DNA from: Ruegeria aquimaris
GTDB taxonomy: Bacteria > Pseudomonadota > Alphaproteobacteria > Rhodobacterales > Rhodobacteraceae
NCBI RefSeq assembly: GCF_025751555.1
Contig: NZ_JAOWLB010000001.1
Location: forward strand, 62,001 to 126,000
DNA length: 64,000 bases
Direction of reading: 5' to 3'
In this document: one piece after another, positions 1-64,000 of the stretch
Layout: every line of letters begins with the position of its first letter
Numbering within the stretch: position 1 is the first letter of the stretch
Notes under the pieces: model-generated
Databases searched by the model: none
What the model was told of the DNA's origin: nothing
The model's input: only the letters and a program-made list of their open reading frames with translations
Translations under genes and position numbers: made by a program

Positions 1-122
1 CGCTGCCGGTGCTGCTGCTGATCTTCGCCGCCCTGTCGCTCGCCGCCTGGCTGATCCTGCGCCGGACATTCGCCCTGCCCCATGGCCAGGTGAAACGCTT
101 CAAGGACGACATCAACGGCTGA
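1..122 (+). CDS. C-terminal fragment of an unidentified membrane protein
   Basis: The reading frame whose codons start at base 3 is open from the left edge and stops with TGA at 120-122, giving the last 39 residues of a protein that begins outside the window. These residues form one hydrophobic helix rich in Leu and Ala, followed by a short polar tail (HGQVKRFKDDING). That is typical of the last transmembrane helix and cytoplasmic tail of a transporter or other integral membrane protein. The fragment is too short to name a family. Confidence 0.5.
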   Translation, partial: LPVLLLIFAALSLAAWLILRRTFALPHGQVKRFKDDING

Positions 123-164
123 GCCCGGACTGGAACGGTCACAGATTCCGCCCGCACCCCGCGC

Positions 165-2009
165 CTATTGATATCCCGCCTTGCGCAACCCTTCCGCAAG
201 GCGGTTCCAGTCTTCTGCGCGCCGGAACGGCAGATAGAGCTTCAGCCCGTCGACGGTTGTCCGTGTCCGGTTGGCCAGCCGCGCGGCATTCGCCGCGTCC
301 TGCCGGTCCAATTGGCCATAGGCGGCCGCCAGCCAGTACAACGGAACTCCCTGATTGACCGGGTCCCGTGCGCGAGTGCGTTCCAGCGCGTCAACCGCCT
401 CTTCATATCGCCGCAATTGAAACAATGCGATGCCCTTCGCCAGAAGGTAATCGGCCGGGTAAAGAGGTTCGAGGACCATTGCCGTTTCAATGGCCTCCAG
501 CCCCTCTGCCGCGCGCCCGTCCAACACCAGCGCAAAACTCAGGACCGCATGGCCTTCGGGGTCTCCCGGTTCCAGCGCAACCGCCGCCTGCGCCGAACGC
601 AGCATGTCCTTCTGGCGGCCATTCAGCCGGTGAATCTGCGCCGCAACCTGATGGGCCAGACCTGTCGGATGCAGCAAAGCCTTCTCCAGGCTGCTTTCGG
701 ACAGCACCATCAGGGCTCGACGCTGCTCCATTTCATACCCCAAAAGACCGCCTCTGAACGTCTCCCATGCTTGAAAGTAGGTGGCCGCCAGCGCGGCATG
801 GGCGCGTCCGTAATCCGGATCAAGCTCCAACGCCCGTTCAAACAACGGGATCGCCGCCTGCAAACCGGCCGGAGTGGACTGCTTGTAGTGCCCCCAGCCC
901 TCCAGAAACGCATCGAATGCCCGGGCATTGCCGGTTTCGCCGGTGGACGCGGTCTTGCCGTTCTGAGGATAGGCCAGTTTCAAAGCTCCCAGCACAGCGT
1001 CGGACACACCGTCCATGAACGCCAGAACATCCTCGGGCGTGCCGTCGTACCGTTCAGCCCAGACATGCCCGCCGGTACCGGCGTCGACAAGTTGCACATT
1101 GATCCGAAGAGTCTCGCCCACCCGTCGGACGCTGCCCTCGATCACATAGGCCACCTTCAGCCTGCGCGCCACCTCGACCGGGTCACGCGCCGTTTCCGCC
1201 GAAGCAAAGGCCGAGTTGCGGGCGATAACAAACAGCCCCGGATGCCGTGACAGGTCCGTGGTCAGATCTTCGCTCAAACCGTCGGCAAACCAATCCTGCG
1301 AGGGGTCGCCGCTCAGGTTGTCCAGCGGCAAAACCGCCAGCGATGGTTTGTCCGAGGCAATGTCTGTCGGTGCTCGCGTCACCGAGGAATAGACCATCCA
1401 GACCGCAACCGCCAACACGGCCACCGCCGCACTGAGCCCGACCAGCAACGGCCAGCGCCGTCGCCCCCTGCCCGTCACCGAACCACCCGTCGCCGCGCCG
1501 GGCACGACCCGATAGACACGGACCGGCGTTGCGATATTCTTCAGCCGCCTCTCCCCCAGCGGTTCGTAATGGGCATCGACATTCGATTTCAGCAGGTCAA
1601 AGACGGGGCCCGAAACCACGATGCCGCCGGGGTCGGCCATTTGCTCCAGCCGGGCCGCGATGTTCACCCCATCGCCATAGACATCGCCCTCGTCAAAGAT
1701 CACATCACCCAGGTTGACCGCCACGCGGTAACGGATCCGGCGGTCCTCCGGTTGGCCCTGCTCGCGCGCCGTGACCTGGCGCTGGAGGGTCAGCGCGCAT
1801 TGCACGGCAGCCACGACCGAGGAGAATTCGGCAATCAGCCCGTCACCGGTCAGTTTGACAACCTGTCCCCGGAACTGTTCGATCAGCGGATCGATCAGGT
1901 CGAGCCGATAGGCTTTCTGCCGCTCAAGCGTGCCGATCTCGTCGGCTTCGACGAGGCGGCTGAACCCGACCATGTCAGCAGCAAGAATGGCAGCGATCCG
2001 TCTTTCCAT
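165..2009 (-). CDS. Class III adenylate cyclase / TolB-like / TPR signalling protein
   Basis: A 614-residue protein. Residues 1-170 are a class III nucleotide cyclase domain, with the metal-binding aspartates visible in AADMVGFS (Asp12) and LTGDG (Asp56) and the conserved GDVYGDGVNIAARLE segment. A single transmembrane helix lies at about 186-207. It is followed by a TolB/FlgO-like domain (KPSLAVLPLDNLSGD...) at about 222-340 and then tetratricopeptide repeats to the end. This architecture is common in alphaproteobacterial cyclases of unknown trigger. The cyclase is predicted to be cytoplasmic and the TolB/TPR part periplasmic. It is a single gene convergent with the fragment on its left. Nucleotide specificity (cAMP or cGMP) cannot be read with certainty. 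Confidence 0.9.
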   Translation of the reverse strand: MERRIAAILAADMVGFSRLVEADEIGTLERQKAYRLDLIDPLIEQFRGQVVKLTGDGLIAEFSSVVAAVQCALTLQRQVTAREQGQPEDRRIRYRVAVNLGDVIFDEGDVYGDGVNIAARLEQMADPGGIVVSGPVFDLLKSNVDAHYEPLGERRLKNIATPVRVYRVVPGAATGGSVTGRGRRRWPLLVGLSAAVAVLAVAVWMVYSSVTRAPTDIASDKPSLAVLPLDNLSGDPSQDWFADGLSEDLTTDLSRHPGLFVIARNSAFASAETARDPVEVARRLKVAYVIEGSVRRVGETLRINVQLVDAGTGGHVWAERYDGTPEDVLAFMDGVSDAVLGALKLAYPQNGKTASTGETGNARAFDAFLEGWGHYKQSTPAGLQAAIPLFERALELDPDYGRAHAALAATYFQAWETFRGGLLGYEMEQRRALMVLSESSLEKALLHPTGLAHQVAAQIHRLNGRQKDMLRSAQAAVALEPGDPEGHAVLSFALVLDGRAAEGLEAIETAMVLEPLYPADYLLAKGIALFQLRRYEEAVDALERTRARDPVNQGVPLYWLAAAYGQLDRQDAANAARLANRTRTTVDGLKLYLPFRRAEDWNRLAEGLRKAGYQ

Positions 2010-2067
2010 GCGCCCCTCTGTTGCCTGATCCTAGCAGACCGAACGGCCGCAATCGACCTGGATCGCA

Positions 2068-2117
2068 GGGTACAAAACGGTCAATCGCCGCTGTCAGGGG
2101 GGTACAAAACGGTCAAT
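2068..2117. repeat. Two 18-bp direct repeats upstream of the cyclase gene
   Basis: The sequence GGGTACAAAACGGTCAAT occurs at 2068-2085 and again, identically, at 2100-2117, a 32-bp period (about three helical turns). On the minus strand each copy reads ATTGACCGTTTTGTACCC and lies 59-108 bp upstream of the cyclase start. The spacing on one face of the helix suggests a pair of operator sites, but no regulator can be assigned. A 14-bp GC palindrome (2128-2141) lies next to the repeats, toward comE. Confidence 0.6.
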
Positions 2118-2157
2118 TCGGGAGGAACGCGGCGCGCCGCGCCGCGATCCTAGCCTG

Positions 2158-2712
2158 TCAGGCGCGGACAGCCTTCATGAATCTGTCGCGGATGATGACG
2201 GGGTCCATGGTGATGACCGGCATCTTGGCATTGCCGCTGTCGCATTTCACCACCAGCACCGTGGCTTGCCCGCCCTCGATCGCCGCTTGCAGCGCCGGGC
2301 CGGTGTCAACGTCCTGAACAACAACGACATTGTCGCAGCCCGCCGCCCGCGCCATCCCGGCCAGGTCGGTCTTCTTGCCGGTATAGGTCGGCTGGTCCCC
2401 GGTCGAGCCATAAGAGCCGTTGTCGATGATCATCAGGATATAGTTGCCGGGCGCGTTGTTGCCGATCGTCGGCAGGGTACCCAGGTTGGTCAGCACCGAG
2501 CCATCCCCATCAATCACGATCACCGTCTTGGGCTGCGCCAGCGCCAGCCCCAGCCCGATGGAAGAGGCCAGCCCCATCGTGCCCAGCATGTAGAAATTGC
2601 TGGGCTGGTCATCGATCGCATGCAGCTCCTGGCTGGGAATGCCGATGTTGCAGACCACCAGCTGGTCCCGCAGGATGGGCGCGATCTCGCGCAGGATTTC
2701 GGAACGGATCAT
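2158..2712 (-). CDS. comE: Sulfopyruvate decarboxylase, beta subunit (ComE-like)
   Basis: A 184-residue TPP-binding protein, about the usual length for ComE. The thiamine diphosphate motif is visible as GDG (69-71) followed by the asparagine motif at about Asn98 (IDNGSYGSTG). With ComD it forms the TPP enzyme that decarboxylates 3-sulfopyruvate to sulfoacetaldehyde, an intermediate of sulfolactate/cysteate breakdown. The ATG at 2712 overlaps the comD stop as ATGA, so the two are translationally coupled. The frame stays open upstream to 3054, but that extension runs through comD and is not coding. A phosphonopyruvate decarboxylase-like specificity is the main alternative. Confidence 0.85.
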   Translation of the reverse strand: MIRSEILREIAPILRDQLVVCNIGIPSQELHAIDDQPSNFYMLGTMGLASSIGLGLALAQPKTVIVIDGDGSVLTNLGTLPTIGNNAPGNYILMIIDNGSYGSTGDQPTYTGKKTDLAGMARAAGCDNVVVVQDVDTGPALQAAIEGGQATVLVVKCDSGNAKMPVITMDPVIIRDRFMKAVRA

Positions 2713-3215
2713 TGGTCGCCATAGCCTCCCCAGAAATTGGCGTCGGTCAGGATCGCCACGGGCTTCGAGCACATGAAGGTGTATTTCAGGATCATGTCGA
2801 GCTCCTCGACATCGCTTTGCCGGTGAAAATGGTAGGTGGGGATGTTCAGCTGCGCCAGCAGCGCCTTGGTATGCACCGCCATCTCGACCTGGCAGGCCAC
2901 CGGCTCGCGCAGCTCGCCCCGGTACGAGATCAGCATCGGCAAGGGCATCCGGTAATACTGGATCAGCGTGGCCAGCGTGTTGATGGTGACGCCGATGGCC
3001 GTGTTCTGCATGATGATGGCCGGGCGCTTGCCACCCATCCATGCACCGGCGCAAAGCCCCATGCCCTCGTCTTCCTTGTTGGACGGGATGTGAAAGATCC
3101 CCTCGCGCCGGTCCACCTCGTCAATCACACCCGCCAGCTGCTTGCAGGGCACTGTCGTCACAAATTCGATCCCGTTGGCCACAAGATCGTCCACTATCCT
3201 CGCGTCTATCGACAC
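2709..3215 (-). CDS. comD: Sulfopyruvate decarboxylase, alpha subunit (ComD-like)
   Basis: A 168-residue protein carrying the pyrimidine-binding half of the TPP enzyme. It has a PCKQL segment near the N-terminus and the activating glutamate in the NKEDEG motif (Glu48 from this start). I chose the GTG at 3215 because AAGGAG lies 8 bases before it. The in-frame ATG at 3236 would add seven residues and has no visible ribosome binding site. The gene overlaps comE by four bases. In the TRAP-linked arrangement seen here, imported C3-sulfonate would be oxidised to sulfopyruvate elsewhere and decarboxylated by ComDE. No sulfolactate dehydrogenase or sulfoacetaldehyde acetyltransferase is in the window. 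Confidence 0.85.
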   Translation of the reverse strand: MSIDARIVDDLVANGIEFVTTVPCKQLAGVIDEVDRREGIFHIPSNKEDEGMGLCAGAWMGGKRPAIIMQNTAIGVTINTLATLIQYYRMPLPMLISYRGELREPVACQVEMAVHTKALLAQLNIPTYHFHRQSDVEELDMILKYTFMCSKPVAILTDANFWGGYGDQ

Positions 3216-3342
3216 TGGCTTCTCTCCTTCACGCATGTGGCGGCGAAGCTAACGAAACGGACGGGCGGCACAAGCGCCCCCCGCCCGGTTTCGATCCGAT
3301 TTCAAACCCGCAATCCGCGTGTTTGGCTTTCCGACAACTGGT

Positions 3343-4752
3343 CTAGCCAGCCAATGACGGCAGCCACAAAACGATACCGGGAAAGGCCACCAGCAGCCCG
3401 ATTGTCACCGCATCGGCGATAAAGAACGGGGTCACACCCCGGAACACGTCCTGCACGCTCAGATCCGGGCGCACGCCCGCCACCACGAAACAATTGAGGC
3501 CGATGGGTGGGGTGATCAGGCAGAACTCGGCCATTTTCACCACCAGGATACCGAACCAGATCGCGCACATCGGTCCCGACATGCCGAATGCGCTGTCGGC
3601 GGCGCTGACCGCTTCGCCCCCGTTCAGTGCCATCACCGCCGGATAGACCACCGGCAGGGTCAACAGCAGCATGCCGATCGCATCCATGAACATGCCCAGC
3701 ACCGCATAGGCCAGAAGGATGCAGATCAGGATCAGCATGGGCGACATCGCAAGCGAGGTGATCCAGTCGGAAAACGCCCCCGGCAGGTCGGCAAAGCCCA
3801 GGAAGCGCACATAGATCAGCACCCCCCAGATGATGGTGAAGATCATCACCGTCAGCTTGGCGGTCTCCAGCAGCGCGCTCTTGAACTCGGCCCATTTCAT
3901 GCCGCGCAGCACGGCCATGCAGAACACCACGAAGGCCCCCAGCGCGCCGCCCTCGGTCGGTGTGCCCCAGGCGTCGCCGCCAAAGGGGTTGTAGACAAAG
4001 AAGATGATGATCACGACGACAAACACGATGGGCAGCGCGCCTGGCAGCGATGCAAACCGCTGCCGCCAGGTGAATCCGGTCACCGGCGGGCCCACCGATT
4101 TGAACACCACCGCAATGCCCACGATCAGCGCTACATAGATCACCGCGCTGAACGCACCGGGCACAAACCCCGCCAGCAACAGCTTGCCCACGTCCTGTTC
4201 GACGATGATCGCATAGATCACCAGGATCGCCGAGGGCGGGATCAGCGAGGCGAGCGTTCCCGCCGCCGCGACCACGCCGGCGGCAAAGCGCTTGTTATAG
4301 CCGATTGCCAGCATCTCGGGGATGGCGATGCGGGCAAACACCGCCGAGGTCGCGACCGAGGCGCCGGACACCGCCGCAAAGCCCGCGGTGGCAAACACGG
4401 TCGACACCGCCAACCCGCCCGGCACCCAGGCCATCCAGCGCTTGGCCGCCTCGAACAGCGCCCGCGTCAGCCCCGCATAGTAGGCCAGATAGCCGATCAG
4501 GATGAAGGTCGGGATCAGGCTCAGCGCCTGGCTTGCCACCTTGGAATGGGGCACCTGCCCCGCCGTCTTGACTGCCACGGTCAGCGCCCAGCCGAAATCC
4601 TCGGGGTCATAGCCCTTCTTGGACCAGAAGATCCAGACCAGCCCCACCAGACCGGCAAGGGCCGCGGCAAAGGCCACCCGCATACCCAGCACAACCATCA
4701 CCAGCAGCCCGCCGGTGACCCAGAGGCCGATGTCGATACTATCCATTGTCAT
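3343..4752 (-). CDS. TRAP transporter large permease, DctM family (sulfonate-linked system)
   Basis: About 469 residues with a dozen or more hydrophobic helices and the TRAP large-subunit signature, including GTLASLIPPSAILVIYA and a late LITPPIGLNCFVVAG segment. It forms the sodium-driven translocation channel with the DctQ subunit. The start at 4752 (MTMDSIDIG) overlaps the end of the dctQ gene; an ATG at 4746 is equally possible. A further in-frame start at 4797 would run deeper into dctQ with a non-membrane, arginine-rich leader and is rejected. It is the last gene of dctP-dctQ-dctM, with comDE downstream on the same strand, which suggests an organosulfonate substrate. Confidence 0.9.
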   Translation of the reverse strand: MTMDSIDIGLWVTGGLLVMVVLGMRVAFAAALAGLVGLVWIFWSKKGYDPEDFGWALTVAVKTAGQVPHSKVASQALSLIPTFILIGYLAYYAGLTRALFEAAKRWMAWVPGGLAVSTVFATAGFAAVSGASVATSAVFARIAIPEMLAIGYNKRFAAGVVAAAGTLASLIPPSAILVIYAIIVEQDVGKLLLAGFVPGAFSAVIYVALIVGIAVVFKSVGPPVTGFTWRQRFASLPGALPIVFVVVIIIFFVYNPFGGDAWGTPTEGGALGAFVVFCMAVLRGMKWAEFKSALLETAKLTVMIFTIIWGVLIYVRFLGFADLPGAFSDWITSLAMSPMLILICILLAYAVLGMFMDAIGMLLLTLPVVYPAVMALNGGEAVSAADSAFGMSGPMCAIWFGILVVKMAEFCLITPPIGLNCFVVAGVRPDLSVQDVFRGVTPFFIADAVTIGLLVAFPGIVLWLPSLAG

Positions 4753-5374
4753 GTCCCGCCAGTTGCTCGGCCTCGGCCGCCGCCTGGGCGGCGACATCCT
4801 GGATCAGCGGCACCGCCACCGGCGTCTCCAACCCCAGAACCAGCGCCCGGCCATAGCCCCAGACCTGAATCAAGAGCCGCAGGCACAGCACCGAAAACGC
4901 CACCGGCGCCAGCAATTTGGCGGGCCAGAGCGGGATGCCGATATCAATCGAGCTGTCGCGGCTCCACAGCGGCGCGCTCATGTCAAAGGCCCGCAGGAAA
5001 TGCGCCCAGCTGCCCCAGACCAGAAGCACCATCAACATCAGGATCAGCAGCACGGACACCAGTTCGAAGAACCACAGCGTCCGGCCCGACAGCCGCGACA
5101 CCAGCAGATCCATCCGGATATGGGTGCCGTCGCGCTGCACATAGGCGATGCCCATGAAGGCGATCAGCGGCATCGCCTGTTCGATCCAGTCGACATATCC
5201 CGGCAGCGGCGCATTGAACGCATTGCGCCCACCGACCGAAACCACCGCCAGCACCATCAGGGAAAACACCGCCAGACCGCTCAGCAGGGCCAGAAACCGC
5301 TCCAGCCGCAACAGGGCCCGATCCGCCCGGCTCAGCGGGCTGTCATCCTCCAATACGGATGCATGTCCTGCCAT
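4739..5374 (-). CDS. TRAP transporter small permease, DctQ family
   Basis: A 211-residue protein with four predicted transmembrane helices and the DctQ pattern: GGRNAFNAPLPGYVDWIEQA after the first helix, then RDGTHIRMDLLVSRLS. It is the membrane partner that links the binding protein to the large permease. It lies 72 bases after dctP and overlaps dctM. The C-terminal tail after the last helix is longer than usual (about 30 residues, Ala/Gln/Glu-rich) and probably cytoplasmic. Confidence 0.88.
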   Translation of the reverse strand: MAGHASVLEDDSPLSRADRALLRLERFLALLSGLAVFSLMVLAVVSVGGRNAFNAPLPGYVDWIEQAMPLIAFMGIAYVQRDGTHIRMDLLVSRLSGRTLWFFELVSVLLILMLMVLLVWGSWAHFLRAFDMSAPLWSRDSSIDIGIPLWPAKLLAPVAFSVLCLRLLIQVWGYGRALVLGLETPVAVPLIQDVAAQAAAEAEQLAGHDNG

Positions 5375-5446
5375 CGCAGAACTCCTCTCAAGTCAGTTCG
5401 GGGGCAAGAGCGGGCCAGGCGCCGTGGCGCCCGGCCCAAATGGAGC

Positions 5447-6460
5447 TTAGCTGCCTTGCGCCTGTTTCAGCGTTGCATGCACCAGATCCAGCAGTTCCTG
5501 CGCGGGCAGGCCCTGGGCGCTCATGTCCTCGACCCACTTGGCGCTGATCGGCCCGGCCACCTTGGCGCGGAACTCGGCCAGCACTTCGTCAGAGATCATC
5601 ACCTTTTCAACGCCCTTTTCGGCCAGCACGTCGTCCCATTTCTTGAGCAGCTCGCCATAGTTCGCAAGGTAATGCGCGATCGCCTCCTCGATCGAGCTGT
5701 CCAGCGCCGCGCGCTCGTCATCGCTCAGCGCCTCATAGGCATCGGTGTTCACCACCACCGGGCAATTCACCGTGCCCGGGTTCAGGTTGGCGGTCCACCA
5801 GTCGGCCTTGTTGATGGTGCCAAAGCTCAGATGCGCATGCTGGGCAAAGGCCACGGTGTCCACGACGCCCGATTCCATCGCGTTATAGGCCTCGGTCGCC
5901 GGGACCGAGGTCGGCACGCCGCCAACCGCCTTGAACGCCTCGCCCAGACCGCCGGTCGCACGCACCCGCATCCCCTCGTATTCGGCCAGCGTGTCGCGCG
6001 GATCGCCAGTGCCCACCAGGTTGTACTGCGGCATCGGCGAGGTCATCAGCAGCTTGGCGTTCCACTGCGCCATCTCCGCGGCCACCGCCGGGTGGGCATA
6101 GACCGCATTCGAAACCGCCACTTCCTCGGCCAGGGTGTTCACCCCCAGGAACGGCAGTTCCAGCACGGTGATGGCCCGGTTCTTGTCGGCATGATAGCCG
6201 GCACAGAACTGCGCCATTTCAAAGGCGCCAATCGAAATGCCGTCGAGGTTCTCTCTCGGCTTCGACAGACCGCCATAGCTGACGTTCATGGTGAAACTGC
6301 CGCCGGTCTTTTCGCTGACCAGCTCGGCCAGCTTCTCGATATGCTCGGTGAACGCGCGCCGCTTGCCCCAGACCGACACGTTCCATTCGGTGGCGCCCGC
6401 TTCGGCGACAAAAGCAACGGTCAGGGCGGCTGCGGCCGCTCCGCTCAACATCTTGTTCAT
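5447..6460 (-). CDS. TRAP transporter substrate-binding protein, DctP family
   Basis: A 337-residue periplasmic binding protein. The start at 6460 has an AGGGAGA ribosome site and gives a classic signal peptide (MNKMLSGAAAAALTVAFVAEAGA). An earlier in-frame start at 6541 would put 27 residues ahead of the signal peptide and is rejected. The mature part has DctP landmarks such as the MRVRATGGLGEAFKAVGG segment, whose arginine normally binds the substrate carboxylate, and a late VDTVAFAQHAHLSFG. First gene of the TRAP operon that leads to comDE, so a C3 sulfonate is a reasonable substrate guess. Confidence 0.9.
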   Translation of the reverse strand: MNKMLSGAAAAALTVAFVAEAGATEWNVSVWGKRRAFTEHIEKLAELVSEKTGGSFTMNVSYGGLSKPRENLDGISIGAFEMAQFCAGYHADKNRAITVLELPFLGVNTLAEEVAVSNAVYAHPAVAAEMAQWNAKLLMTSPMPQYNLVGTGDPRDTLAEYEGMRVRATGGLGEAFKAVGGVPTSVPATEAYNAMESGVVDTVAFAQHAHLSFGTINKADWWTANLNPGTVNCPVVVNTDAYEALSDDERAALDSSIEEAIAHYLANYGELLKKWDDVLAEKGVEKVMISDEVLAEFRAKVAGPISAKWVEDMSAQGLPAQELLDLVHATLKQAQGS

Positions 6461-6923
6461 GAATGTCTCTCCCTTTATGGCGGCCCGTCTTCGGCCGCTT
6501 GAGGTCAAGCTAGCGCCAACATACCGCCCTGCCAACCCCACAAGCCGCGAGTCGCTCGGCGCCGCAGCGCAGCAAGATTTCGCGACCCAGCCACTTGCCG
6601 AAACATTATGTCACACCCATTTCGGCAGGTCGCGCGCGCATACTCGCCCCTCGGCAGATCGGCGCAGGGACAATCCACGCGAAATTCGTTGACTCCGTCC
6701 CCTACGTTTTTATTGAATTTTTTGTGCAGTTTCGGCGCAAACATTTACAAATACTCCGATCTTGAAAAAGTTCTTTACAAGCAATTCGTTGAATTACAGT
6801 AATTTATTCCATTGTTTTCAGTTTGAGCTATGATCCGGACAGGGTTGGAAGCGGATCGACAACGCCCATGGGGATGGGTGAAAACGGTCGCAATGAAATC
6901 AGTGAGAGGGAGGAGCCTTTTCC
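6461..6923. other. Divergent intergenic region between TRAP operon and acs
   Basis: No credible gene in 463 bases. The half near the TRAP operon contains an inverted repeat (6596-6627). From about 6700 to 6835 the sequence turns AT-rich, unlike its surroundings, with a possible -10 hexamer TATGAT at 6829-6834 for acs. The acs ribosome site (GGGAGGAG) sits just before 6924. Promoters for both directions are expected here, but I cannot fix their transcription starts. Confidence 0.5.
6596..6627. promoter_or_regulatory. Inverted repeat TGCCGAAA-N16-TTTCGGCA, candidate operator
   Basis: Perfect 8-bp arms at 6596-6603 and 6620-6627 are separated by 16 bases. The spacer contains CATAAT on the minus strand, a fair -10 element for the TRAP-comDE operon that starts at 6460. 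A repeat that brackets a -10 box is a common repressor arrangement. The protein that would bind is unknown, and the -35 is weak. Confidence 0.4.
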
Positions 6924-8888
6924 ATGTCACCAGCAGCTCAGACCGAGACCAAGCTCTTTGCGCCGTCCGCCGACACCGTGGCGCGCGCGCATGTGAATGC
7001 GGAAACCTATGACCGGATGTATGCCGCCTCGCTGGCCGATCCCGAAGGGTTCTGGGCCGAGCAGGGCAAGCGGGTCGACTGGATCAAGCCCTTCACCCAG
7101 GTCAAGGACGTCAATTACAACTTCGGCGAGGTCTCGATCAACTGGTATGCCGACGGCACGCTGAACGTCGCGGCCAACTGTATCGACCGTCACCTGGCGA
7201 CCCGGGGCGACCAGACCGCGATCATCTGGGAACCGGACTCGCCCACTGAGCCCGCCAAGCACATCACCTACAAGGAACTGCATGGCTCGGTCTGCCGCAT
7301 GGCCAACATTCTGGAGAGCCTGGGCGTGCGCAAGGGCGACCGCGTGGTGATCTACCTGCCGATGATCCCCGAGGCGGCCTATGCCATGCTGGCCTGCGCC
7401 CGCATCGGCGCCATCCATTCCATCGTCTTCGCCGGTTTCTCGCCCGACGCGCTGGCGGCCCGGGTCAACGGCTGCGACGCCAAGGTGGTGATCACCGCCG
7501 ACGAGGCGCCGCGCGGTGGCCGCAAGACGCCGCTGAAATCCAATGCCGACGCGGCCCTGCTGCATTGCAAGGACAGCGTCAAATGCCTGGTGGTCAAGCG
7601 CACCGGCGGCCAGACCACCTGGATCGCCGACCGCGACTATGACTATAACGAGATGGCGCTCGAGGCGTCGGATTACTGCGCGCCTGCAGAAATGGGCGCC
7701 GAGGATCCGCTCTTCATCCTCTACACCTCCGGCTCGACCGGCCAGCCCAAGGGCGTGGTGCATACCACCGGCGGCTATCTGGTCTATGCCGCGATGACGC
7801 ATGAGATCACCTTCGACTATCACGACGGTGACATCTACTGGTGCACCGCCGATGTGGGCTGGGTCACCGGCCACAGCTATATCGTCTATGGCCCGCTGGC
7901 CAATGGCGCCACCACGCTGATGTTCGAGGGCGTGCCGACCTATCCCGATGCGGGCCGCTTCTGGGAGGTCTGCGCCAAGCACAAGGTCAACCAGTTCTAC
8001 ACCGCCCCCACCGCCATCCGCGCGCTGATGGGTCAGGGCACCAGCTTTGTCGAAAAGCACGACCTGAGCGACCTGCGCCTGTTGGGCACCGTGGGCGAGC
8101 CGATCAACCCCGAGGCCTGGAACTGGTACAATGACGTGGTCGGCAAGGGCAAATGCCCGATCGTGGACACCTGGTGGCAGACCGAGACCGGCGGCCACCT
8201 GATGACGCCGCTGCCGGGGGCGCACGCGACCAAGCCGGGCTCGGCGATGAAACCCTTCTTCGGCATCCAGCCGGTGGTGCTCGACCCGCAATCGGGTGTC
8301 GAGATCAGCGGCAACGGGGTCGAGGGCGTGCTCTGCATCAAGGACAGCTGGCCGGGCCAGATGCGCACCGTCTGGGGCGATCACGAGCGGTTCCAGAAGA
8401 CCTATTTCGCCGATTACAAGGGCTATTACTTCACCGGTGACGGCTGCCGCCGCGATGCCGACGGCGACTACTGGATCACCGGCCGCGTCGATGACGTGAT
8501 CAACGTCTCGGGTCACCGCATGGGCACCGCCGAGGTCGAAAGCGCGCTGGTCGCCCATGCGGCCGTGGCCGAGGCCGCCGTGGTGGGTTACCCGCACGAG
8601 ATCAAGGGCCAGGGCATCTATTGCTACGTCACCCTGATGAACGACCGCGAGCCTTCGGACGAGCTGATGAAGGAGCTGCGCACCTGGGTGCGCACCGAAA
8701 TCGGCCCGATCGCCAGCCCGGACGTGATCCAGTGGGCACCGGGCCTGCCCAAGACCCGCTCGGGCAAGATCATGCGCCGCATCCTGCGCAAGATCGCCGA
8801 GAACGACTTTGGCTCGCTGGGCGACACCTCGACCCTGGCCGACCCTTCGGTGGTCGACGACCTGATCGCCAACCGGGCCAACAAATAA
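6924..8888 (+). CDS. acsA: Acetyl-CoA synthetase (AMP-forming)
   Basis: A 654-residue member of the ANL adenylate-forming family, normal length for Acs. It converts acetate, ATP and CoA to acetyl-CoA, AMP and PPi in the cytoplasm. Visible motifs are the P-loop-like [14 protein letters not shown], the [10 protein letters not shown] segment (acetate pocket/adenylate), [20 protein letters not shown], and the C-terminal [11 protein letters not shown] with the catalytic lysine that is usually controlled by acetylation. The start follows GGGAGGAG. An adenylate kinase follows directly and a sodium:solute symporter lies next, so acetate uptake, activation and AMP recycling are grouped. Confidence 0.96.
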
Positions 8889-8898
8889 GGGGATGGAC

Positions 8899-9582
8899 AT
8901 GGACGCTGCCACGATGACCACCCCCGCCGTTCTGATCCTTCTCGGCCCTCCGGGCGCCGGGAAGGGCACCCAGGCCCGCATGCTGGAAGACAGGTTCGGG
9001 CTGGTGCAGCTATCGACCGGCGACCTGCTGCGCGCCGCCGTGGCCGCCGGAACCCCCGCTGGCAAACAGGCCAAGGCGGTGATGGAGGCAGGCGACCTGG
9101 TTTCCGACGACATCGTCATCGCCATCCTGCGCGACCGGCTGGCCGAGCCTGACTGTGCCAAGGGCGTGATCCTCGACGGCTTTCCCCGCACCACGGTGCA
9201 GGCCGAGGCGCTGGACACGCTGCTCTCCGAGAGCGGCCAGCGCATCAACGCCGCCATCAGCCTCGAGGTCGAGGATGCCGAGATGGTGACCCGCATTTCG
9301 GGCCGCTACACCTGCGGCGGATGCGGCGAGGGTTATCACGACACGTTCAAGCAGCCCGCCGAGGCGGGCAAATGCGACAAGTGCGGCGGCACCGAAATGA
9401 AGCGCCGCGCCGATGACAATGCCGAAACCGTGGCCAGCCGGCTCGAGGCCTATCACGCGCAGACCGCGCCGCTGATCGCCTATTACGACGGCCACGGCGT
9501 GCTGCAACGGATCGGTGCCATGGGCGGGATCGACGAGATCGCTCAGGGCCTTGCCACCATCGTCAAGGGGGCGATGGACTAG
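8899..9582 (+). CDS. adk: Adenylate kinase with zinc-type lid
   Basis: A 227-residue long-form adenylate kinase. It has the P-loop GPPGAGKG (16-23), STGDLLR, and LDGFPRT in the NMP region. The lid domain has four cysteines, Cys139/142 and Cys159/162 (CGGC...CDKC), which indicates a structural zinc site. Two ATGs are available, 8893 and 8899. I prefer 8899 because the AAGGGG ribosome site abuts the first one. It lies about ten bases after acsA, so it would turn the AMP made by Acs back into ADP. It may be a second, acetate-linked copy rather than the housekeeping gene. Confidence 0.92.
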   Translation: MDAATMTTPAVLILLGPPGAGKGTQARMLEDRFGLVQLSTGDLLRAAVAAGTPAGKQAKAVMEAGDLVSDDIVIAILRDRLAEPDCAKGVILDGFPRTTVQAEALDTLLSESGQRINAAISLEVEDAEMVTRISGRYTCGGCGEGYHDTFKQPAEAGKCDKCGGTEMKRRADDNAETVASRLEAYHAQTAPLIAYYDGHGVLQRIGAMGGIDEIAQGLATIVKGAMD

Positions 9583-9754
9583 GCAGGAAAGACCGGGGCG
9601 CGCGGCCCGCGCCGCCCCTGCCCCCGAAATGGAATGCCGACGGACCGCCCTGGCGGACCGGAGGAGTCATGCCCGCCAATCACCGGCGGGATTCAGGAGT
9701 GAGACCGTCCGGACCGCAGCCGGGCGCCTCAGGAGGAAGCAAGGAGGACCCGCA
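9583..9754 (+). other. adk-symporter gap with two small hairpins
   Basis: The 172 bases contain hairpins CCGCC/GGCGG (9645-9656) and CCCGCC/GGCGGG (9672-9690) with no T-run, so they are more likely mRNA-processing or attenuating structures than full terminators. A strong AAGGAGG site follows at 9741-9747. Confidence 0.35.
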
Positions 9755-10039
9755 ATGGCGGACCACAGCAAAACTTCCGCAGCGACCAGCGATGCCCAAA
9801 GCGGGTATTGGCAGGCCAATGTGCGGATCATTCTCATCAGCCTCGTCATCTGGGCGCTGGTGTCTTTCGGGTTCGGCATCGTGCTGCGCCCGATGCTCAG
9901 CGGCATCGCCGTGGGCGGCACCGATCTGGGCTTCTGGTTCGCCCAGCAAGGTTCGATCCTGGTGTTTCTGGCACTGATCTTTTTCTACGCCTGGCGCATG
10001 AACAAGCTCGACGCCGAATTTGGCGTGGAAGAGGAGTAA
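9755..10039 (+). CDS. Sodium:solute symporter small subunit (DUF4212)
   Basis: A 94-residue membrane protein with two transmembrane helices, matching the small partner (DUF4212) of the VC_2705-type sodium:solute symporters. Characteristic parts are YWQANVRIILISLVIWALVSFGFG and the end FYAWRMNKLDAEFGVEEE. The start is fixed by AAGGAGG eight bases upstream; the frame remains open further upstream to 9515, but that part overlaps adk. It lies six bases before the large subunit and probably stabilises it. Confidence 0.88.
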   Translation: MADHSKTSAATSDAQSGYWQANVRIILISLVIWALVSFGFGIVLRPMLSGIAVGGTDLGFWFAQQGSILVFLALIFFYAWRMNKLDAEFGVEEE

Positions 10040-10045
10040 TCACCC

Positions 10046-11830
10046 ATGGATCAGTTTACCATCAACCTGCTGTTCGTGGGCGCCTCCTTTGCGCTCTACA
10101 TCGGCATCGCGATCTGGGCCCGCGCGGGTTCCACATCGGAATTCTACGCCGCCGGTCGCGGCGTGCACCCGGTCATGAACGGCATGGCCACGGCGGCCGA
10201 CTGGATGTCGGCGGCCTCGTTCATCTCGATGGCCGGTCTCATCGCCTTTGTCGGCTATGACAACTCGACCTTCCTGATGGGCTGGACCGGCGGCTATGTG
10301 CTGCTGGCGCTGCTGCTTGCACCCTATCTGCGCAAGTTCGGCAAGTTCACCGTGTCCGAGTTCATCGGCGACCGCTTCTACAGCCCGACCGCGCGCCTGG
10401 TGGCCGTGATCTGTCTGATCGTCGCCTCGGTGACCTACGTGATCGGCCAGATGACCGGTGTGGGCGTGGCCTTCGGCCGCTTCCTCGAAGTGTCGAACAC
10501 CACCGGCCTCTTGATCGGCGCCGTGGTCGTGTTCGCCTATGCGGTGTTCGGCGGCATGAAGGGCGTGACCTATACCCAGGTCGCCCAGTATGTCGTGCTG
10601 ATCATGGCCTATACCATCCCGGCCGTGTTCATCTCGCTGCAACTGACCGGCAACCCGATCCCGGGCCTGGGCCTCTTCGGCGACCATGCCGCTTCGGGCG
10701 AGCCTCTGCTGGCCAAGCTGGACGCGATCCTGCGCGAACTGGGCTTTGCCGAATACACCACCCATAACGGCGACACGTTCAACATGGTGCTCTTCACCCT
10801 GTCGCTGATGATCGGCACCGCCGGTCTGCCCCACGTCATCATGCGCTTCTTCACCGTTCCCAAGGTGTCCGACGCACGCTGGTCGGCGGGCTGGGCGCTG
10901 GTGTTCATCGCGCTTCTCTACCTGACCGCCCCCGCCGTGGGCGCCATGGCACGGCTCAACATCACCGACATGATGTGGCCCAATGGCACCGACGCCGAAG
11001 CCGTCTCGCTGGAGCAGATCGAAACCGATCCGCGCTATGACTGGATGGCAACCTGGGAAAAGACCGGCCTTCTGGGCTGGGAAGACAAGAACGGCGACGG
11101 CAAGATCCAGTACTATAACGACAAGTCCGAGGCCATGCAGGCCAAGGCTGCTGAAAAGGGCTGGGCCGGCAACGAGCTGACCAAGTTCAACAACGACATC
11201 CTGGTTCTCGCCAACCCGGAAATCGCCAACCTGCCGGGCTGGGTGATCGGTCTGGTCGCCGCCGGTGGTCTCGCCGCCGCGCTCTCCACGGCAGCCGGTC
11301 TCTTGCTGGCGATCTCTTCGGCCGTCAGCCATGACCTGATCAAAGGGTCCATCAACCCCTCGATCTCGGAAAAGGGCGAGCTTCTGTCCGCCCGGATCGC
11401 CATGGCCGTCTCGATCGCGGTGGCCACCTATCTGGGTCTGAACCCGCCGGGCTTTGCCGCACAGACGGTGGCGCTGGCCTTCGGTCTCGCCGCAGCCTCG
11501 ATCTTCCCGGCGCTGATGATGGGGATCTTCTCGAAGAAGATCAACAATCGCGGCGCCGTGGCGGGTATGCTGGCCGGTCTGATTGTGACCCTGATCTACA
11601 TCTTCCTGCACAAGGGTTGGCTCTTCATTCCCGACACCAACTCCTTCACCGATGCCGACCCGCTTCTGGGCACGGTCAAGTCGACCTCGTTCGGCGCAAT
11701 CGGTGCCCTCGTCAACTTCGGCGTCGCCTATCTGGTCGCCGGCATGACCGAGGAAACTCCGCAGGAGATCAAGGACCTGGTCGAAAGCGTGCGCATCCCC
11801 CGAGGCGCAAGCGCAGCTCAGGATCACTGA
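10046..11830 (+). CDS. Sodium:solute symporter, acetate/monocarboxylate type (VC_2705 subfamily)
   Basis: A 594-residue SSS-family transporter with about 13 helices. Family motifs are visible: FYAAGRGVHPVMNGMATAADWMSAASFISMAG near the N-terminus and the GLAAALSTAAGLLLAISSAVSHDLIKG segment. A soluble loop of roughly 90 residues (about 310-390) rich in charged residues is inserted before the later helices, as in this subfamily. Position after acsA-adk makes acetate (or pyruvate/propionate) the likely sodium-coupled substrate. Transcription seems to end at the two hairpins just downstream. Confidence 0.92.
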   Translation: MDQFTINLLFVGASFALYIGIAIWARAGSTSEFYAAGRGVHPVMNGMATAADWMSAASFISMAGLIAFVGYDNSTFLMGWTGGYVLLALLLAPYLRKFGKFTVSEFIGDRFYSPTARLVAVICLIVASVTYVIGQMTGVGVAFGRFLEVSNTTGLLIGAVVVFAYAVFGGMKGVTYTQVAQYVVLIMAYTIPAVFISLQLTGNPIPGLGLFGDHAASGEPLLAKLDAILRELGFAEYTTHNGDTFNMVLFTLSLMIGTAGLPHVIMRFFTVPKVSDARWSAGWALVFIALLYLTAPAVGAMARLNITDMMWPNGTDAEAVSLEQIETDPRYDWMATWEKTGLLGWEDKNGDGKIQYYNDKSEAMQAKAAEKGWAGNELTKFNNDILVLANPEIANLPGWVIGLVAAGGLAAALSTAAGLLLAISSAVSHDLIKGSINPSISEKGELLSARIAMAVSIAVATYLGLNPPGFAAQTVALAFGLAAASIFPALMMGIFSKKINNRGAVAGMLAGLIVTLIYIFLHKGWLFIPDTNSFTDADPLLGTVKSTSFGAIGALVNFGVAYLVAGMTEETPQEIKDLVESVRIPRGASAAQDH

Positions 11831-11836
11831 GTTGAC

Positions 11837-11872
11837 GGGCGGCCCTGCTTCCTTCCCTCTTTTGGGCCGCCC
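11837..11872 (+). terminator. First hairpin after the symporter gene
   Basis: Nine-bp perfect arms GGGCGGCCC (11837-11845) and GGGCCGCCC (11864-11872) enclose an 18-base pyrimidine-rich loop. There is no T-run after it, so it probably acts together with the next hairpin. Confidence 0.45.
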
Positions 11873-11884
11873 TTACTGACCACG

Positions 11885-11917
11885 GTCCCGCCAGGCCTTG
11901 CCCTGGCGGGACTTTTT
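11885..11917 (+). terminator. Rho-independent terminator of the acs-symporter unit
   Basis: Perfect 11-bp stem GTCCCGCCAGG / CCTGGCGGGAC with a six-base loop, followed by TTTTT (11913-11917). It closes the acsA-adk-symporter unit and separates it from the cNMP/CBS gene that starts at 11940. Confidence 0.85.
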
Positions 11918-11939
11918 CGTTCCGCTACACTGGTGCCCC

Positions 11940-13763
11940 ATGCCCCTTTCGCCCGAACAGATCACCCGGTTCCTGAAATCCGTCCACCCCTATGACGCGC
12001 TGCCGCTGGCCGAGCTTGAACGCATCGCCCCCCGCATCGACGCCTGGGAGGTCGAGCGCGATTTTGCCGTCTACGATCTGGGCGAGAAACTTCCGGGCCT
12101 CTTCATCGTCTACGAGGGCCAGGTCGAGATCCGCGATGAGAACGACGCGGTGGTCTCGCATCTGGGCTTGCGCAACTCCTTCGGCGAACGCGGCCTGATG
12201 CGCGACGGGCACGCCGTCACCTCGGCGCGGGCCGATGCCCATTCGGTGCTGCTGGTGCTGCCGCCCGATCTGTTCTCGGAACTGATGGCCGCCCATCCGG
12301 TGGTGGCGAAATTCTTTAACCGCGCCCGCGCGCCGCGCCCTCAAGTGCAGAGCCTCGCCACCAGCCGGGTCGAAACCCTGATGGCCCGCGATCCGGCCAC
12401 CTGTGCACCGGCCACCACGGTGCAGGCCGCAGCACAGGACATGCGCGCGCGCGGCATCTCCTCGCTTTGCGTTTGCGAAGGTGATGCATTGGTCGGCATT
12501 CTCACCCAACGCGATCTTTCGGGCAAGGTGGTGGCCGAGGCGCGCAGCCCCGACACACCCGTAGCCCAGGTGATGACCCCTGCCCCGCTCACCCTCGCCC
12601 CCTCCGCCATCGGCTCGGACGTGCTTCATGCGATGATGGAGCGCCATATCGGCCATATCCCGATTGTCGAGGCCGGGCGGCTGGTGGGCATGGTCACCCA
12701 GACCGACCTGACCCGGTTCCAGGCGGTCAGCTCCGCCGAACTGGTCAGCCGTCTCGCCCGCGCCACCAGCGCCGGTGAGATGGCCGAGGTCACCGCCGAG
12801 ATCCCGCGCCTGCTGGTGCAACTGGTGGCAGGCGGCAACCGGCACGAGGTGGTCACTCGCCTGATCACAGATATAGCCGACACCGCCACCCGCCGCCTGC
12901 TGGCGCTGGCCGAGGATAAGCTGGGACCGCCGCCGGTGCCCTATCTCTGGCTTGCCTGCGGCAGCCAGGGCCGCCAGGAACAGACCGGTGTTTCGGATCA
13001 GGACAATTGCTTGCTGCTGGACGACGCGGTGACCGAGGCCCAGATACCTTACTTCCGGGACCTTGCGCAGTTCGTCTGCGACGGTCTCAACACCTGCGGC
13101 TATGTCTATTGCCCGGGCGACATGATGGCCACCAACCCGCGCTGGTGCCAGCCGGTACGGGTCTGGCGCGACTATTTCCGCGGCTGGATCGCCAAACCCA
13201 ACCCCGAGGCACAGATGCTGGCCAGCGTCATGTTCGACCTGCGCCCGATCGGCGGGCATCAGGCGCTGTTCACCGATCTTCAGGCCGAAACCCTGCGCGC
13301 GGCGCGGGCCAATTCGATCTTTGTCGCCCATATGATTTCGAACTCGCTGAAACACACGCCGCCGCTCAGCCTGTTGCGCGGGTTCGCCACCATCCGTTCG
13401 GGCGAGCACCGCAATACGCTCGACCTGAAACACAATGGCGTGGTACCGGTGGTCGATCTGGGCCGCATCTATGCGCTGCAAGGCGAGTTGACCGAGGTCG
13501 GCACCCGCGCCCGGCTGGAGGCGGCCGAGGCGGCGGGCGTGCTCAGCCCCTCGGGCGCGCGCGATCTCAAGGACGCCTATGACCTGATCGCCGAAACCCG
13601 GCTGGAGCATCAGGCCGCGCTGGTGCGGAGCGGCGAGGCGCCGGACAACTATCTGGCCCCCACATCTCTGTCGGACTTTGAGCGAAGTCATCTGCGCGAC
13701 GCCTTCGTGGTGGTAAAGACGATGCAATCGGCCGTGGGCCATGGCAAAGGCATGCTGAGCTGA
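11940..13763 (+). CDS. cNMP-binding / CBS / DUF294 nucleotidyltransferase-like protein
   Basis: A 607-residue soluble regulator. Domains in order: a cyclic-nucleotide-binding fold (about 1-115), two CBS motifs (about 135-265, from VETLMARDPATCAP to GMVTQTDLTRFQ), a DUF294 nucleotidyltransferase-like domain (about 285-425, with GSQGRQEQTGVSDQDNCLLLDD) and a DUF294 C-terminal domain to the end. The architecture resembles GlnD-like enzymes and is repeatedly found beside acetate symporters, so it may sense adenylates and control uptake. The start at 11940 has no obvious ribosome site; an in-frame codon at 11898 would lie inside the terminator and is rejected. What it modifies is unknown. Confidence 0.88.
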   Translation: MPLSPEQITRFLKSVHPYDALPLAELERIAPRIDAWEVERDFAVYDLGEKLPGLFIVYEGQVEIRDENDAVVSHLGLRNSFGERGLMRDGHAVTSARADAHSVLLVLPPDLFSELMAAHPVVAKFFNRARAPRPQVQSLATSRVETLMARDPATCAPATTVQAAAQDMRARGISSLCVCEGDALVGILTQRDLSGKVVAEARSPDTPVAQVMTPAPLTLAPSAIGSDVLHAMMERHIGHIPIVEAGRLVGMVTQTDLTRFQAVSSAELVSRLARATSAGEMAEVTAEIPRLLVQLVAGGNRHEVVTRLITDIADTATRRLLALAEDKLGPPPVPYLWLACGSQGRQEQTGVSDQDNCLLLDDAVTEAQIPYFRDLAQFVCDGLNTCGYVYCPGDMMATNPRWCQPVRVWRDYFRGWIAKPNPEAQMLASVMFDLRPIGGHQALFTDLQAETLRAARANSIFVAHMISNSLKHTPPLSLLRGFATIRSGEHRNTLDLKHNGVVPVVDLGRIYALQGELTEVGTRARLEAAEAAGVLSPSGARDLKDAYDLIAETRLEHQAALVRSGEAPDNYLAPTSLSDFERSHLRDAFVVVKTMQSAVGHGKGMLS

Positions 13764-13797
13764 CCGGAGGGGACCGGAAGGCTGGAGGAGAGAGAAG

Positions 13798-14316
13798 ATG
13801 TTTCTGGAACTGATCGGAACGCTGGTGGCGGGGCTAGCCCTGGCCGGTGTGGTCATGGCGCTGAACCGGCTGTTGGGCGGACGGCTGCCGCGCTGGCTGG
13901 CGCCGGTTGCCGCCGGTTGCGGCATGATTGGCGTCACCATCGCCAGCGAATACGGCTGGTACGCCCGCACCCGCGCGCCGCTGCCCGAAACGATGCAGGT
14001 GATCGAAACGGTCGAAAGCCGGGCGCTCTACCGTCCCTGGACCTATGTCGTGCCCTTCGTCAACCGGTTCGCCGCCATCGACGCGGGCTCGGTCCGCACC
14101 AACCCCGCCCTGCCCGGTCAGCGGCTTGTCGATCTCTATCTCTTCGGCCGCTGGGCGCCGGTGTCGAAACTGCCGGTTCTGGTCGATTGCGACGGGTTCC
14201 GTCGCGCCAACCTGGCAGATGGCGCCGAGTTCGGCGCCGACGGCACGGTGCTCGATGCCGACTGGCGCCAGCCAGCGGCTGGCGATCCTCTGATCGTGGC
14301 CACCTGCGAGGTCTGA
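13798..14316 (+). CDS. Hypothetical inner-membrane protein
   Basis: 172 residues with two hydrophobic helices at about 3-22 and 38-53, then a soluble C-terminal part of about 115 residues with two cysteines (VDCDGF and the last CEV). A GGAGGAG ribosome site precedes the ATG. It lies between the DUF294 gene and the exonuclease gene, separated by 34 bases and one base, so the three are probably one transcript. I do not recognise a family. It may be a membrane partner of the anchored exonuclease encoded next. Confidence 0.75.
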   Translation: MFLELIGTLVAGLALAGVVMALNRLLGGRLPRWLAPVAAGCGMIGVTIASEYGWYARTRAPLPETMQVIETVESRALYRPWTYVVPFVNRFAAIDAGSVRTNPALPGQRLVDLYLFGRWAPVSKLPVLVDCDGFRRANLADGAEFGADGTVLDADWRQPAAGDPLIVATCEV

Positions 14317-14317
14317 C

Positions 14318-15730
14318 ATGCTGACCGGTCTCAGTCTGCGCCTGCGCGTCTTTCTCTTCTTCTGCCTGCTGGCCCTTGGCGGCATCGCGGTGGTGCTGGG
14401 CGCGCTCTGGATCGCCTATGCGCGGGCCACGGCTACCGATCTGCTGAACGCTTTTGTGCTGGCGGGCATGATCTCCGCCTTCGGCCTCGCCGCACTCTGC
14501 GTCGGTGTCTGGCTGCTGTTCGACGAGAACATAGCCAAACCGATCGAGCGTCTGTCCGCCCAGATGCGTGCCCGCGCCCATGCCGGGGTCGAAGGCGAGG
14601 TCGACCTGCACGCCGCCCGCTATCTCGGCGATCTGGCCCCCGCCGCCGCGGGCCTCGCCGGGCAACTCAGCAGTTCGACCCTCGACACCGCCGCCGCCAT
14701 CGCCGCCGAGACCGCGCATCTGTCGGCCGAGAAAGAGCGCCTGACCGCGCTTCTGACCGAAATCCCGGTTGCCATGCTGCTGGCCAATCCGCGCCACCAG
14801 ATCGTGCTCTACGACGGTCAGGCCGCCGGAGTGCTGGCCCAGATCGCCCACCCGCGCCTCAACGCCTCGCTGTTCGACTATTTCCAGCGCGACAGCCTCG
14901 AACAGGCTTATGCCCGGCTGGCCAGAACCGGGCTGGACGTGCCCTGTACCCTGACCGGCGCCGACGGCGCGCAGACCTATCAGGCCCGCATGAAGCCCTT
15001 GGGCGACGCGCCCGGCTACATGCTCATCCTCGACGAGGCCAGCGCCCGCATCGCCCCCGAGGCTGCGCGCCCGCTGGTCTACGATTTCGACCTGCTGAGC
15101 CAGTTCACCGATGCCGCGCTCGAGGATATGGACCTGAACGCGCTGAGTTTCGCCGTCTTCGACACCGAAACCACCGGGCTCCTCCCCCACAAGGACGAGA
15201 TCGTGCAGATCGGCGCCGTCCGGGTGGTCAAGGGCCGCATCGTGCCGGGCGAGCGCATCGACCAGCTGGTCAATCCCGGCCGCCCGATCCCGCCCGCCTC
15301 GACCAGGGTGCATGGCGTGTCCGACAGCATGGTCCGGAACGCCCCCGACATCGTCACCGCCGCACGGCAATTCCACCACTTCGCCCGCGACGCCGTGATC
15401 GTGGCCCATAACGCGCCCTTCGACATGGCCTTCCTGCGCCGCCACGGGCCGCGTTGCGGCCTCGACTGGGATCACCCGATCCTCGACACCGTGCTCCTGT
15501 CAGCGGTCCTCTTCGGCGCCAGCGAGACCCACACGCTCGACGCGCTCTGCGACCGGCTCGGCGTCACCATCCCGGCCGAGCTGCGCCACACCGCCCTGGG
15601 CGACGCCCAGGCCACCGCCGAGGTGCTCTGCCGCATGCTGCCGATGCTGCGCGCCCGGGGAATCACCCGCTTCGGCGAGGTCATTGCCGAAACCCGCAAA
15701 CACGGCCGCCTGCTCGAAGACCTGAACTGA
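14318..15730 (+). CDS. Membrane-anchored DnaQ-like 3'-5' exonuclease with sensor-like N-terminus
   Basis: A 470-residue fusion. Two transmembrane helices lie at about 10-35 and 43-68, followed by a HAMP-like stretch (NIAKPIERLSAQMR), a coiled/PAS-like region (about 140-250, with LTEIPVAMLLANPRHQIVLYD) and then a DEDDh exonuclease domain (about 275-450). Exo motifs are intact: FDTETTG (Asp282, Glu284), AHNAPFDMAFL and HTALGDAQATAEVL. The family normally degrades DNA or RNA from the 3' end (Pol III epsilon type). Coupling it to a histidine-kinase-like sensor module at the membrane is unusual, although the gene pair DUF294-exonuclease beside an acetate symporter recurs in other bacteria. Confidence 0.88.
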   Translation: MLTGLSLRLRVFLFFCLLALGGIAVVLGALWIAYARATATDLLNAFVLAGMISAFGLAALCVGVWLLFDENIAKPIERLSAQMRARAHAGVEGEVDLHAARYLGDLAPAAAGLAGQLSSSTLDTAAAIAAETAHLSAEKERLTALLTEIPVAMLLANPRHQIVLYDGQAAGVLAQIAHPRLNASLFDYFQRDSLEQAYARLARTGLDVPCTLTGADGAQTYQARMKPLGDAPGYMLILDEASARIAPEAARPLVYDFDLLSQFTDAALEDMDLNALSFAVFDTETTGLLPHKDEIVQIGAVRVVKGRIVPGERIDQLVNPGRPIPPASTRVHGVSDSMVRNAPDIVTAARQFHHFARDAVIVAHNAPFDMAFLRRHGPRCGLDWDHPILDTVLLSAVLFGASETHTLDALCDRLGVTIPAELRHTALGDAQATAEVLCRMLPMLRARGITRFGEVIAETRKHGRLLEDLN

Positions 15731-15784
15731 GCCCCGGGCCGCATCCGCACCCCGCTTGGACGCTTTTCCGACATCGAAAAAGCG

Positions 15785-15810
15785 CATTTTCGTGTTTTCC
15801 TGCGAAAATG
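15785..15810. repeat. Small inverted repeat CATTTTCG / CGAAAATG
   Basis: Eight-bp arms at 15785-15792 and 15803-15810 with a 10-base loop, in the gap between the exonuclease and flavin reductase genes. It could be a weak terminator. The arms recall the TTTTCG-CGAAAA core of two other hairpins in this window (31512, 46253). Confidence 0.4.
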
Positions 15811-15915
15811 GATACCAAATCGCCCCTCGCCCGCTCCGCCGGAACCGCCGCGCCCGCCATGGACAAACCTCCCCTGTCATGGCACGTGGGGGCAAACCCC
15901 GCCCACGAGCACGAG

Positions 15916-16416
15916 ATGACCGAAACCACCTTCACTCCCGGCCCCGAGACCGCGCGCGCCTTTCGCGATGCGCTCGGCTGCTTCGGCACCGGGGTGACCG
16001 TGATCACCGCCATGACCGAACGGGGGCCGGCCGGGATCACCGCAAATTCCTTCGCCTCGGTCTCGCTCGACCCGGCGCTGGTGCTCTGGTGCCTGGCCAA
16101 TGCGTCGGCGCGCTATGACACGTTTGCCAACGCCCGCCATTACGCCATCCATGTCATGGCCGAGGATCAGCACGCGCTGGCACAAAGCTTCGCGCGCGAC
16201 GGGCTCGATTTTGCTCACGTGCACTGGCAGCCGGGCCTCAACGGCGTGCCCACCCTGAAACACACCCTCGCCCGGTTTGACTGCCGCCTGGCCGCGCGCC
16301 ACCCGGCCGGGGATCACCAGATTCTGGTGGGTGAAGTGCTCAGCGCCACCCACCGGCCCGGCAAGGGGCTGATGTTCAAGCGCGGACAGTTCGGCGGCTT
16401 CACCGACCTGCTCTGA
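15916..16416 (+). CDS. Flavin reductase family protein
   Basis: A 166-residue FMN-binding split-barrel protein. The pattern FRDALGCFGTGVTVITAM...GITANSFASVSLDPALVLWC is typical of NAD(P)H:flavin oxidoreductases that feed reduced FMN or FAD to a monooxygenase. The C-terminal GHD-type region is represented by GDHQILVGEV. The ATG at 15916 gives the usual length; an ATG at 15808 would add 36 residues. No monooxygenase partner is nearby, so the physiological role is open. Confidence 0.88.
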   Translation: MTETTFTPGPETARAFRDALGCFGTGVTVITAMTERGPAGITANSFASVSLDPALVLWCLANASARYDTFANARHYAIHVMAEDQHALAQSFARDGLDFAHVHWQPGLNGVPTLKHTLARFDCRLAARHPAGDHQILVGEVLSATHRPGKGLMFKRGQFGGFTDLL

Positions 16417-16725
16417 CCGCTCCCCCGCGCGCCGCGCCCACCCCGTTCCGCTCGCCAAAGGCATCCAGGAGCGCAAAGCCGCGCCTCGCATCCCGTGGCC
16501 CAAACCGCGACTGCAAAGGCGCTCTTGATCGCGCCAACGCGCCCTTTGTCCTCTCGTGGCAGCCTGACGGACGAAACACCGCTTGTCTCCGGCGCACCGC
16601 CCCTTTCCTCTTGCCTAAAATATCCCGGAGCGCGAGGCAGCGCCTCGCATCCCGCGCCGCAAGGCGCGGCACCAAAAGAGCGCGCCGCAGGCGCTCCTTT
16701 TGACAACAGAGAACGCGCGGGCGAC
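16417..16725. repeat. Intergenic element: duplicated block and three tandem hairpins
   Basis: No real gene lies in these 309 bases between convergent genes. Two related blocks, near 16464-16525 and 16623-16700, share GGAGCGC and then GCGCCTCGCATCCCG, consistent with a tandem duplication that has diverged. The second block folds into three hairpins: GCGAGGC/GCCTCGC (16632-16648), CGCGCC/GGCGCG (16653-16668) and GAGCGC/GCGCTC (16678-16696). The last one is flanked by AAAA and TTTT, giving a bidirectional terminator for both genes. ORFs drawn through it are repetitive and low in complexity. Confidence 0.6.
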
Positions 16726-17205
16726 CTATTCGTCGGGCGTGGCATGCACCGCCAGCAGGTCCAGTTCCGCCTCTTGCGGCGCAATGGTGCGAAAGCTTTC
16801 GCGCACCCCCGCTTCGGTCAGTTCCCGCGCCACGGTCAGCAGCGTGTTCGGGTCATGCCCGTCGCAGAGCTCCGCCATATGGTCGATCTCGGCCCGCGCC
16901 ACGCCCATCGCCGCCTCGACCGAGGGCGCGCCGTAAAACGCCACGAAATGCCGGGCCAGGTTCTCGGTCAAGGCCTCGAGCTCATGCGGCTCGGCCCGGG
17001 TCACCGCCACAAATGTCACCCGGCCAAAGGTTTCCAAGCCCAGCCAGCCATTGGCAAACGCCTGTCGCGCCTTGCCCTCCAGATCCGCCTCGCCCCAGTT
17101 GGAAAACTCGAACCCGCCCGAAATGCACCACTCCCCGGTGCGCGCGGGCGAATGGAACACGCGCGTGTCGCTCTCGTCAAAATGGATCGCCCGGGCCAGG
17201 TTCAT
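16726..17205 (-). CDS. DUF6505 family protein
   Basis: 159 residues, soluble, no signal peptide or metal motif. The pattern MNLARAIHFDESDTRVFHSPARTGEW...GGFEFSNW is that of an alphaproteobacterial family of unknown function (DUF6505), found in formate dehydrogenase neighbourhoods. The ATG at 17205 overlaps the upstream gene (ATGA); a longer frame to 17358 runs into that gene. It is the last gene of the DUF6494-mrp-DUF4444-DUF6505 operon. I assign the family with moderate confidence and no function. Confidence 0.7.
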   Translation of the reverse strand: MNLARAIHFDESDTRVFHSPARTGEWCISGGFEFSNWGEADLEGKARQAFANGWLGLETFGRVTFVAVTRAEPHELEALTENLARHFVAFYGAPSVEAAMGVARAEIDHMAELCDGHDPNTLLTVARELTEAGVRESFRTIAPQEAELDLLAVHATPDE

Positions 17206-17909
17206 GCCTCTTCCTCCAGAACATCGCTCATCGGCACCAGATGGGTCGTCGCCTTGTCCCGGATCAGCATGCCGAACCGCTCGTCGACCCCCAGAAAGGT
17301 ACCCGACAGCCCGGCTCGCGTCACCGCTTCGCCGACACCCTGCACCAGCCCCATCCATTCCGCATGCAGCGGCCCGTTGCCATCGCTTTCCCAGCGGTTG
17401 ATCCAGGTCATCACATGCCGCGCCCAGCTTTCCAGCAGTTGCTCGGCAGGCACATCGGCACAGCCCTCTTCATAGAGCGCTGTCCGGTCCGGTGTATCTC
17501 CGGGATCCTCGGCGGTCTGCAACAGAACCAGGTCCAGGCCGACGACCAGCCAGTCCGGCACCGCCGCAGGCTCAGCCGTATCCGCCGCCACCTGCAAACG
17601 CCCGCACAGCGCGCCGTTCACCCGAATGCCGCCCTCCCAGGTCAGGTGCACCGCCACCTCGGGCGGGGCCAGCGCGCCCAGTGCGTTCTGGAACCCGACA
17701 CCGCAAAGCGGCAGCATCGCCATCGCCTCGGCCAGCGCCACCTCGGGGGCAAAGACCAGCGCCGCCCGCAGCCGGTCGGCCTGGACGTTATGCACCACCG
17801 TCCCGCCGTCACAGCCCATCGCGGCCATGGCGCGGGCGCGGTCAAACGGCGCCTCGCCCCCCGATACGGCAACGCCCTGCATCAGCGGAGGAAAGGTGGG
17901 TGTGCTCAT
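17202..17909 (-). CDS. Biotin/lipoate ligase-like protein with DUF4444
   Basis: 235 residues. The N-terminal part resembles the catalytic fold of the biotin/lipoate A/B ligase family, but the usual biotin-ligase GRGRxGR motif is replaced. The C-terminal part (LSGTFLGVDERFGMLIRDKATTHLVPMSDVLEE) matches DUF4444. It overlaps both neighbours by four bases, so it is translated with mrp and DUF6505. The missing signature makes classical biotin ligation doubtful. A role in attaching or handling a cofactor for the formate dehydrogenase nearby is an inference from context only. Confidence 0.7.
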   Translation of the reverse strand: MSTPTFPPLMQGVAVSGGEAPFDRARAMAAMGCDGGTVVHNVQADRLRAALVFAPEVALAEAMAMLPLCGVGFQNALGALAPPEVAVHLTWEGGIRVNGALCGRLQVAADTAEPAAVPDWLVVGLDLVLLQTAEDPGDTPDRTALYEEGCADVPAEQLLESWARHVMTWINRWESDGNGPLHAEWMGLVQGVGEAVTRAGLSGTFLGVDERFGMLIRDKATTHLVPMSDVLEEEA

Positions 17910-18967
17910 GCCTGCCCCTTGGCGATCATCTCGCGCGCGATCCGGCGGAACGCCTCGGCCTGCGGGCTGTCGGGCTTGCTGACCACGATCGGCGCGCCGC
18001 CGTCGGCGGCGACCCGGATGTCGAGATGCAGCGGGATCTCTCCCAACAGCGGCACGCCCAGCTTCTCCGCCTCGGCGGCAACGCCGCCATGACCGAACAC
18101 ATGTTCCTCATGCCCGCAATTGGAACAGATATGGGTCGACATGTTCTCGATCATGCCCAGGATCGGGGTCTTGAGCTGGCGGAACATGTCGATGCCCTTG
18201 CGGGCGTCGATCAGCGCCACATCCTGCGGGGTCGAGACCACGATGGCGCCATCCACCGCGAATTTCTGGCTCAGCGTCAACTGCACGTCGCCGGTGCCCG
18301 GTGGCAGGTCGACGATCAGCACATCCAGACCGCCCCACTGCACCTGGTTCATCATCTGTTGCAGCGCGCCCATCAGCATCGGACCACGCCAGACCACCGC
18401 CTGCCCCTCGTTGGTCATCAGCCCCATCGACATCATGGTCACGCCATGATTGCGGAGCGGCAGGATGGTCTTGCCATCCGGGCTGGCGGGTCGCCCCGAG
18501 ACGCCCAGCATGCGCGGCTGCGACGGGCCATAGACATCGGCGTCCAAGAGGCCCACGCGCCGCCCCTCGGCGGCCAGCGCACAGGCGAGGTTGGCCGACA
18601 CGGTGGACTTGCCCACGCCGCCCTTGCCCGAGGCGACGGCGACGATCCGGTCGACACCGGCAACCGGCTGCGGCCCTTGCGGCGCCGCCTTGGGGCGCGG
18701 TTTCAAATCGGGCGGCGCCTTGTCGGAATGCGCCGTCATCAGCGCCGAGACCTTGGCGACCCCTTCGACCATCTGCGCGGCCTGCTCGGCGGCGCTTTGT
18801 ACGGGCTTGTACATTTCGGACAATTTGGGGTCGATCTCGAGGACAAAACGGACATTTTCGCCCTCGACGTTCAGCGCCCGGACGATTCCGGCGCTGACGA
18901 TATCCTGCCCCGAGGCCGGATCGGTGATCTTCTTGAGGTTGGCCAGTACGGCGTCACGCAGACTCAT
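17906..18967 (-). CDS. mrp: Mrp/NBP35 family iron-sulfur carrier ATPase
   Basis: A 353-residue Mrp (ApbC) protein. An N-terminal MIP18-like domain (SLRDAVLANLKKITDP... ) is followed by the P-loop ATPase core with VASGKGGVGKSTVSANLA, DADVYGPSQPRMLG, VDLPPGTGD and a CSNCGHEE pair of cysteines that bridges a [4Fe-4S] cluster between two subunits. It carries iron-sulfur clusters to apoproteins. Sitting in an operon next to a formate dehydrogenase rich in [4Fe-4S] clusters, it may serve those subunits. This may be the only mrp in the genome, but that cannot be judged from here. Confidence 0.93.
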   Translation of the reverse strand: MSLRDAVLANLKKITDPASGQDIVSAGIVRALNVEGENVRFVLEIDPKLSEMYKPVQSAAEQAAQMVEGVAKVSALMTAHSDKAPPDLKPRPKAAPQGPQPVAGVDRIVAVASGKGGVGKSTVSANLACALAAEGRRVGLLDADVYGPSQPRMLGVSGRPASPDGKTILPLRNHGVTMMSMGLMTNEGQAVVWRGPMLMGALQQMMNQVQWGGLDVLIVDLPPGTGDVQLTLSQKFAVDGAIVVSTPQDVALIDARKGIDMFRQLKTPILGMIENMSTHICSNCGHEEHVFGHGGVAAEAEKLGVPLLGEIPLHLDIRVAADGGAPIVVSKPDSPQAEAFRRIAREMIAKGQA

Positions 18968-19161
18968 GCGTCACCATCCTTGATCAGGCCGGTCACCTCG
19001 TGGCTGACATCCAGCCCTTCGACGGTCAGAACGATTTTTGCTTTGAATTCCTTGCCTTCCGGACTGCCCGCCAGGCGCAACCCCTCCTCGATCGCCTGCT
19101 GGCTGGTGACGCCCACCTGCTTGAGGAACTTGCGCATCGACATGTTGTAATCGCCGCTCAT
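18964..19161 (-). CDS. Small DUF6494 family protein
   Basis: A 65-residue soluble protein (MSGDYNMSMRKFLKQVGVTSQQAIEEGL...) matching a small family (DUF6494) seen beside mrp and formate dehydrogenase genes in alphaproteobacteria. The ATG at 19161 is preferred to the longer frame start at 19185. It overlaps mrp by four bases (ATGA). It is probably the first gene of this minus-strand operon. No catalytic residues are apparent. Confidence 0.7.
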   Translation of the reverse strand: MSGDYNMSMRKFLKQVGVTSQQAIEEGLRLAGSPEGKEFKAKIVLTVEGLDVSHEVTGLIKDGDA

Positions 19162-19228
19162 GGCCCGGTCTCTCCTGTATCCCACGCATCATTTGACGCA
19201 TCCCCCGCACCGCCATTACGCTGCGAAC

Positions 19229-19957
19229 ATGCGACACGCCCTCTTGTGCCTCACCCTGCTCGCCTCCGCCACCCCCTGCGCCGCACAGGAGGCAATCGGT
19301 CTGGCCAGCCCCGAGGCGGTGGCACGCTCGGGTCTTCTGCAACATATTCTGCCGCGCTTCTCGCTCAAGACCGGAATTCGCGTTATCATCGACTCCGAAG
19401 GCCCGATGGAACTGACGACCGTAACCGACGACGCGCCGGTTTTCCGGCGCGGCGATGTGGTTTACTTCCTTCATACCGACGGGTCGGAACGGCAGGAACG
19501 GTTCCATGACTGGCTGCAAAGTGATATCGGCAAGCGCACGATCGAAGCTTTCGTGCCACAGGACGGTCCCGCCTTTTCCGCCAGTTTCGAGACAGCTGAA
19601 CCCGAAGCCGCGCCGCAGTTTGACGGCAACGCGGCCCTTGGCGCGCAACTGTCGCTGGAAAAATGCGGGCGATGTCATGTGGTTGGCGAGCAGAACCGGA
19701 TGAAGGGGATCGGTTCTACCCCGTCCTTTGGCGTGCTGCGCGCCCTGTCCGACTGGGACAGCCGGTTCCAGTCCTTCTACGCTCTGCGCCCGCACCCCGC
19801 CTTTACCCAGGTAGAAGGCATCACGGCGCCCTTCGATGCCGAACGCCCCTCGCCGATCTACCCGGTGACGCTGACGCCCGAGGAACTGGAGGCCATCCTT
19901 GCCTTTGTCGCGGCAACCGGCGCAGCCGACCTGGGTGCGCCATTGATCATGAAATAG
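19229..19957 (+). CDS. Periplasmic cytochrome c with TupA-like N-terminal half
   Basis: 242 residues with a signal peptide (MRHALLCLTLLASATPCAAQ). Residues about 22-115 resemble a shortened tungstate-binding protein: SGLLQHILPRFSLKTGIRV parallels SGLLDHILPAFTAESGIEV of the TupA encoded at 31560, and RFHDWLQSDIGKRTIEAF parallels RFIDWLIGSDGQAAIASY. The middle lobe of TupA is missing. Residues about 130-242 are a mono-haem cytochrome c with CGRCH (Cys146, Cys149, His150). It is transcribed away from mrp and toward the fdh region. The domain pairing suggests a periplasmic electron carrier with a metal- or anion-binding fold derived from TupA. A plain cytochrome with chance similarity is the alternative. 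Confidence 0.8.
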   Translation: MRHALLCLTLLASATPCAAQEAIGLASPEAVARSGLLQHILPRFSLKTGIRVIIDSEGPMELTTVTDDAPVFRRGDVVYFLHTDGSERQERFHDWLQSDIGKRTIEAFVPQDGPAFSASFETAEPEAAPQFDGNAALGAQLSLEKCGRCHVVGEQNRMKGIGSTPSFGVLRALSDWDSRFQSFYALRPHPAFTQVEGITAPFDAERPSPIYPVTLTPEELEAILAFVAATGAADLGAPLIMK

Positions 19958-20010
19958 CGCCTCACGATACATCCCGGAGCATTTGCAGCGAAATGGAGAC
20001 AGGACGTGGG

Positions 20011-21960
20011 TCAATGGTCCTTGCGCCTGCTGAAGTAATCCTCGGTGGTGACCGTGCGTGGCCGTTCCTTGGCGGCAAACGGGTTGTCCGTCGCCTGGAA
20101 CTGGGCGCCCACCCGGCAATTGTCGCACATCTGGATCATCCGCGCCTGCGCGCTTTCGGCGAACATCGGGTGTTTGCCCGCGAGCTTCTCCATGATCCGC
20201 TCGACGGTCGAGCGGACGCCGAAGAGCGCGCCGCATTCGATACAGGCAAAGGGTTCTTCCTCGTTCAGCACGCGTTGGCCTAGCGCCGCTTCGGACAGGT
20301 CAAGCCGCGGTTCCAGCGTGATCGCCTGTTCCGGGCAGATGGTCCGGCAGATACCGCATTGCAGACAGGCGTCCTCCTGAAAGTTCAACTGCGGCATGTC
20401 CGGATTGTCGATCAGCGCCCCCGAGGGGCAGAGCGACACGCAACTGAGGCACAGGGTGCAGGCATCCGTGTTCACCACCACTGCACCATAAGGCGCCGCC
20501 TCGGGCAATGGCAGGACCGGCCCGCCCGGGTTCAGCGCCTGAGCCGCCAGCCGCGTGACCTGCCTGCGATTGCCCATCGGCAGCACCGGATCCGCCAGCG
20601 GTGCTTTAACTTCCGCCATGTAGAGATGTTCGGACAAGGCGTCAGGGTCGGTCATATCAAGCAGGCTCAACCGTCCCGGCCCTGCTATCGCCACGGCCAG
20701 CGCCAGTTCACGGTCCAGTGCCTCGCGCTCGGTCCTCTGTCCGCACAGGACCGACACAGACGCAAACCCATGCGCCAGCCCGGCCAGCATCTCGGCATGA
20801 CCAAACCCGGAAACAACGTTCAGTTCCAGTGGGATGACATCGGCGGGCAGACCCCGGCCGAACCGGGCCGCGAGGCGGATCATCTCGGCCCCGTGCGCGT
20901 CGTGCACCAAGAGGCGCGGCGCGCTCCCCCCCGCCTTGCGATAGGTCCGCGCCAGGATCTGCATCCGCGCCAGGAGGGTGGCAAGCGCGGGATCTTCATA
21001 GGTGATCGCGGTCGAGGGGCACAGCGCCGCACAGGCGCCGCACCCCGCGCAAACCATCGGATCGATGGACACGTGATCGCCCGCCGGCGTGATCGCCCCG
21101 GTCGGGCAGATATCAAGGCAGTTCGAACAGCCGGTCTGTTCAGCGCGCGCATGAGCGCAGAGGCTTTCGTTCAGCCGGACATAGAGCGGTTTCTCGAAAG
21201 TCCCGGTCAGTTGCGCGGCCTCAAAGGCCAGACGCTCGACCGCCAGCGCATCGCGCGGGTCTGCGCGCAGATAGCCTTCGCGCTTTTCCCAGGCCGGCAC
21301 CATGGGCGTGCCGCCGGTAAGGTCGATCACGATATCACATTCTGACACGGCGCGATCCTTCGGCGCCGTCAGTTCAAAGGCCCCACGCCCGCCCGGCAGG
21401 ACTTGCCGGAACCCGTCGATCCGCAACCGGAAACCTCCCAGGGCGCCCCGTACCCGAACCAGTTTGCCGGTCACCACGTCATAGGCACGCGTGATCGGCA
21501 GGTCGCCTTCGGTAATCAGCGCGGTCACCGCCAGCACCCCGGACAGGCGCTCGGCCAGGTCGCAGACGGCATGGGCCGGACCGGCGATCAGGCACACCCC
21601 CTCGCTGAGCACATCCACCGCCGGGGTCACCGGAACCGGCATCAGTGCCTCGGCCGCCAAAGCCGCCATCTTGGGCGCGGCCTGCTCCCCTTGCTCAGAC
21701 CAGCCCGCTCGGTCGCGCAGGTCGACAAATCCGGGTGTTTCAACCCCCAGGTCTTCGGCCAGGGCCGTGAATACCGCCTGCTCCTGTCCGCAGGCCATGA
21801 TGGCTTCGCCAGCCTGAAGCAGATCGGCGGCTTGTTCCTGTCCGGTTGTGCAAAGTGCACTAAAGACGCGCGTGCATCCGGCTCCGCAAGCTGTCGAGAT
21901 CAGTTCCGCGTCAATGGATTGCGACCCGGCGCAATCGCAAAGAATCAGTGTCTTGGACAT
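20011..21960 (-). CDS. Multi-cluster 4Fe-4S ferredoxin-type protein, fdh-associated
   Basis: 649 residues, cytoplasmic. The start at 21960 has a GGAGAAAG site; frame upstream to 22131 is not coding-like. The first 300 residues hold a CDCAGS start and an N-terminal CGxC-poor domain resembling HdrA/CoxMo accessory proteins. Ferredoxin clusters follow: CSNCLDICPTG, CAGCGACAALCPS, CTLCLSCVSLCPS, CLQCGICRTICPE, and a C-terminal CIECGALFG with a later CDNC. This gives at least four [4Fe-4S] sites. It lies divergent from the DUF3305 gene, the usual neighbour in this formate dehydrogenase locus, and probably carries electrons in the cytoplasm for assembly or for reduction of a partner. Exact function unknown. 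Confidence 0.85.
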   Translation of the reverse strand: MSKTLILCDCAGSQSIDAELISTACGAGCTRVFSALCTTGQEQAADLLQAGEAIMACGQEQAVFTALAEDLGVETPGFVDLRDRAGWSEQGEQAAPKMAALAAEALMPVPVTPAVDVLSEGVCLIAGPAHAVCDLAERLSGVLAVTALITEGDLPITRAYDVVTGKLVRVRGALGGFRLRIDGFRQVLPGGRGAFELTAPKDRAVSECDIVIDLTGGTPMVPAWEKREGYLRADPRDALAVERLAFEAAQLTGTFEKPLYVRLNESLCAHARAEQTGCSNCLDICPTGAITPAGDHVSIDPMVCAGCGACAALCPSTAITYEDPALATLLARMQILARTYRKAGGSAPRLLVHDAHGAEMIRLAARFGRGLPADVIPLELNVVSGFGHAEMLAGLAHGFASVSVLCGQRTEREALDRELALAVAIAGPGRLSLLDMTDPDALSEHLYMAEVKAPLADPVLPMGNRRQVTRLAAQALNPGGPVLPLPEAAPYGAVVVNTDACTLCLSCVSLCPSGALIDNPDMPQLNFQEDACLQCGICRTICPEQAITLEPRLDLSEAALGQRVLNEEEPFACIECGALFGVRSTVERIMEKLAGKHPMFAESAQARMIQMCDNCRVGAQFQATDNPFAAKERPRTVTTEDYFSRRKDH

Positions 21961-22254
21961 TCTTTCTCCATCCGGCCCGGCGCTGCGGACCTCCCTTCTC
22001 CCGTGTTGGACTGTGGCCCAGCTTGACCGTGCCGTAAAGGCCACATGGATCGCGATAAACTTTTGTATACCTTTCCTTGGCACACAGACCGTTCGCGCTA
22101 GATGACGAAGACTGAGCAGATTAAGATACATTTGAGTTCTATCTTTTCTGGTAAGAAAACTGGGCCAATCCTCTCAAAAGCCTTGGCAGATGTGTTTTTA
22201 CCTCGCATAGTTTGACGGACGGAAAGAAGGGGAGAGCTTTCCGGGGAGGACCGT
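21961..22254. promoter_or_regulatory. Divergent promoter region, ferredoxin gene / DUF3305 operon
   Basis: 294 bases with no gene, AT-richer than the flanks. A short hairpin TTTTCT/AGAAAA (22144-22159) sits in the middle. No FNR-type TTGAT-N4-ATCAA or sigma-54 site is visible. Promoters for both operons must lie here. Confidence 0.45.
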
Positions 22255-22815
22255 TTGGCCAAGGCCGCAAACAAACGCATCGAAATGCCGCTGGGCGTGG
22301 TTGTCCGCAAGTCGCCGGGCGTAACCCGCTGGGTTCGATGGAACTGGCGTGCCGTCGCTGTCCTGCCGGGGGCGGGACCAGCCGACTGGGCGGAATTGCG
22401 GCGCGAAGGCGAGGCTGTCGAATACCATGCGGCCACTCTGCCGCTGGTGCTCTGGTCCTCGGACGCCGAAGCCTACATGATCAACCTGGCCGACGGGATG
22501 CCCTCCATTTACTTGGTGCTGCGCGAGAGCGACGCGGCCGACCGTCCGCTGGACGCGGTTCTGGTCACGGCATCGCCTTACGAAGGTCAGGACTATGCCG
22601 ACACATCGGATGACATCGTCGAAAAGATTCCTATGACACCAGGGCTGATTGCATGGGTACGGGATTTCGCACTGGCGCATTTCGAGGCCGAGGGTTTTGT
22701 CAAACGCAAGCGGGATCGCAAGCGGGTCGATCTGGTCGAAGACGGGCGCGGCGATGCGCGTATCCGACAGGAGACTGATGTCTATCGTGCGCCGGGCCGG
22801 AGGGTGGTGCAATGA
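22255..22815 (+). CDS. DUF3305 family protein (fdh accessory)
   Basis: 186 residues. MPLGVVVRKSPGVTRWVRWNWRAVAVLPGA and the AEAYMINLADGMPSIYLVLR segment match DUF3305. It is a soluble protein known only from formate dehydrogenase clusters. The start is a TTG at 22255, five bases after GGGGAGGA; the next ATG is ten codons later and has no such site. The stop overlaps the next start as ATGA. The C-terminal region is strongly basic (KRKRDRKR). Function unknown. Confidence 0.82.
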   Translation: MAKAANKRIEMPLGVVVRKSPGVTRWVRWNWRAVAVLPGAGPADWAELRREGEAVEYHAATLPLVLWSSDAEAYMINLADGMPSIYLVLRESDAADRPLDAVLVTASPYEGQDYADTSDDIVEKIPMTPGLIAWVRDFALAHFEAEGFVKRKRDRKRVDLVEDGRGDARIRQETDVYRAPGRRVVQ

Positions 22816-23426
22816 GCGCGGGCAGTGATTTCTGGACCAGGCGCCGCGCGGCGGTGGTGGCCGAAGAGCGCGCCGAAGCAGCGGCGCTCAGCGCCGAGGC
22901 GCGCGCGCAGGCGCAAGCGGCGCTGGAGCAGGAAAGCGACGAAGACATTCTCGCACGGCTTGAACTGCCTGATCCGGATACGCTGCAACCCGGCGATGAC
23001 GTTGCGCGTTTCATGTCCGATCTGGTACCCGACCGGCTGCGACGCCGGGCCTTGCGCCGCCTCTGGCGCCTGAACCCGGTTCTGGCAAATGTAGATGGTC
23101 TCGTCGATTACGGCGAGGACTACACCGATGCCGCACTTGTGGTGGAGAACCTGCAAACCGCCTATCAGGTCGGCAAGGGCATGCTTGCGCATATCGAGGC
23201 TCTGGCCGCGCAGGCCAAAGGCGAGGAGGACACCGGAGAGGAAGACCTGCCCGCCACAACGCCAGACGAGACGGAAGAGGCCCCGCTTGTGCTCGCCGAG
23301 ACCTCCCCGCCCGAGATGGAGGCTGCGTCCGCAGCCGACGCGGGCAACGAGGTGGTCCCCTTGCGGGACCCCGAGGCGCCCGCCCTCCCCGCACCGCGCC
23401 GCATGCGTTTTTCGTTCGAAGGATAG
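22812..23426 (+). CDS. DUF3306 family protein (fdh accessory)
   Basis: 204 residues. It starts with SDFWTRRRAAVVAEERAEAAA, a long Ala/Glu helix, then LPDPDTLQPGDDVARFMSDLVPDRLRRRALRRLWRLNPVLANVDGLVDYGEDYTD, the core of DUF3306. The last 70 residues are acidic and proline-rich, probably unstructured. It is always paired with DUF3305 and is translated with it here. Its role in formate dehydrogenase maturation is inferred from co-occurrence only. Confidence 0.82.
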   Translation: MSAGSDFWTRRRAAVVAEERAEAAALSAEARAQAQAALEQESDEDILARLELPDPDTLQPGDDVARFMSDLVPDRLRRRALRRLWRLNPVLANVDGLVDYGEDYTDAALVVENLQTAYQVGKGMLAHIEALAAQAKGEEDTGEEDLPATTPDETEEAPLVLAETSPPEMEAASAADAGNEVVPLRDPEAPALPAPRRMRFSFEG

Positions 23427-23429
23427 AGA

Positions 23430-24041
23430 ATGGCCCAGACCAGCACAGCAATACCCACGATCGGCGAAGAGGACCGGCTGCGCGCGGATTTCTACAATTT
23501 CCTGGGGCTCATCCTGGCGGCGCCGCCAGACCAGATGCTGCTGAACCAGGTGGCTGGACTTTCGGGCGACGAGTCGGATCTGGGCCAGGCGATCGGCGCC
23601 ATGGCGCGCGTGGCCCGTGTGACAAAACCAGCCGCCGCGGAGCGCGAGTTCAACGCGCTGTTCATTGGCTTGGGACGGGGCGAGTTGCTGCCTTACGCCA
23701 GCTACTACCTCACCGGTTTCTTGAATGAAAAGCCGCTGGCTCAGTTGCGACAGGACATGGCGGCGCGTGGCATCACCCGTGCCCGGAATGTCTATGAGCC
23801 CGAGGACAATATCGCCTCACTTATGGAAATGATGGCGGGCATGATCGTGGGGCGGTTCGGAAAACCGGCCACGCTGGACGACCAGAAGACCTTCTGGGCA
23901 CGACATATCGGCCCCTGGGCCGGTCATTTCTTTACGGATTTGGAAGGCGCCGAGAATTCGGTCCTCTATGCCTCGGTCGGCTCTGCCGGCCGGGTGTTCA
24001 TGGAGATCGAGCGCGAAGCCTTCCGGATGACGGCGGCCTGA
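23430..24041 (+). CDS. TorD/DmsD-type molecular chaperone
   Basis: A 203-residue all-helical protein of the TorD family. It has FYNFLGLILAAPPDQMLLNQ at the start, the YASYYLTGFLNEKPLAQLR region and the EPEDNIASLMEMMAGMI motif (E-P-x-D-H type) typical of these chaperones. They bind the Tat signal of molybdo- or tungstopterin enzymes until the cofactor is inserted. The Tat-borne FdhA is encoded next, so FdhA is the likely client. It starts three bases after the DUF3306 stop. Confidence 0.88.
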   Translation: MAQTSTAIPTIGEEDRLRADFYNFLGLILAAPPDQMLLNQVAGLSGDESDLGQAIGAMARVARVTKPAAAEREFNALFIGLGRGELLPYASYYLTGFLNEKPLAQLRQDMAARGITRARNVYEPEDNIASLMEMMAGMIVGRFGKPATLDDQKTFWARHIGPWAGHFFTDLEGAENSVLYASVGSAGRVFMEIEREAFRMTAA

Positions 24042-24103
24042 GGCCGCCTTTCGCCGGTGTCCCGAACGGGATGCCAGAACCGCAAATGGGAAAGGAGGAT
24101 CCC

Positions 24104-24292
24104 ATGAGCAAGACCAGGGAAGAAGGCGCAACCCGCCGCGACTTCCTGAAACTGGCCGGCACCGCCGCGCCCGCCGCGGTGGCCGCAGCCGCCATCGGGG
24201 GCGAGGCACAGGCCGCCGACCTGCCCGTGGACGAAACCCGTCTTCAGGACACCGCGCATACCCGCGCCTATCTCGACAGCGCCCGGTTCTGA
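24104..24292 (+). CDS. Small Tat-signal protein of the fdh operon
   Basis: 62 residues, with a strong AAAGGAGGA site before the ATG at 24104. It has a twin-arginine motif (RRDFLKLAG) and hydrophobic alanine stretch ending in AQA, followed by only about 23 mature residues (DLPVDETRLQDTAHTRAYLDSARF). Similar short Tat peptides are annotated upstream of fdhA in many proteobacteria. It has no cargo domain. It may be a subunit that hitchhikes with FdhA, or a decoy for the chaperone. Confidence 0.8.
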   Translation: MSKTREEGATRRDFLKLAGTAAPAAVAAAAIGGEAQAADLPVDETRLQDTAHTRAYLDSARF

Positions 24293-24399
24293 AAACCGGA
24301 CGCCGTCACCCCCGGTCGACGGTTGCGTGAGGCCCTGACACCGGTTTCGGAGAGTACCAAGCCAGCCACGATGGTCGTGGCCAGCACGGGAGGAAAAAG

Positions 24400-27294
24400 A
24401 TGCTAAGGAAAAAGACCAACGGGGTTGCGCGACGCCCCCAGCGGACTTCGATCCTGTCCCAGGTCGGTGACACCCATGTCGACCGCCGCGCGTTCCTGCG
24501 CGGTTCGGGTCTGGCGATCGGCGGCCTTGCCGCGATCAGCGCCACGGGCGGAACCGTGACGCAGGCCAGCGCCCAAACGGCAGCCGGATCCGCCGTTGAG
24601 ACCGTGAAATCGGTCTGCACCCACTGCTCGGTGGGCTGTACCGTCATCGCCGAAGTCAAGAGCGGCGTCTGGATCGGGCAGGAGCCCGGCTGGGACAGCC
24701 CGTTCAACCTGGGTGCACATTGCGCAAAGGGGGCCTCGGTCCGCGAGCATGCCCATGGCGAACGCCGCCTCAAGTACCCGATGAAGAAAGAGGGCGGCGA
24801 GTGGAAGCGCATCAGCTGGGACCAGGCGATCAACGAGATCGGCGACGGCATGATGAAGATCCGCGACGAAAGCGGACCTGACAGCGTCTACTGGCTGGGC
24901 TCGGCCAAGCACAATAACGAACAGGCCTATCTGTTCCGCAAGTTCGCCGCCTATTGGGGCACGAACAACGTGGATCACCAGGCCCGTATCTGTCACTCGA
25001 CGACCGTCGCAGGTGTTGCCAACACCTGGGGCTATGGCGCGATGACGAACAGCTATAACGACATCCACAATTCCAAGGCCATCTTCATCATCGGCGGCAA
25101 CCCGGCCGAGGCGCATCCCGTCTCTCTGTTGCACGTTCTGAAGGCCAAGGAGCAGAATAACGCACCGCTGATCGTCTGCGACCCGCGCTTTACGCGCACG
25201 GCCGCGCATGCCGACGAATACGTGCGCTTCCGGCCCGGCACCGACGTGGCGCTGGTCTGGGGCATCCTGTGGCACATCTTCGAGAACGGCTGGGAGGACA
25301 AGGAGTTCATCCGCACCCGCGTCTGGGGGATGGATCAGATCCGTGAAGAAGTCGCCCGCTGGACGCCCGAAGAGACCGAGCGCGTCACCGGCGTGCCCGG
25401 AAGCCAGTTGCGCCGCGTCGCGATGCAGATGGCCAACAACCGTCCCGGCACCGTGATCTGGTGCATGGGCGGCACCCAGCACACCAATGGCAACAACAAC
25501 ACCCGCGCCTATTGCGTGCTCCAGCTGGCGCTGGGCAACATGGGCACGAGCGGCGGCGGCACCAACATCTTCCGCGGCCATGACAACGTGCAGGGCGCGA
25601 CCGACCTTGGTGTGCTCAGCCATACGCTGCCAGGCTATTATGGTCTGACGGCGGGTGCCTGGGGCCATTGGGGCCGGGTCTGGGGCGAGGACATGGACTG
25701 GCTCAAGGCCCAGTTCGCCACCGTCAAGGACAAGGACGGCAAGGACAAGTCGTTGATGCTGGAAACCGGTATCCCGGTCAGCCGCTGGATTGACGGTGTG
25801 CTGGAAAACCCGGAAAATATGGACCAGCCCAACAATGTTCGCGCCATGGTGCTGTGGGGTCATGCCCCCAACAGCCAGACCCGTGGCACGGAAATGAAGA
25901 CGGCGATGGAAAAGCTCGACATGCTAGTCGTGATCGACCCCTATCCGACCGTCTCGGCTGTCATGCATGACCGGACCGACGGGGTCTACCTGCTGCCGGC
26001 CTGCACGCAGTTCGAAACCCGCGGCTCTGTCACGGCATCGAACCGCTCGCTCCAGTGGCGCGACAAGGTGGTCGATCCGCTGTTCGAATCGCTGCCGGAC
26101 GAGGTCATCATGGCCAAGTTCGCCAACAAGTTCGGCTGGGCCGATCGGCTGTTCCGGAACATCGAGATGGATGACCTGGAAACACCCAATGTCGAGAGCA
26201 TCACGCGCGAGTTCAACTCGGGCCTCTGGACCATCGGCTATACCGGCCAGTCGCCTGAGCGGCTCAAGAGCCACATGGCCAATCAGCACACGTTCGACAA
26301 GACGACGTTGCAGGCTGTGGGCGGTCCCAATGATGGCGAGTACTATGGCCTGCCCTGGCCCTGCTGGGGGACTGCCGAGATGGGCCACCCGGGCACGCCC
26401 AACCTCTATGACATGTCCAAGCCGGTTGCCGAAGGCGGCCTGTGCTTCCGGGCACGTTTCGGGGTCGAGCGGGACGGAGACAACCTTCTGGCAGAAGGGG
26501 TGTCGAACCCGGGCGCGGAGATCCAGGACGGTTACCCTGAGTTCACCATGCAGATGCTGATGGACCTGGGCTGGGACGGCGACCTGACGCCTGAGGAACG
26601 CGCGGCAATCGACGCTGTCGCGGCCGAAAAGACCAACTGGAAGACCGACCTTTCGGGCGGTATCCAGCGGGTGGCGATCAAGCATGGCTGCGCCCCGTTC
26701 GGCAATGCCAAGGCCCGTGCCGTGGTCTGGACCTTCCCGGACCCGATCCCGGTACACCGCGAACCGCTCTATACCAACCGGCGCGATCTGGTGGCGGATT
26801 ATCCAACCTACGAGGACCGCAAGTTCTATCGTCTGCCGACGCTTTATGCGTCGATCCAGAAGAACGACTTCTCGAAGGATTATCCGATCATCCTGACCTC
26901 GGGTCGACTGGTCGAATACGAGGGCGGCGGCGACGAGACGCGCTCGAACCCCTGGCTGGCCGAGTTGCAGCAGGACATGTTCGTCGAGATCAACCCCCGC
27001 GATGCCAACAACCTGGGCATCCGCGAAGGGCAACAGGTCTGGGTCGAAGGTCCCGAGGGTGGCAAGGTCAAGGTGATGGCGATGCTGACCGAAAGGGTCG
27101 GTGCCGGCGTGGCCTTCATGCCCTTCCACTTTGGCGGGCATTTCCAGGGCGAGGATCTCAGGTCGAAATATCCGGCCGGGGCCGATCCCTATGTCCTGGG
27201 CGAGGCAACCAACACCGCCCAGACCTATGGCTACGATTCAGTGACCCAGATGCAGGAGACCAAAGCGACTCTCTGCAAGATCTGGGCAGCGTAA
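24400..27294 (+). CDS. fdhA: Formate dehydrogenase, catalytic subunit (Cys-type, Tat-exported)
   Basis: A 964-residue molybdo/tungstopterin oxidoreductase. It carries a Tat signal (RRAFLRGSGLAIGG, 29-42), a [4Fe-4S] site with Cys73, Cys76, Cys80 and Cys108, and the catalytic Cys198-His199 pair (ARICHSTTVAG) that ligates the metal. Codon 198 is TGT, so no selenocysteine is used. The C-terminal molybdopterin-dinucleotide-binding domain starts at about 820 (YPIILTSGRLVEYEGGGDETRSNPWLAEL). It oxidises formate to CO2 in the periplasm, feeding FdhB. The tungstate importer nearby makes tungsten a plausible metal. A GGAGG site lies seven bases upstream. Confidence 0.95.
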   Translation: MLRKKTNGVARRPQRTSILSQVGDTHVDRRAFLRGSGLAIGGLAAISATGGTVTQASAQTAAGSAVETVKSVCTHCSVGCTVIAEVKSGVWIGQEPGWDSPFNLGAHCAKGASVREHAHGERRLKYPMKKEGGEWKRISWDQAINEIGDGMMKIRDESGPDSVYWLGSAKHNNEQAYLFRKFAAYWGTNNVDHQARICHSTTVAGVANTWGYGAMTNSYNDIHNSKAIFIIGGNPAEAHPVSLLHVLKAKEQNNAPLIVCDPRFTRTAAHADEYVRFRPGTDVALVWGILWHIFENGWEDKEFIRTRVWGMDQIREEVARWTPEETERVTGVPGSQLRRVAMQMANNRPGTVIWCMGGTQHTNGNNNTRAYCVLQLALGNMGTSGGGTNIFRGHDNVQGATDLGVLSHTLPGYYGLTAGAWGHWGRVWGEDMDWLKAQFATVKDKDGKDKSLMLETGIPVSRWIDGVLENPENMDQPNNVRAMVLWGHAPNSQTRGTEMKTAMEKLDMLVVIDPYPTVSAVMHDRTDGVYLLPACTQFETRGSVTASNRSLQWRDKVVDPLFESLPDEVIMAKFANKFGWADRLFRNIEMDDLETPNVESITREFNSGLWTIGYTGQSPERLKSHMANQHTFDKTTLQAVGGPNDGEYYGLPWPCWGTAEMGHPGTPNLYDMSKPVAEGGLCFRARFGVERDGDNLLAEGVSNPGAEIQDGYPEFTMQMLMDLGWDGDLTPEERAAIDAVAAEKTNWKTDLSGGIQRVAIKHGCAPFGNAKARAVVWTFPDPIPVHREPLYTNRRDLVADYPTYEDRKFYRLPTLYASIQKNDFSKDYPIILTSGRLVEYEGGGDETRSNPWLAELQQDMFVEINPRDANNLGIREGQQVWVEGPEGGKVKVMAMLTERVGAGVAFMPFHFGGHFQGEDLRSKYPAGADPYVLGEATNTAQTYGYDSVTQMQETKATLCKIWAA

Positions 27295-27306
27295 GGAGGA
27301 CCGATA

Positions 27307-27900
27307 ATGGCAAGAGCAAAGTTTCTCTGCGACGCTGAACGCTGCATCGAGTGCAACGCCTGCGTCACCGCGTGCAAGAACGAGCACGAGGTGCCCTGGG
27401 GCATCAACCGCCGCCGGGTGGTGACGATCAATGACGGCAAGCCGGGCGAGCGCTCGATCTCGGTGGCCTGCATGCATTGCTCGGATGCCCCCTGCATGGC
27501 GGTCTGCCCGGTGGACTGCTTCTACCAGACCGAAGACGGTGTGGTGCTGCATTCCAAGGACCTGTGCATCGGCTGCGGCTATTGCTTCTACGCGTGCCCC
27601 TTCGGCGCGCCGCAATATCCGCAAGCGGGCAACTTCGGATCGCGCGGCAAGATGGACAAGTGCACCTTCTGCGCTGGTGGCCCGGAAGAGACCCACTCGA
27701 CGGCAGAATTCGCCAAGTACGGGCGCAACCGGATCGCCGAGGGCAAGCTGCCCATCTGCGCCGAGATGTGCTCGACCAAGGCGCTTCTGGCGGGCGACGG
27801 CGACGTGGTCTCGGCCATCTACCGCGAACGCGTGGTGGCCCGTGGCTTCGGTTCGGGCGCCTGGGGCTGGGGCACGGCCTATGACCAGAAAGGCGGCTGA
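27307..27900 (+). CDS. fdhB: Formate dehydrogenase, iron-sulfur subunit
   Basis: 197 residues with four ferredoxin-type cysteine groups: CIECNACVTACKNEH, CMHCSDAPCMAVCPVDC, CIGCGYCFYACPFG and CTFCAGG...CAEMC. It relays electrons from FdhA to the cytochrome b subunit. It follows fdhA by 12 bases with AAGGAGGA before its ATG. The protein has no Tat signal of its own, so it is probably exported with FdhA. Unlike E. coli FdnH, there is no C-terminal membrane anchor. Confidence 0.94.
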   Translation: MARAKFLCDAERCIECNACVTACKNEHEVPWGINRRRVVTINDGKPGERSISVACMHCSDAPCMAVCPVDCFYQTEDGVVLHSKDLCIGCGYCFYACPFGAPQYPQAGNFGSRGKMDKCTFCAGGPEETHSTAEFAKYGRNRIAEGKLPICAEMCSTKALLAGDGDVVSAIYRERVVARGFGSGAWGWGTAYDQKGG

Positions 27901-27917
27901 TCCCGCCTGAACACCAG

Positions 27918-27942
27918 ACTGGCGCGGCCCCGCCGCGCCAGT
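27918..27942 (+). terminator. Hairpin after fdhB
   Basis: Perfect 10-bp stem ACTGGCGCGG / CCGCGCCAGT with a five-base loop. It is followed by CCCCCACTTGAATTTTCC rather than a clean T-run. It may attenuate transcription into fdhC or protect the fdhAB mRNA end. Confidence 0.5.
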
Positions 27943-28023
27943 CCCCCACTTGAATTTTCCTTGAAAGTTCTCCGCCCCGCTTTGTGGCGGGCACTATTTC
28001 TGCGATCTGCCGAAGAGGGTAAA

Positions 28024-29208
28024 ATGCCGGTTCTGCGACTCCTCCTCTGTCTCATCTGCCTCTCCCTGCCTGCCTGGGCACAAGAGCAAGCGACCCCCGA
28101 CCGATCTGCCACCGGTGGCGCCACCACGCTGGAGGACATTCTGGCCCGTCAGCGTGGGGAAAAGGTTGATCCGACCTATCGCTCCAGTGAAACCGGAAGC
28201 CAGGAGTCGCCCTATGAGGCCCAGCTCGGCATTCGTGGAGGCGCCTCGGACAGCGACATCTACCGCGCCCTGCGCTATGGTTCGGCCGACGTCACCGTCT
28301 CGGCCCGGGGGCCTGCTGCAGACGTCATCATCCAGGACAGCGGCATGTGGTGGGTGACTTTCCGCACGGGCCCGCTGCGCGAATATGGGACCTATGCCCT
28401 GGGTGGTATGGTCGTCGTTCTGCTACTGTTCTACCTGCTTCGCGGCAAGATCCGCATCGACGGCGAAAAGACCGGTCGGACGGTCACACGCTTCACGGAT
28501 TTCGAGCGCTTTGGCCACTGGCTGTTTGCCGGATCCTTTCTTGTGCTGGCGGTATCGGGCTTGATCACCCTGTATGGTCGTGACTTCCTGATCCCCCTGA
28601 TTGGCAAGGAGGCCTTTGCGACCGTCGCGCTGGCCTGCAAGTGGCTGCACAACAATATCGCCTGGGCCTTCATGCTGGGGCTGGTCATCGTCACCCTCAA
28701 CTGGATCGCCCATAACATCCCCAACCGGCACGACCTCAAATGGCTTGCGGTCGGCGGCGGGTTGTTCAGCAAGGGCAGCCACCCACCGGCCAAGAAGTTC
28801 AACGCCGGTCAGAAGATCATCTTCTGGCTCTGCATCCTGCTGGGCGTGTCCATCTCGCTTTCGGGTCTGTCGCTGCTCTTCCCCTTTGAAATGCCGATGT
28901 TTGCCAAGACCTTTGCGCTGGCCAATGCCACCGGCCTGCCGCAGATGATGGGCCTGACGCTCTCCGAAACAATGGGCCCGCATCAAGAGATGCAGTTCGC
29001 CCAGCTCTGGCATATCATCGTGGCCTTTGCCTTTATCACCATCATCATCGCCCATATCTATCTGGGCTCGGTCGGCATGGAAGGTGCCTTTGACGCGATG
29101 GGAACCGGCGAAGTCGAAGAACAATGGGCCCGTGAACACCATTCGCTGTGGCTGGACGAGGTCAAATCGGCCGAAGCCACCCAGGGAAAACCCACACCAG
29201 CAGAATGA
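28024..29208 (+). CDS. fdhC: Formate dehydrogenase, cytochrome b556 (gamma) subunit
   Basis: 394 residues. The ATG at 28024 follows GAGGG and starts a signal peptide (MPVLRLLLCLICLSLPAWAQ). A periplasmic segment of about 100 residues precedes four or more transmembrane helices. The di-haem cytochrome b pattern is visible: RFTDFERFGHWLFAGSFLVLAVSGL, CKWLHNNIAWAFMLG, and LWHIIVAFAFITIIIAHIYLG with haem-ligand histidines. It passes electrons to the quinone pool. A TTG-started frame from 27961 is rejected. The stop overlaps the next ATG. Confidence 0.92.
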   Translation: MPVLRLLLCLICLSLPAWAQEQATPDRSATGGATTLEDILARQRGEKVDPTYRSSETGSQESPYEAQLGIRGGASDSDIYRALRYGSADVTVSARGPAADVIIQDSGMWWVTFRTGPLREYGTYALGGMVVVLLLFYLLRGKIRIDGEKTGRTVTRFTDFERFGHWLFAGSFLVLAVSGLITLYGRDFLIPLIGKEAFATVALACKWLHNNIAWAFMLGLVIVTLNWIAHNIPNRHDLKWLAVGGGLFSKGSHPPAKKFNAGQKIIFWLCILLGVSISLSGLSLLFPFEMPMFAKTFALANATGLPQMMGLTLSETMGPHQEMQFAQLWHIIVAFAFITIIIAHIYLGSVGMEGAFDAMGTGEVEEQWAREHHSLWLDEVKSAEATQGKPTPAE

Positions 29209-30476
29209 TGCGGGCGCTGGCGCTGGCGATGATCCTGCTGCCCGTGGCCGGGGCGGCAGAGTTCTTTACCCTCAAGGGGCACGGCGGCCCGATCATGGGC
29301 ATCGCTACCGCCCCTGACGGGCGCATCGCCACCGCCAGTTTCGACAATTCCGTGGGTCTGTGGACCGGGACGCAGGCCAGCTGGTTGGAAGGGCATGAGG
29401 CAGCAGTCAATGCGGTCGCGTTCAACGGCACCGCGCTCTATTCGGTCAGTGACGACTTTACCCTGCGCCGTTGGCCCGGTGGCGGCATTGTCGGCCAGCA
29501 CCAGGGCAAGATCGTGGCGGTGGCGCTGTCCGAAACCCAAGTGGCGACCGCCAGTTGGGATGGAACCATCGGCCTCTGGCCGCAGGACGGCACAACGGGC
29601 CGCTTGCTGGGTCCGACAGGGGCCGGAGTGAACGCGGTCGCCTTCAGCGCTGACGGTTCCCGCCTCTTCTCGGCCGGCATGGATGGGGTACTGCGGCTCT
29701 GGGATGTGAACAGCGGGCAGGAACTGCGCCAGCTGGTTCGCCACGGATTTGGCATCAACGAGATCGTGCTGAATGAAAGCGACGGCTGGCTGGCCTATGG
29801 CGCGGTCGATGGGGTGACCCGGATTCTGGATCTCGAAACCGGGGCGGAACGCGATTTTACGCTGGATCGCCGTCCCATCCTGGCCCTGACCTTGAGCCCC
29901 GACCGCCGCCACCTCGCCGTGGGAGATGGCGAGGGCTACATCATGGTGATCGACACGTCAGACTGGCGTATCGCCCGCGACTTTCGCGCCACCCTGAACG
30001 GGCCGGTCTGGGCGCTGGCGTTCTCTCCGAACGGCAAGAACATCCACGCTGGCGGGATTGCCGACACCATGTACAGCTGGCCCGTCGATTCATTGGACGA
30101 ACATGGCAAGATGGCGGAAACGGACCGGAGTTTTCTGAAAGACCCGGACAAGATGGAGAACGGCGAGCGCCAGTTCGCGCGCAAATGCTCGATCTGTCAT
30201 GCATTGACGCCCGATGGCGGGCGTAGGGCCGGCCCGACACTCTTTGGCATTTTTGGCCGCCCCGCCGGTACCCTGTCCGGTTACCTTTACTCCGACACAC
30301 TGAAAGGTTCGGATATCGTCTGGACGGACGAAACGATCAATTTGCTTTTCGACCTCGGCCCGGACCATTACATTCCGGGGTCAAAGATGCCGATGCAGAG
30401 GATCACCCAAGCGCAGGATCGCGCCGACCTGATCGCTTATCTGCACCGGGCCACTCAAGTGGAGAACCAGAAATGA
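29205..30476 (+). CDS. Periplasmic WD40 beta-propeller fused to cytochrome c
   Basis: 423 residues with a signal peptide (MMRALALAMILLPVAGAA). Residues about 20-300 contain roughly seven WD40-type repeats with recurrent HGGPIMGIATAPDGRIATAS...VGLW, NAVAFNG...SDDFTLRRW and NAVAFSADG...DGVLRLWD units. Residues about 320-423 are a class I cytochrome c with CSICH (Cys328, Cys331, His332) and a distal Met395 or Met397 (SKMPM). It overlaps fdhC as ATGA, so it is co-translated with the formate dehydrogenase. It could be the periplasmic electron acceptor, or dock FdhABC to another redox enzyme. The pairing of a propeller with cytochrome c in an fdh operon is uncommon in standard descriptions. Confidence 0.88.
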   Translation: MMRALALAMILLPVAGAAEFFTLKGHGGPIMGIATAPDGRIATASFDNSVGLWTGTQASWLEGHEAAVNAVAFNGTALYSVSDDFTLRRWPGGGIVGQHQGKIVAVALSETQVATASWDGTIGLWPQDGTTGRLLGPTGAGVNAVAFSADGSRLFSAGMDGVLRLWDVNSGQELRQLVRHGFGINEIVLNESDGWLAYGAVDGVTRILDLETGAERDFTLDRRPILALTLSPDRRHLAVGDGEGYIMVIDTSDWRIARDFRATLNGPVWALAFSPNGKNIHAGGIADTMYSWPVDSLDEHGKMAETDRSFLKDPDKMENGERQFARKCSICHALTPDGGRRAGPTLFGIFGRPAGTLSGYLYSDTLKGSDIVWTDETINLLFDLGPDHYIPGSKMPMQRITQAQDRADLIAYLHRATQVENQK

Positions 30477-30598
30477 AAGCCTTCCTGAGCGCCGTCGTCA
30501 TGATGATCGTCGTTACCGTGGCCGCCCCCTATGCCCTGAACCAATTCGGCTTTTCCGCCGCCGACCGGACATCTGGCATCGACGTGCGCCTCGACTGA
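30473..30598 (+). CDS. 41-residue single-helix membrane peptide
   Basis: A short ORF that starts with ATG overlapping the stop of the WD40-cytochrome gene (ATGA) and stops at TGA 30596-30598, directly before the next ATG at 30599. The sequence MKAFLSAVVMMIVVTVAAPY, then ALNQFGFSAADRT and SGIDVRLD, has one hydrophobic N-terminal helix and a polar tail, like a membrane-anchored or secreted small protein. The tight packing on both sides supports translation. Function unknown; a small subunit or assembly factor of the dehydrogenase is possible. Confidence 0.7.
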   Translation: MKAFLSAVVMMIVVTVAAPYALNQFGFSAADRTSGIDVRLD

Positions 30599-31471
30599 AT
30601 GCCCGAGTACCTGACCACCCGCGAGCTTGCCGATCTGCTCCGGATCGGCGAGCGCAAGACGTATGATCTTGCCTCGTCAGGCGAGATCCCGCATGTGCGC
30701 GCCATGGGCAAGCTGCTGTTCCCCCGCGCCGAGGTGCTGGCCTGGCTGAACGCTTCGCGCGCGGGGCCGCTTGTGGCCGAACCGTCTCTGCCGCCAATCC
30801 TGGCGGGCAGCCACGACCCGCTGCTCGACTGGGCGCTGCGCGAAAGCGGATCGGGGCTGGCGACCTATTACGATGGGTCTTTCGATGGGCTCGACCGGCT
30901 GAAAGACCGCGCAGCACAAGCCGCAGCACTTCACATTCGCGAGGATGACGGGTTCAACGTCAAAACCCTGGCCGAAACCATGGGCGAGGCGCCGGTGGTC
31001 CTGATCGAGATCGCCCGCCGCAGCCGCGGCCTGTTACTGGCGACAGAGGTAAAAGGTGTTGCTGGCTTCGGTGATCTGCGCGGCCGAAAGGTCGCGATGC
31101 GCCAGGATAGCGCCGCCAGCCAACACCTGTTCTGTAACGAACTCGCAAGGTCCGGTCTGACACTGAACGACATCGAACCTCTCGAAAACCGCGCCCGCAC
31201 CGAAGAAGACCTTGCCGTTCTGCTCCAGACCGGCAAGGCCGAGCTGGGTTTTGGCCTGGGCGCGCTGGCTGCGTCGCACGGGCTGAGCTTCATCCCCACC
31301 CATGAAGAGAGATTTGATCTGGCGATCTGGCGCCGCGCCGCGTTTGATCCGCCGATGCAGCGCCTCATGCAGTTCTTGCGGTCATCATCCTTTGCGACGC
31401 GGGCCGCCGAACTCGACGGGTATGACATTTCCGGGCTTGGGACAGTCCACTGGAACGGCGCGTCTGGTTGA
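30599..31471 (+). CDS. HTH regulator with PBP-like sensor domain, metal/oxyanion type
   Basis: 290 residues. The N-terminus (YLTTRELADLLRIGERKTYDLASSGEIPHVRAMGKLLFPRAEVLAWL) is an excisionase/MerR-type winged helix. The rest is a periplasmic-binding-protein-like domain (PF12727 type) without a signal peptide, seen also in one-component regulators of tungstate and molybdate genes. It begins immediately after the 41-aa peptide and is convergent with tupBCA. I infer it senses tungstate or molybdate in the cytoplasm and controls fdh or tup expression. The ligand cannot be read from sequence. Confidence 0.82.
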   Translation: MPEYLTTRELADLLRIGERKTYDLASSGEIPHVRAMGKLLFPRAEVLAWLNASRAGPLVAEPSLPPILAGSHDPLLDWALRESGSGLATYYDGSFDGLDRLKDRAAQAAALHIREDDGFNVKTLAETMGEAPVVLIEIARRSRGLLLATEVKGVAGFGDLRGRKVAMRQDSAASQHLFCNELARSGLTLNDIEPLENRARTEEDLAVLLQTGKAELGFGLGALAASHGLSFIPTHEERFDLAIWRRAAFDPPMQRLMQFLRSSSFATRAAELDGYDISGLGTVHWNGASG

Positions 31472-31511
31472 CGCGCGGTTCCGCCTTTTGATTTCGCTGT
31501 AATAAGTCCCG

Positions 31512-31549
31512 CCGGGCGCAAGTTTTTCGACGAAAAATCTTGTGCCCGG
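31512..31549. terminator. Bidirectional hairpin between HTH gene and tupA
   Basis: A long stem: CCGGGCGCAAGTTTTTCG pairs around A31530 with its near-complement, with one bulged T (31538) and one G-T pair. It lies between two convergent genes and probably ends both transcripts. Its core, CAAG-TTTTTCG-A-CGAAAAA-CTTG, closely resembles the hairpin at 46253-46279. Confidence 0.75.
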
Positions 31550-31559
31550 TGTGGCATGC

Positions 31560-32378
31560 TTAGTTCGCGTTGGGAAAGAACAACTGCTCACCGTCCAGCG
31601 TGTAGGACGCGATCGCGGCTTGGCCGTCCGATCCGATCAGCCAGTCGATGAACCTTTGACCAGCTTCCGCCTTGACGCCATGGTGTTTCTCCGGGTTCAC
31701 CAGAATCACGCCATACTGGTTGAATAGCCGCGTGTCGCCTTCGACCATGATCTCAAGGTCGCCCTTGTTGGCAAACGCGATCCAGGTGGCGCGGTCGGTC
31801 AGCGCATACGCCCCCATTCCGGCCGCAAGGTTCAGTGTCGCGCCCATCCCCGATCCGGTCTCGCGATACCACCCCCCCGAGGCAGCGGCGACATCCACAC
31901 CAGCCGATTTCCAATGGCTCAGTTCCGCCTTGTGCGTGCCGCTGTCATCGCCGCGCGAGGCAAACGGCACCCCCGCCGTTGCAATCATGCTCATCGCAGC
32001 GACCACATCCTCACCCCCCTTGATACCAGCCGGATCCGCAGCCGGTCCAACCAGTACAAAGTCGTTGTACATCACGTCGAATCGTTGAACGCCCCAGCCC
32101 TCGGCAACAAATTTCTCTTCCGCCGCCTTGGCATGCACCAGCAGCACGTCGCCATCACCGTTCATCGCGTTCTTGATCGCCTGGCCGGTACCGACCGCAA
32201 CGACCCGCACCTCGATCCCGCTTTCCGCCGTAAACGCGGGAAGGATATGATCAAGCAGCCCCGAGTTCTGTGTCGATGTGGTGGACTGCATCACGATGAA
32301 CTCCTCGGTCGCCTGCGCAGACCCTGCCCCAGTGATCGCCAACGCAACAGCGCCAGCCTTGATCCAGTTCTCGAACAT
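31560..32378 (-). CDS. tupA: Tungstate ABC transporter, substrate-binding protein
   Basis: 272 residues with a signal peptide (MFENWIKAGAVALAITGAGSAQA). The mature start IVMQSTTSTQNSGLLDHILPAF is the TupA signature, where the TTSTQNSG loop binds the oxyanion, and SRGDDSGTHKAE in the second lobe completes the site. It captures tungstate in the periplasm with high affinity. The start at 32378 is chosen over a frame open to 32498. It is the last gene of tupB-tupC-tupA, 19 bases after tupC. It supplies metal for the pterin enzyme encoded upstream. Confidence 0.93.
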   Translation of the reverse strand: MFENWIKAGAVALAITGAGSAQATEEFIVMQSTTSTQNSGLLDHILPAFTAESGIEVRVVAVGTGQAIKNAMNGDGDVLLVHAKAAEEKFVAEGWGVQRFDVMYNDFVLVGPAADPAGIKGGEDVVAAMSMIATAGVPFASRGDDSGTHKAELSHWKSAGVDVAAASGGWYRETGSGMGATLNLAAGMGAYALTDRATWIAFANKGDLEIMVEGDTRLFNQYGVILVNPEKHHGVKAEAGQRFIDWLIGSDGQAAIASYTLDGEQLFFPNAN

Positions 32379-32397
32379 CCAATTCTCTCCGCTCTGT

Positions 32398-33132
32398 TCA
32401 GAAAATGAGGTCACCGGCGAGAAAGCGCCGGACTGTTCCATGTGTGGATTGATCCAATACGCGCGCGGCATCCCCATGTTCAGCCACCTGACCGCCAATC
32501 ATCACCACAACATCCCGCGCCAAACGCCTGGCCTGACCGATATCATGGGTCACCATGACAATGCGCACCCCATGGGCGCTGGCACGCATCACCAGCGCCT
32601 CAATCGCTTGGGTGGCACCGGGATCAAGCGCGCTGGTCGGTTCGTCCAGAAACAGGACATCCGGCTCGGTCGCCAACGCCCTTAGGATCGCGAGGCGCTG
32701 AGCCTCGCCCCCCGACAGCGAGCGCGCCCATTGCCGCTCTCGACCGCTCAATCCACCGGTTGCCAGTAACTCGGCGGTCCGCTCTCGCCGCGCAGGGCGC
32801 GACAAACCCTGCCTTCGCAGCACAAAGTCGAGATTGGCCGCCACCGAGCGGCGCAACAGAACCGGGCGCTGAAAGACCATAGCCTGCCGCATCCGCTGGG
32901 CCTTGTTCAACGGCAACCCATCCTGGCACACCTGCCCCGCATCGGCCCGGATCAGCCCGTGCAGGCAGCGCAACAGCAGGCTCTTGCCGGCACCGTTCGG
33001 TCCCAGGATCACCGTCGGCCCCGGTCCACCCAATCGCAGGTGCGCGATGTCCAGAAGGAGCTTGTCGCCGCGCACCAAGCGCAGGCCCGTGGCCTCGATC
33101 AGCACGCCCTGTCCTCCACAGAAATCACGCAT
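32398..33132 (-). CDS. tupC: Tungstate ABC transporter, ATP-binding protein
   Basis: 244 residues. All ABC motifs are present: Walker A GPNGAGKS, signature LSGGEAQR, Walker B VLFLDEPTSALD, and the H-loop THD. The ATG at 33132 overlaps tupB by eight bases. The protein has a short C-terminal end (no regulatory TOBE domain), typical of TupC and unlike ModC. Confidence 0.92.
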   Translation of the reverse strand: MRDFCGGQGVLIEATGLRLVRGDKLLLDIAHLRLGGPGPTVILGPNGAGKSLLLRCLHGLIRADAGQVCQDGLPLNKAQRMRQAMVFQRPVLLRRSVAANLDFVLRRQGLSRPARRERTAELLATGGLSGRERQWARSLSGGEAQRLAILRALATEPDVLFLDEPTSALDPGATQAIEALVMRASAHGVRIVMVTHDIGQARRLARDVVVMIGGQVAEHGDAARVLDQSTHGTVRRFLAGDLIF

Positions 33133-33841
33133 GCCGGACGTCCTCCTGGGCCTCGGCACGCTGTCCGAGCAGGCTGACCATCGCGTTTACAGTGACTGCA
33201 ATGGCAATCAGGACCGTCCCCAATGCCAAGGCCAGCGCCAGATTCCCCTTGGAGGTTTCCAGCGCGATTGTGGTGGTCATCACCCGGGTGACGTGGTTTA
33301 TGTTTCCACCGACGATGATCACCGCGCCCACTTCGGCGATCGCTCGTCCGAACCCGGCCAGCAGCGCCGTTAGCAGCGCCACCCGACCGTCCCACAACAG
33401 GACCGGCACCGTCGCCAGCCGCGACAGACCCAGGCTGCGCATCTGTTCGGCGTATTCCGCATCCAGCATCTCGATCACCTGCCGGGTCAGGGCGGCGATG
33501 ATCGGGGTTACTAGCACCACCTGTGCGATGATCATGGCGGTTGGCGTGTAGAGCAGTTGCAACACCCCAAGCGGGCCCGAGCGCGACAGCATCAGATAGA
33601 CAAGCAACCCCACCACCACCGGCGGCAGCCCCATCAGCGCATTGACCAGTACCGCCAGCGCGCGCCGACCCGGGAACCGTCCCACCGCCAGCGCAGCCCC
33701 CAGTGGCATGCCGATCAGTGCCGCAAACAGAACCGCAAACAGCGATACCCGCAGCGACAGAGCGACGATGCCCAGCAGCTCGGAATCACCAGCCAGGATC
33801 AGGGCGAAAGCCACTTGCATTTCATGCGCAAAATTCTGCAT
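33125..33841 (-). CDS. tupB: Tungstate ABC transporter, permease
   Basis: 238 residues with about five to six transmembrane helices. The permease signature is seen in EMLDAEYAEQMRSLGLSR (EAA loop, contacts TupC) and the AEVGAVIIVGGNINHVTRVMTT segment is a hallmark of TupB. The ATG at 33841 is preceded by TTGGAGAA; a TTG at 33850 would add three residues. It is the first gene of the operon. The upstream region to 33946 is AT-rich and holds its promoter. Confidence 0.9.
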   Translation of the reverse strand: MQNFAHEMQVAFALILAGDSELLGIVALSLRVSLFAVLFAALIGMPLGAALAVGRFPGRRALAVLVNALMGLPPVVVGLLVYLMLSRSGPLGVLQLLYTPTAMIIAQVVLVTPIIAALTRQVIEMLDAEYAEQMRSLGLSRLATVPVLLWDGRVALLTALLAGFGRAIAEVGAVIIVGGNINHVTRVMTTTIALETSKGNLALALALGTVLIAIAVTVNAMVSLLGQRAEAQEDVRHA

Positions 33842-33946
33842 TTTCTCCAAAATGTCTCACATATTTAACGGGAAAACGGTATCTTGCTGCTTAATTCATA
33901 TCATCCTTCAAGATGTCATCCCAAACAAAACCGACATTCCGGCATG

Positions 33947-33976
33947 AAAAAACGCGGCCCCTCGAAAGGGACCGCG
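33947..33976 (-). terminator. Rho-independent terminator of the NMT1-type ABC operon
   Basis: On the minus strand a 9-bp stem CGCGGTCCC / GGGGCCGCG (one G-U pair) with a TTTCGA loop is followed by six T. It lies just downstream of the substrate-binding protein gene that ends at 34013. Confidence 0.8.
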
Positions 33977-34012
33977 CATCCCGGGTATGACCCCGGTTCA
34001 GCTCGTGTGGCG

Positions 34013-34999
34013 TTACTTCAGCGCCGCATCGGTGATCTCATGGGTCCAGGCGCCTTCGGGTGTCTTGGTGATCACCGGATCAGAGCCGCCCGCCAGCAAT
34101 GTGGCAACGGTACGGTCGAAATCGGCCGGGTCCAGCGCACCGTTTGATCCGGCGGTCAGCTTGGCGATCTCGCCCATCATTCGGACCTGATGCGCCTCGG
34201 TCTGGGCGCCGGTGGCATCATTGTCCAGAACGATGCCTGCTGCCTCTTCCGGGTTGGCCTCGGCATATTTCCAGCCCTTCATCGAGGCGCGTACAAAGCG
34301 GGTCATCTTGTCCTTGAAGCCCGCGTCCTTGAGGTTGTCCTCAAGCACATAGATGCCGTCCTCCAGCGTGGCGACGCCCATGTCCTCGTATTTGAAGGTC
34401 ACCAGTTCGTCCTCGCTGACGCCGGCATCCAGCACCTGACCATATTCGTTATAGGTCATGGTCGAGATGCAATCGGCCTGCCGTTGCAGCAGCGGATCGA
34501 CGTTGAAGCCCTGTTTCAGCACGGTCACCCCGTCGGCGCCGCCATCGGTGCTGATCCCCTCCTGGCTCATCCAGCTCAGGAACGGGTATTCATTGCCAAA
34601 GAACCAGACACCGATGGTCTTGCCCTTGAAATCCTGCGGCCCGGTGATGCCGGTATCCTTCCAGCAGGTCAGCATCAGGCCCGAGGATTTGAAGGGCTGC
34701 GCGATATTCACCACCGGCAGCCCCTTTTCCCGCGCCGCCAGCGCCGAGGGCATCCAGTTCAGCATCGCATCGGCACCGCCACCGGCCAGAACCTGCGGCG
34801 GGGCGATATCGGGGCCGCCGGGCAGGATGGTCACGTCCAGCCCCTCTTCGTCATAGAACCCCTTGTCCAGCGCCACGTAGTAACCCGCAAACTGCGCCTG
34901 GGTCACCCATTGCAGTTGCAGCTTGACCTCGTCGGCCGCCAGAGCCGGACCAGCCGCCAGGGCCAGGGCAAGCGCCGCGCCATTCATCAGTTTCTTCAT
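34013..34999 (-). CDS. ABC transporter substrate-binding protein, NMT1/THI5 type
   Basis: 328 residues with a signal peptide (MKKLMNGAALALALAAGPALA). The N-terminus KLQLQWVTQAQFAGYYVALDKGFYDEEGLDVTILPGG is typical of NMT1/THI5 binding proteins that bind pyrimidines, thiamine precursors or sulfonates. The genes around it degrade pyrimidines, so uracil, thymine or a related pyrimidine is the best guess. It is the last gene of an ATPase-permease-permease-binding-protein operon on the minus strand. Confidence 0.88.
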   Translation of the reverse strand: MKKLMNGAALALALAAGPALAADEVKLQLQWVTQAQFAGYYVALDKGFYDEEGLDVTILPGGPDIAPPQVLAGGGADAMLNWMPSALAAREKGLPVVNIAQPFKSSGLMLTCWKDTGITGPQDFKGKTIGVWFFGNEYPFLSWMSQEGISTDGGADGVTVLKQGFNVDPLLQRQADCISTMTYNEYGQVLDAGVSEDELVTFKYEDMGVATLEDGIYVLEDNLKDAGFKDKMTRFVRASMKGWKYAEANPEEAAGIVLDNDATGAQTEAHQVRMMGEIAKLTAGSNGALDPADFDRTVATLLAGGSDPVITKTPEGAWTHEITDAALK

Positions 35000-35071
35000 G
35001 ATTTCACTCCTTGTTGGTTGTTCAATTCTTTGCCCCGGTTCGGTCCGGGATCTTGTCGCATATCTGTCAGC

Positions 35072-35917
35072 CTAGCGCCTCTGCGAGGGATGCCAAAAGG
35101 TGACATGATGTTCGATCAGCGCCACCAGCCCATAGAACAGCGTTCCGGCAAGCGCCGCCACCACGATTTCGGCCCAGACCATGTCCAGCGCCAGTTGCCC
35201 GACACTGGTCGAGATGCGGAACCCCATGCCAAGCGTCGGCGAGCCGAAGAACTCGGCCACAATCGCCCCGATCAGCGCCAGCGTGGTCGAGATCTTCAAA
35301 CCGTTGAAGATGAACGGCATCGCCGCCGGCAGCCGCAGCTTGAAGAAGCTTTGCCAATAGCTGGCCGCATAGGTCTCCATCAGGTCGCGCTGCATAGCCG
35401 TGGTCTCGCGCAGACCCGCCACGGTGTTGACCAGCATGGGAAAGAACACCATTACCACGACCACGGCGGCCTTCGACTGCCAGTCAAAGCCGAACCACAT
35501 CACCAGGATCGGCGCGGTGCCGACGATGGGCAGGGCCGCCACGAAGTTACCCACTGGCAGCAGGCCCAGCCGCAGAAACTCGGACCGGTCTACCGCAACC
35601 GCCATCAGGAACGCGGCACCGCAGCCGATCAGATAGCCGCTCAGTGCCCCCTTGACGAAGGTCTGTACGAAATCCGCCCAGAGGATCGGCAAGCTCCCTG
35701 CAACCCGGGCCGCGATCAGCGAGGGCGCGGGCAGGATCACCAGCGGCACTTCCAGCCCCCGCACCACCAGCTCCCATACCACCAGGATCGTGGCGCCAAA
35801 GATCAGGGGAATGGCGAGCCGGATGGCCCGGGTGCCGGAACGCGGCCCCTCGGCCAGCCGGGTGTTGAGCCACCAGCCGAACCCCCAAAGGACAAGAGCA
35901 AAGGCAACCAGCGTCAT
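35072..35917 (-). CDS. ABC transporter permease (second subunit)
   Basis: 281 residues with about six helices and the BPD permease loop (DLMETYAASYWQSFFKLRLPAAMPFIFNGLKI, equivalent of EAA). The start at 35917 overlaps the stop of the other permease by one base (TGATG); a frame open to 36184 runs through that gene and is rejected. It is homologous to the other permease, so the importer channel is probably a heterodimer. Confidence 0.88.
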   Translation of the reverse strand: MTLVAFALVLWGFGWWLNTRLAEGPRSGTRAIRLAIPLIFGATILVVWELVVRGLEVPLVILPAPSLIAARVAGSLPILWADFVQTFVKGALSGYLIGCGAAFLMAVAVDRSEFLRLGLLPVGNFVAALPIVGTAPILVMWFGFDWQSKAAVVVVMVFFPMLVNTVAGLRETTAMQRDLMETYAASYWQSFFKLRLPAAMPFIFNGLKISTTLALIGAIVAEFFGSPTLGMGFRISTSVGQLALDMVWAEIVVAALAGTLFYGLVALIEHHVTFWHPSQRR

Positions 35918-36831
35918 CAGGCCATCCCCATCCGTTTCAACACTGTTTTCTCGATCAGCCCCAACAGGCCGACAAGGCAGGCCGCCAGGATCGCGGCGCC
36001 AAATAGCGCCGACCATATCTGCACGGTCTGGCCATAGTAACTGCCTGCCAGCAGGCGCGCGCCGAGACCGGAAACCGCACCAGTGGGCAGCTCGCCCACG
36101 ATGGCACCGACCAGCGAGGCGGCGATACCGATCTTGAGCGAGGCAAAGAGATAGGGCATCGACGCGGGCAGGCGCAGCTTCCAAAAGGTCTCGCCCTTCG
36201 AGGCGCTATAGGTCCTGAGCAAGTCGAGCTGCATCGCATCAGGGCTGCGCAGCCCCTTGACCATACCGACCACGACCGGGAAAAAGCTCAGATAGGCCGA
36301 GATCACCGCCTTGGGGATGATCCCCTGAACGCCTACCGAATAGAGCACCACGATGATCATCGGCGCCAGCGCGATGATCGGGATGGTCTGACTGACAATG
36401 GCCCAGGGCATCACCGACATGTCCATGACGCGGGAATGCACGATCCCCACCGCCAGCAACACCCCCAGAACGGTGCCGATGCCAAAACCCAAAAGCGTGG
36501 CGCTCAGCGTCACCCAGCCGTGATAGACCAGGCTGCGTTTCGAGGTGATCTTCTTCATCACCGTGGTGTCCCACAACTCGACCGCCACCTGATGCGGCGC
36601 GGGCAATCGCGGCCGTTCCTGCGCCCAGGTCGCCGGAACGGCAAACCCGTTGCGCAATGCCAATGATACGCCCCCCATCTCGCGTCGAACGGCGGCATCT
36701 GGCGGCGACACCTCGGCCCCCGCGCGTTCGGCCTCGACCAGCACGCCTTGCATGTTCATCGGAATGCAGGCGAGATACCAAAGGCCGATCAGCGTCGCGA
36801 CCACGGTCAGAACAGCCAGCATCTGTCTCAT
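35917..36831 (-). CDS. ABC transporter permease (first subunit)
   Basis: 304 residues. One N-terminal helix is followed by a periplasmic stretch of about 80 residues, then five helices with the EAA-type loop (LLRTYSASKGETFWKLRLPASMPYLFASLKI). It belongs to the TauC/SsuC-like permease family. It lies 81 bases downstream of the ATPase gene on the minus strand and is translated together with the next permease. Confidence 0.87.
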   Translation of the reverse strand: MRQMLAVLTVVATLIGLWYLACIPMNMQGVLVEAERAGAEVSPPDAAVRREMGGVSLALRNGFAVPATWAQERPRLPAPHQVAVELWDTTVMKKITSKRSLVYHGWVTLSATLLGFGIGTVLGVLLAVGIVHSRVMDMSVMPWAIVSQTIPIIALAPMIIVVLYSVGVQGIIPKAVISAYLSFFPVVVGMVKGLRSPDAMQLDLLRTYSASKGETFWKLRLPASMPYLFASLKIGIAASLVGAIVGELPTGAVSGLGARLLAGSYYGQTVQIWSALFGAAILAACLVGLLGLIEKTVLKRMGMA

Positions 36832-36912
36832 GACGCTCCTCCGGCCCGGCCTGGAACCGACAGAGAGAATTTGTCGAGTTTTCTCTGCCCCGCCTTGATG
36901 CTTGAACCCCGC

Positions 36913-37716
36913 TCACTCATCGGCGTGTCCCGCCCTCAGCCCCTCGCGCACCCGATGCGCCACTTCGATGAACTCAGCGCTGTCGCGAATGTCGAGCGGA
37001 CGCTCCTTGGGCAGCGGGCTTTCGATCACATCGGTGATCCGGCCGGGACGTGGGCTCATCACCACGATCCGAGTACTCAGATAGACCGCCTCGGGAATCG
37101 AATGGGTGACAAAGCCAATCGTCTTACCTGTCCGCGCCCACAGCGCCAGCAACTGCTCGTTCAGGTGGTCGCGCACGATCTCGTCCAACGCCCCGAACGG
37201 CTCGTCCATCAAGAGGATATCGGCGTCAAAGGCCAGAGCCCGCGCGATACTCGCCCGCTGCTGCATCCCACCCGATAGCTGCCAGGGAAACTTGCCACCA
37301 AATCCAGCAAGATCAACAAGCTCCAGAACATTCCTCACTCGTTCATCCTGCTCCTGCCGGGAGTATCCCATGATCTCGAGCGGCAGTTTGATGTTCTTGG
37401 CGATAGTCCGCCAGGGATACAGCCCTGCCGCCTGGAACACATAGCCATAGGCACGCTTGCGCCGCGCCTCGTCAGGTGTCATCCCGTTCACCGTCAGGCT
37501 GCCACCAGTGGGTGTTTCCAGCGCCGCGATACAGCGCAGGAACGTCGTCTTGCCGCAACCCGACGGCCCGATGAAACTGACGAAATCACCCTTGTTGATC
37601 TCCAGGTTCACGTCCTTGAGCGCGTGAACCGGGCCGTCATTGGTCTGAAACGTCAGATCCAGCCCCTTGGCCGAAACCACGCTTGACAACTCCGGCTGCT
37701 GCCCTGTCCCATTCAT
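36913..37716 (-). CDS. ABC transporter ATP-binding protein (SsuB/TauB-like)
   Basis: 267 residues with Walker A GPSGCGKT, the signature LSGGMQQR, Walker B ILLMDEPFGALD and the H-loop VTHS. It is the TauB/SsuB subgroup that serves NMT1-type importers. It is the first gene of the operon and is divergent from the cupin gene starting at 37749, only 32 bases away, so the promoters overlap. Confidence 0.92.
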   Translation of the reverse strand: MNGTGQQPELSSVVSAKGLDLTFQTNDGPVHALKDVNLEINKGDFVSFIGPSGCGKTTFLRCIAALETPTGGSLTVNGMTPDEARRKRAYGYVFQAAGLYPWRTIAKNIKLPLEIMGYSRQEQDERVRNVLELVDLAGFGGKFPWQLSGGMQQRASIARALAFDADILLMDEPFGALDEIVRDHLNEQLLALWARTGKTIGFVTHSIPEAVYLSTRIVVMSPRPGRITDVIESPLPKERPLDIRDSAEFIEVAHRVREGLRAGHADE

Positions 37717-37748
37717 AGTGTCATTGTCCTGTTGGAGACCCCCGAACG

Positions 37749-38162
37749 ATGTCCGATCAGATGCCAGATACCTGCCAAAAACTCCGCCTTGGCGAAACCT
37801 ATGCCGGCAAGCAGGGGTTCAATTATTTTCAAGGGATCGCGCGCGAGACGACCGGCGCCCAATCCATTTGCATGCACATGCTTCGCATTCCGCCAGGTGG
37901 CCGGGCCAAGGCCCATCTGCACGCCGACCACGAGACCGCGATCTACGTGATCGAGGGGTCGGCGGTCATGTACTGGGGTCCTGCGCTGGAACACCGGATG
38001 GAAACCAATGCGGGCGATCTGATCTATATCCCCGCCGGTGTCCCGCACCTGCCGATCAACACCGGCCAGACCGAGGCGGTCGCCATCCTGGCCCGCACCG
38101 ATCCGCACGAACAGGAGAGCGTCGTTCTCCTGCCCGAACTGGATGCGCTTGTGCCCGAGTAG
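37749..38162 (+). CDS. Small cupin protein
   Basis: 137 residues, one cupin barrel. Metal ligands are visible in HLHADHETAIYVIEG (His, His, Glu) and the second cupin motif DLIYIPAGVPHLPIN. It is divergent from the importer operon and convergent with dihydropyrimidinase. Enzyme or binding role unknown; an isomerase or oxygenase acting on a pyrimidine catabolite is possible. Confidence 0.85.
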   Translation: MSDQMPDTCQKLRLGETYAGKQGFNYFQGIARETTGAQSICMHMLRIPPGGRAKAHLHADHETAIYVIEGSAVMYWGPALEHRMETNAGDLIYIPAGVPHLPINTGQTEAVAILARTDPHEQESVVLLPELDALVPE

Positions 38163-38167
38163 GCGCA

Positions 38168-39622
38168 TCACACCCCCGTCGCCGGAATGCCCGACCGTTC
38201 CACCGGGCGCGGTGCGGTCAGTTCTTTCCAGCTGCTGAGCGCCCGGTTCACCGGAGTATTCGCCTCGCGCGCCACGAACTTGCCATGGCCCTCCTGGGTG
38301 CGAATTTCGCCATCATGCACCGCCACCTGGCCGCGCGTCAGGGTAAAGCGCGGCAGGCCCTTGACCTCCTTGCCCTCGAACACGTTGTAATCAATCGCCG
38401 ATTGCTGACTGCCCGCGCTGATCGTCTTGGATTTCTCCGGGTCCCAGACCACCAGATCGGCGTCGGCGCCGACCAGAACCGCACCCTTTTTCGGATAGCA
38501 ATTCAATATCTTGGCGATGTTCGTTGAAGTGACGGCTACGAACTCGTTCGGCGTCAGACGACCGGTCGCCACCCCATGGGTCCACAGCATCGGCATCCGG
38601 TCCTCCAGCCCGCCTGTGCCGTTGGGGATCTTGGAAAAATCGCCCACGCCATAGCGTTTCTGCTCGGTGGTAAAGGCGCAGTGATCGGTCGCCACCACGC
38701 TCAGTGAGCCCGATTGCAACCCCGCCCACAGGCTGTCCTGATGCTGCTTGTTGCGGAAGGGCGGCGACATCACGCGCCGTGCCGCATGATCCCAGTCGGG
38801 ATGGAAATATTCGCTCTCGTCCAGTGTCAGGTGCTGGATCAGCGGCTCGCCCCAGACCCGCTTGCCTTGCATGCGGGCGCGCCGGATCGCCTCATGCGCC
38901 TCTTCGCACGACGTATGCACCACATAAAGCGGCACGCCCGCCATATCGGCGATCATGATGGCGCGGTTGGTGGCCTCGCCCTCGACCTGAGAGGGGCGCG
39001 AATAGGCATGCGCCTCGGGACCGGTATTGCCCGCAGCCAGCAGCTTGGCCGTCATCTCGGCCACCACATCGCCGTTTTCGGCATGCACCATGGCAATCCC
39101 GCCCAGTTCGGCCAGTCGGTTGAACGAGGCGAAAAGCTCGTCATCATTCACCATCAGCGCGCCCTTGTAGGCGAGGAAATGCTTGAACGTGTTGATGCCG
39201 CGGGTGTCGATCACGGTCTTCATGTCGTTGAAGACCTGCTCGCCCCACCAGGTCACCGCCATGTGGAAAGAGTAATCGCAATTGGCCCGGGTCGACTTGT
39301 TGTCCCAGCGTTTGATCGCGTCCAGCAGGCTCTCACCCTGGTTGGGCAGGCAGAAATCCACCACCATCGTGGTGCCGCCCGCAAGCCCGGCACGTGTGCC
39401 GCTCTCGAAGTCGTCGCTGGAATAGGTGCCCATGAAGGGCATCTCCAGATGCACATGCGGGTCGATGCCACCCGGCATCACGTAACAGCCGGTTGCGTCC
39501 AGCTCGGTATCACCCTTCAGCCCCGGGCCGATTTCGGCGATCACGCCGTTTTCGATCCGCACATCCGCCTTATAGCTCAGATCGGCGGTTACAACGGTGC
39601 CGTTCCTGATGACTGTGCTCAT
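38168..39622 (-). CDS. hydA: Dihydropyrimidinase (D-hydantoinase)
   Basis: 484 residues, normal length for the family. Zinc ligands are visible: the DPHVHLEMPF pair, a lysine in FLAYKGALMVNDD that is usually carboxylated, histidines in MVHAENGD and VVHTSCEEAHE, and the aspartate in VVATDHCAFT. It opens dihydrouracil or dihydrothymine to N-carbamoyl-beta-alanine (or its methyl form), the second step of reductive pyrimidine breakdown after PreTA. It lies after the 105-aa unknown and the amidohydrolase gene in the same direction. Confidence 0.94.
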   Translation of the reverse strand: MSTVIRNGTVVTADLSYKADVRIENGVIAEIGPGLKGDTELDATGCYVMPGGIDPHVHLEMPFMGTYSSDDFESGTRAGLAGGTTMVVDFCLPNQGESLLDAIKRWDNKSTRANCDYSFHMAVTWWGEQVFNDMKTVIDTRGINTFKHFLAYKGALMVNDDELFASFNRLAELGGIAMVHAENGDVVAEMTAKLLAAGNTGPEAHAYSRPSQVEGEATNRAIMIADMAGVPLYVVHTSCEEAHEAIRRARMQGKRVWGEPLIQHLTLDESEYFHPDWDHAARRVMSPPFRNKQHQDSLWAGLQSGSLSVVATDHCAFTTEQKRYGVGDFSKIPNGTGGLEDRMPMLWTHGVATGRLTPNEFVAVTSTNIAKILNCYPKKGAVLVGADADLVVWDPEKSKTISAGSQQSAIDYNVFEGKEVKGLPRFTLTRGQVAVHDGEIRTQEGHGKFVAREANTPVNRALSSWKELTAPRPVERSGIPATGV

Positions 39623-39646
39623 TTGCTTGAACTCCCTGTTTTCTTG

Positions 39647-39964
39647 TCAGACCGACCCGAAACAGCCGATCGCATTGCCATGCACCCCGATATCCAGCGG
39701 CCCGAACGGCCCCTCGACACAGAGCGAGAAACATCCCGCCTGCGGCAGGTAGACGACCACATAGGGGCCATTGGGCCGCGTGACCGCCCAGCCCTGCCCC
39801 ATCACGCCGCCGCTGAACTGCACCTCCACAACCTCCGGCTCTTGCCGCAAAGCCGCGAAATCGCGCAGCGTGGCCCGACCCACCGCATCCAATGGCGCGT
39901 TCGAAAGATCGGCGTCAACTGCCTCCCTGACCCGTTTGCGCATTATGGCCGTGTCCGGCACCAT
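39647..39964 (-). CDS. Hypothetical protein between amidohydrolase and dihydropyrimidinase
   Basis: 105 residues. The ATG at 39964 gives MVPDTAIMRKRVREAVDADLSNAPLDAVGRATLRDFAALR, and the body has short beta strands (VEVQFSGGVMGQGWAVTRPNGPYVVVYLPQAGCFSLCVEGPFG). The frame is open to 40051, but that part covers the GC hairpins and is proline-rich. I do not recognise the family. It lies in the pyrimidine operon, 24 bases before dihydropyrimidinase, so a role in that pathway is plausible. Confidence 0.65.
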   Translation of the reverse strand: MVPDTAIMRKRVREAVDADLSNAPLDAVGRATLRDFAALRQEPEVVEVQFSGGVMGQGWAVTRPNGPYVVVYLPQAGCFSLCVEGPFGPLDIGVHGNAIGCFGSV

Positions 39965-40004
39965 CCCATGTCCTTCATTTCGCCGAAAATACTCCGGGGG
40001 GGTC

Positions 40005-40046
40005 GGGGGGCAGCGCCCCCCGCTGGTCCGGGGGCATCGCCCCCGG
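40005..40046 (-). terminator. Two tandem GC hairpins after the amidohydrolase gene
   Basis: Perfect stems GGGGGGC/GCCCCCC (40005-40021, loop AGC) and CCGGGGGC/GCCCCCGG (40028-40046, loop ATC) stand side by side, ending two bases before the amidohydrolase stop codon. On the minus strand they are followed by CCCCCCGGAGTATTTT. They can attenuate read-through into the downstream genes. Elements like this are repeated in roseobacter genomes. Confidence 0.65.
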
Positions 40047-40047
40047 A

Positions 40048-41298
40048 TCACTCCACGATTTCCGCCGTCTCCACCACCGCATGGAACAGAACATCCGCCC
40101 CGGCAGCAGCCCAGTCCTTCGATATCTCCTCGGCCTCGTTATGGCTCAGTCCGTCGACGCAGGGACACATCACCATAGCCGTTGGCGCCACCCGGTTGAT
40201 CCAGCAGGCATCGTGACCCGCGCCCGAGATGATGTTCATATGGCTGTATCCCAGCCGTTCGGCCGCTTTGCGGATGGCCGAAACACAGCCTTCGTCAAAG
40301 GCCACCGGGTCGAAGCCGCCCACCTTCTCAAAGGCGATCTCCAGCCCCATATCATCGGCGATCTTCTGGCCTTCGACGCGCAGCCGCGCCTCCATATCCT
40401 CGATCACTGACAATTCGGGACTGCGGAAATCCACCGTGAACACCACCTTGCCCGGGATCACGTTGCGCGAGTTGGGATAGACGTCGATATGGCCCGCCGC
40501 CCCCACCGCATGCGGCGCGTGACTCAGCGCGATCTCATCCACCTTTTCCAGCACCCGCGCCATGCCCAGCCCCGCATTGCGCCGCATCGGCATGGGCGTC
40601 GAGCCGGTATGCGCGTCCTTGCCGGTGACCGTGACCTGGGTCCAGCTCAGCCCCTGGCCATGGGTCACAACGCCGATATCCTTACCCTCGGCCTCCAGTA
40701 TCGGCCCTTGTTCGATATGCAGCTCGAAAAACGCATGCATCTTGCGCGCGCCTACCTCTTCCTCGCCACGCCAGCCGATCCGCACCAGTTCGTCACCGAA
40801 CTTCTTGCCCTCGGGATCGGTACGGGCATAGGCCCAGTCCTGCGTATGCATCCCGGCAAACACGCCGGAACTCAGCATCGCGGGGGCATAGCGCGTACCC
40901 TCCTCGTTGGTCCAGTTTGTAGCGACGATCGGGTGTTTGGTGCGGATACCCAGATCGTTCAGGGTGCGGATCACCTCCAGCCCCGCCAAAACCCCCAGCA
41001 CCCCGTCATATTTGCCGCCCGTGGGCTGGGTATCCAGATGCGAGCCCACATAGACCGGCAGCGCGTCCGGGTCGCTGCCCGCACGCATGGCGAACATGTT
41101 GCCCATCTGGTCCAGCCCCATGGAACAGCCCGCCGCCTCGCACCATTTCTGGAACAGCGCGCGGCCTTCGCCATCTTCGTCGGTCAGGGTCTGACGGTTG
41201 TTGCCGCCGGCCACGCCGGGGCCGATCTTGGCCATCTCCATCAGACTGTCCCACAACCGGTCACCGTTGATTCTGAGATTCTGTGCCGGAGCCGCCAT
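40048..41298 (-). CDS. Zn-dependent amidohydrolase, beta-ureidopropionase/allantoate type
   Basis: 416 residues of the M20-like hydantoinase/carbamoylase family. Metal-binding features are visible: YVGSHLDTQPTGGKYDGVLGV, the NEEGTRYAPAM segment, and the GHDA motif (SGAGHDACWINRV). It would hydrolyse N-carbamoyl-beta-alanine to beta-alanine, CO2 and ammonia, the third step of the reductive pyrimidine pathway. Allantoate or N-carbamoyl-amino acids are alternatives. It is the first gene on the minus strand, divergent from the RutR-like regulator, and close to its operator. Confidence 0.92.
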   Translation of the reverse strand: MAAPAQNLRINGDRLWDSLMEMAKIGPGVAGGNNRQTLTDEDGEGRALFQKWCEAAGCSMGLDQMGNMFAMRAGSDPDALPVYVGSHLDTQPTGGKYDGVLGVLAGLEVIRTLNDLGIRTKHPIVATNWTNEEGTRYAPAMLSSGVFAGMHTQDWAYARTDPEGKKFGDELVRIGWRGEEEVGARKMHAFFELHIEQGPILEAEGKDIGVVTHGQGLSWTQVTVTGKDAHTGSTPMPMRRNAGLGMARVLEKVDEIALSHAPHAVGAAGHIDVYPNSRNVIPGKVVFTVDFRSPELSVIEDMEARLRVEGQKIADDMGLEIAFEKVGGFDPVAFDEGCVSAIRKAAERLGYSHMNIISGAGHDACWINRVAPTAMVMCPCVDGLSHNEAEEISKDWAAAGADVLFHAVVETAEIVE

Positions 41299-41343
41299 AC
41301 CTGTTCCCCTGTTGCTTGCTTTGCATTCTTGCTGGCCTAGCTA

Positions 41344-41361
41344 TTTGACCAACTGGTCAAA
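41344..41361. promoter_or_regulatory. RutR operator, TTTGACCAACTGGTCAAA
   Basis: A perfect 18-bp inverted repeat that contains the known RutR consensus TTGACCANNTGGTCAA (41345-41360). It lies between the amidohydrolase gene (start 41298, minus) and the RutR-like gene (start 41461, plus), well placed to control both. In E. coli RutR releases this site on binding uracil or thymine. Confidence 0.9.
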
Positions 41362-41460
41362 CTCACGCTATCACGGGTTTGACACCAGTCAAGAAATAGC
41401 CGAGTTCCCCTGCAAGATTCCGTCACTTCGACGGGCAAGCGAAGGAAAAATCAGCAGATC

Positions 41461-42078
41461 ATGCCGCAGGACCGTGCGCCGACCCGCATCCAGAAGAAAA
41501 ACCGCGCCGCCATTCTGGAGGCAGCGCTGAACGTCTTTTCTGCCCATGGGTTCCGCGGGGCAACGGTGGACCAGATTGCCGCTGAAGCCGGGTTGAGCAA
41601 ACCCAACCTGCTGTATTACTTCCCGTCGAAAGAAGCGATGCACGATGCGCTCTTGGCAGAGCTGCTCGATACCTGGCTGGATCCGCTTCGCGCGCTCAAT
41701 GATCAGGGTGAGCCCCTGACCGAACTACTCGCCTATGTCCATCGCAAGCTGGAGATGAGCCGCACCTATCCCCGCGAAAGCCGCCTGTTCGCCAATGAGA
41801 TCGTACAGGGCGCCCCGCGGATTTATCAGGCTCTGAGCGAGGATCTGAAGGCGCTGGTGGATGACAAGGTGGCGCTGCTCGAGGACTGGATGGCAGCGGG
41901 CCGGATCGCCCGCGTGCATCCCTACCACCTGCTGTTCTCGATCTGGTCGCTGACCCAGCACTATGCGGATTTCGACGTGCAGGTGCGCGCGGTGCTGGGA
42001 AATGAAGACCCGTTTGACGGTGCCGACATTTTCCTCGACACGCTTTATCGCCGATTGCTCAGTCCGCGTCCCGAATAG
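41461..42078 (+). CDS. rutR: RutR-like TetR family regulator of pyrimidine catabolism
   Basis: 205 residues. The HTH (ILEAALNVFSAHGFRGATVDQIAAEAGLSKPNLLYYFPSKEAMHDALL) and the C-terminal domain (YPRESRLFANEIVQGAPRIYQALSEDLKALVDDK, LFSIWSLTQHYADF) follow E. coli RutR closely. RutR represses pyrimidine-use genes until uracil or thymine binds. The RutR box beside it and the neighbouring pyrimidine genes support the call. Its last 20 bases overlap the end of the convergent MFS gene. Confidence 0.92.
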   Translation: MPQDRAPTRIQKKNRAAILEAALNVFSAHGFRGATVDQIAAEAGLSKPNLLYYFPSKEAMHDALLAELLDTWLDPLRALNDQGEPLTELLAYVHRKLEMSRTYPRESRLFANEIVQGAPRIYQALSEDLKALVDDKVALLEDWMAAGRIARVHPYHLLFSIWSLTQHYADFDVQVRAVLGNEDPFDGADIFLDTLYRRLLSPRPE

Positions 42079-43336
42079 AGCCGCCATCGGCATTTTCGGC
42101 AATATCCGTTTCGCCGCTTGCCAGCACTGCGGTCTCCGGCGTCATCGCCCTTGCGGCGGGCGCGGGTACAAAGCTGGCCTTGTCGGCCTCATCCACAGGC
42201 GCGCGCAACAGGATACGCAGGCCCGCGAACAGGATCAGCAGCACATGCGCACCGGCCGAGCTCATAAACAGACCTGTGCCGCCAAGATACTGCATACCGA
42301 ACCCTGCAAGCAAAGGCCCAAGGATCGCACCTACCCCGTAGAGCATCAGCAATCCGCCGCTGACCTGAATCGCCTGATTCGCTGCGGCATGGTCGTTGGC
42401 ATGGGCAATGATGATCGGGTACATGGCATAAATCGCGGCACCGAACAGCGAGGCCAGCACGAGGTTCAGCATCCGCGCCTCGGGCGACACGGCGATAAAG
42501 ATCAGATCAACCGCCAAAGCCAATGCCGCAACGCCGATCAACACCGCGCGCCGGTCCAGCCGGTCCGACAGCCAGCCAATCGGGATCTGCGACACGGCGC
42601 CTGCCAGCACTGGCAGGCTGGCAAACAGCGCCACCGCCGTAAGCGCCAGACCGATCCCATCGGCATAGACCGCCGATAGCGTGCCAAAGGCGCTGTTCGA
42701 TATGCCGACGCACAGCACCCCAATCACCGCCACCGGCGAATTACGCCACAGAGCCATCATATCGAGCCGGACACTGACCAGCGGTTTCGGCACCGCTTTT
42801 GACGACATCGCAGTGGGCATCAACGCCAGGCAGTAAAAAATCGCGGGCAGGACAAAAAACAGAAACCCCGTAGTGTCCCCCATCGTCAGCACCAGTTGAC
42901 CGGCAGTCGAGGCGCCGAGGTTGACCATGGTGTACAGACCGAAGATGCGGCCGCGTGTGCTTGGCTCGGCCCGCTCGCTCAGCCAGCTTTCAACAATCAT
43001 CGCCGCCCCGGCAAAGCAGAAACCCGACATCGCGCGCAGGGGAATCCACGTCCACGGGGTCAGGAGCAACAGTGAGAGCAGTACGGCGACGGCAGCGAAA
43101 CCCGACATCACGCTGAAGGCACGCACATGCCCGACCTTGCCCACCAGCCGGGGCGTATAGAAGCAGCCCGCGACATAACCCAACGCCCAACCAGTGCCGA
43201 GCAGACCCAACGCCGCCGCGCTGAACCCTTCCTGCGTCCCCCGGATCGGCAGAATCAGACCATTCATACCACCCGCAAACAATAGCAAGGCAGAGCCGAG
43301 CAATAGGGCGCTGACTGGCAGTAACTGACGTACCAT
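42059..43336 (-). CDS. MFS transporter
   Basis: 425 residues with 12 predicted helices. The N-terminal loop has GTGWALGYVAGCFYTPRLVGKVGHVRAF and the second half PIGWLSDRLDRRAVL, both MFS loop patterns, resembling YcaD-type carriers. The ATG at 43336 follows GGAG; an earlier codon at 43357 is possible. It follows preA on the same strand, after a terminator-like hairpin, and could export or import a pyrimidine breakdown product. Substrate unknown. It has a charged C-terminal tail of about 45 residues. Confidence 0.85.
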   Translation of the reverse strand: MVRQLLPVSALLLGSALLLFAGGMNGLILPIRGTQEGFSAAALGLLGTGWALGYVAGCFYTPRLVGKVGHVRAFSVMSGFAAVAVLLSLLLLTPWTWIPLRAMSGFCFAGAAMIVESWLSERAEPSTRGRIFGLYTMVNLGASTAGQLVLTMGDTTGFLFFVLPAIFYCLALMPTAMSSKAVPKPLVSVRLDMMALWRNSPVAVIGVLCVGISNSAFGTLSAVYADGIGLALTAVALFASLPVLAGAVSQIPIGWLSDRLDRRAVLIGVAALALAVDLIFIAVSPEARMLNLVLASLFGAAIYAMYPIIIAHANDHAAANQAIQVSGGLLMLYGVGAILGPLLAGFGMQYLGGTGLFMSSAGAHVLLILFAGLRILLRAPVDEADKASFVPAPAARAMTPETAVLASGETDIAENADGGSIRDAD

Positions 43337-43358
43337 GAACAAGTCTCCGAAAGCCAAA

Positions 43359-43377
43359 GGCGGCCGAATGGGCCGCC
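43359..43377 (-). terminator. Terminator-like hairpin after preA
   Basis: Seven-bp stem GGCGGCC / GGCCGCC with a five-base loop, followed on the minus strand by TTTGGCTTT. It separates preA from the MFS gene. The T-run is short, so read-through is likely. Confidence 0.55.
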
Positions 43378-43436
43378 CCTGACATCAATTTAATCAAGTC
43401 GTGCCGGGAGAAACAACCCGCCTCTATCCCCGCAGA

Positions 43437-44741
43437 TTACTCTGCCGCGCGTGCCATCGGGTTGTTGGGATGCGTGGTCCAGTTGGCATAATCGGCCTGC
43501 ACCACCTTGCCGGTGCGCGGATCTGTTTCGCCCGGCTGCATCGGCACCATCGAGATGCACCCCTCGATCGGGCAGACATCGACGCAGAGGTTGCAGGCGA
43601 CACATTCGTCATCCATCACCTCGAACACGCGGTCTTCGGACATGGAAATCGCCTGGTGCGAGGTATCCTCGCAGGCGGCATAGCAGCGCCCGCATTTGAT
43701 GCACTGATCCTGGTCGATCTTGGCCTTGGCGACGTAGTTCAGGTTCAGGTACTGCCAGTCGGTCACATTCGGCACCGCGCGTCCGATAAAATCATCGACG
43801 CTGGTATATCCCTTTTCGTCCATCCACTGGCTGAGGCCGGATTTCATCTCCTCCACCACGCGGAAACCATAGGTCATCGCGGCGGTGCAGACCTGAACGG
43901 TGCCACAACCGAGGCTCATGAACTCGGCCGCGTCACGCCAGGTGGTCACGCCTCCGATGCCGCTGATCGGCAGGCCTTGTGTTTCCGGGTCGCGCGCGAT
44001 TTCGGCCACCATGTTCATCGCAATCGGTTTCACCGCCGGGCCGCAATAACCGCCATGGCTGCCCTTGCCGTCGATCGAGGGTTCGGGGCTGAAGTTATCC
44101 AGGTTCACTGACGTGATGGAACTGATTGTATTGATGAGAGAAACCGCATCCGCACCGCCATTCCTGGCGGCCCGCGCCGGGTAGCGGATATCGGTGATAT
44201 TGGGCGTCAGCTTCACGATCACCGGCTTGTCGTAATGGGTCTTGCACCAGCGGGTCACCATCTCGATATACTCGGGCACCTGGCCCACCGCAGCACCCAT
44301 GCCACGCTCGCTCATCCCATGCGGGCAACCGAAATTGAGCTCGATGCCATCGGCCCCCGTTTCAGCCACCCGCGGGAGGATCGCTTTCCACGCCGCTTCC
44401 TCGCAGGGCACCATGATCGACACGATCACCGCCCGGTCGGGATAATCCGCCTTGACCCGCGCGATCTCTTCCAGATTGGTTTCCAGCGGGCGGTCTGTGA
44501 TCAACTCGATGTTGTTGAGGCCCAGCAGCCGCCGGTCGGCGCCATAAATGGCGCCATAGCGCGGCCCGTTGACGTTGACCACCGGCGGCCCTTCGGAACC
44601 GAGCGTCTTCCAGACGACACCGCCCCATCCGGCCTCAAAGGCGCGGCGGACGTTATATTCCTTGTCGGTCGGCGGCGCCGAGGCCAGCCAGAACGGGTTC
44701 GGGCTTTCGATACCCAGAAAGTTTGTCTTCAAATCAGCCAT
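43437..44741 (-). CDS. preA: NAD-dependent dihydropyrimidine dehydrogenase, PreA subunit
   Basis: 434 residues. A dihydroorotate-dehydrogenase-like FMN barrel (about 1-310, with ASAPPTDKEYNVRRAFEAGWGGVVWKT, ELNFGCPHG and KLTPNITD) is followed by two C-terminal [4Fe-4S] sites (CIKCGRCYAACEDTSHQ and CVACNLCVDVCPIEGC). With PreT it reduces uracil and thymine to their dihydro forms with NADH. It follows preT by 42 bases. The first enzymatic step of the pathway whose later steps are encoded at 38168-41298. Confidence 0.95.
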   Translation of the reverse strand: MADLKTNFLGIESPNPFWLASAPPTDKEYNVRRAFEAGWGGVVWKTLGSEGPPVVNVNGPRYGAIYGADRRLLGLNNIELITDRPLETNLEEIARVKADYPDRAVIVSIMVPCEEAAWKAILPRVAETGADGIELNFGCPHGMSERGMGAAVGQVPEYIEMVTRWCKTHYDKPVIVKLTPNITDIRYPARAARNGGADAVSLINTISSITSVNLDNFSPEPSIDGKGSHGGYCGPAVKPIAMNMVAEIARDPETQGLPISGIGGVTTWRDAAEFMSLGCGTVQVCTAAMTYGFRVVEEMKSGLSQWMDEKGYTSVDDFIGRAVPNVTDWQYLNLNYVAKAKIDQDQCIKCGRCYAACEDTSHQAISMSEDRVFEVMDDECVACNLCVDVCPIEGCISMVPMQPGETDPRTGKVVQADYANWTTHPNNPMARAAE

Positions 44742-44783
44742 TTATACGGCCTCCCTGATGTGCTTTCGCATCCTTGTTCGGTG

Positions 44784-46118
44784 TCACGCACTCAACTGGG
44801 CGTGGATGTCCATGGCGGCGTCGCGACCCTCCGCCACGGCGGTCACGGTCAGATCCTCGCCTCCCGAGGCACAGTCGCCCCCGGCCCAGACCCCGGGCAC
44901 CGAAGTGCGACCCGCCCCCTCGACCTTGATCTTGCGGCCATCCAGTTCCAGCCCCTCTGGCGCACCTCGCAGCGTCTGACCAATGGCCTTGAACACCTGA
45001 TCGGCAGCCAGGCGCACGGTTTCTCCGGTGCCGGTGACAGAACCGCCGGCGCTGGTGGTGTATTCCAGCTCGATCTCGACCGCCGCGCCATTGCCATGTA
45101 CCGCCACCGGCATCACGTTGAACATCAGCCTGACGCCCTTGGAGGCGGCCAGATCTTGTTCAAAACCGCTCGCCCCCATCTCAGCGCGCGAGCGGCGATA
45201 GGCGACGGTCACGTTCTCGGCGCCCAGCAGTTTCGACTGCACGGCGGCATCGATCGCGGTCATGCCGCCGCCGATCACCACCACGTTGCGCCCCACCGGC
45301 AGGGCCGACAGATCATCCGCCTGGCGCAGTTCAGCGATGAAATCGACCGCGTCGCGGACGCCTGCCTTGTCCTCACCCGCCGCGCGCAGGGCGTTCACCC
45401 CGGCCAAACCGATGGACAGGAACACCGCGTCATAGTCAGCGCGCAGCGCATCGAGCGTGAGGCCCTGCCCCAGGGCCGAGCCCTGCTCAACCGTGATGCC
45501 GCCGATTTGCAGCAGCCAGTCCACCTCGGCCCCGGCAAAGCCACCGGTCGCCTTGTAGGCCGCGATACCGAATTCGTTCAGCCCGCCTGCCTTGGGCCGC
45601 GCCTCGTGGATGACCACGTCATGGCCCAGCATCGCCAGACGATGCGCGCAGGCCAGGCCCGCAGGCCCTGCGCCAACAACCGCCACGCGCTTGCCGGTGG
45701 ACGCCGCGCGGGTAAAGGGATGCACGCCGCGCGCCATCAGCGTGTCAGTGGCATAGCGTTGCAGGCGCCCGATCTCAACCGGCTTGCCCTCGGCGGCCTC
45801 GCGCACACAGGCCTCTTCGCACAGTGTCTCGGTCGGACAGACGCGGGCGCACATGCCGCCCAGGATGTTCTGCTCCAGAATGGTCCGCGCGGCAGCCTCG
45901 GGGTGGCCGGTCTGGATCTGCCGGATGAACAGCGGAATGTCGATCTCGGTCGGACAGGCCGTCTGACATGGCGCGTCATAGCAGAAATAGCAGCGATCCG
46001 CAGCCACCGCCGCCTCATGCGGCGCATAGGCCGGATGCAGATCGTCGAAATTCGCGGCAAGTTCGTCGCTGGAAAGCCGCCCGGCGACAATGCCGGGAGC
46101 CATCTGGCCCTGTGCCAT
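44784..46118 (-). CDS. preT: NAD-dependent dihydropyrimidine dehydrogenase, PreT subunit
   Basis: 444 residues. N-terminal cysteines (CYFCYDAPCQTACPTEIDIP and GGMCARVCPTETLCEEACVR) bind two [4Fe-4S] clusters. FAD and NAD domains follow, with GAGPAGLACAHRL and GGGMTAIDAAVQSKLLGAENVTVAYRRSRAEM. This is the electron-input subunit that passes NADH electrons to PreA. It is the first gene of the preT-preA unit; a RutR-like operator lies 57 bases upstream. Confidence 0.94.
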   Translation of the reverse strand: MAQGQMAPGIVAGRLSSDELAANFDDLHPAYAPHEAAVAADRCYFCYDAPCQTACPTEIDIPLFIRQIQTGHPEAAARTILEQNILGGMCARVCPTETLCEEACVREAAEGKPVEIGRLQRYATDTLMARGVHPFTRAASTGKRVAVVGAGPAGLACAHRLAMLGHDVVIHEARPKAGGLNEFGIAAYKATGGFAGAEVDWLLQIGGITVEQGSALGQGLTLDALRADYDAVFLSIGLAGVNALRAAGEDKAGVRDAVDFIAELRQADDLSALPVGRNVVVIGGGMTAIDAAVQSKLLGAENVTVAYRRSRAEMGASGFEQDLAASKGVRLMFNVMPVAVHGNGAAVEIELEYTTSAGGSVTGTGETVRLAADQVFKAIGQTLRGAPEGLELDGRKIKVEGAGRTSVPGVWAGGDCASGGEDLTVTAVAEGRDAAMDIHAQLSA

Positions 46119-46174
46119 CGCTCTTCTCCCTGAAGATATGTTTGTTATTGGGATCAGCTTGCCACATCCAGAAA

Positions 46175-46192
46175 TTTTATCAACTGGTAAAA
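46175..46192. promoter_or_regulatory. Degenerate RutR-like operator upstream of preT
   Basis: TTTTATCAACTGGTAAAA is an 18-base near-palindrome with one mismatched pair. It matches the RutR box pattern TTNACCA-N2-TGGTNAA at most positions and has the same central CAACTGG as the perfect box at 41344. It lies 57-74 bases upstream of preT, in promoter range. Confidence 0.7.
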
Positions 46193-46216
46193 TTTATCTT
46201 TCGGTCAAAATGAAGA

Positions 46217-46238
46217 ACCCGGGTGAATTCACCCGGGT
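46217..46238. repeat. Perfect 22-bp palindrome
   Basis: ACCCGGGTGAA and its exact complement follow each other without a spacer. It lies between the preT promoter and the hairpin at 46253. With no loop it is more like a dimeric protein site than a terminator. No known regulator matches it. Confidence 0.6.
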
Positions 46239-46252
46239 CCGCAAGGCTGGGT

Positions 46253-46279
46253 GCAAGAATTTTCGGCGAAAATTCTTGC
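46253..46279. terminator. 13-bp hairpin downstream of the two-cupin gene
   Basis: GCAAGAATTTTCG (46253-46265) and CGAAAATTCTTGC (46267-46279) pair perfectly around a single G. The core matches the 31512-31549 hairpin. It is placed 18 bases downstream of the cupin gene (minus) and probably ends its transcript. Confidence 0.7.
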
Positions 46280-46296
46280 CGCCTGCCGCAAGTATG

Positions 46297-46929
46297 TCAG
46301 ACCATTCCGGCGAGGTGGCCGGATTTCACCCAGACACGCGCCCCCTCGGCGCCCACGGTCAGCTCCAGCCGCGCGCCCGGTGGCAGGCGCAGCCAGTCCC
46401 AGCGCGAAAAGGAGTCCCCACCCTCCTGAAACCCGCCCTCCAGCACGAAGACCTCGATCCCGCCGGGCAGATCGCGCGTCACCTGCGCACCCGCCGCCCA
46501 GCTTTCCAGCCGCACCTCTTCATGCACATCGGCAAAGAGCGTCTCGTCGCTCTTTCCGGTGATCGAACGGCGCACCTCGGTGCGGTCGGCGGGGTCGAAC
46601 TGATGCAGCTTGACCAGGATGATCGCCCCCGGTTCGGTTGCGGGCGTATGGGACGAGGTCGGCGGGTTGCGCACATAAGAGCCGGTCGGAAAGTCGCCCA
46701 GCTCATCCTGAAACACACCGTCCAGCACCAGATATTCCTCGCCCCCGTCATGGGTATGGGCGGCAAAGGCGCTGCCCGGCGCAAAGCGGACGATGGTGGT
46801 GGCCCGTGCCACCTCGGCCCCGATTCGGTCCAGCATCTTGCGTTCGACCCCGGGCGCGGGCGACGGCACCCAGTCCATCTGGTCAAAATGCACCGCCGCG
46901 CGCTGGCTGAAATCCGCGTTGATCCGCAT
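46297..46929 (-). CDS. Two-domain cupin protein, ChrR-like
   Basis: 210 residues with two cupin barrels. The first is clear (FAPGSAFAAHTHDGGEEYLVLDGVFQDELGDFPTGSYVRNPPTSSH), with the metal-binding His, His, Glu and the second motif His. The second (LPGGIEVFVLEGGFQEGGDSFSRWDWLRLPPG) has lost its ligands. The layout is that of ChrR-like cupins without the zinc anti-sigma N-terminus. A GGAGATTT site precedes the ATG. It is divergent from 3-hydroxyanthranilate dioxygenase. Function unknown. Confidence 0.82.
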   Translation of the reverse strand: MRINADFSQRAAVHFDQMDWVPSPAPGVERKMLDRIGAEVARATTIVRFAPGSAFAAHTHDGGEEYLVLDGVFQDELGDFPTGSYVRNPPTSSHTPATEPGAIILVKLHQFDPADRTEVRRSITGKSDETLFADVHEEVRLESWAAGAQVTRDLPGGIEVFVLEGGFQEGGDSFSRWDWLRLPPGARLELTVGAEGARVWVKSGHLAGMV

Positions 46930-48809
<1,880 letters not shown>

Positions 48810-48876
48810 CCCAAGCGACACGGCAAACGGGCCGGTCTCCGACTGGCCCGTTTCGCGCAAACAAACAGGCAGGCAC

Positions 48877-49419
48877 ATGCTGTATCGAGCATCGCGTTTC
48901 TGGGCCAGGACCGAGATCTTTTGCGCCGCAACGCTGGCCGCATCCGTGACCGGGCTGATCCTGCTGAACGTAACGACCCGCGCCGCCGGTAACGCGATCT
49001 ATTGGGTCGACGAGGCGGCGATCTATGCCATGGTCTGGATGACCTTTCTCGCTGCCTCTGCCGCCGTGCATTTTCGCAGCGCGATTTCTGTCACGATCCT
49101 GAACGAGGTCCTCGCCGCTCCGCTGCGGCGCGGCCTGGGACGCTTCGTTGATGTGGTGTTGTTCCTCTTTGCCTGCCTGATGGTCTGGATCTGCCTGCGC
49201 TGGTTCATGCCACTGGAACTGATGCGGGCGGGATGGGACGTCAAAGCGTTCCAGGGGCAGACCTTCAATTTCATCTATGCCGAGCCCACAAACACGCTCG
49301 GTCTGAAGAAGGTCTGGGTCTGGCTGGTGATCCCGTTCTTCACGTTCGGAATGCTTCTGCATTCTTTTGCGAACCTCTTCCATTCGGACCCGGATACCCA
49401 GCAGGAGAACCAGAAGTGA
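48877..49419 (+). CDS. TRAP transporter small permease, DctQ family (3-HAO-linked)
   Basis: 180 residues with four helices. The DctQ pattern is seen in RAAGNAIYWVDEAAIYAMVWMTFLAASAAVHFRSAISVTIL. The ATG at 48877 gives the usual length; the frame open from 48703 overlaps dctP in a basic, unlikely sequence. The stop overlaps the dctM start as GTGA, so the two are coupled. Confidence 0.87.
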   Translation: MLYRASRFWARTEIFCAATLAASVTGLILLNVTTRAAGNAIYWVDEAAIYAMVWMTFLAASAAVHFRSAISVTILNEVLAAPLRRGLGRFVDVVLFLFACLMVWICLRWFMPLELMRAGWDVKAFQGQTFNFIYAEPTNTLGLKKVWVWLVIPFFTFGMLLHSFANLFHSDPDTQQENQK

Positions 49420-50675
49420 CACCCGTTCTTTTCGCCCTGCTCCTGTTCGGCTCGGTGCCGATAGCGCTGGTGCTGGCGCTGACCGCGCTCTGGTACATCT
49501 ATGACAGCGGCAATCTGGTGCTGTATGACAGTTTCGCCCAGCAGATGTTCGCGGGCGTCGAGAATTACGGGCTGCTTGCCATTCCCTTGTTCATCCTGAC
49601 CGGAGAGTTGATGAACGAAGGCGGTATGACCCAGCGCCTGGTGCGCGCCGCGCGCGTCTTTGTTGGCGGGTTTCGCGGTGGTCTGGCCTATATCAACCTG
49701 CTGGCCAACATGTTCATGGCTGCCATCATCGGCTCGGCGGCCAGCCAGATCGCGGTGATGAGCCGGGCCATGGTGCCCGCGATGAAGGAAGAGGGCTATG
49801 ACCCCGGTTTTGCCGCCGCCACCACCGCCGCGGGCGGACTGCTGGCACCGGTCATTCCACCCTCGATGCTGTTCGTGATCTATGGCGTGCTGGCGCAATT
49901 GCCCATTGGTGATCTGTTCATCGCGGGCATCATCCCCGGCCTGATTATGGCCGCATCGTTCTTTGTCGTTGTGGCCCTGATCGGGCTTTGGCAGGAGTTC
50001 CCCAAGGGCGACTGGATGACCATGCCGCAGGCGCTGCGCGCCCTGCGCGACGCCCTGCCCGCCTTTCTGATTCCGCTGGCTATTGTCGGCGGAATCCTCT
50101 TTGGCATCGCCACGCCCACCGAAAGTGCCGCTGTCGCCTCGCTCATCGCGTTTGCCGTCGGCTGGCTGGTCTATCGGGAGATCCATATCCGCGATCTGGG
50201 CGCCATGTTCGCCCGCACCGCCACCAATTCCTCGCTGGTGATCTTCATGATCGCGGCAGCGAATGTGTTTGGCTGGGTGGTAATCTACGAGGAACTGCCA
50301 CAGAAGCTGGCAGGTTTCCTGACCACCGTGACCTCGGACCCGTTCAGCTTCCTGCTGATCGTCAACCTGTGCCTGCTGTTCGTCGGCATGCTGATAGATG
50401 GGATTGCCGCGCTGATCCTGATCACGCCGATCCTGCTGCCGATCGCGATGAACAGCTATGGCATCAGCCCCTATCAGTTTGGAGTTGTTGTCAGCCTAAA
50501 CCTGGTACTTGGCCTGCTGACGCCACCGGTGGGGGTCGGCCTTTACATTGCGTCCGCCATGTCCGGCGTGCGCCCCTTCACCATCTTCACCGCGCTCTGG
50601 CCTTTTTTGCTGGCGGTCACGGCGGTACTAATCTTGCTGAGCTATTTCCCGATCCTCAGCACCGCGTTGATCTGA
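49416..50675 (+). CDS. TRAP transporter large permease, DctM family (3-HAO-linked)
   Basis: 419 residues with about 12 helices. It has AATTAAGGLLAPVIPPSMLFVIYGVLAQ and a late LVLGLLTPPVGVGLYIASAMSG, both DctM signatures. The start is a GTG at 49416 overlapping the dctQ stop; a frame open to 49233 lies within dctQ. Last gene of the 3-HAO-dctPQM unit. Confidence 0.9.
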   Translation: MTPVLFALLLFGSVPIALVLALTALWYIYDSGNLVLYDSFAQQMFAGVENYGLLAIPLFILTGELMNEGGMTQRLVRAARVFVGGFRGGLAYINLLANMFMAAIIGSAASQIAVMSRAMVPAMKEEGYDPGFAAATTAAGGLLAPVIPPSMLFVIYGVLAQLPIGDLFIAGIIPGLIMAASFFVVVALIGLWQEFPKGDWMTMPQALRALRDALPAFLIPLAIVGGILFGIATPTESAAVASLIAFAVGWLVYREIHIRDLGAMFARTATNSSLVIFMIAAANVFGWVVIYEELPQKLAGFLTTVTSDPFSFLLIVNLCLLFVGMLIDGIAALILITPILLPIAMNSYGISPYQFGVVVSLNLVLGLLTPPVGVGLYIASAMSGVRPFTIFTALWPFLLAVTAVLILLSYFPILSTALI

Positions 50676-50700
50676 CCGTTGCCAGAATGGACACCCCACC

Positions 50701-51261
50701 TCAGGGCATCAGCACCTGTGAACGCGCAAAAATGGCACTGTCGGTACTCAGATCGTCATAGATCAGTTCAACCTCTATCTGCGCGACCGAGCCCGCAGGG
50801 AAACTGCGGAACGGCAGCCCGTCGCTCTCGATGATCGCATTGGGCGCGGCGGTCTCCGCGTGGCAAGGCGGCAAGGGCCAGATCTCGGGCACAGCCCCGT
50901 TGATCGAAACCGTCATCTGCGCCAGCCCGCAACGCCAGGACCACAGATGCGTGACATAAAGCAGGTCCTGCCCGTTGTAATCACGCAGCGCCACCCAGTT
51001 GCCGCGCGTGGCATTCAGGATCGGCTTCACTTCGGTCGCGGTGGTGAACTTGCCGCTGGGCACCTGCGGCTCGGCCACAAGTTGCGGCGCGGGCGACAAG
51101 AAGGCGGGCGCGGCGGGCGCTTCGGCTGAGGGCGCCTGATTCAGGAACGCGGGCGCCGCAGGGGTCTCCGCCGCAGCGCTTTCGGTTGGCGCGGGCGTCC
51201 TGCCCTCGCCCTGGGACGACTGCGCCGCAGCGGCGATGAGGAAAAGCAGAATATCGAGCAT
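50701..51261 (-). CDS. Hypothetical exported protein, Pro/Ala-rich N-terminus
   Basis: 186 residues. A hydrophobic N-terminus (MLDILLFLIAAAAQ) acts as a signal or anchor. Residues about 18-65 are an Ala/Pro-rich linker with an imperfect repeat (APAFLNQAPSAE and APAFLSPAPQLV). The C-terminal 110 residues form a folded domain with two cysteines (WRCGLAQ and LPPCHAE) that could pair in the periplasm, and a beta-rich end. The family is not recognised. It faces the glycosyltransferase-like gene head to head, so they may share a promoter region. Confidence 0.7.
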   Translation of the reverse strand: MLDILLFLIAAAAQSSQGEGRTPAPTESAAAETPAAPAFLNQAPSAEAPAAPAFLSPAPQLVAEPQVPSGKFTTATEVKPILNATRGNWVALRDYNGQDLLYVTHLWSWRCGLAQMTVSINGAVPEIWPLPPCHAETAAPNAIIESDGLPFRSFPAGSVAQIEVELIYDDLSTDSAIFARSQVLMP

Positions 51262-51379
51262 CTGGAACGGGCCTTTCAAAATCAGTCGGCGGGAAATCCG
51301 GGCTTTTGACGCCCGGCCCCTGCCCCTATACTACGTCAAAACAGGGGCGCCGCATCACCAAATCCGGCGGCGGGCAGAG

Positions 51380-52396
51380 ATGGCAAAACAACAGGTCGGG
51401 AAAACGACGGGGCACAAGCCCTTTAACATCGTGGTGGTGGGCCAGAACAACCGCCTGCAATACGAGGCGGTGTTGTTTGCCGCCTCGCTGCGCCATTCGA
51501 CCCCCCATTTCGACGGACGCCTGTTCGTTGCTCATCCGCAACCGGGCCCGAAATGGGACGAAGACCCGAGTATCCAGAGCGACGAAGTGCGCGCCGCGCT
51601 CGACATGCTGGGGGCCGAGCTTTTGCCGTTTGAGAACAAGGTGTTTGGCCAGACCTATCCGCATGGCAACAAGATCGAGGCGCTGCTGGCCCTCCCCGAG
51701 GGCGAACCTTTTGTCTTTTTCGACACCGATACCCTGGTCACCGGCGACCTGATGTCGGTGCCCTTTGACTTCAGCCGCCCCACCGCCTCGCTCAAACGCG
51801 AGGGAACCTGGCCGCAGCCCACCCTCTATGGCCCGGGCTACGGTGATATATGGCGGGCACTCTACGCCCGGTTCGGACTGGATTTCGAAAGCACGCTGGA
51901 TTTCGACCAGCCCGATGAGTACTGGAAACGCTATCTCTATTTCAACGCGGGCTTCTTCTTTTACAAATGCCCGCACAAGTTCGGGCACCGGTTCCTGACC
52001 TATGCCCGCTCGATCCGCGACACGCCGTTGCGGGAACTGGCATGTCAGAGCCTGGATCCCTGGCTCGATCAGGTGGCGCTGCCGCTGGTGATCCATTCTT
52101 TCGGCGGGGGACGCGACACCCTGCCTGACGGCCTCCTCGACGGCTCAGTCACTTGCCATTACCGCCTCTTCCCCCTTCTCTACGCGCGCGAGGCCGATCA
52201 CGTGGTCAACGTGCTGGAAGAGGTCTGTGCCCCGAACCGGATCAAGAAGGTGCTGAAGAACTATGAGCCGCTGAAGAAGATCGTCTATCAGGGTAAGGGA
52301 GAGAAAATCCGCGCAATGTTTGACCGCGCGGACCTGCCACACAAGGAACAGGCCATTCGAAACCGGATAAAATCCAAGGGCCTCTGGCTCAGGTGA
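51380..52396 (+). CDS. Glycosyltransferase-like protein (GT-A type)
   Basis: 338 residues, soluble. A nucleotide-sugar fold is suggested by FNIVVVGQNNRLQYEAVLFAASLRHSTP at the start and a DxD motif in EPFVFFDTDTLVTGDL, which normally binds the metal and sugar nucleotide. The C-terminus is basic (KKVLKNYEPLKKIVYQGKGEKIR), likely membrane-associated. The ATG at 51380 is chosen; the frame from 51236 overlaps the divergent gene start. Acceptor and donor are unknown. Confidence 0.75.
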   Translation: MAKQQVGKTTGHKPFNIVVVGQNNRLQYEAVLFAASLRHSTPHFDGRLFVAHPQPGPKWDEDPSIQSDEVRAALDMLGAELLPFENKVFGQTYPHGNKIEALLALPEGEPFVFFDTDTLVTGDLMSVPFDFSRPTASLKREGTWPQPTLYGPGYGDIWRALYARFGLDFESTLDFDQPDEYWKRYLYFNAGFFFYKCPHKFGHRFLTYARSIRDTPLRELACQSLDPWLDQVALPLVIHSFGGGRDTLPDGLLDGSVTCHYRLFPLLYAREADHVVNVLEEVCAPNRIKKVLKNYEPLKKIVYQGKGEKIRAMFDRADLPHKEQAIRNRIKSKGLWLR

Positions 52397-52400
52397 CGGC

Positions 52401-52595
52401 CTATTTCTTGCCGAAAACTTCTTCCCAATAGTTGTAAAGCGCCAACAGGATCACGAAGCCTGCGATGAAGGCGAAGGGCAATCCGCCCCAGAACCCGGCA
52501 AACCCGGTCGAGATGCTGTACGACAGCCCGACCACAAAGGTGATCATCAGGCCCAACCCGATGGTGGCCGTGATGAAATTGACCAGTTTCGACAT
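52401..52595 (-). CDS. Small membrane protein
   Basis: 64 residues with two hydrophobic helices (about 8-27 and 38-55) and a polar C-terminus (YNYWEEVFGKK). It lies one base after the amidase gene, in the same direction as the amidase-TRAP operon. It resembles small membrane proteins of unknown function found at the ends of such operons. Could be an accessory subunit of the TRAP system. Confidence 0.7.
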   Translation of the reverse strand: MSKLVNFITATIGLGLMITFVVGLSYSISTGFAGFWGGLPFAFIAGFVILLALYNYWEEVFGKK

Positions 52596-52596
52596 C

Positions 52597-53952
52597 TCAA
52601 TTCTCCTCTCGCGCGGCTGAACCCGTCAGCGCAGCTTGCATCCATGCCGCCGTTCGCATCAGGCGGTCGTCCTGTTCCCGTGCCCCGATCAGTTGCACAC
52701 CGATGGGCAAGTCCTCTGCCCCCACCAGAACGGGCATGGTCAGGCAAGGCAGACCTGCCAATGTCCAGATGGTGCAATAGACCGCATCGCCAGTATTGCC
52801 CGCTGATAACGGCAGCGCCTGACCCGAGGCGGAGGGTGCGAGAATGGCATCGAAATCGTTGAAATGATCCACAAAAAACGCCTCCGCCGACGCCTTTACC
52901 TCGATCGCTTCCTCGTATTGCGCGGCGCTGATCGACTTTGCGCGGTCCAGTGCGGCCAGCATCTCGTCGCTCAACTTGCCGACATGCGCGGCGGCGAGTT
53001 CCTGCATGTTGCGGGCAATTTCGAAATCATAAATGGTCTTGTGCACATCGGTCAGCCCGACCAACTGCGGTGCGGCGGGGAACCGTTCGATCCGGTCGCC
53101 CAGCACATCCAGAACCGCCTCGAGCCCGGACCGCGCATCGGCGTCCAGCCGGTCATGATAGGGCATGTCGAACCAGGCGATATCTGGCTCGACAGGGACA
53201 TCAGCCCGAACGCCGTCCAGATTGCTGGGCCGCGGCCACGAGAAACTCGCCGGATCGTCCTGATCGTAACATCCGATGGCATCAATCAGCAGCGCCATAT
53301 CTTCCAGTGTGTTTGCAAAACCGCCGATCTGATCGAGCGTGACCGAGGTGCGGAACACGCCGCTGCGCGGTACGATACCACGCGTCGGCTTGAAACCGTA
53401 TACACCGCAAAACGAGGCTGGCCGGATCACCGATCCGCCCGTCTGTGTGCCCACCGCAAGCGGCACGTGCCGTGCCGCCACAGCTGCGGAGGACCCGCTT
53501 GACGATCCGCCCGGGGTGCGGGTTGGGTCATGCGGGTTGGTTGTCACCGTGGGATGCAGATAGGCAAGTTCGGTGGTCCGGGTCTTGCCCATGATTACCG
53601 CACCAGCCTCGCGCAGACGCTCGACCAGACGCGCATCGCGGCCGGACTTGCGCCCGGCAAAGATCTCGCTGCCCCGCTGGGTGGGCATATCGACGGTATC
53701 CACGATATCCTTGAGCGCCACCGGAACGCCGTGCAACGCGCCGGTTGCCCGCCCTGCCCGCCTGATGCGGTCAAGCTCCTTTGCCTGGTCCAGCGCGTAA
53801 GCCGCGTCCAGATGTTCCCATGCTTGCACTACAGGCTCAGTCTCGGCGATCCGCGCCAAACAAGCTTGTACCAAGTTCTCTGAACTCAGGCGGCCTGCCC
53901 TGATGGCCTCTGCCGCCTGAGTTGCTGACATCAAAGTCGGATCCATCCGCAT
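52597..53952 (-). CDS. Amidase (amidase signature family)
   Basis: 451 residues. The Ser-cisSer-Lys triad is visible: Lys in GVPVALKDIVDT, the cis-Ser in TPGGSSSGSSAAVAA and the nucleophile Ser in GTQTGGSVIRPASF. It hydrolyses a carboxamide or amide bond to acid and ammonia. Start candidates are 53952 and 53946; a frame open to 54000 lies in dctM. It overlaps the end of the TRAP dctM region closely (stop at 53954), so the imported compound is probably an amide or is made into one. Confidence 0.9.
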   Translation of the reverse strand: MRMDPTLMSATQAAEAIRAGRLSSENLVQACLARIAETEPVVQAWEHLDAAYALDQAKELDRIRRAGRATGALHGVPVALKDIVDTVDMPTQRGSEIFAGRKSGRDARLVERLREAGAVIMGKTRTTELAYLHPTVTTNPHDPTRTPGGSSSGSSAAVAARHVPLAVGTQTGGSVIRPASFCGVYGFKPTRGIVPRSGVFRTSVTLDQIGGFANTLEDMALLIDAIGCYDQDDPASFSWPRPSNLDGVRADVPVEPDIAWFDMPYHDRLDADARSGLEAVLDVLGDRIERFPAAPQLVGLTDVHKTIYDFEIARNMQELAAAHVGKLSDEMLAALDRAKSISAAQYEEAIEVKASAEAFFVDHFNDFDAILAPSASGQALPLSAGNTGDAVYCTIWTLAGLPCLTMPVLVGAEDLPIGVQLIGAREQDDRLMRTAAWMQAALTGSAAREEN

Positions 53953-53953
53953 A

Positions 53954-55315
53954 TCAGGGGACCCATACACCAAACAGGTAGTCCGGGAACCAGAGCGCAA
54001 TCCCGGGGAACTGGTACATCAGCACCATGCACAGGATCACGATGAACAGGTAGGGCATCAGCCCCTTGAAGATCTGGATCAGCTCGATCTGCGACTTCAA
54101 TACGCCCTTCAGATAATAGGCCGACATCGCCATGGGCGGGGTCAGGAAAGATGTCTGAAGGTTCAGCGCCACCAGCATGGCAAAGAAATACGGGTTCACC
54201 CCGAACGTATCCAGCATCGGCAGGAAGATCGGCACGAAGATGATCAGAATCTCCGACCATTCCAGCGGCCAGCCCAGCAGAAAGATGATCAGCTGCGCCA
54301 GGACCAGGAACTGCCAGGGTTGCAGGTTCATGCCCACCACCCAGTGTTCGATCACATCATGTCCACCGAGATAGGAAAAGACGGAGGCGAAGGTCCAGGA
54401 CCCCACGAACAGCCAGCACACCATTGCGGTTGCCTTGGCTGTCAGGAAGACGCTTTCCTTGACCTTGCCCCAGGTCAGAGACCGGTAGAGCATGGCCAGA
54501 ACCAGACCACCCAGGGCGCCCATGGCCGCCGCTTCGGCCGGTGTGGCCAACCCGCCCAGGATCGACCCCAGCACAAGGAAGATCAGAACCGTGAGCGGCA
54601 CGAAGGACACCAGCAGGTTCATGTAGATTTCCCGCTTTGGCGGCACATCTTCAAGCTGTGGCTTGGGTGCCAGCGCCGGATTAATGCTGACCCGGATCAT
54701 CACATAGACGATGTAGAGGCCCGCCAGCAACAGACCCGGGAACACCGCCGCCGCATAGAGCCGCAAAGGCGAGAGTTCGGCAATCGCTGCATAGACGATC
54801 AGCATGATCGACGGCGGTATGAGAATGCCCAACGTCCCGCCGGCGCAAATCACCCCGGCGGCAAAGCTTTGGTTGTAGCCCGCCTTGTTCATTGCCGGAT
54901 AGGCCAAGAGCCCCATCAAAGTGACCACCGCACCAACGATGCCCGAAGCAGTAGAGAAGACCGCACAGGTCAGCAGCGCCGCAATCGCCAGCGATCCCGG
55001 CAAGTTACGCGCCGCCATGTAGAGGGAAAAGAACAGCCGGTCGACGATATTGGCACGTTCAACCACATATCCCATGAACAGGAATAACGGGATGGCGACC
55101 AGCGTGTCGTTCTCCATCACGGAATAGGTGTTCTGGTTCAGCAGGTAAAAGATGTTGTTGTCGAAGATCTCGGAAATCGACTGGGGGCTGTGATAATAGG
55201 CGTAGTAGCCAAAACCGACCCCCATCGCGAGCAGCGTAAAGGCGATCGGAAAGCCCAGAAGCACCAGAACGATGAACATGCAGAGCATGACGATTGCGAT
55301 CTGAGGATCACTCAT
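53954..55315 (-). CDS. TRAP transporter large permease, DctM family (amidase-linked)
   Basis: 453 residues with about 12 helices, including AGVICAGGTLGILIPPSIMLIVYAAIAE and the C-terminal ALNLQTSFLTPPMAMSAYYLKGV. The ATG at 55315 lies eight bases after AGGAGG; a GTG at 55321 lies only two bases after it. It overlaps dctQ by eight bases. Confidence 0.9.
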   Translation of the reverse strand: MSDPQIAIVMLCMFIVLVLLGFPIAFTLLAMGVGFGYYAYYHSPQSISEIFDNNIFYLLNQNTYSVMENDTLVAIPLFLFMGYVVERANIVDRLFFSLYMAARNLPGSLAIAALLTCAVFSTASGIVGAVVTLMGLLAYPAMNKAGYNQSFAAGVICAGGTLGILIPPSIMLIVYAAIAELSPLRLYAAAVFPGLLLAGLYIVYVMIRVSINPALAPKPQLEDVPPKREIYMNLLVSFVPLTVLIFLVLGSILGGLATPAEAAAMGALGGLVLAMLYRSLTWGKVKESVFLTAKATAMVCWLFVGSWTFASVFSYLGGHDVIEHWVVGMNLQPWQFLVLAQLIIFLLGWPLEWSEILIIFVPIFLPMLDTFGVNPYFFAMLVALNLQTSFLTPPMAMSAYYLKGVLKSQIELIQIFKGLMPYLFIVILCMVLMYQFPGIALWFPDYLFGVWVP

Positions 55316-55916
55316 TGCCACGGCCTCCTGCCTGCGCCCGGAACATCTCGGGGTGGTCTTCCTGCATGTGCATCAGCATGTCTTCGGTCTCTTTCACGTC
55401 GTCGATACGCGGCAGCCATTCGCCGCTGCGCATGGCCAGCCAGCACCGGGCCATTTCGGCCAGCCCCTGCAACATCAGCAGCGCGCCTGCGACCGGGATC
55501 AGGGTCTTGAAGAAGTAAATCTGGATGCGGGCCGGGCTGTTCCAGCTCACTTCCTTGTACCGCCAGCTGTCCGAGGCGATTTCCCAGCCGTACCAGAACA
55601 GCGCGAACATGCCGGGAAAGAAGAATAGGATATACAGCACGAAATCCACGCGCGCCTGCCAGCGCACCGGAAACAGACGATACAGAACATCGCCGCGGAC
55701 ATGCGTATCCTGCGCCAGCGCATAGGCGCCCGACATCAGGAACAGCGCCCCGTACATCTGCACCATCATGTCAAAGGCCCAGACCGTCGGCGAATTCAGC
55801 ACGTAACGCACGAAAACTTCATAAGACACCGAAAGCGTCAGAATGAGAATGCACCACCCGAAGGCCTTGCCAACCCATTGGCTCAGCCCTTCGATGGCAT
55901 GGATGGTCTTGATCAA
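55308..55916 (-). CDS. TRAP transporter small permease, DctQ family (amidase-linked)
   Basis: About 202 residues with four helices and the DctQ pattern YVLNSPTVWAFDMMVQMYGALFLMSGAYALAQDTHVRGDVL. No ATG lies near the start. A TTG at 55916 has GGGGGA six bases upstream and is preferred over a TTG at 55943 with none. The start is therefore less certain than the rest. It precedes dctM and follows dctP. Confidence 0.85.
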   Translation of the reverse strand: MIKTIHAIEGLSQWVGKAFGWCILILTLSVSYEVFVRYVLNSPTVWAFDMMVQMYGALFLMSGAYALAQDTHVRGDVLYRLFPVRWQARVDFVLYILFFFPGMFALFWYGWEIASDSWRYKEVSWNSPARIQIYFFKTLIPVAGALLMLQGLAEMARCWLAMRSGEWLPRIDDVKETEDMLMHMQEDHPEMFRAQAGGRGNE

Positions 55917-55994
55917 GGTCTGTCCCCCATCATCGCGCCACAAGGGGCGGGGCCGCCGTCGCGGCCGCCGCTCTTGTCAGTTCGAACCTTTGGT

Positions 55995-57089
55995 TCAGCC
56001 GAAATAGTGGCCGTAGGCCAGTTTGTAGTCGGGCTGGTTCAGGTTGAGGTAGTTCATCACGTTCTTGGCATAGGCCTTCTGGCTTTCCACAACCTTGGCA
56101 AAGAACGGATCCTCGCCCGAAATCCTCTCGACCACAATGTCCCAGGCCTTGAGCTGATCGGCCATCACGCCGTCCGGCGTGCGGTAGACATTGACACCCT
56201 GCTCGGTCTGGAGTTTCACAAGGTCGTCGGCATAACGCTTGGTATTGTGCCAATAGAAGTTCGAGTTCTCGGCCTCGGACGCATATTTCAGGATCGCCTG
56301 AAGCTCGGGCGCCAGGGCCTCGTACTTCTTCTTGTTGAACGTGACCTCGAAGAATTCCTGGCTCTGGTGGAAAGAGGCCAGGTGATAGTGCTTGGACACG
56401 TCCTGCATGCCGAAGTCGCGGTCCGAGGTCGGGTTGTTGAATTCGGCCGCGTCGATCAGGCCCGACTTCATTGCAGGCTGGATCTCGCCGCCCGGCAGCT
56501 GCACTACCGACATGCCCATCTCGAGCAGAACGTCTGCCGCAAGGCCCACGGTGCGATACTTCAGCCCCTTCATCTGGGCTGCGTCGGTGATCTGCTCCTT
56601 GAACCAGCCCAGCGGCTGGGCGGGCATCGGCGAGTTGAAGAAGGACACCACGTTCAGGCCAAGGCTTTCCATCAGCTCGTTAAAGAGCTCCATGCCGCCG
56701 CCGTAATGGACCCAGCCCAGGACTTCCTGGCTCGACCAGCCAAAGCACGGGCCGGTTCCAAACAGCGAGGCAGCCTTGGACTTGGAGTACCAGTAGGCTG
56801 GCACGTAGTGGGCCGCATCCAGCACGCCGCGGTGCACGGCATCCTGCATCTGGCTGGTCTTGACGACCGAGTCCACCGGCAGCAGGTCAATGGTCAGGCG
56901 GCCGCCCGACATTTCGTTCACGCGGTTCACGTAGGATTGCGCATTCTCAAGAAAGATACCGCCGCCCCAAGCGGCCTGCATCTTCAATGTAACACCTTCC
57001 TGTGCATGGACAGCCGGAGCCGCCAGAACACCCGCGCCGGCAACAGCCGATCCGCGCAGAAAGTTTCTGCGATTCATCATTTCAGTCAT
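55995..57089 (-). CDS. TRAP transporter substrate-binding protein, Tat-exported
   Basis: 364 residues. The N-terminus carries a twin-arginine motif (MNRRNFLRGSAVAGAGVLAAPAVHA), so this DctP-type protein is exported folded, unlike the two other TRAP binding proteins here. The start at 57089 follows GGAGGAGAA. Residues such as GLKYRTVGLAADVLLEMG and DAAEFNNPTSDRDFGM are typical of the subgroup that binds 2-oxo and aromatic acids. It is followed by dctQ, dctM and an amidase, but the ligand is unknown. Confidence 0.9.
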   Translation of the reverse strand: MTEMMNRRNFLRGSAVAGAGVLAAPAVHAQEGVTLKMQAAWGGGIFLENAQSYVNRVNEMSGGRLTIDLLPVDSVVKTSQMQDAVHRGVLDAAHYVPAYWYSKSKAASLFGTGPCFGWSSQEVLGWVHYGGGMELFNELMESLGLNVVSFFNSPMPAQPLGWFKEQITDAAQMKGLKYRTVGLAADVLLEMGMSVVQLPGGEIQPAMKSGLIDAAEFNNPTSDRDFGMQDVSKHYHLASFHQSQEFFEVTFNKKKYEALAPELQAILKYASEAENSNFYWHNTKRYADDLVKLQTEQGVNVYRTPDGVMADQLKAWDIVVERISGEDPFFAKVVESQKAYAKNVMNYLNLNQPDYKLAYGHYFG

Positions 57090-57441
57090 TTCTCCTCCCA
57101 TTTCCGGGCTGCGAGGTCCGAGCGAACCAAGCCCTGTCCACCAAAGGCAGACCCTTCAACGATAGCCACAGAGCGCAAACATTCAATTTCTTTTCTGCGT
57201 TTTTTGCCGGAATTGGTAATATTTCTTTTCCAGAAAGGGAGGGTGCGCACCATCGGCGCGCAGTTTTGGCTCAATTCCCAACCTGAAGTTGATATCCACA
57301 CACCACGCATGGGCATATCCAGTGGTCAGTCCCTTGCAGGTACATCGCACGGGTGCTGACAAGCGGCATCCCGATCTGGCCAGAAGGCTTTGGTCAGATT
57401 CTGAAAGCGACGTTCTGTTCGCAGCTGGTTAACCGGCACGT
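57090..57441. other. Intergenic region between TRAP and peptide ABC operons
   Basis: 352 bases with no credible gene, holding the promoter of the TRAP-amidase operon and the 3' end region of the peptide ABC transporter. An AT-rich patch (57178-57232) contains two copies of ATTTCTTTTC (57186-57195 and 57221-57230), 35 bases apart, close to where a minus-strand promoter is expected. No clear terminator is seen. Confidence 0.45.
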
Positions 57442-58206
57442 TCAGGCCGAATGTGGCCCCGGGGCAACTGACGCCGCCAGCAAATCGCGGGTATATTCGT
57501 GTTCCGCGCGCATGGCACGCAGCGCACCGACATCCATCACCTCGACAATCTCGCCGCTCTTCATTACCGCGAGACGGTCACACATGTGACCGATGACCGG
57601 CAAATCGTGGCTGACCATAAGGTAAGTCAGACCGTGTTCCGCACGAAGATCGGTCAGCAGGTTCAGGATCTCGGCTTGCACCGAGACGTCCAGCGCCGAG
57701 GTCGGCTCGTCCAAAAGCAGGATCTCGGGCTCGCCCGCCAGCGCGCGGGCAATCGCCACCCGCTGCCGCTGACCGCCCGAGAGCTGGTGTGGATAGCGAA
57801 AGCGGAACCGCCCGCCCAGCCCCACATCGTCCAACAGGCTGCGGACCCGGGCGTCGATATCGGGGATGCCATGCAGATGCAGCGTTTCCGACAGAACCTG
57901 ATCCACCGAATGGCGCGGATGCAGCGAGGCGTAAGGGTCTTGAAACACCATCTGCACCTTGCGGAAGAAGGCGCGGTCACGTTTGCCGCCCGCCAGCGCC
58001 TGCCCGTCGATATCGACCCGGCCCGACCAGTCCGGCGCCAGCCCGGTGATCGCCCGCAGGATGGTGGACTTGCCCGAACCGCTTTCACCCACCAGGCCAA
58101 AGCTCTCGCCGCGCGCCACCGAGAAACTGGCGCCGCGCACCGCGTCGACCCGGTCGGGGCCATGGCCGAACCAGACGTTCAGCCCCTCGATCTCGATCAT
58201 GCTCAT
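57442..58206 (-). CDS. Peptide ABC transporter, ATP-binding protein (DppF/OppF-like)
   Basis: 254 residues, with Walker A GESGSGKS, signature LSGGQRQR, Walker B ILLLDEPTSALD and H-loop SHD. It lacks the long C-terminal iron-sulfur extension of many OppF proteins. It overlaps the partner ATPase by four bases. Last gene of the minus-strand dipeptide operon. Confidence 0.9.
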   Translation of the reverse strand: MSMIEIEGLNVWFGHGPDRVDAVRGASFSVARGESFGLVGESGSGKSTILRAITGLAPDWSGRVDIDGQALAGGKRDRAFFRKVQMVFQDPYASLHPRHSVDQVLSETLHLHGIPDIDARVRSLLDDVGLGGRFRFRYPHQLSGGQRQRVAIARALAGEPEILLLDEPTSALDVSVQAEILNLLTDLRAEHGLTYLMVSHDLPVIGHMCDRLAVMKSGEIVEVMDVGALRAMRAEHEYTRDLLAASVAPGPHSA

Positions 58207-59057
58207 GCCCGGCCTCCGACGCTTGGCGCCTCGGACCAGGCGGGATCGCGGCTCAGCACTTCCAGCTTGGCGCGCGGCTGGTCCAGCCGCGGCAGCGAGT
58301 TCAACAGGCCCCGCGTATAGGGATGCGTCGCCTGATGCAGCTTGTCGGCATCACAGACCTCGACGATGCGGCCCGCATACATGATCAGCACCCGGTCGCA
58401 GAATTCGGACACCAGGTTCAGGTCGTGACTGATGAATATCAGCCCCATCCCGCGCTGTTTCACCAGATCGTCCATGATGTTCAGCACCTGCCGCTGCACC
58501 GACACATCCAGCGCCGAGGTCGGTTCGTCCGCGATCAGGATCTGCGGGTTGGGGATCAGCATCATCGCGATCATGATGCGCTGGCCCATGCCGCCCGAAA
58601 CCTCGTGCGGATAGGCCCGCATCACCCGTTCGGGATCACGGATCGACACCGCGTCAAGCATCTCCAGCGAGCGTTTACGCGCCTCGGCCTTGCCCACCTT
58701 GTTATGTAGCAGATAGGCCTCCATGATCTGGTCGCCCACGCGCATCACGGGGTTCAGCGAGAACTTGGGGTCCTGCATCACCATCGAGATGCGTTCGCCG
58801 CGCACCGTGCGCATGTCCTTTTCGCTCAGGTCCAGCAGGTTCTGCCCCTCCAGCGCGATCCGGTCGGCCTCGATCATCCCCGGCGGGCGGATCAGCCGCA
58901 GGATGGCGCGGCCGGTCATCGACTTGCCCGAACCGCTTTCGCCCACGATGCCCAGCCGCTCGCGCCCCAGCGAGAACGAGATGCCGCGCACCGCCTCGAC
59001 CACGCCCTGACGGGTGGGGAACTTGACCCACAGGTTTTCAACGTCCAAGAGGTTCAT
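58203..59057 (-). CDS. Peptide ABC transporter, ATP-binding protein (DppD/OppD-like)
   Basis: 284 residues. Walker A GESGSGKS, Walker B ILIADEPTSALD and the H-loop SHD are normal. The signature motif reads VSGGMGQR, a variant of LSGGMRQR. The ATG at 59057 overlaps the permease gene by four bases; a frame open to 59576 runs through that gene and is rejected. It has the extra C-terminal end (HPYTRGLLNSLPRL) of oligopeptide/dipeptide ATPases. Confidence 0.9.
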   Translation of the reverse strand: MNLLDVENLWVKFPTRQGVVEAVRGISFSLGRERLGIVGESGSGKSMTGRAILRLIRPPGMIEADRIALEGQNLLDLSEKDMRTVRGERISMVMQDPKFSLNPVMRVGDQIMEAYLLHNKVGKAEARKRSLEMLDAVSIRDPERVMRAYPHEVSGGMGQRIMIAMMLIPNPQILIADEPTSALDVSVQRQVLNIMDDLVKQRGMGLIFISHDLNLVSEFCDRVLIMYAGRIVEVCDADKLHQATHPYTRGLLNSLPRLDQPRAKLEVLSRDPAWSEAPSVGGRA

Positions 59058-59968
59058 TGGCTGCCCTCCTTGGGGTCGAGCACATCGCGCAACCCATCGC
59101 CCAGCAGGTTGAAGGCCAAGCTGACGGTAAAGATCGCCAACCCCGGCATGGTGGCCACCCACCAGTGATCCAGGATGAAGCGGCGCCCCTCGGAAATCAT
59201 CGCCCCCCATTCCGGGCTGGGCGGCTGCGCGCCAAGGCCGAGAAAGCCAAGGCCGGCGGCGGCCAGGATGATCCCCGCCATGTCCAGCGTCACCCGCACG
59301 ATCAGCGACGAGATGCAAAGCGGCCAGATATGCCGGGTGATGATCCGCACGGGGCTGGCCCCTTGCAGGCGCACCGCGCTGATATAGTCCGAGGCGCGGA
59401 TGGTCAGCGTCTCGGCCCGCGCCATGCGCGCATAGGGCGGCCAGGCGGTCAGCGAGATCGCCAGCACCGCGTTTTCGATCCCCGCGCCCAGCGCCGCCAC
59501 AAAGGCCAGCGCCAGCACCAGCCGGGGAAAGGCCAGAAAGATATCGGTGACCCGCATTAGGATCACATCGACCCAACCGCCGACATAGCCCGCCACTGTG
59601 CCCACCAACAGCCCCGCCACCGGTGCGATCAGCGCCACCAGCGTGACGATATAGAGGGTGATACGGCTGCCATAGATCAGCCGGCTCAGGATATCGCGGC
59701 CCAGACTGTCGGTGCCGAACGGGTGGCCAGGGCTGCCCAGCGGCTGCAACCGGTTGCCCAGGTTCTGCACATAGGGGTCATGCGGGGCGATGAGCGGCGC
59801 AAACAGCGCCATCAGCACCAGCGCCACCAGGATGCCCAGCCCGAACATCGCCATGGTATTGCCGCGCAGGGTCAGCCAGCCCTTGTAAAGGCTGGCCAGC
59901 CGCGCATGACGGCGCGAGGTTGGCTCGTCGGTCAAGAGCCATTGCCGCAGGGTGAGTGTTTCGCTCAT
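59054..59968 (-). CDS. Peptide ABC transporter, permease (DppC-like)
   Basis: 304 residues with six helices and the BPD loop (DYISAVRLQGASPVRIITRHIWP). It begins with a cytoplasmic N-terminal stretch and FGTDSLGRDILSRLIYG, typical of DppC/OppC. It overlaps DppB and DppD genes by four bases each. Confidence 0.9.
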   Translation of the reverse strand: MSETLTLRQWLLTDEPTSRRHARLASLYKGWLTLRGNTMAMFGLGILVALVLMALFAPLIAPHDPYVQNLGNRLQPLGSPGHPFGTDSLGRDILSRLIYGSRITLYIVTLVALIAPVAGLLVGTVAGYVGGWVDVILMRVTDIFLAFPRLVLALAFVAALGAGIENAVLAISLTAWPPYARMARAETLTIRASDYISAVRLQGASPVRIITRHIWPLCISSLIVRVTLDMAGIILAAAGLGFLGLGAQPPSPEWGAMISEGRRFILDHWWVATMPGLAIFTVSLAFNLLGDGLRDVLDPKEGSQ

Positions 59969-61023
59969 TTCGACCTCGGATCGAAGACCCGGTACAGCAG
60001 GTCGGAAAACAGATTGAGACAGATGAAGATCAGCCCCACCACGACGGTACCACCCAGCACGGCGTTCATGTCAGCGCTGAGGAGCGCGGTGGTGATATAG
60101 CTGCCGATCCCCGGCCAACTGAAGATGATCTCGGTCAGCACCGAGCCTTCGAGCAGGTTGGCATAGCTCAGCGCGATCACCGTGATCAACTGCACGCGGA
60201 TGTTGCGAAAGGCATGACCCCAGATCACCTGCCGCTCGGACATGCCCTTGACGCGGGCGGTGGTGACATACTCTGCCGACATCTGTTCCAGCATGAAGGA
60301 CCGTGTCATGCGGCTGATATAGGCCAGCGAGTAATAGCCCAGCAGCGTTGCAGGCAGGATGATATGTGAGAAGGCGTTCCGGAACACGCCCCAGTCGCCG
60401 GCGATGGCACTGTCGATCAGGATCATGCCGGTACGCGAGGGCACGATGTCCTGATAGAAGATATCGAGCCGCCCCGGCCCGCCGACCCAGCCCAGCACGC
60501 CGTAAAACACCAGCAGGCCCATCAGGCCCAGCCAGAAGATCGGCATCGAATAGCCCACCAGCGCCACCACGCGGGCGATCTGGTCGATCCAGCTGCCCCG
60601 GCGCACGGCGGCGATGACGCCCAGCGGCACCCCCAGCAACACGCCGATCAGCGTGCCCAGCGTGGCCAGCTCCAGCGTGGCGGGAAAGACGCGGGCGATA
60701 TCCTCGGAGACCGGGCGCGCGTTCAGCAGCGACATGCCGAAATCGCCATGCAGCACATCCCAGAGGTAATAGAGAAACTGCACCAACAGCGGCTTGTCGA
60801 GGCCAAGCTGCTCGTAAACCGCGTCATAGGTGGATTGGCTGGCGCGCTCGCCCACGATCGCCAGCACCGGGTCGATCGGCATCACCCGACCGATAACGAA
60901 GGTGACGAAGAGCAACCCCAGCATGGTGATCGAGACCGACCCCAATGCCACCAGCACCCCTTTGAGCCACGGGGCGAGAGACGCGCGAACGCGCCTCTCG
61001 CGAGTGTTTTCCGTCAGCGCCAT
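59965..61023 (-). CDS. Peptide ABC transporter, permease (DppB-like)
   Basis: 352 residues with six helices and the permease loop (EYVTTARVKGMSERQVIWGHAFRN), with LSYANLLEGSVLTEIIFSWPGIGSYI typical of DppB/OppB. It lies immediately after the binding-protein gene; its start abuts that gene's stop. Confidence 0.9.
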   Translation of the reverse strand: MALTENTRERRVRASLAPWLKGVLVALGSVSITMLGLLFVTFVIGRVMPIDPVLAIVGERASQSTYDAVYEQLGLDKPLLVQFLYYLWDVLHGDFGMSLLNARPVSEDIARVFPATLELATLGTLIGVLLGVPLGVIAAVRRGSWIDQIARVVALVGYSMPIFWLGLMGLLVFYGVLGWVGGPGRLDIFYQDIVPSRTGMILIDSAIAGDWGVFRNAFSHIILPATLLGYYSLAYISRMTRSFMLEQMSAEYVTTARVKGMSERQVIWGHAFRNIRVQLITVIALSYANLLEGSVLTEIIFSWPGIGSYITTALLSADMNAVLGGTVVVGLIFICLNLFSDLLYRVFDPRSK

Positions 61024-62628
61024 TTACTTGGTGACTTGCCAGTAGGACGCCGAGGTGATGGCCTGCCCGGTCGAGAAGTTCATCACGTTGTCGCGCTGCG
61101 CCGATTGCTCGATCTGCTGAAACATGATGACAAAGGGCGAGGTTTCGCGGAACTCGGCCTGGATCTCGTCATACATCTTGGCGCGGATGTCGCGGTCGTT
61201 CTCGATCACCGCCGCGGCGGTCTTTTCGGTCAGCCCGCCGGTGTCCCAGCTATTGCGCCATGCCAACAGACCGGTGGCCTGGGCCGCGTCGGAATTGTCC
61301 GGGTTATAGGCAAAGGTACCCGCATTGGTGTGCGGATCGGGATAGTCCGGCCCCCAGGCGCCCAGATAGACATCCAGTTCCCGCGCGCGGTAGCGCCCGA
61401 GGATCTGCTTGGCCGTACCGATGGTGATGTTCATCTTGATCCCCACCTGCCCCAGCGCGTTTTGCAGCGACTGGGCGATCTCGATGCGTTCCTGCGCCTC
61501 GCGCACGCCGACCTCGATCTCCATGCCTTCGGGGATACCCGCCTCGGCCAAGAGCGCCTTGGCCTTTTCCACGTCATAGGTGAACGGCGCGGCGTCCGAG
61601 GCCCCCAGATAGGTCTGTGGCAGGAAGTTCTGGTGGATGGTGTACTGACCGCTGAGGAAGCTGTTCTTCATCCCCTCATAGTCGATCAGGTACTTGAAGG
61701 CCTGCCGCACCTGCGGCTTGCTGAGTTCGGGGTGCTTCTGGCTGAGCGAGACATACATCAGCCGTCCCTTCAGCTCTTCCTCGACCTTGACGCCCTCAGC
61801 GCTGCGCACGCCCGCGATATCCTCGGGGTTGAGGTTGCGGGCGATGTCGATATCGCCGCGCTCCAGCAGCAGGCGCTGGCTGGCGCTTTCCTGCACGTGG
61901 CGCACGATCACGCGCTCCATCGCCGGAGCACCGCGGTAATAATCGGGGTTCGACTGGATGGTCACGCTTTCATTCGGCTTCCAGCTGACCAGCGAATAGG
62001 CGCCCGACCCGGCGGTGTTGGTCTTGAGCCAGGTATTGCCCATGTCGCCGTCCTGCTCGTTGGCCATGACGACTTCCTTGTCGACAATGCCGCCGATGGT
62101 CGCCGTCAGACAGTTCAGCACAAACGAGGTCGCATAGGGTTTGTCGGTGGTGATGGTGACCGTGTTGCCGTCGGCCTTGATGGTTTCGGCCACGTTTTCG
62201 GCGGTAAAGCCGAACTGGGTCAGGATAAAGGCCGGCGTCTTGTTCAGGATCACCGCCCGTCGTAACGAGAATTCCACATCCTCGGCACGCACCGGGTTGC
62301 CGGAATGGAACTTCAGTCCCTCGCGAATGGTAAAGGTGATCGAGCGCTTGTCCTCGCTCACCGTCCAGCTTTCGGCGATCTCGGGCTGATAACCCGCCTT
62401 CAGGTCGGTCGGGTCGAAGTTGACCAGCTTCATATAGACATTGCGGCTGACATCCGAGCCTGCGAATTCAAAGCTCTCCGCCGGGTCCAGCGTGGTGATA
62501 TCGTCGATCCGGTTCGCGATCACCAACATGTTGGGCGGCGTCTCGGCCTGTGCCATCGGCACCGGAGCGGTCATCACGACGGCCGCGCCCAGCACGGCGG
62601 TCGATAGAAGTCGGTTCAAAGCATTCAT
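61024..62628 (-). CDS. Peptide ABC transporter, substrate-binding protein (DppA-like)
   Basis: 534 residues with a signal peptide (MNALNRLLSTAVLGAAVVMTAPVPMAQA). It is the SBP_bac_5 family, with ADDVEF-type REGLKFHSGNPVRAEDVEFSLRR and VTIQSNPDYYRGAPAMERV landmarks. It binds di- or oligopeptides in the periplasm for the DppBCDF importer. The start at 62628 has GAGAGGA upstream. The dipeptidase gene that precedes it on the same strand fits a dipeptide substrate. Confidence 0.9.
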   Translation of the reverse strand: MNALNRLLSTAVLGAAVVMTAPVPMAQAETPPNMLVIANRIDDITTLDPAESFEFAGSDVSRNVYMKLVNFDPTDLKAGYQPEIAESWTVSEDKRSITFTIREGLKFHSGNPVRAEDVEFSLRRAVILNKTPAFILTQFGFTAENVAETIKADGNTVTITTDKPYATSFVLNCLTATIGGIVDKEVVMANEQDGDMGNTWLKTNTAGSGAYSLVSWKPNESVTIQSNPDYYRGAPAMERVIVRHVQESASQRLLLERGDIDIARNLNPEDIAGVRSAEGVKVEEELKGRLMYVSLSQKHPELSKPQVRQAFKYLIDYEGMKNSFLSGQYTIHQNFLPQTYLGASDAAPFTYDVEKAKALLAEAGIPEGMEIEVGVREAQERIEIAQSLQNALGQVGIKMNITIGTAKQILGRYRARELDVYLGAWGPDYPDPHTNAGTFAYNPDNSDAAQATGLLAWRNSWDTGGLTEKTAAAVIENDRDIRAKMYDEIQAEFRETSPFVIMFQQIEQSAQRDNVMNFSTGQAITSASYWQVTK

Positions 62629-62678
62629 TTTGTCTTTTCCTCTCCTGTTGTCTTGGTCTTGGTCAATTCTTGCGGTGG

Positions 62679-63737
62679 TCACGCGCCCCAGGTGCGTTCC
62701 AGCACGCGCAGCCAGTTGTCACGGCACAGCTTGTCGATCAGCGCCGCGCCATAGCCATGGTCGGCCATGGCCTGACGCAGCACCGGCAGATCGGCCACCG
62801 TGGTCAGCGCCTCGGGCACGATGGCGCCGTCATAGTCCGAGCCGAGGCCGACGCCGTCCTCGCCCAGAACTCCCATCATGTGATCGAGATGGCGCAACAT
62901 GGTCTCGAGCGGCACATCGCTCAGCTTGCGCCCGTCTTCGCGCAGAAAGGCCACCGCGAAATTCAACCCCACCATCCCGTCGCTTTCGGCAATCGCGCGC
63001 AGCTGATCATCGGTCAGGTTGCGCGAGATGGGACAGAGCGCGTGGGCGTTGGAATGGGTTGCCACCAGCGGTTTGTCCGAATGACGGGCAACATCCCAGA
63101 AGCCTGCTTCATTCATGTGCGACAGGTCGATCAGAATGCCCAGCTGATTGCAGCGCCGCACCAGCCGGATGCCGTGATCGGTCAGCCCCGGCCCGATATC
63201 GGGCCCCGAGGGAAAGCGGAACGGCACCCCATAGCCAAAGATCGTGTTGCGGCTCCAGACTGGTCCCAGCGAGCGCAGCCCGGCGGCGTGCAGCACATCC
63301 AGCATATGCAGGTCGGGGTCGATCCCCTCGGCCCCTTCGATGTGGAAGATGGCGGCGATCCGCCCCGACGCCAGCGCCGCGCGCATCTCAGCCACACTAC
63401 GACAGACGCTTAGCGCGCCTTGACGCTCAAGCTCGAACAGGATCGCGGCCTGGCTCAGCACCACCGGCAGCGCGTCCTCCCAGTCGATCGGTTCGGGAAG
63501 CGGCAGGTCATAGCTGGCATTGGTCATCTCAGCATCGCGGGCCTCGCGATCCATTGGCGAGGGCACGTAGACCGCAAAGAAGCCGCCGCCAAAGCCACCC
63601 GCCTGCGCCTTGGGCAGGTCAATTGCGCCGTCGCGCCCGGTCAGGAAGGTGCCCGCCTGCGCCATCCCGCCCGCGCGATACAGCTTGAGCAGGACATCGT
63701 TATGCCCGTCGATGATCGCCGGATGCGTTGCCGGCAT
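62679..63737 (-). CDS. Membrane dipeptidase (M19, renal dipeptidase family)
   Basis: 352 residues of the zinc-dependent M19 family. The DGHNDVLLKL motif supplies the His-x-Asp metal ligands, and the GAEG glutamate (HIEGAEGIDPDL), HSNAHAL and GLGSDYDG motifs follow. It hydrolyses dipeptides, including D-amino-acid-containing ones. It is first in the operon with the peptide ABC transporter. No signal peptide is visible, so hydrolysis is probably cytoplasmic after uptake. A GGGAGG site precedes the ATG at 63737. Confidence 0.93.
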   Translation of the reverse strand: MPATHPAIIDGHNDVLLKLYRAGGMAQAGTFLTGRDGAIDLPKAQAGGFGGGFFAVYVPSPMDREARDAEMTNASYDLPLPEPIDWEDALPVVLSQAAILFELERQGALSVCRSVAEMRAALASGRIAAIFHIEGAEGIDPDLHMLDVLHAAGLRSLGPVWSRNTIFGYGVPFRFPSGPDIGPGLTDHGIRLVRRCNQLGILIDLSHMNEAGFWDVARHSDKPLVATHSNAHALCPISRNLTDDQLRAIAESDGMVGLNFAVAFLREDGRKLSDVPLETMLRHLDHMMGVLGEDGVGLGSDYDGAIVPEALTTVADLPVLRQAMADHGYGAALIDKLCRDNWLRVLERTWGA

Positions 63738-63804
63738 GGTGAGCCTCCCCCGTTGGCGGTTGCCCGGATAGTAGAAGAAGAAATTTGCATGGCAGAGTCA
63801 AAAC

Positions 63805-63825
63805 TGTATGATTTATACTCATACA
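63805..63825. promoter_or_regulatory. LysR-type operator, TGTATGA-N7-TCATACA
   Basis: A perfect 7-bp inverted repeat with 7-base spacer. It contains a T-N11-A core (T63809, A63821), the classical LysR-type box. It lies between the dipeptidase operon (start 63737) and the LysR gene (63848), so both are likely controlled from it. Confidence 0.8.
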
Positions 63826-63847
63826 TCTAGTCTGAACTTGAGAGCAC

Positions 63848-64000
63848 CATGGCCAAGCCCAAGACCTGGCACTCGCTGCCCGAGTATTTCGCCCTGCGTG
63901 CGCTGATGCAGACCGGTACCACCACCGGTGCCGCGCATCAGCTGGGCCTGTCGCAATCGGCGGTCAGCCGCTCGGTCGCCAGTCTGGAAAACCGGCTGGG
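63848..64000 (+). CDS. LysR family transcriptional regulator, N-terminal part
   Basis: The gene runs off the right edge; 51 codons are visible. The sequence (PEYFALRALMQTGTTTGAAHQLGLSQSAVSRSVASLENRLG) is a LysR-type winged HTH, with the SQSAVSRSVASLE recognition helix. It is divergent from the dipeptidase-peptide ABC operon and has a T-N11-A operator between, which makes it the probable regulator of that operon. Confidence 0.88.

Follow-up and report, generated by a model that had tools for sequence, protein, structure and literature searches.

A cytochrome c carrying one lobe of a tungstate-binding protein in the FDH3 formate dehydrogenase locus of Ruegeria aquimaris

The window analyzed here, a stretch of 64,000 nucleotides from Ruegeria aquimaris, encodes a predicted monohaem c-type cytochrome in which the haem domain is preceded by a domain of about 98 residues derived from the tungstate-binding protein TupA, placed between a signal peptide and a linker. 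This domain corresponds to a single TupA lobe, lobe A, which has lost the tungstate-binding residues. We hold it about evenly balanced whether our whole account is right, namely that the protein is a periplasmic cytochrome dedicated to the FDH3 formate dehydrogenase, with a once-fused lobe A as its docking or adapter module. The open reading frame with a c-haem proposed in the preliminary description was confirmed, with a product of 242 residues. The gene and its parts are as follows.

19229..19957, plus strand: lobe-cytochrome gene, 242 aa plus stop; homologues found
19229..19285, plus strand: predicted signal peptide, aa 1-19, seen in the sequence by eye; high dN/dS here
19289..19417, plus strand: lobe A, first segment (aa 21-63), resembling TupA precursor residues ~26-80
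19424..19582, plus strand: lobe A, second segment (aa 66-118), resembling TupA precursor residues ~212-269
19583..19627, plus strand: linker, aa 119-133, variable and for the most part fast-evolving
19628..19954, plus strand: monohaem c-type cytochrome domain, aa 134-242 (PF00034, E 8e-4)
19664..19678, plus strand: haem motif CGRCH, aa 146-150, with C146, C149 and H150 in 42/42 domains
19793..19795, plus strand: His189, candidate distal haem ligand, kept in 42/42 domains; ligation putative

The closest named relative is a protein of Ruegeria sp. PrR005 (95% identity). Five plasmid copies are annotated in databases as hypothetical protein (4/5) or c-type cytochrome (1/5), and current annotation overlooks the lobe domain. 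The gene belongs to an FDH3 formate dehydrogenase locus with the order ApbC/Mrp, DUF6494, lobe-cytochrome, 4Fe-4S protein, DUF3305, DUF3306, TorD-like, fdhA-B-C, WD40-cytochrome, regulator, tupACB.

17906..19161, minus strand: ApbC/Mrp-type ATPase and DUF6494, divergent from the lobe-cytochrome, 67 bp between starts
20011..22131, minus strand: 4Fe-4S protein, convergent neighbour of the lobe-cytochrome, used as locus marker
22255..24041, plus strand: DUF3305, DUF3306 and TorD/NarJ-like chaperone, from family matches
24400..29208, plus strand: formate dehydrogenase FDH3 alpha, beta and gamma, from NCBIfam matches
29217-30476, plus strand: WD40 beta-propeller plus cytochrome c, the second fused cytochrome of the locus
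30599-31471, plus strand: regulator with excisionase-type HTH and PBP_like domain, adjoining tupA
31563..32378, minus strand: tupA, intact two-lobe tungstate-binding protein (272 aa; NF041772, E 3.2e-67, 226.7 bits, cut-off 400)
32398..33856, minus strand: tupC and tupB region, labelled by position; ABC ATPase match at 32401-33126

The FDH3 assignment is based on matches to the beta (NF038355, 346.9 bits for a cut-off of 240), gamma (TIGR01583, 144.4 bits for a cut-off of 115.85) and alpha subunit models, the last under its cut-off (TIGR01591, 475.5 bits for 666.25). The PBP_like regulator, perhaps responsive to tungstate or molybdate, is another binding-protein fold put to new use in the locus; other window ORFs were judged by eye as to whether they are binding proteins.

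The preliminary description had pointed to two motifs shared with the TupA of the same window, and both are borne out by alignment. SGLLQHILPRF of the lobe-cytochrome pairs with SGLLDHILPAF of TupA (SGLLxHILPxF), and RFHDWL, located in the second segment along with the invariant W95 and G101, pairs with RFIDWL (RFxDWL). The N-terminal piece scored 71 against the window TupA, the maximum of 2000 TupA shuffles being 52, while the C-terminal piece alone was weaker (score 42, equalled by 3/2000 shuffles). We then used an HMM built from 27 lobes, for which homologue start codons were picked by script. Among the 272 window ORFs of at least 100 residues it found its own gene and TupA only (TupA E 9e-13; next ORF E 3.1), and it matched TupA as two separate segments, in agreement with the deletion of the middle lobe that had been proposed. 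TupAs of the relatives were matched in the same manner, near the N- and C-terminus, in 29/29 cases (E 2.3e-16 to 1.6e-9); this set covers 29 of 30 TupA loci, L117 being left out with no TupA ORF picked by script. Reciprocally, a TupA profile matched 25/27 lobes in two segments with both scores positive, the exceptions being a negative N-terminal score (L023) and a match to the C-terminal segment only (L024), and hhalign gave two segments with probabilities of 95.6 and 95.3. The same pattern appeared unprompted when the whole-family profile was run over 385 genomes of the class: among the matches listed, positions 4-73 hit many ORFs with lengths of about 280-340 residues, and a number of these were hit again by positions of about 60-130, about 600 bases downstream. 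Chance similarity of the motifs is ruled out by the shuffle test for the N-terminal piece and by the family profiles for both pieces.

Structure prediction against TupA had been set beforehand as the refuting test of the relationship. An unrelated fold was not obtained: the best solved match of the predicted fold was TupA 5my5, which aligned at both ends of the chain. Foldseek was in agreement, with a probability of 0.98-0.99 for the TupA fold but an E of 0.04-0.1. When the family profile was compared with PDB sequences, the top entries were 3muq, 5my5 (TupA), 3lr1 (TupA) and 3cvg (E 5e-5 to 0.024), 3muq and 3cvg being uncharacterised binding-protein entries. The main claim of the preliminary description, a TupA-derived fold, is upheld by the predicted fold and this ranking, and together with the profiles they support common ancestry and a common fold of lobe A and TupA. 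What had been called the end lobes of TupA should be refined: the TupA origin stands, and the retained piece is one lobe, lobe A, so that the two-lobe hinge architecture of TupA is absent. The TupA model NF041772 gave no match to the lobe-cytochrome at E up to 10, its cut-off of 400 bits thus not being reached, and matched 7/26 family members weakly (best E 9.8e-5). This cut-off is strict, since the intact TupA of the window itself scores far below it.

To follow the tungstate site, we took the lobe borders and ligands of TupA from a published study, which gives a TTTS motif, the lobe-B ligands R118, T124 and D170, and His59 (PMC5517513). The STTS stretch of the TupAs was equated with the published TTTS by motif, without a structure of the window TupA. 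All four S/T residues of this stretch are kept in 29/29 TupAs; among the 27 lobes, none is kept in 16, one in 9 and two in 2. The equivalents of R118, T124 and D170 fall in the deleted lobe B, and at the place aligned with the likely His59 equivalent a histidine is absent in 27/27 lobes (gap in 21, P or S in 6). SGTH is present in 26/29 TupAs versus 0/27 lobes, and GSGMG in 27/29 versus 0/27. The string RGD occurs in 29/29 TupAs and 3/27 lobes; we did not accept it as a retained site, the RGD of the window lobe-cytochrome being the RRGD of its second segment. Two options had been put forward for the function of the lobe, binding of an oxyanion or just of a redox partner. Oxyanion binding is made unlikely because the TTTS motif, lobe B and the likely His59 equivalent are lost, and a redox partner fits better. 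The tungstate-binding residues being lost, the lobe therefore probably serves for docking of the carrier to a partner and not for binding metal.

The lobe is maintained under purifying selection. Its dN/dS was 0.14-0.40 in 8/8 orthologue pairs and that of the cytochrome domain 0.02-0.42, compared to 0.40-1.16 for the signal peptide (7 pairs with a value) and 0 to 1.19 for the linker (6 pairs); some dS values exceed 1, so these ratios are rough. A reading-frame artefact is ruled out by the dN/dS of the lobe and by the 32 fused rows in the haem-domain tree described below. Seven lobe residues are invariant in 26 aligned members: G35, P42, R43, F44, K47, W95 and G101. Two of them, R43 and K47, are new invariants, kept in 27/27 lobes and unconserved in TupA.

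The second half of the protein resembles a class I cytochrome c (PF00034) in having a CxxCH motif near the domain start, found in 42/42 haem domains, and a weak profile match. It differs in that its score is just below the Pfam cut-off (21.1 bits for a gathering score of 21.3) and in that it has an invariant histidine, His189, and no invariant methionine, Met158 being present in 25/42 domains. The haem, presumably attached through the CxxCH motif, may thus have bis-His ligation. PF00034 matches 24/26 family members at E up to 1. Set A1 comprised 26/27 member rows (without L021) and set A2 39/42 rows (without L002, L004 and L092).

The preliminary description had suggested an HMM search for the same architecture, and this search recovered the fusion in 24/101 relatives and in other genomes; the profile tally of 35/101 is made up of these 24, three cytochrome-only genomes (G008, G057, G061) and eight found through TupA only. 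Among the matches listed, a sample of 398 genomes from across the phylum gave fused proteins in at least seven, a count that includes the own genome and consists entirely of the window's family. Outside that family, the matches listed include two genomes (G347, G425), both from a single other family of the class. Five plasmid records carry them as well (three of Sagittula, one each of Sulfitobacter and Tateyamaria), and cytochrome-only relatives were listed in further families of the class. This conservation across genera rules out a freshly broken tupA.

The gene order of the locus is kept whole or in part among the relatives. The full-length fused cytochrome adjoins the 4Fe-4S marker in 18/24 loci (17 distinct, L031 being identical to L037; L031 was omitted because it duplicates L002). 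The remaining six comprise one at a contig edge (L033), one with the marker on the other side (L034), a remnant (L035) and three cytochrome-only loci (L052, L053, L054). mrp adjoins the lobe-cytochrome in most of the 24 loci, and the WD40-cytochrome lies beside fdhC in at least 9/24, with other stretches being cut short at their end. The tup genes lie a few kb from the cytochrome in several loci, e.g., L033, L044, L046, L049, L095 and L096. By genome, and with kinship ignored, the FDH3 marker is found in 23/24 fused genomes of the 101 relatives, the exception being an 82% complete assembly with a contig edge beside the gene (G012). Thirteen genomes of the 101 carry the marker without the fusion, three having the cytochrome alone and ten no cytochrome match. 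The lobe-cytochrome gene is absent between intact neighbours in G010 and G041, and also absent from G017, in which the 4Fe-4S gene is split between frames. Listed by locus, L130, L131 and L133 are FDH3 loci without it, the 4Fe-4S gene of L133 being split between frames. Counted the same way, 36/36 marker genomes have a TupA gene versus 18/65 without the marker, which suggests that FDH3 of these relatives uses tungsten rather than molybdenum.

In the haem-domain tree (n=42, midpoint-rooted for drawing only), a branch with 97/92 support splits 35 rows, 32 fused and three cytochrome-only, from seven cytochrome-only rows. Of the three cytochrome-only rows inside the fused group, L054 has strong support for its nested position. 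Two state changes are forced by the starred branches, and four are required on the best tree. Provided that the cytochrome-only side is the older state, the lobe was gained once and lost one to three times. In two outside genomes (L086, L087) tupA is the divergent neighbour of the cytochrome, slightly more than 1 kb away, making a local tupA copy a plausible source of the lobe. One genome (G001) contains a remnant (L035 4601-5600) that is like window 18941-19456, then has 27 bases, then is like 30321-30777, with the fdh genes gone; it leaves a short ORF starting in the lobe and ending in the WD40-cytochrome tail. This genome keeps a complete FDH3 locus elsewhere (L036).

The fusion can be compared with two known systems. 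With TupA (NF041772; PDB 5my5), it shares the lobe A fold, the order SGLL-HILP-F then RF-DWL and a signal peptide, whereas it is without lobe B, TTTS and the other ligand residues, has gained a haem domain, and has no known transporter role. The other is XoxG:J (cytochrome cGJ) of Methylacidiphilum, in which a cytochrome c is fused to a XoxJ that is truncated relative to the free XoxJ; the speculation has been that this XoxJ part attaches the fusion protein to methanol dehydrogenase (PMC6688271). XoxJ itself has been described as a periplasmic binding protein. Both fusions thus join a cytochrome c to a truncated binding-protein fold in the locus of a periplasmic dehydrogenase, XoxG:J being encoded together with a separate xoxJ. 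They differ in the enzyme, a PQQ methanol dehydrogenase and not a Mo/W formate dehydrogenase, and the domain order may differ too; XoxG:J is an analogue, XoxJ having no known relation to TupA. One lobe of a binding protein can fold alone, as described for laboratory halves of a type I ribose-binding protein. Among the matches listed in the open-licence literature, we found no description of a TupA-cytochrome fusion, of an FDH3 locus containing it, or, for half binding proteins, of a one-lobe reduction of TupA. Bae et al. reportedly described a shortened solute-binding protein in 2018. The view that such a protein is not described therefore holds, among these matches, for the origin from TupA, the reduction to a single lobe and the setting in an FDH3 locus; it does not hold for the kind, a binding-protein fold joined to a dehydrogenase cytochrome, which has a partial precedent in XoxG:J.

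In the account that we propose, the lobe-cytochrome would be an exported, periplasmic monohaem cytochrome c dedicated to FDH3. A single fusion, in a common ancestor of the window's family and a related one, would have joined it to lobe A of a TupA probably copied from the same locus, and lobe B would have been lost, taking its share of the tungstate site with it. What is left of TupA would fold alone and act as a docking or adapter module that brings the haem close to a partner, of which FDH3 itself is the likeliest; formate electrons could then leave through the lobe-cytochrome as well as the gamma subunit, a direction of flow suggested by the locus alone. The protein is a candidate redox partner of FDH3, with its gene in the FDH3 locus across species, and the docking account is supported by selection on the lobe, the new invariants R43 and K47, the shared locus, the XoxG:J analogy and the ability of one binding-protein lobe to fold alone. 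Against a role as FDH3 carrier, the cytochrome is dispensable, as 10/36 marker genomes of the 101 have no cytochrome match. Cytochrome-only orthologues exist, one of them at the same position (L085), and FDH3 already comes with a cytochrome b gamma subunit, as well as the WD40-cytochrome in the locus. The gene is also transcribed apart from fdhABC, head-to-head with DUF6494/ApbC, an arrangement that could mean another role.

The lobe could instead be a structural passenger: a stable fold, attached by accident, that protects the cytochrome or makes it more stable without docking to anything. Its loss in one to three lineages inside the fused clade, the cytochrome-only orthologue L085 and a lobe dN/dS above that of the haem domain in 6/8 pairs are in line with this, but the ratio is below 0.41 in 8/8 pairs, two of the seven invariant residues are new relative to TupA, and the lobe is kept in 32/35 rows of the clade; we consider a passenger unlikely. 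That an assembly or redox-maturation factor for FDH3 is encoded, rather than an electron carrier, is suggested by the divergent ApbC/Mrp-type Fe-S carrier and DUF6494 genes, and by a cytochrome-only gene on the same strand beside mrp in L086 and L087. ApbC-type carriers are cytosolic, though, while the lobe-cytochrome has a predicted export signal, and a haem c domain is usually an electron carrier, which makes such a factor improbable.

Two further readings return to tungsten or to a ligand. The lobe might dock on the TupBC permease or on TupA, coupling tungsten supply to formate electron flow or sensing it. A TupA gene is indeed present in 24/24 fused genomes and the tup genes are close to the cytochrome in several loci, but TupA occurs in 54/101 genomes, 30 of them without the fusion, and the residues newly invariant in the lobe do not match those of TupA. 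Genomes with the FDH3 marker likewise all have TupA (36/36), so the association may only reflect the metal of the enzyme; we regard this link as rather improbable. Binding of an oxyanion or formate, by the lobe alone or by a dimer with a two-lobe cleft, would have a parallel among type II binding proteins, some of which can bind ligand with an isolated lobe (PMC10601554). It is very unlikely in view of the lost TTTS, the histidine absent in 27/27 lobes and the position of R118, T124 and D170 in the deleted lobe.

Our preferred reading thus remains an FDH3 cytochrome with a docking lobe. A broader generalization is tentative and, in our judgment, doubtful: binding proteins may have been cut down and welded to cytochromes more than once as docking arms of periplasmic dehydrogenases, with lobe A now recognising a probable tungsten enzyme (or the metal-supply machinery) and not the metal. 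The lobe-cytochrome offers a clear example from nature of a binding protein pared down from two lobes to one, its ligand site erased and new invariants acquired, across many genera. It suggests a route from a transport protein to a protein-docking module, and points towards an electron exit that has gone unrecognised in FDH3-type formate dehydrogenases.
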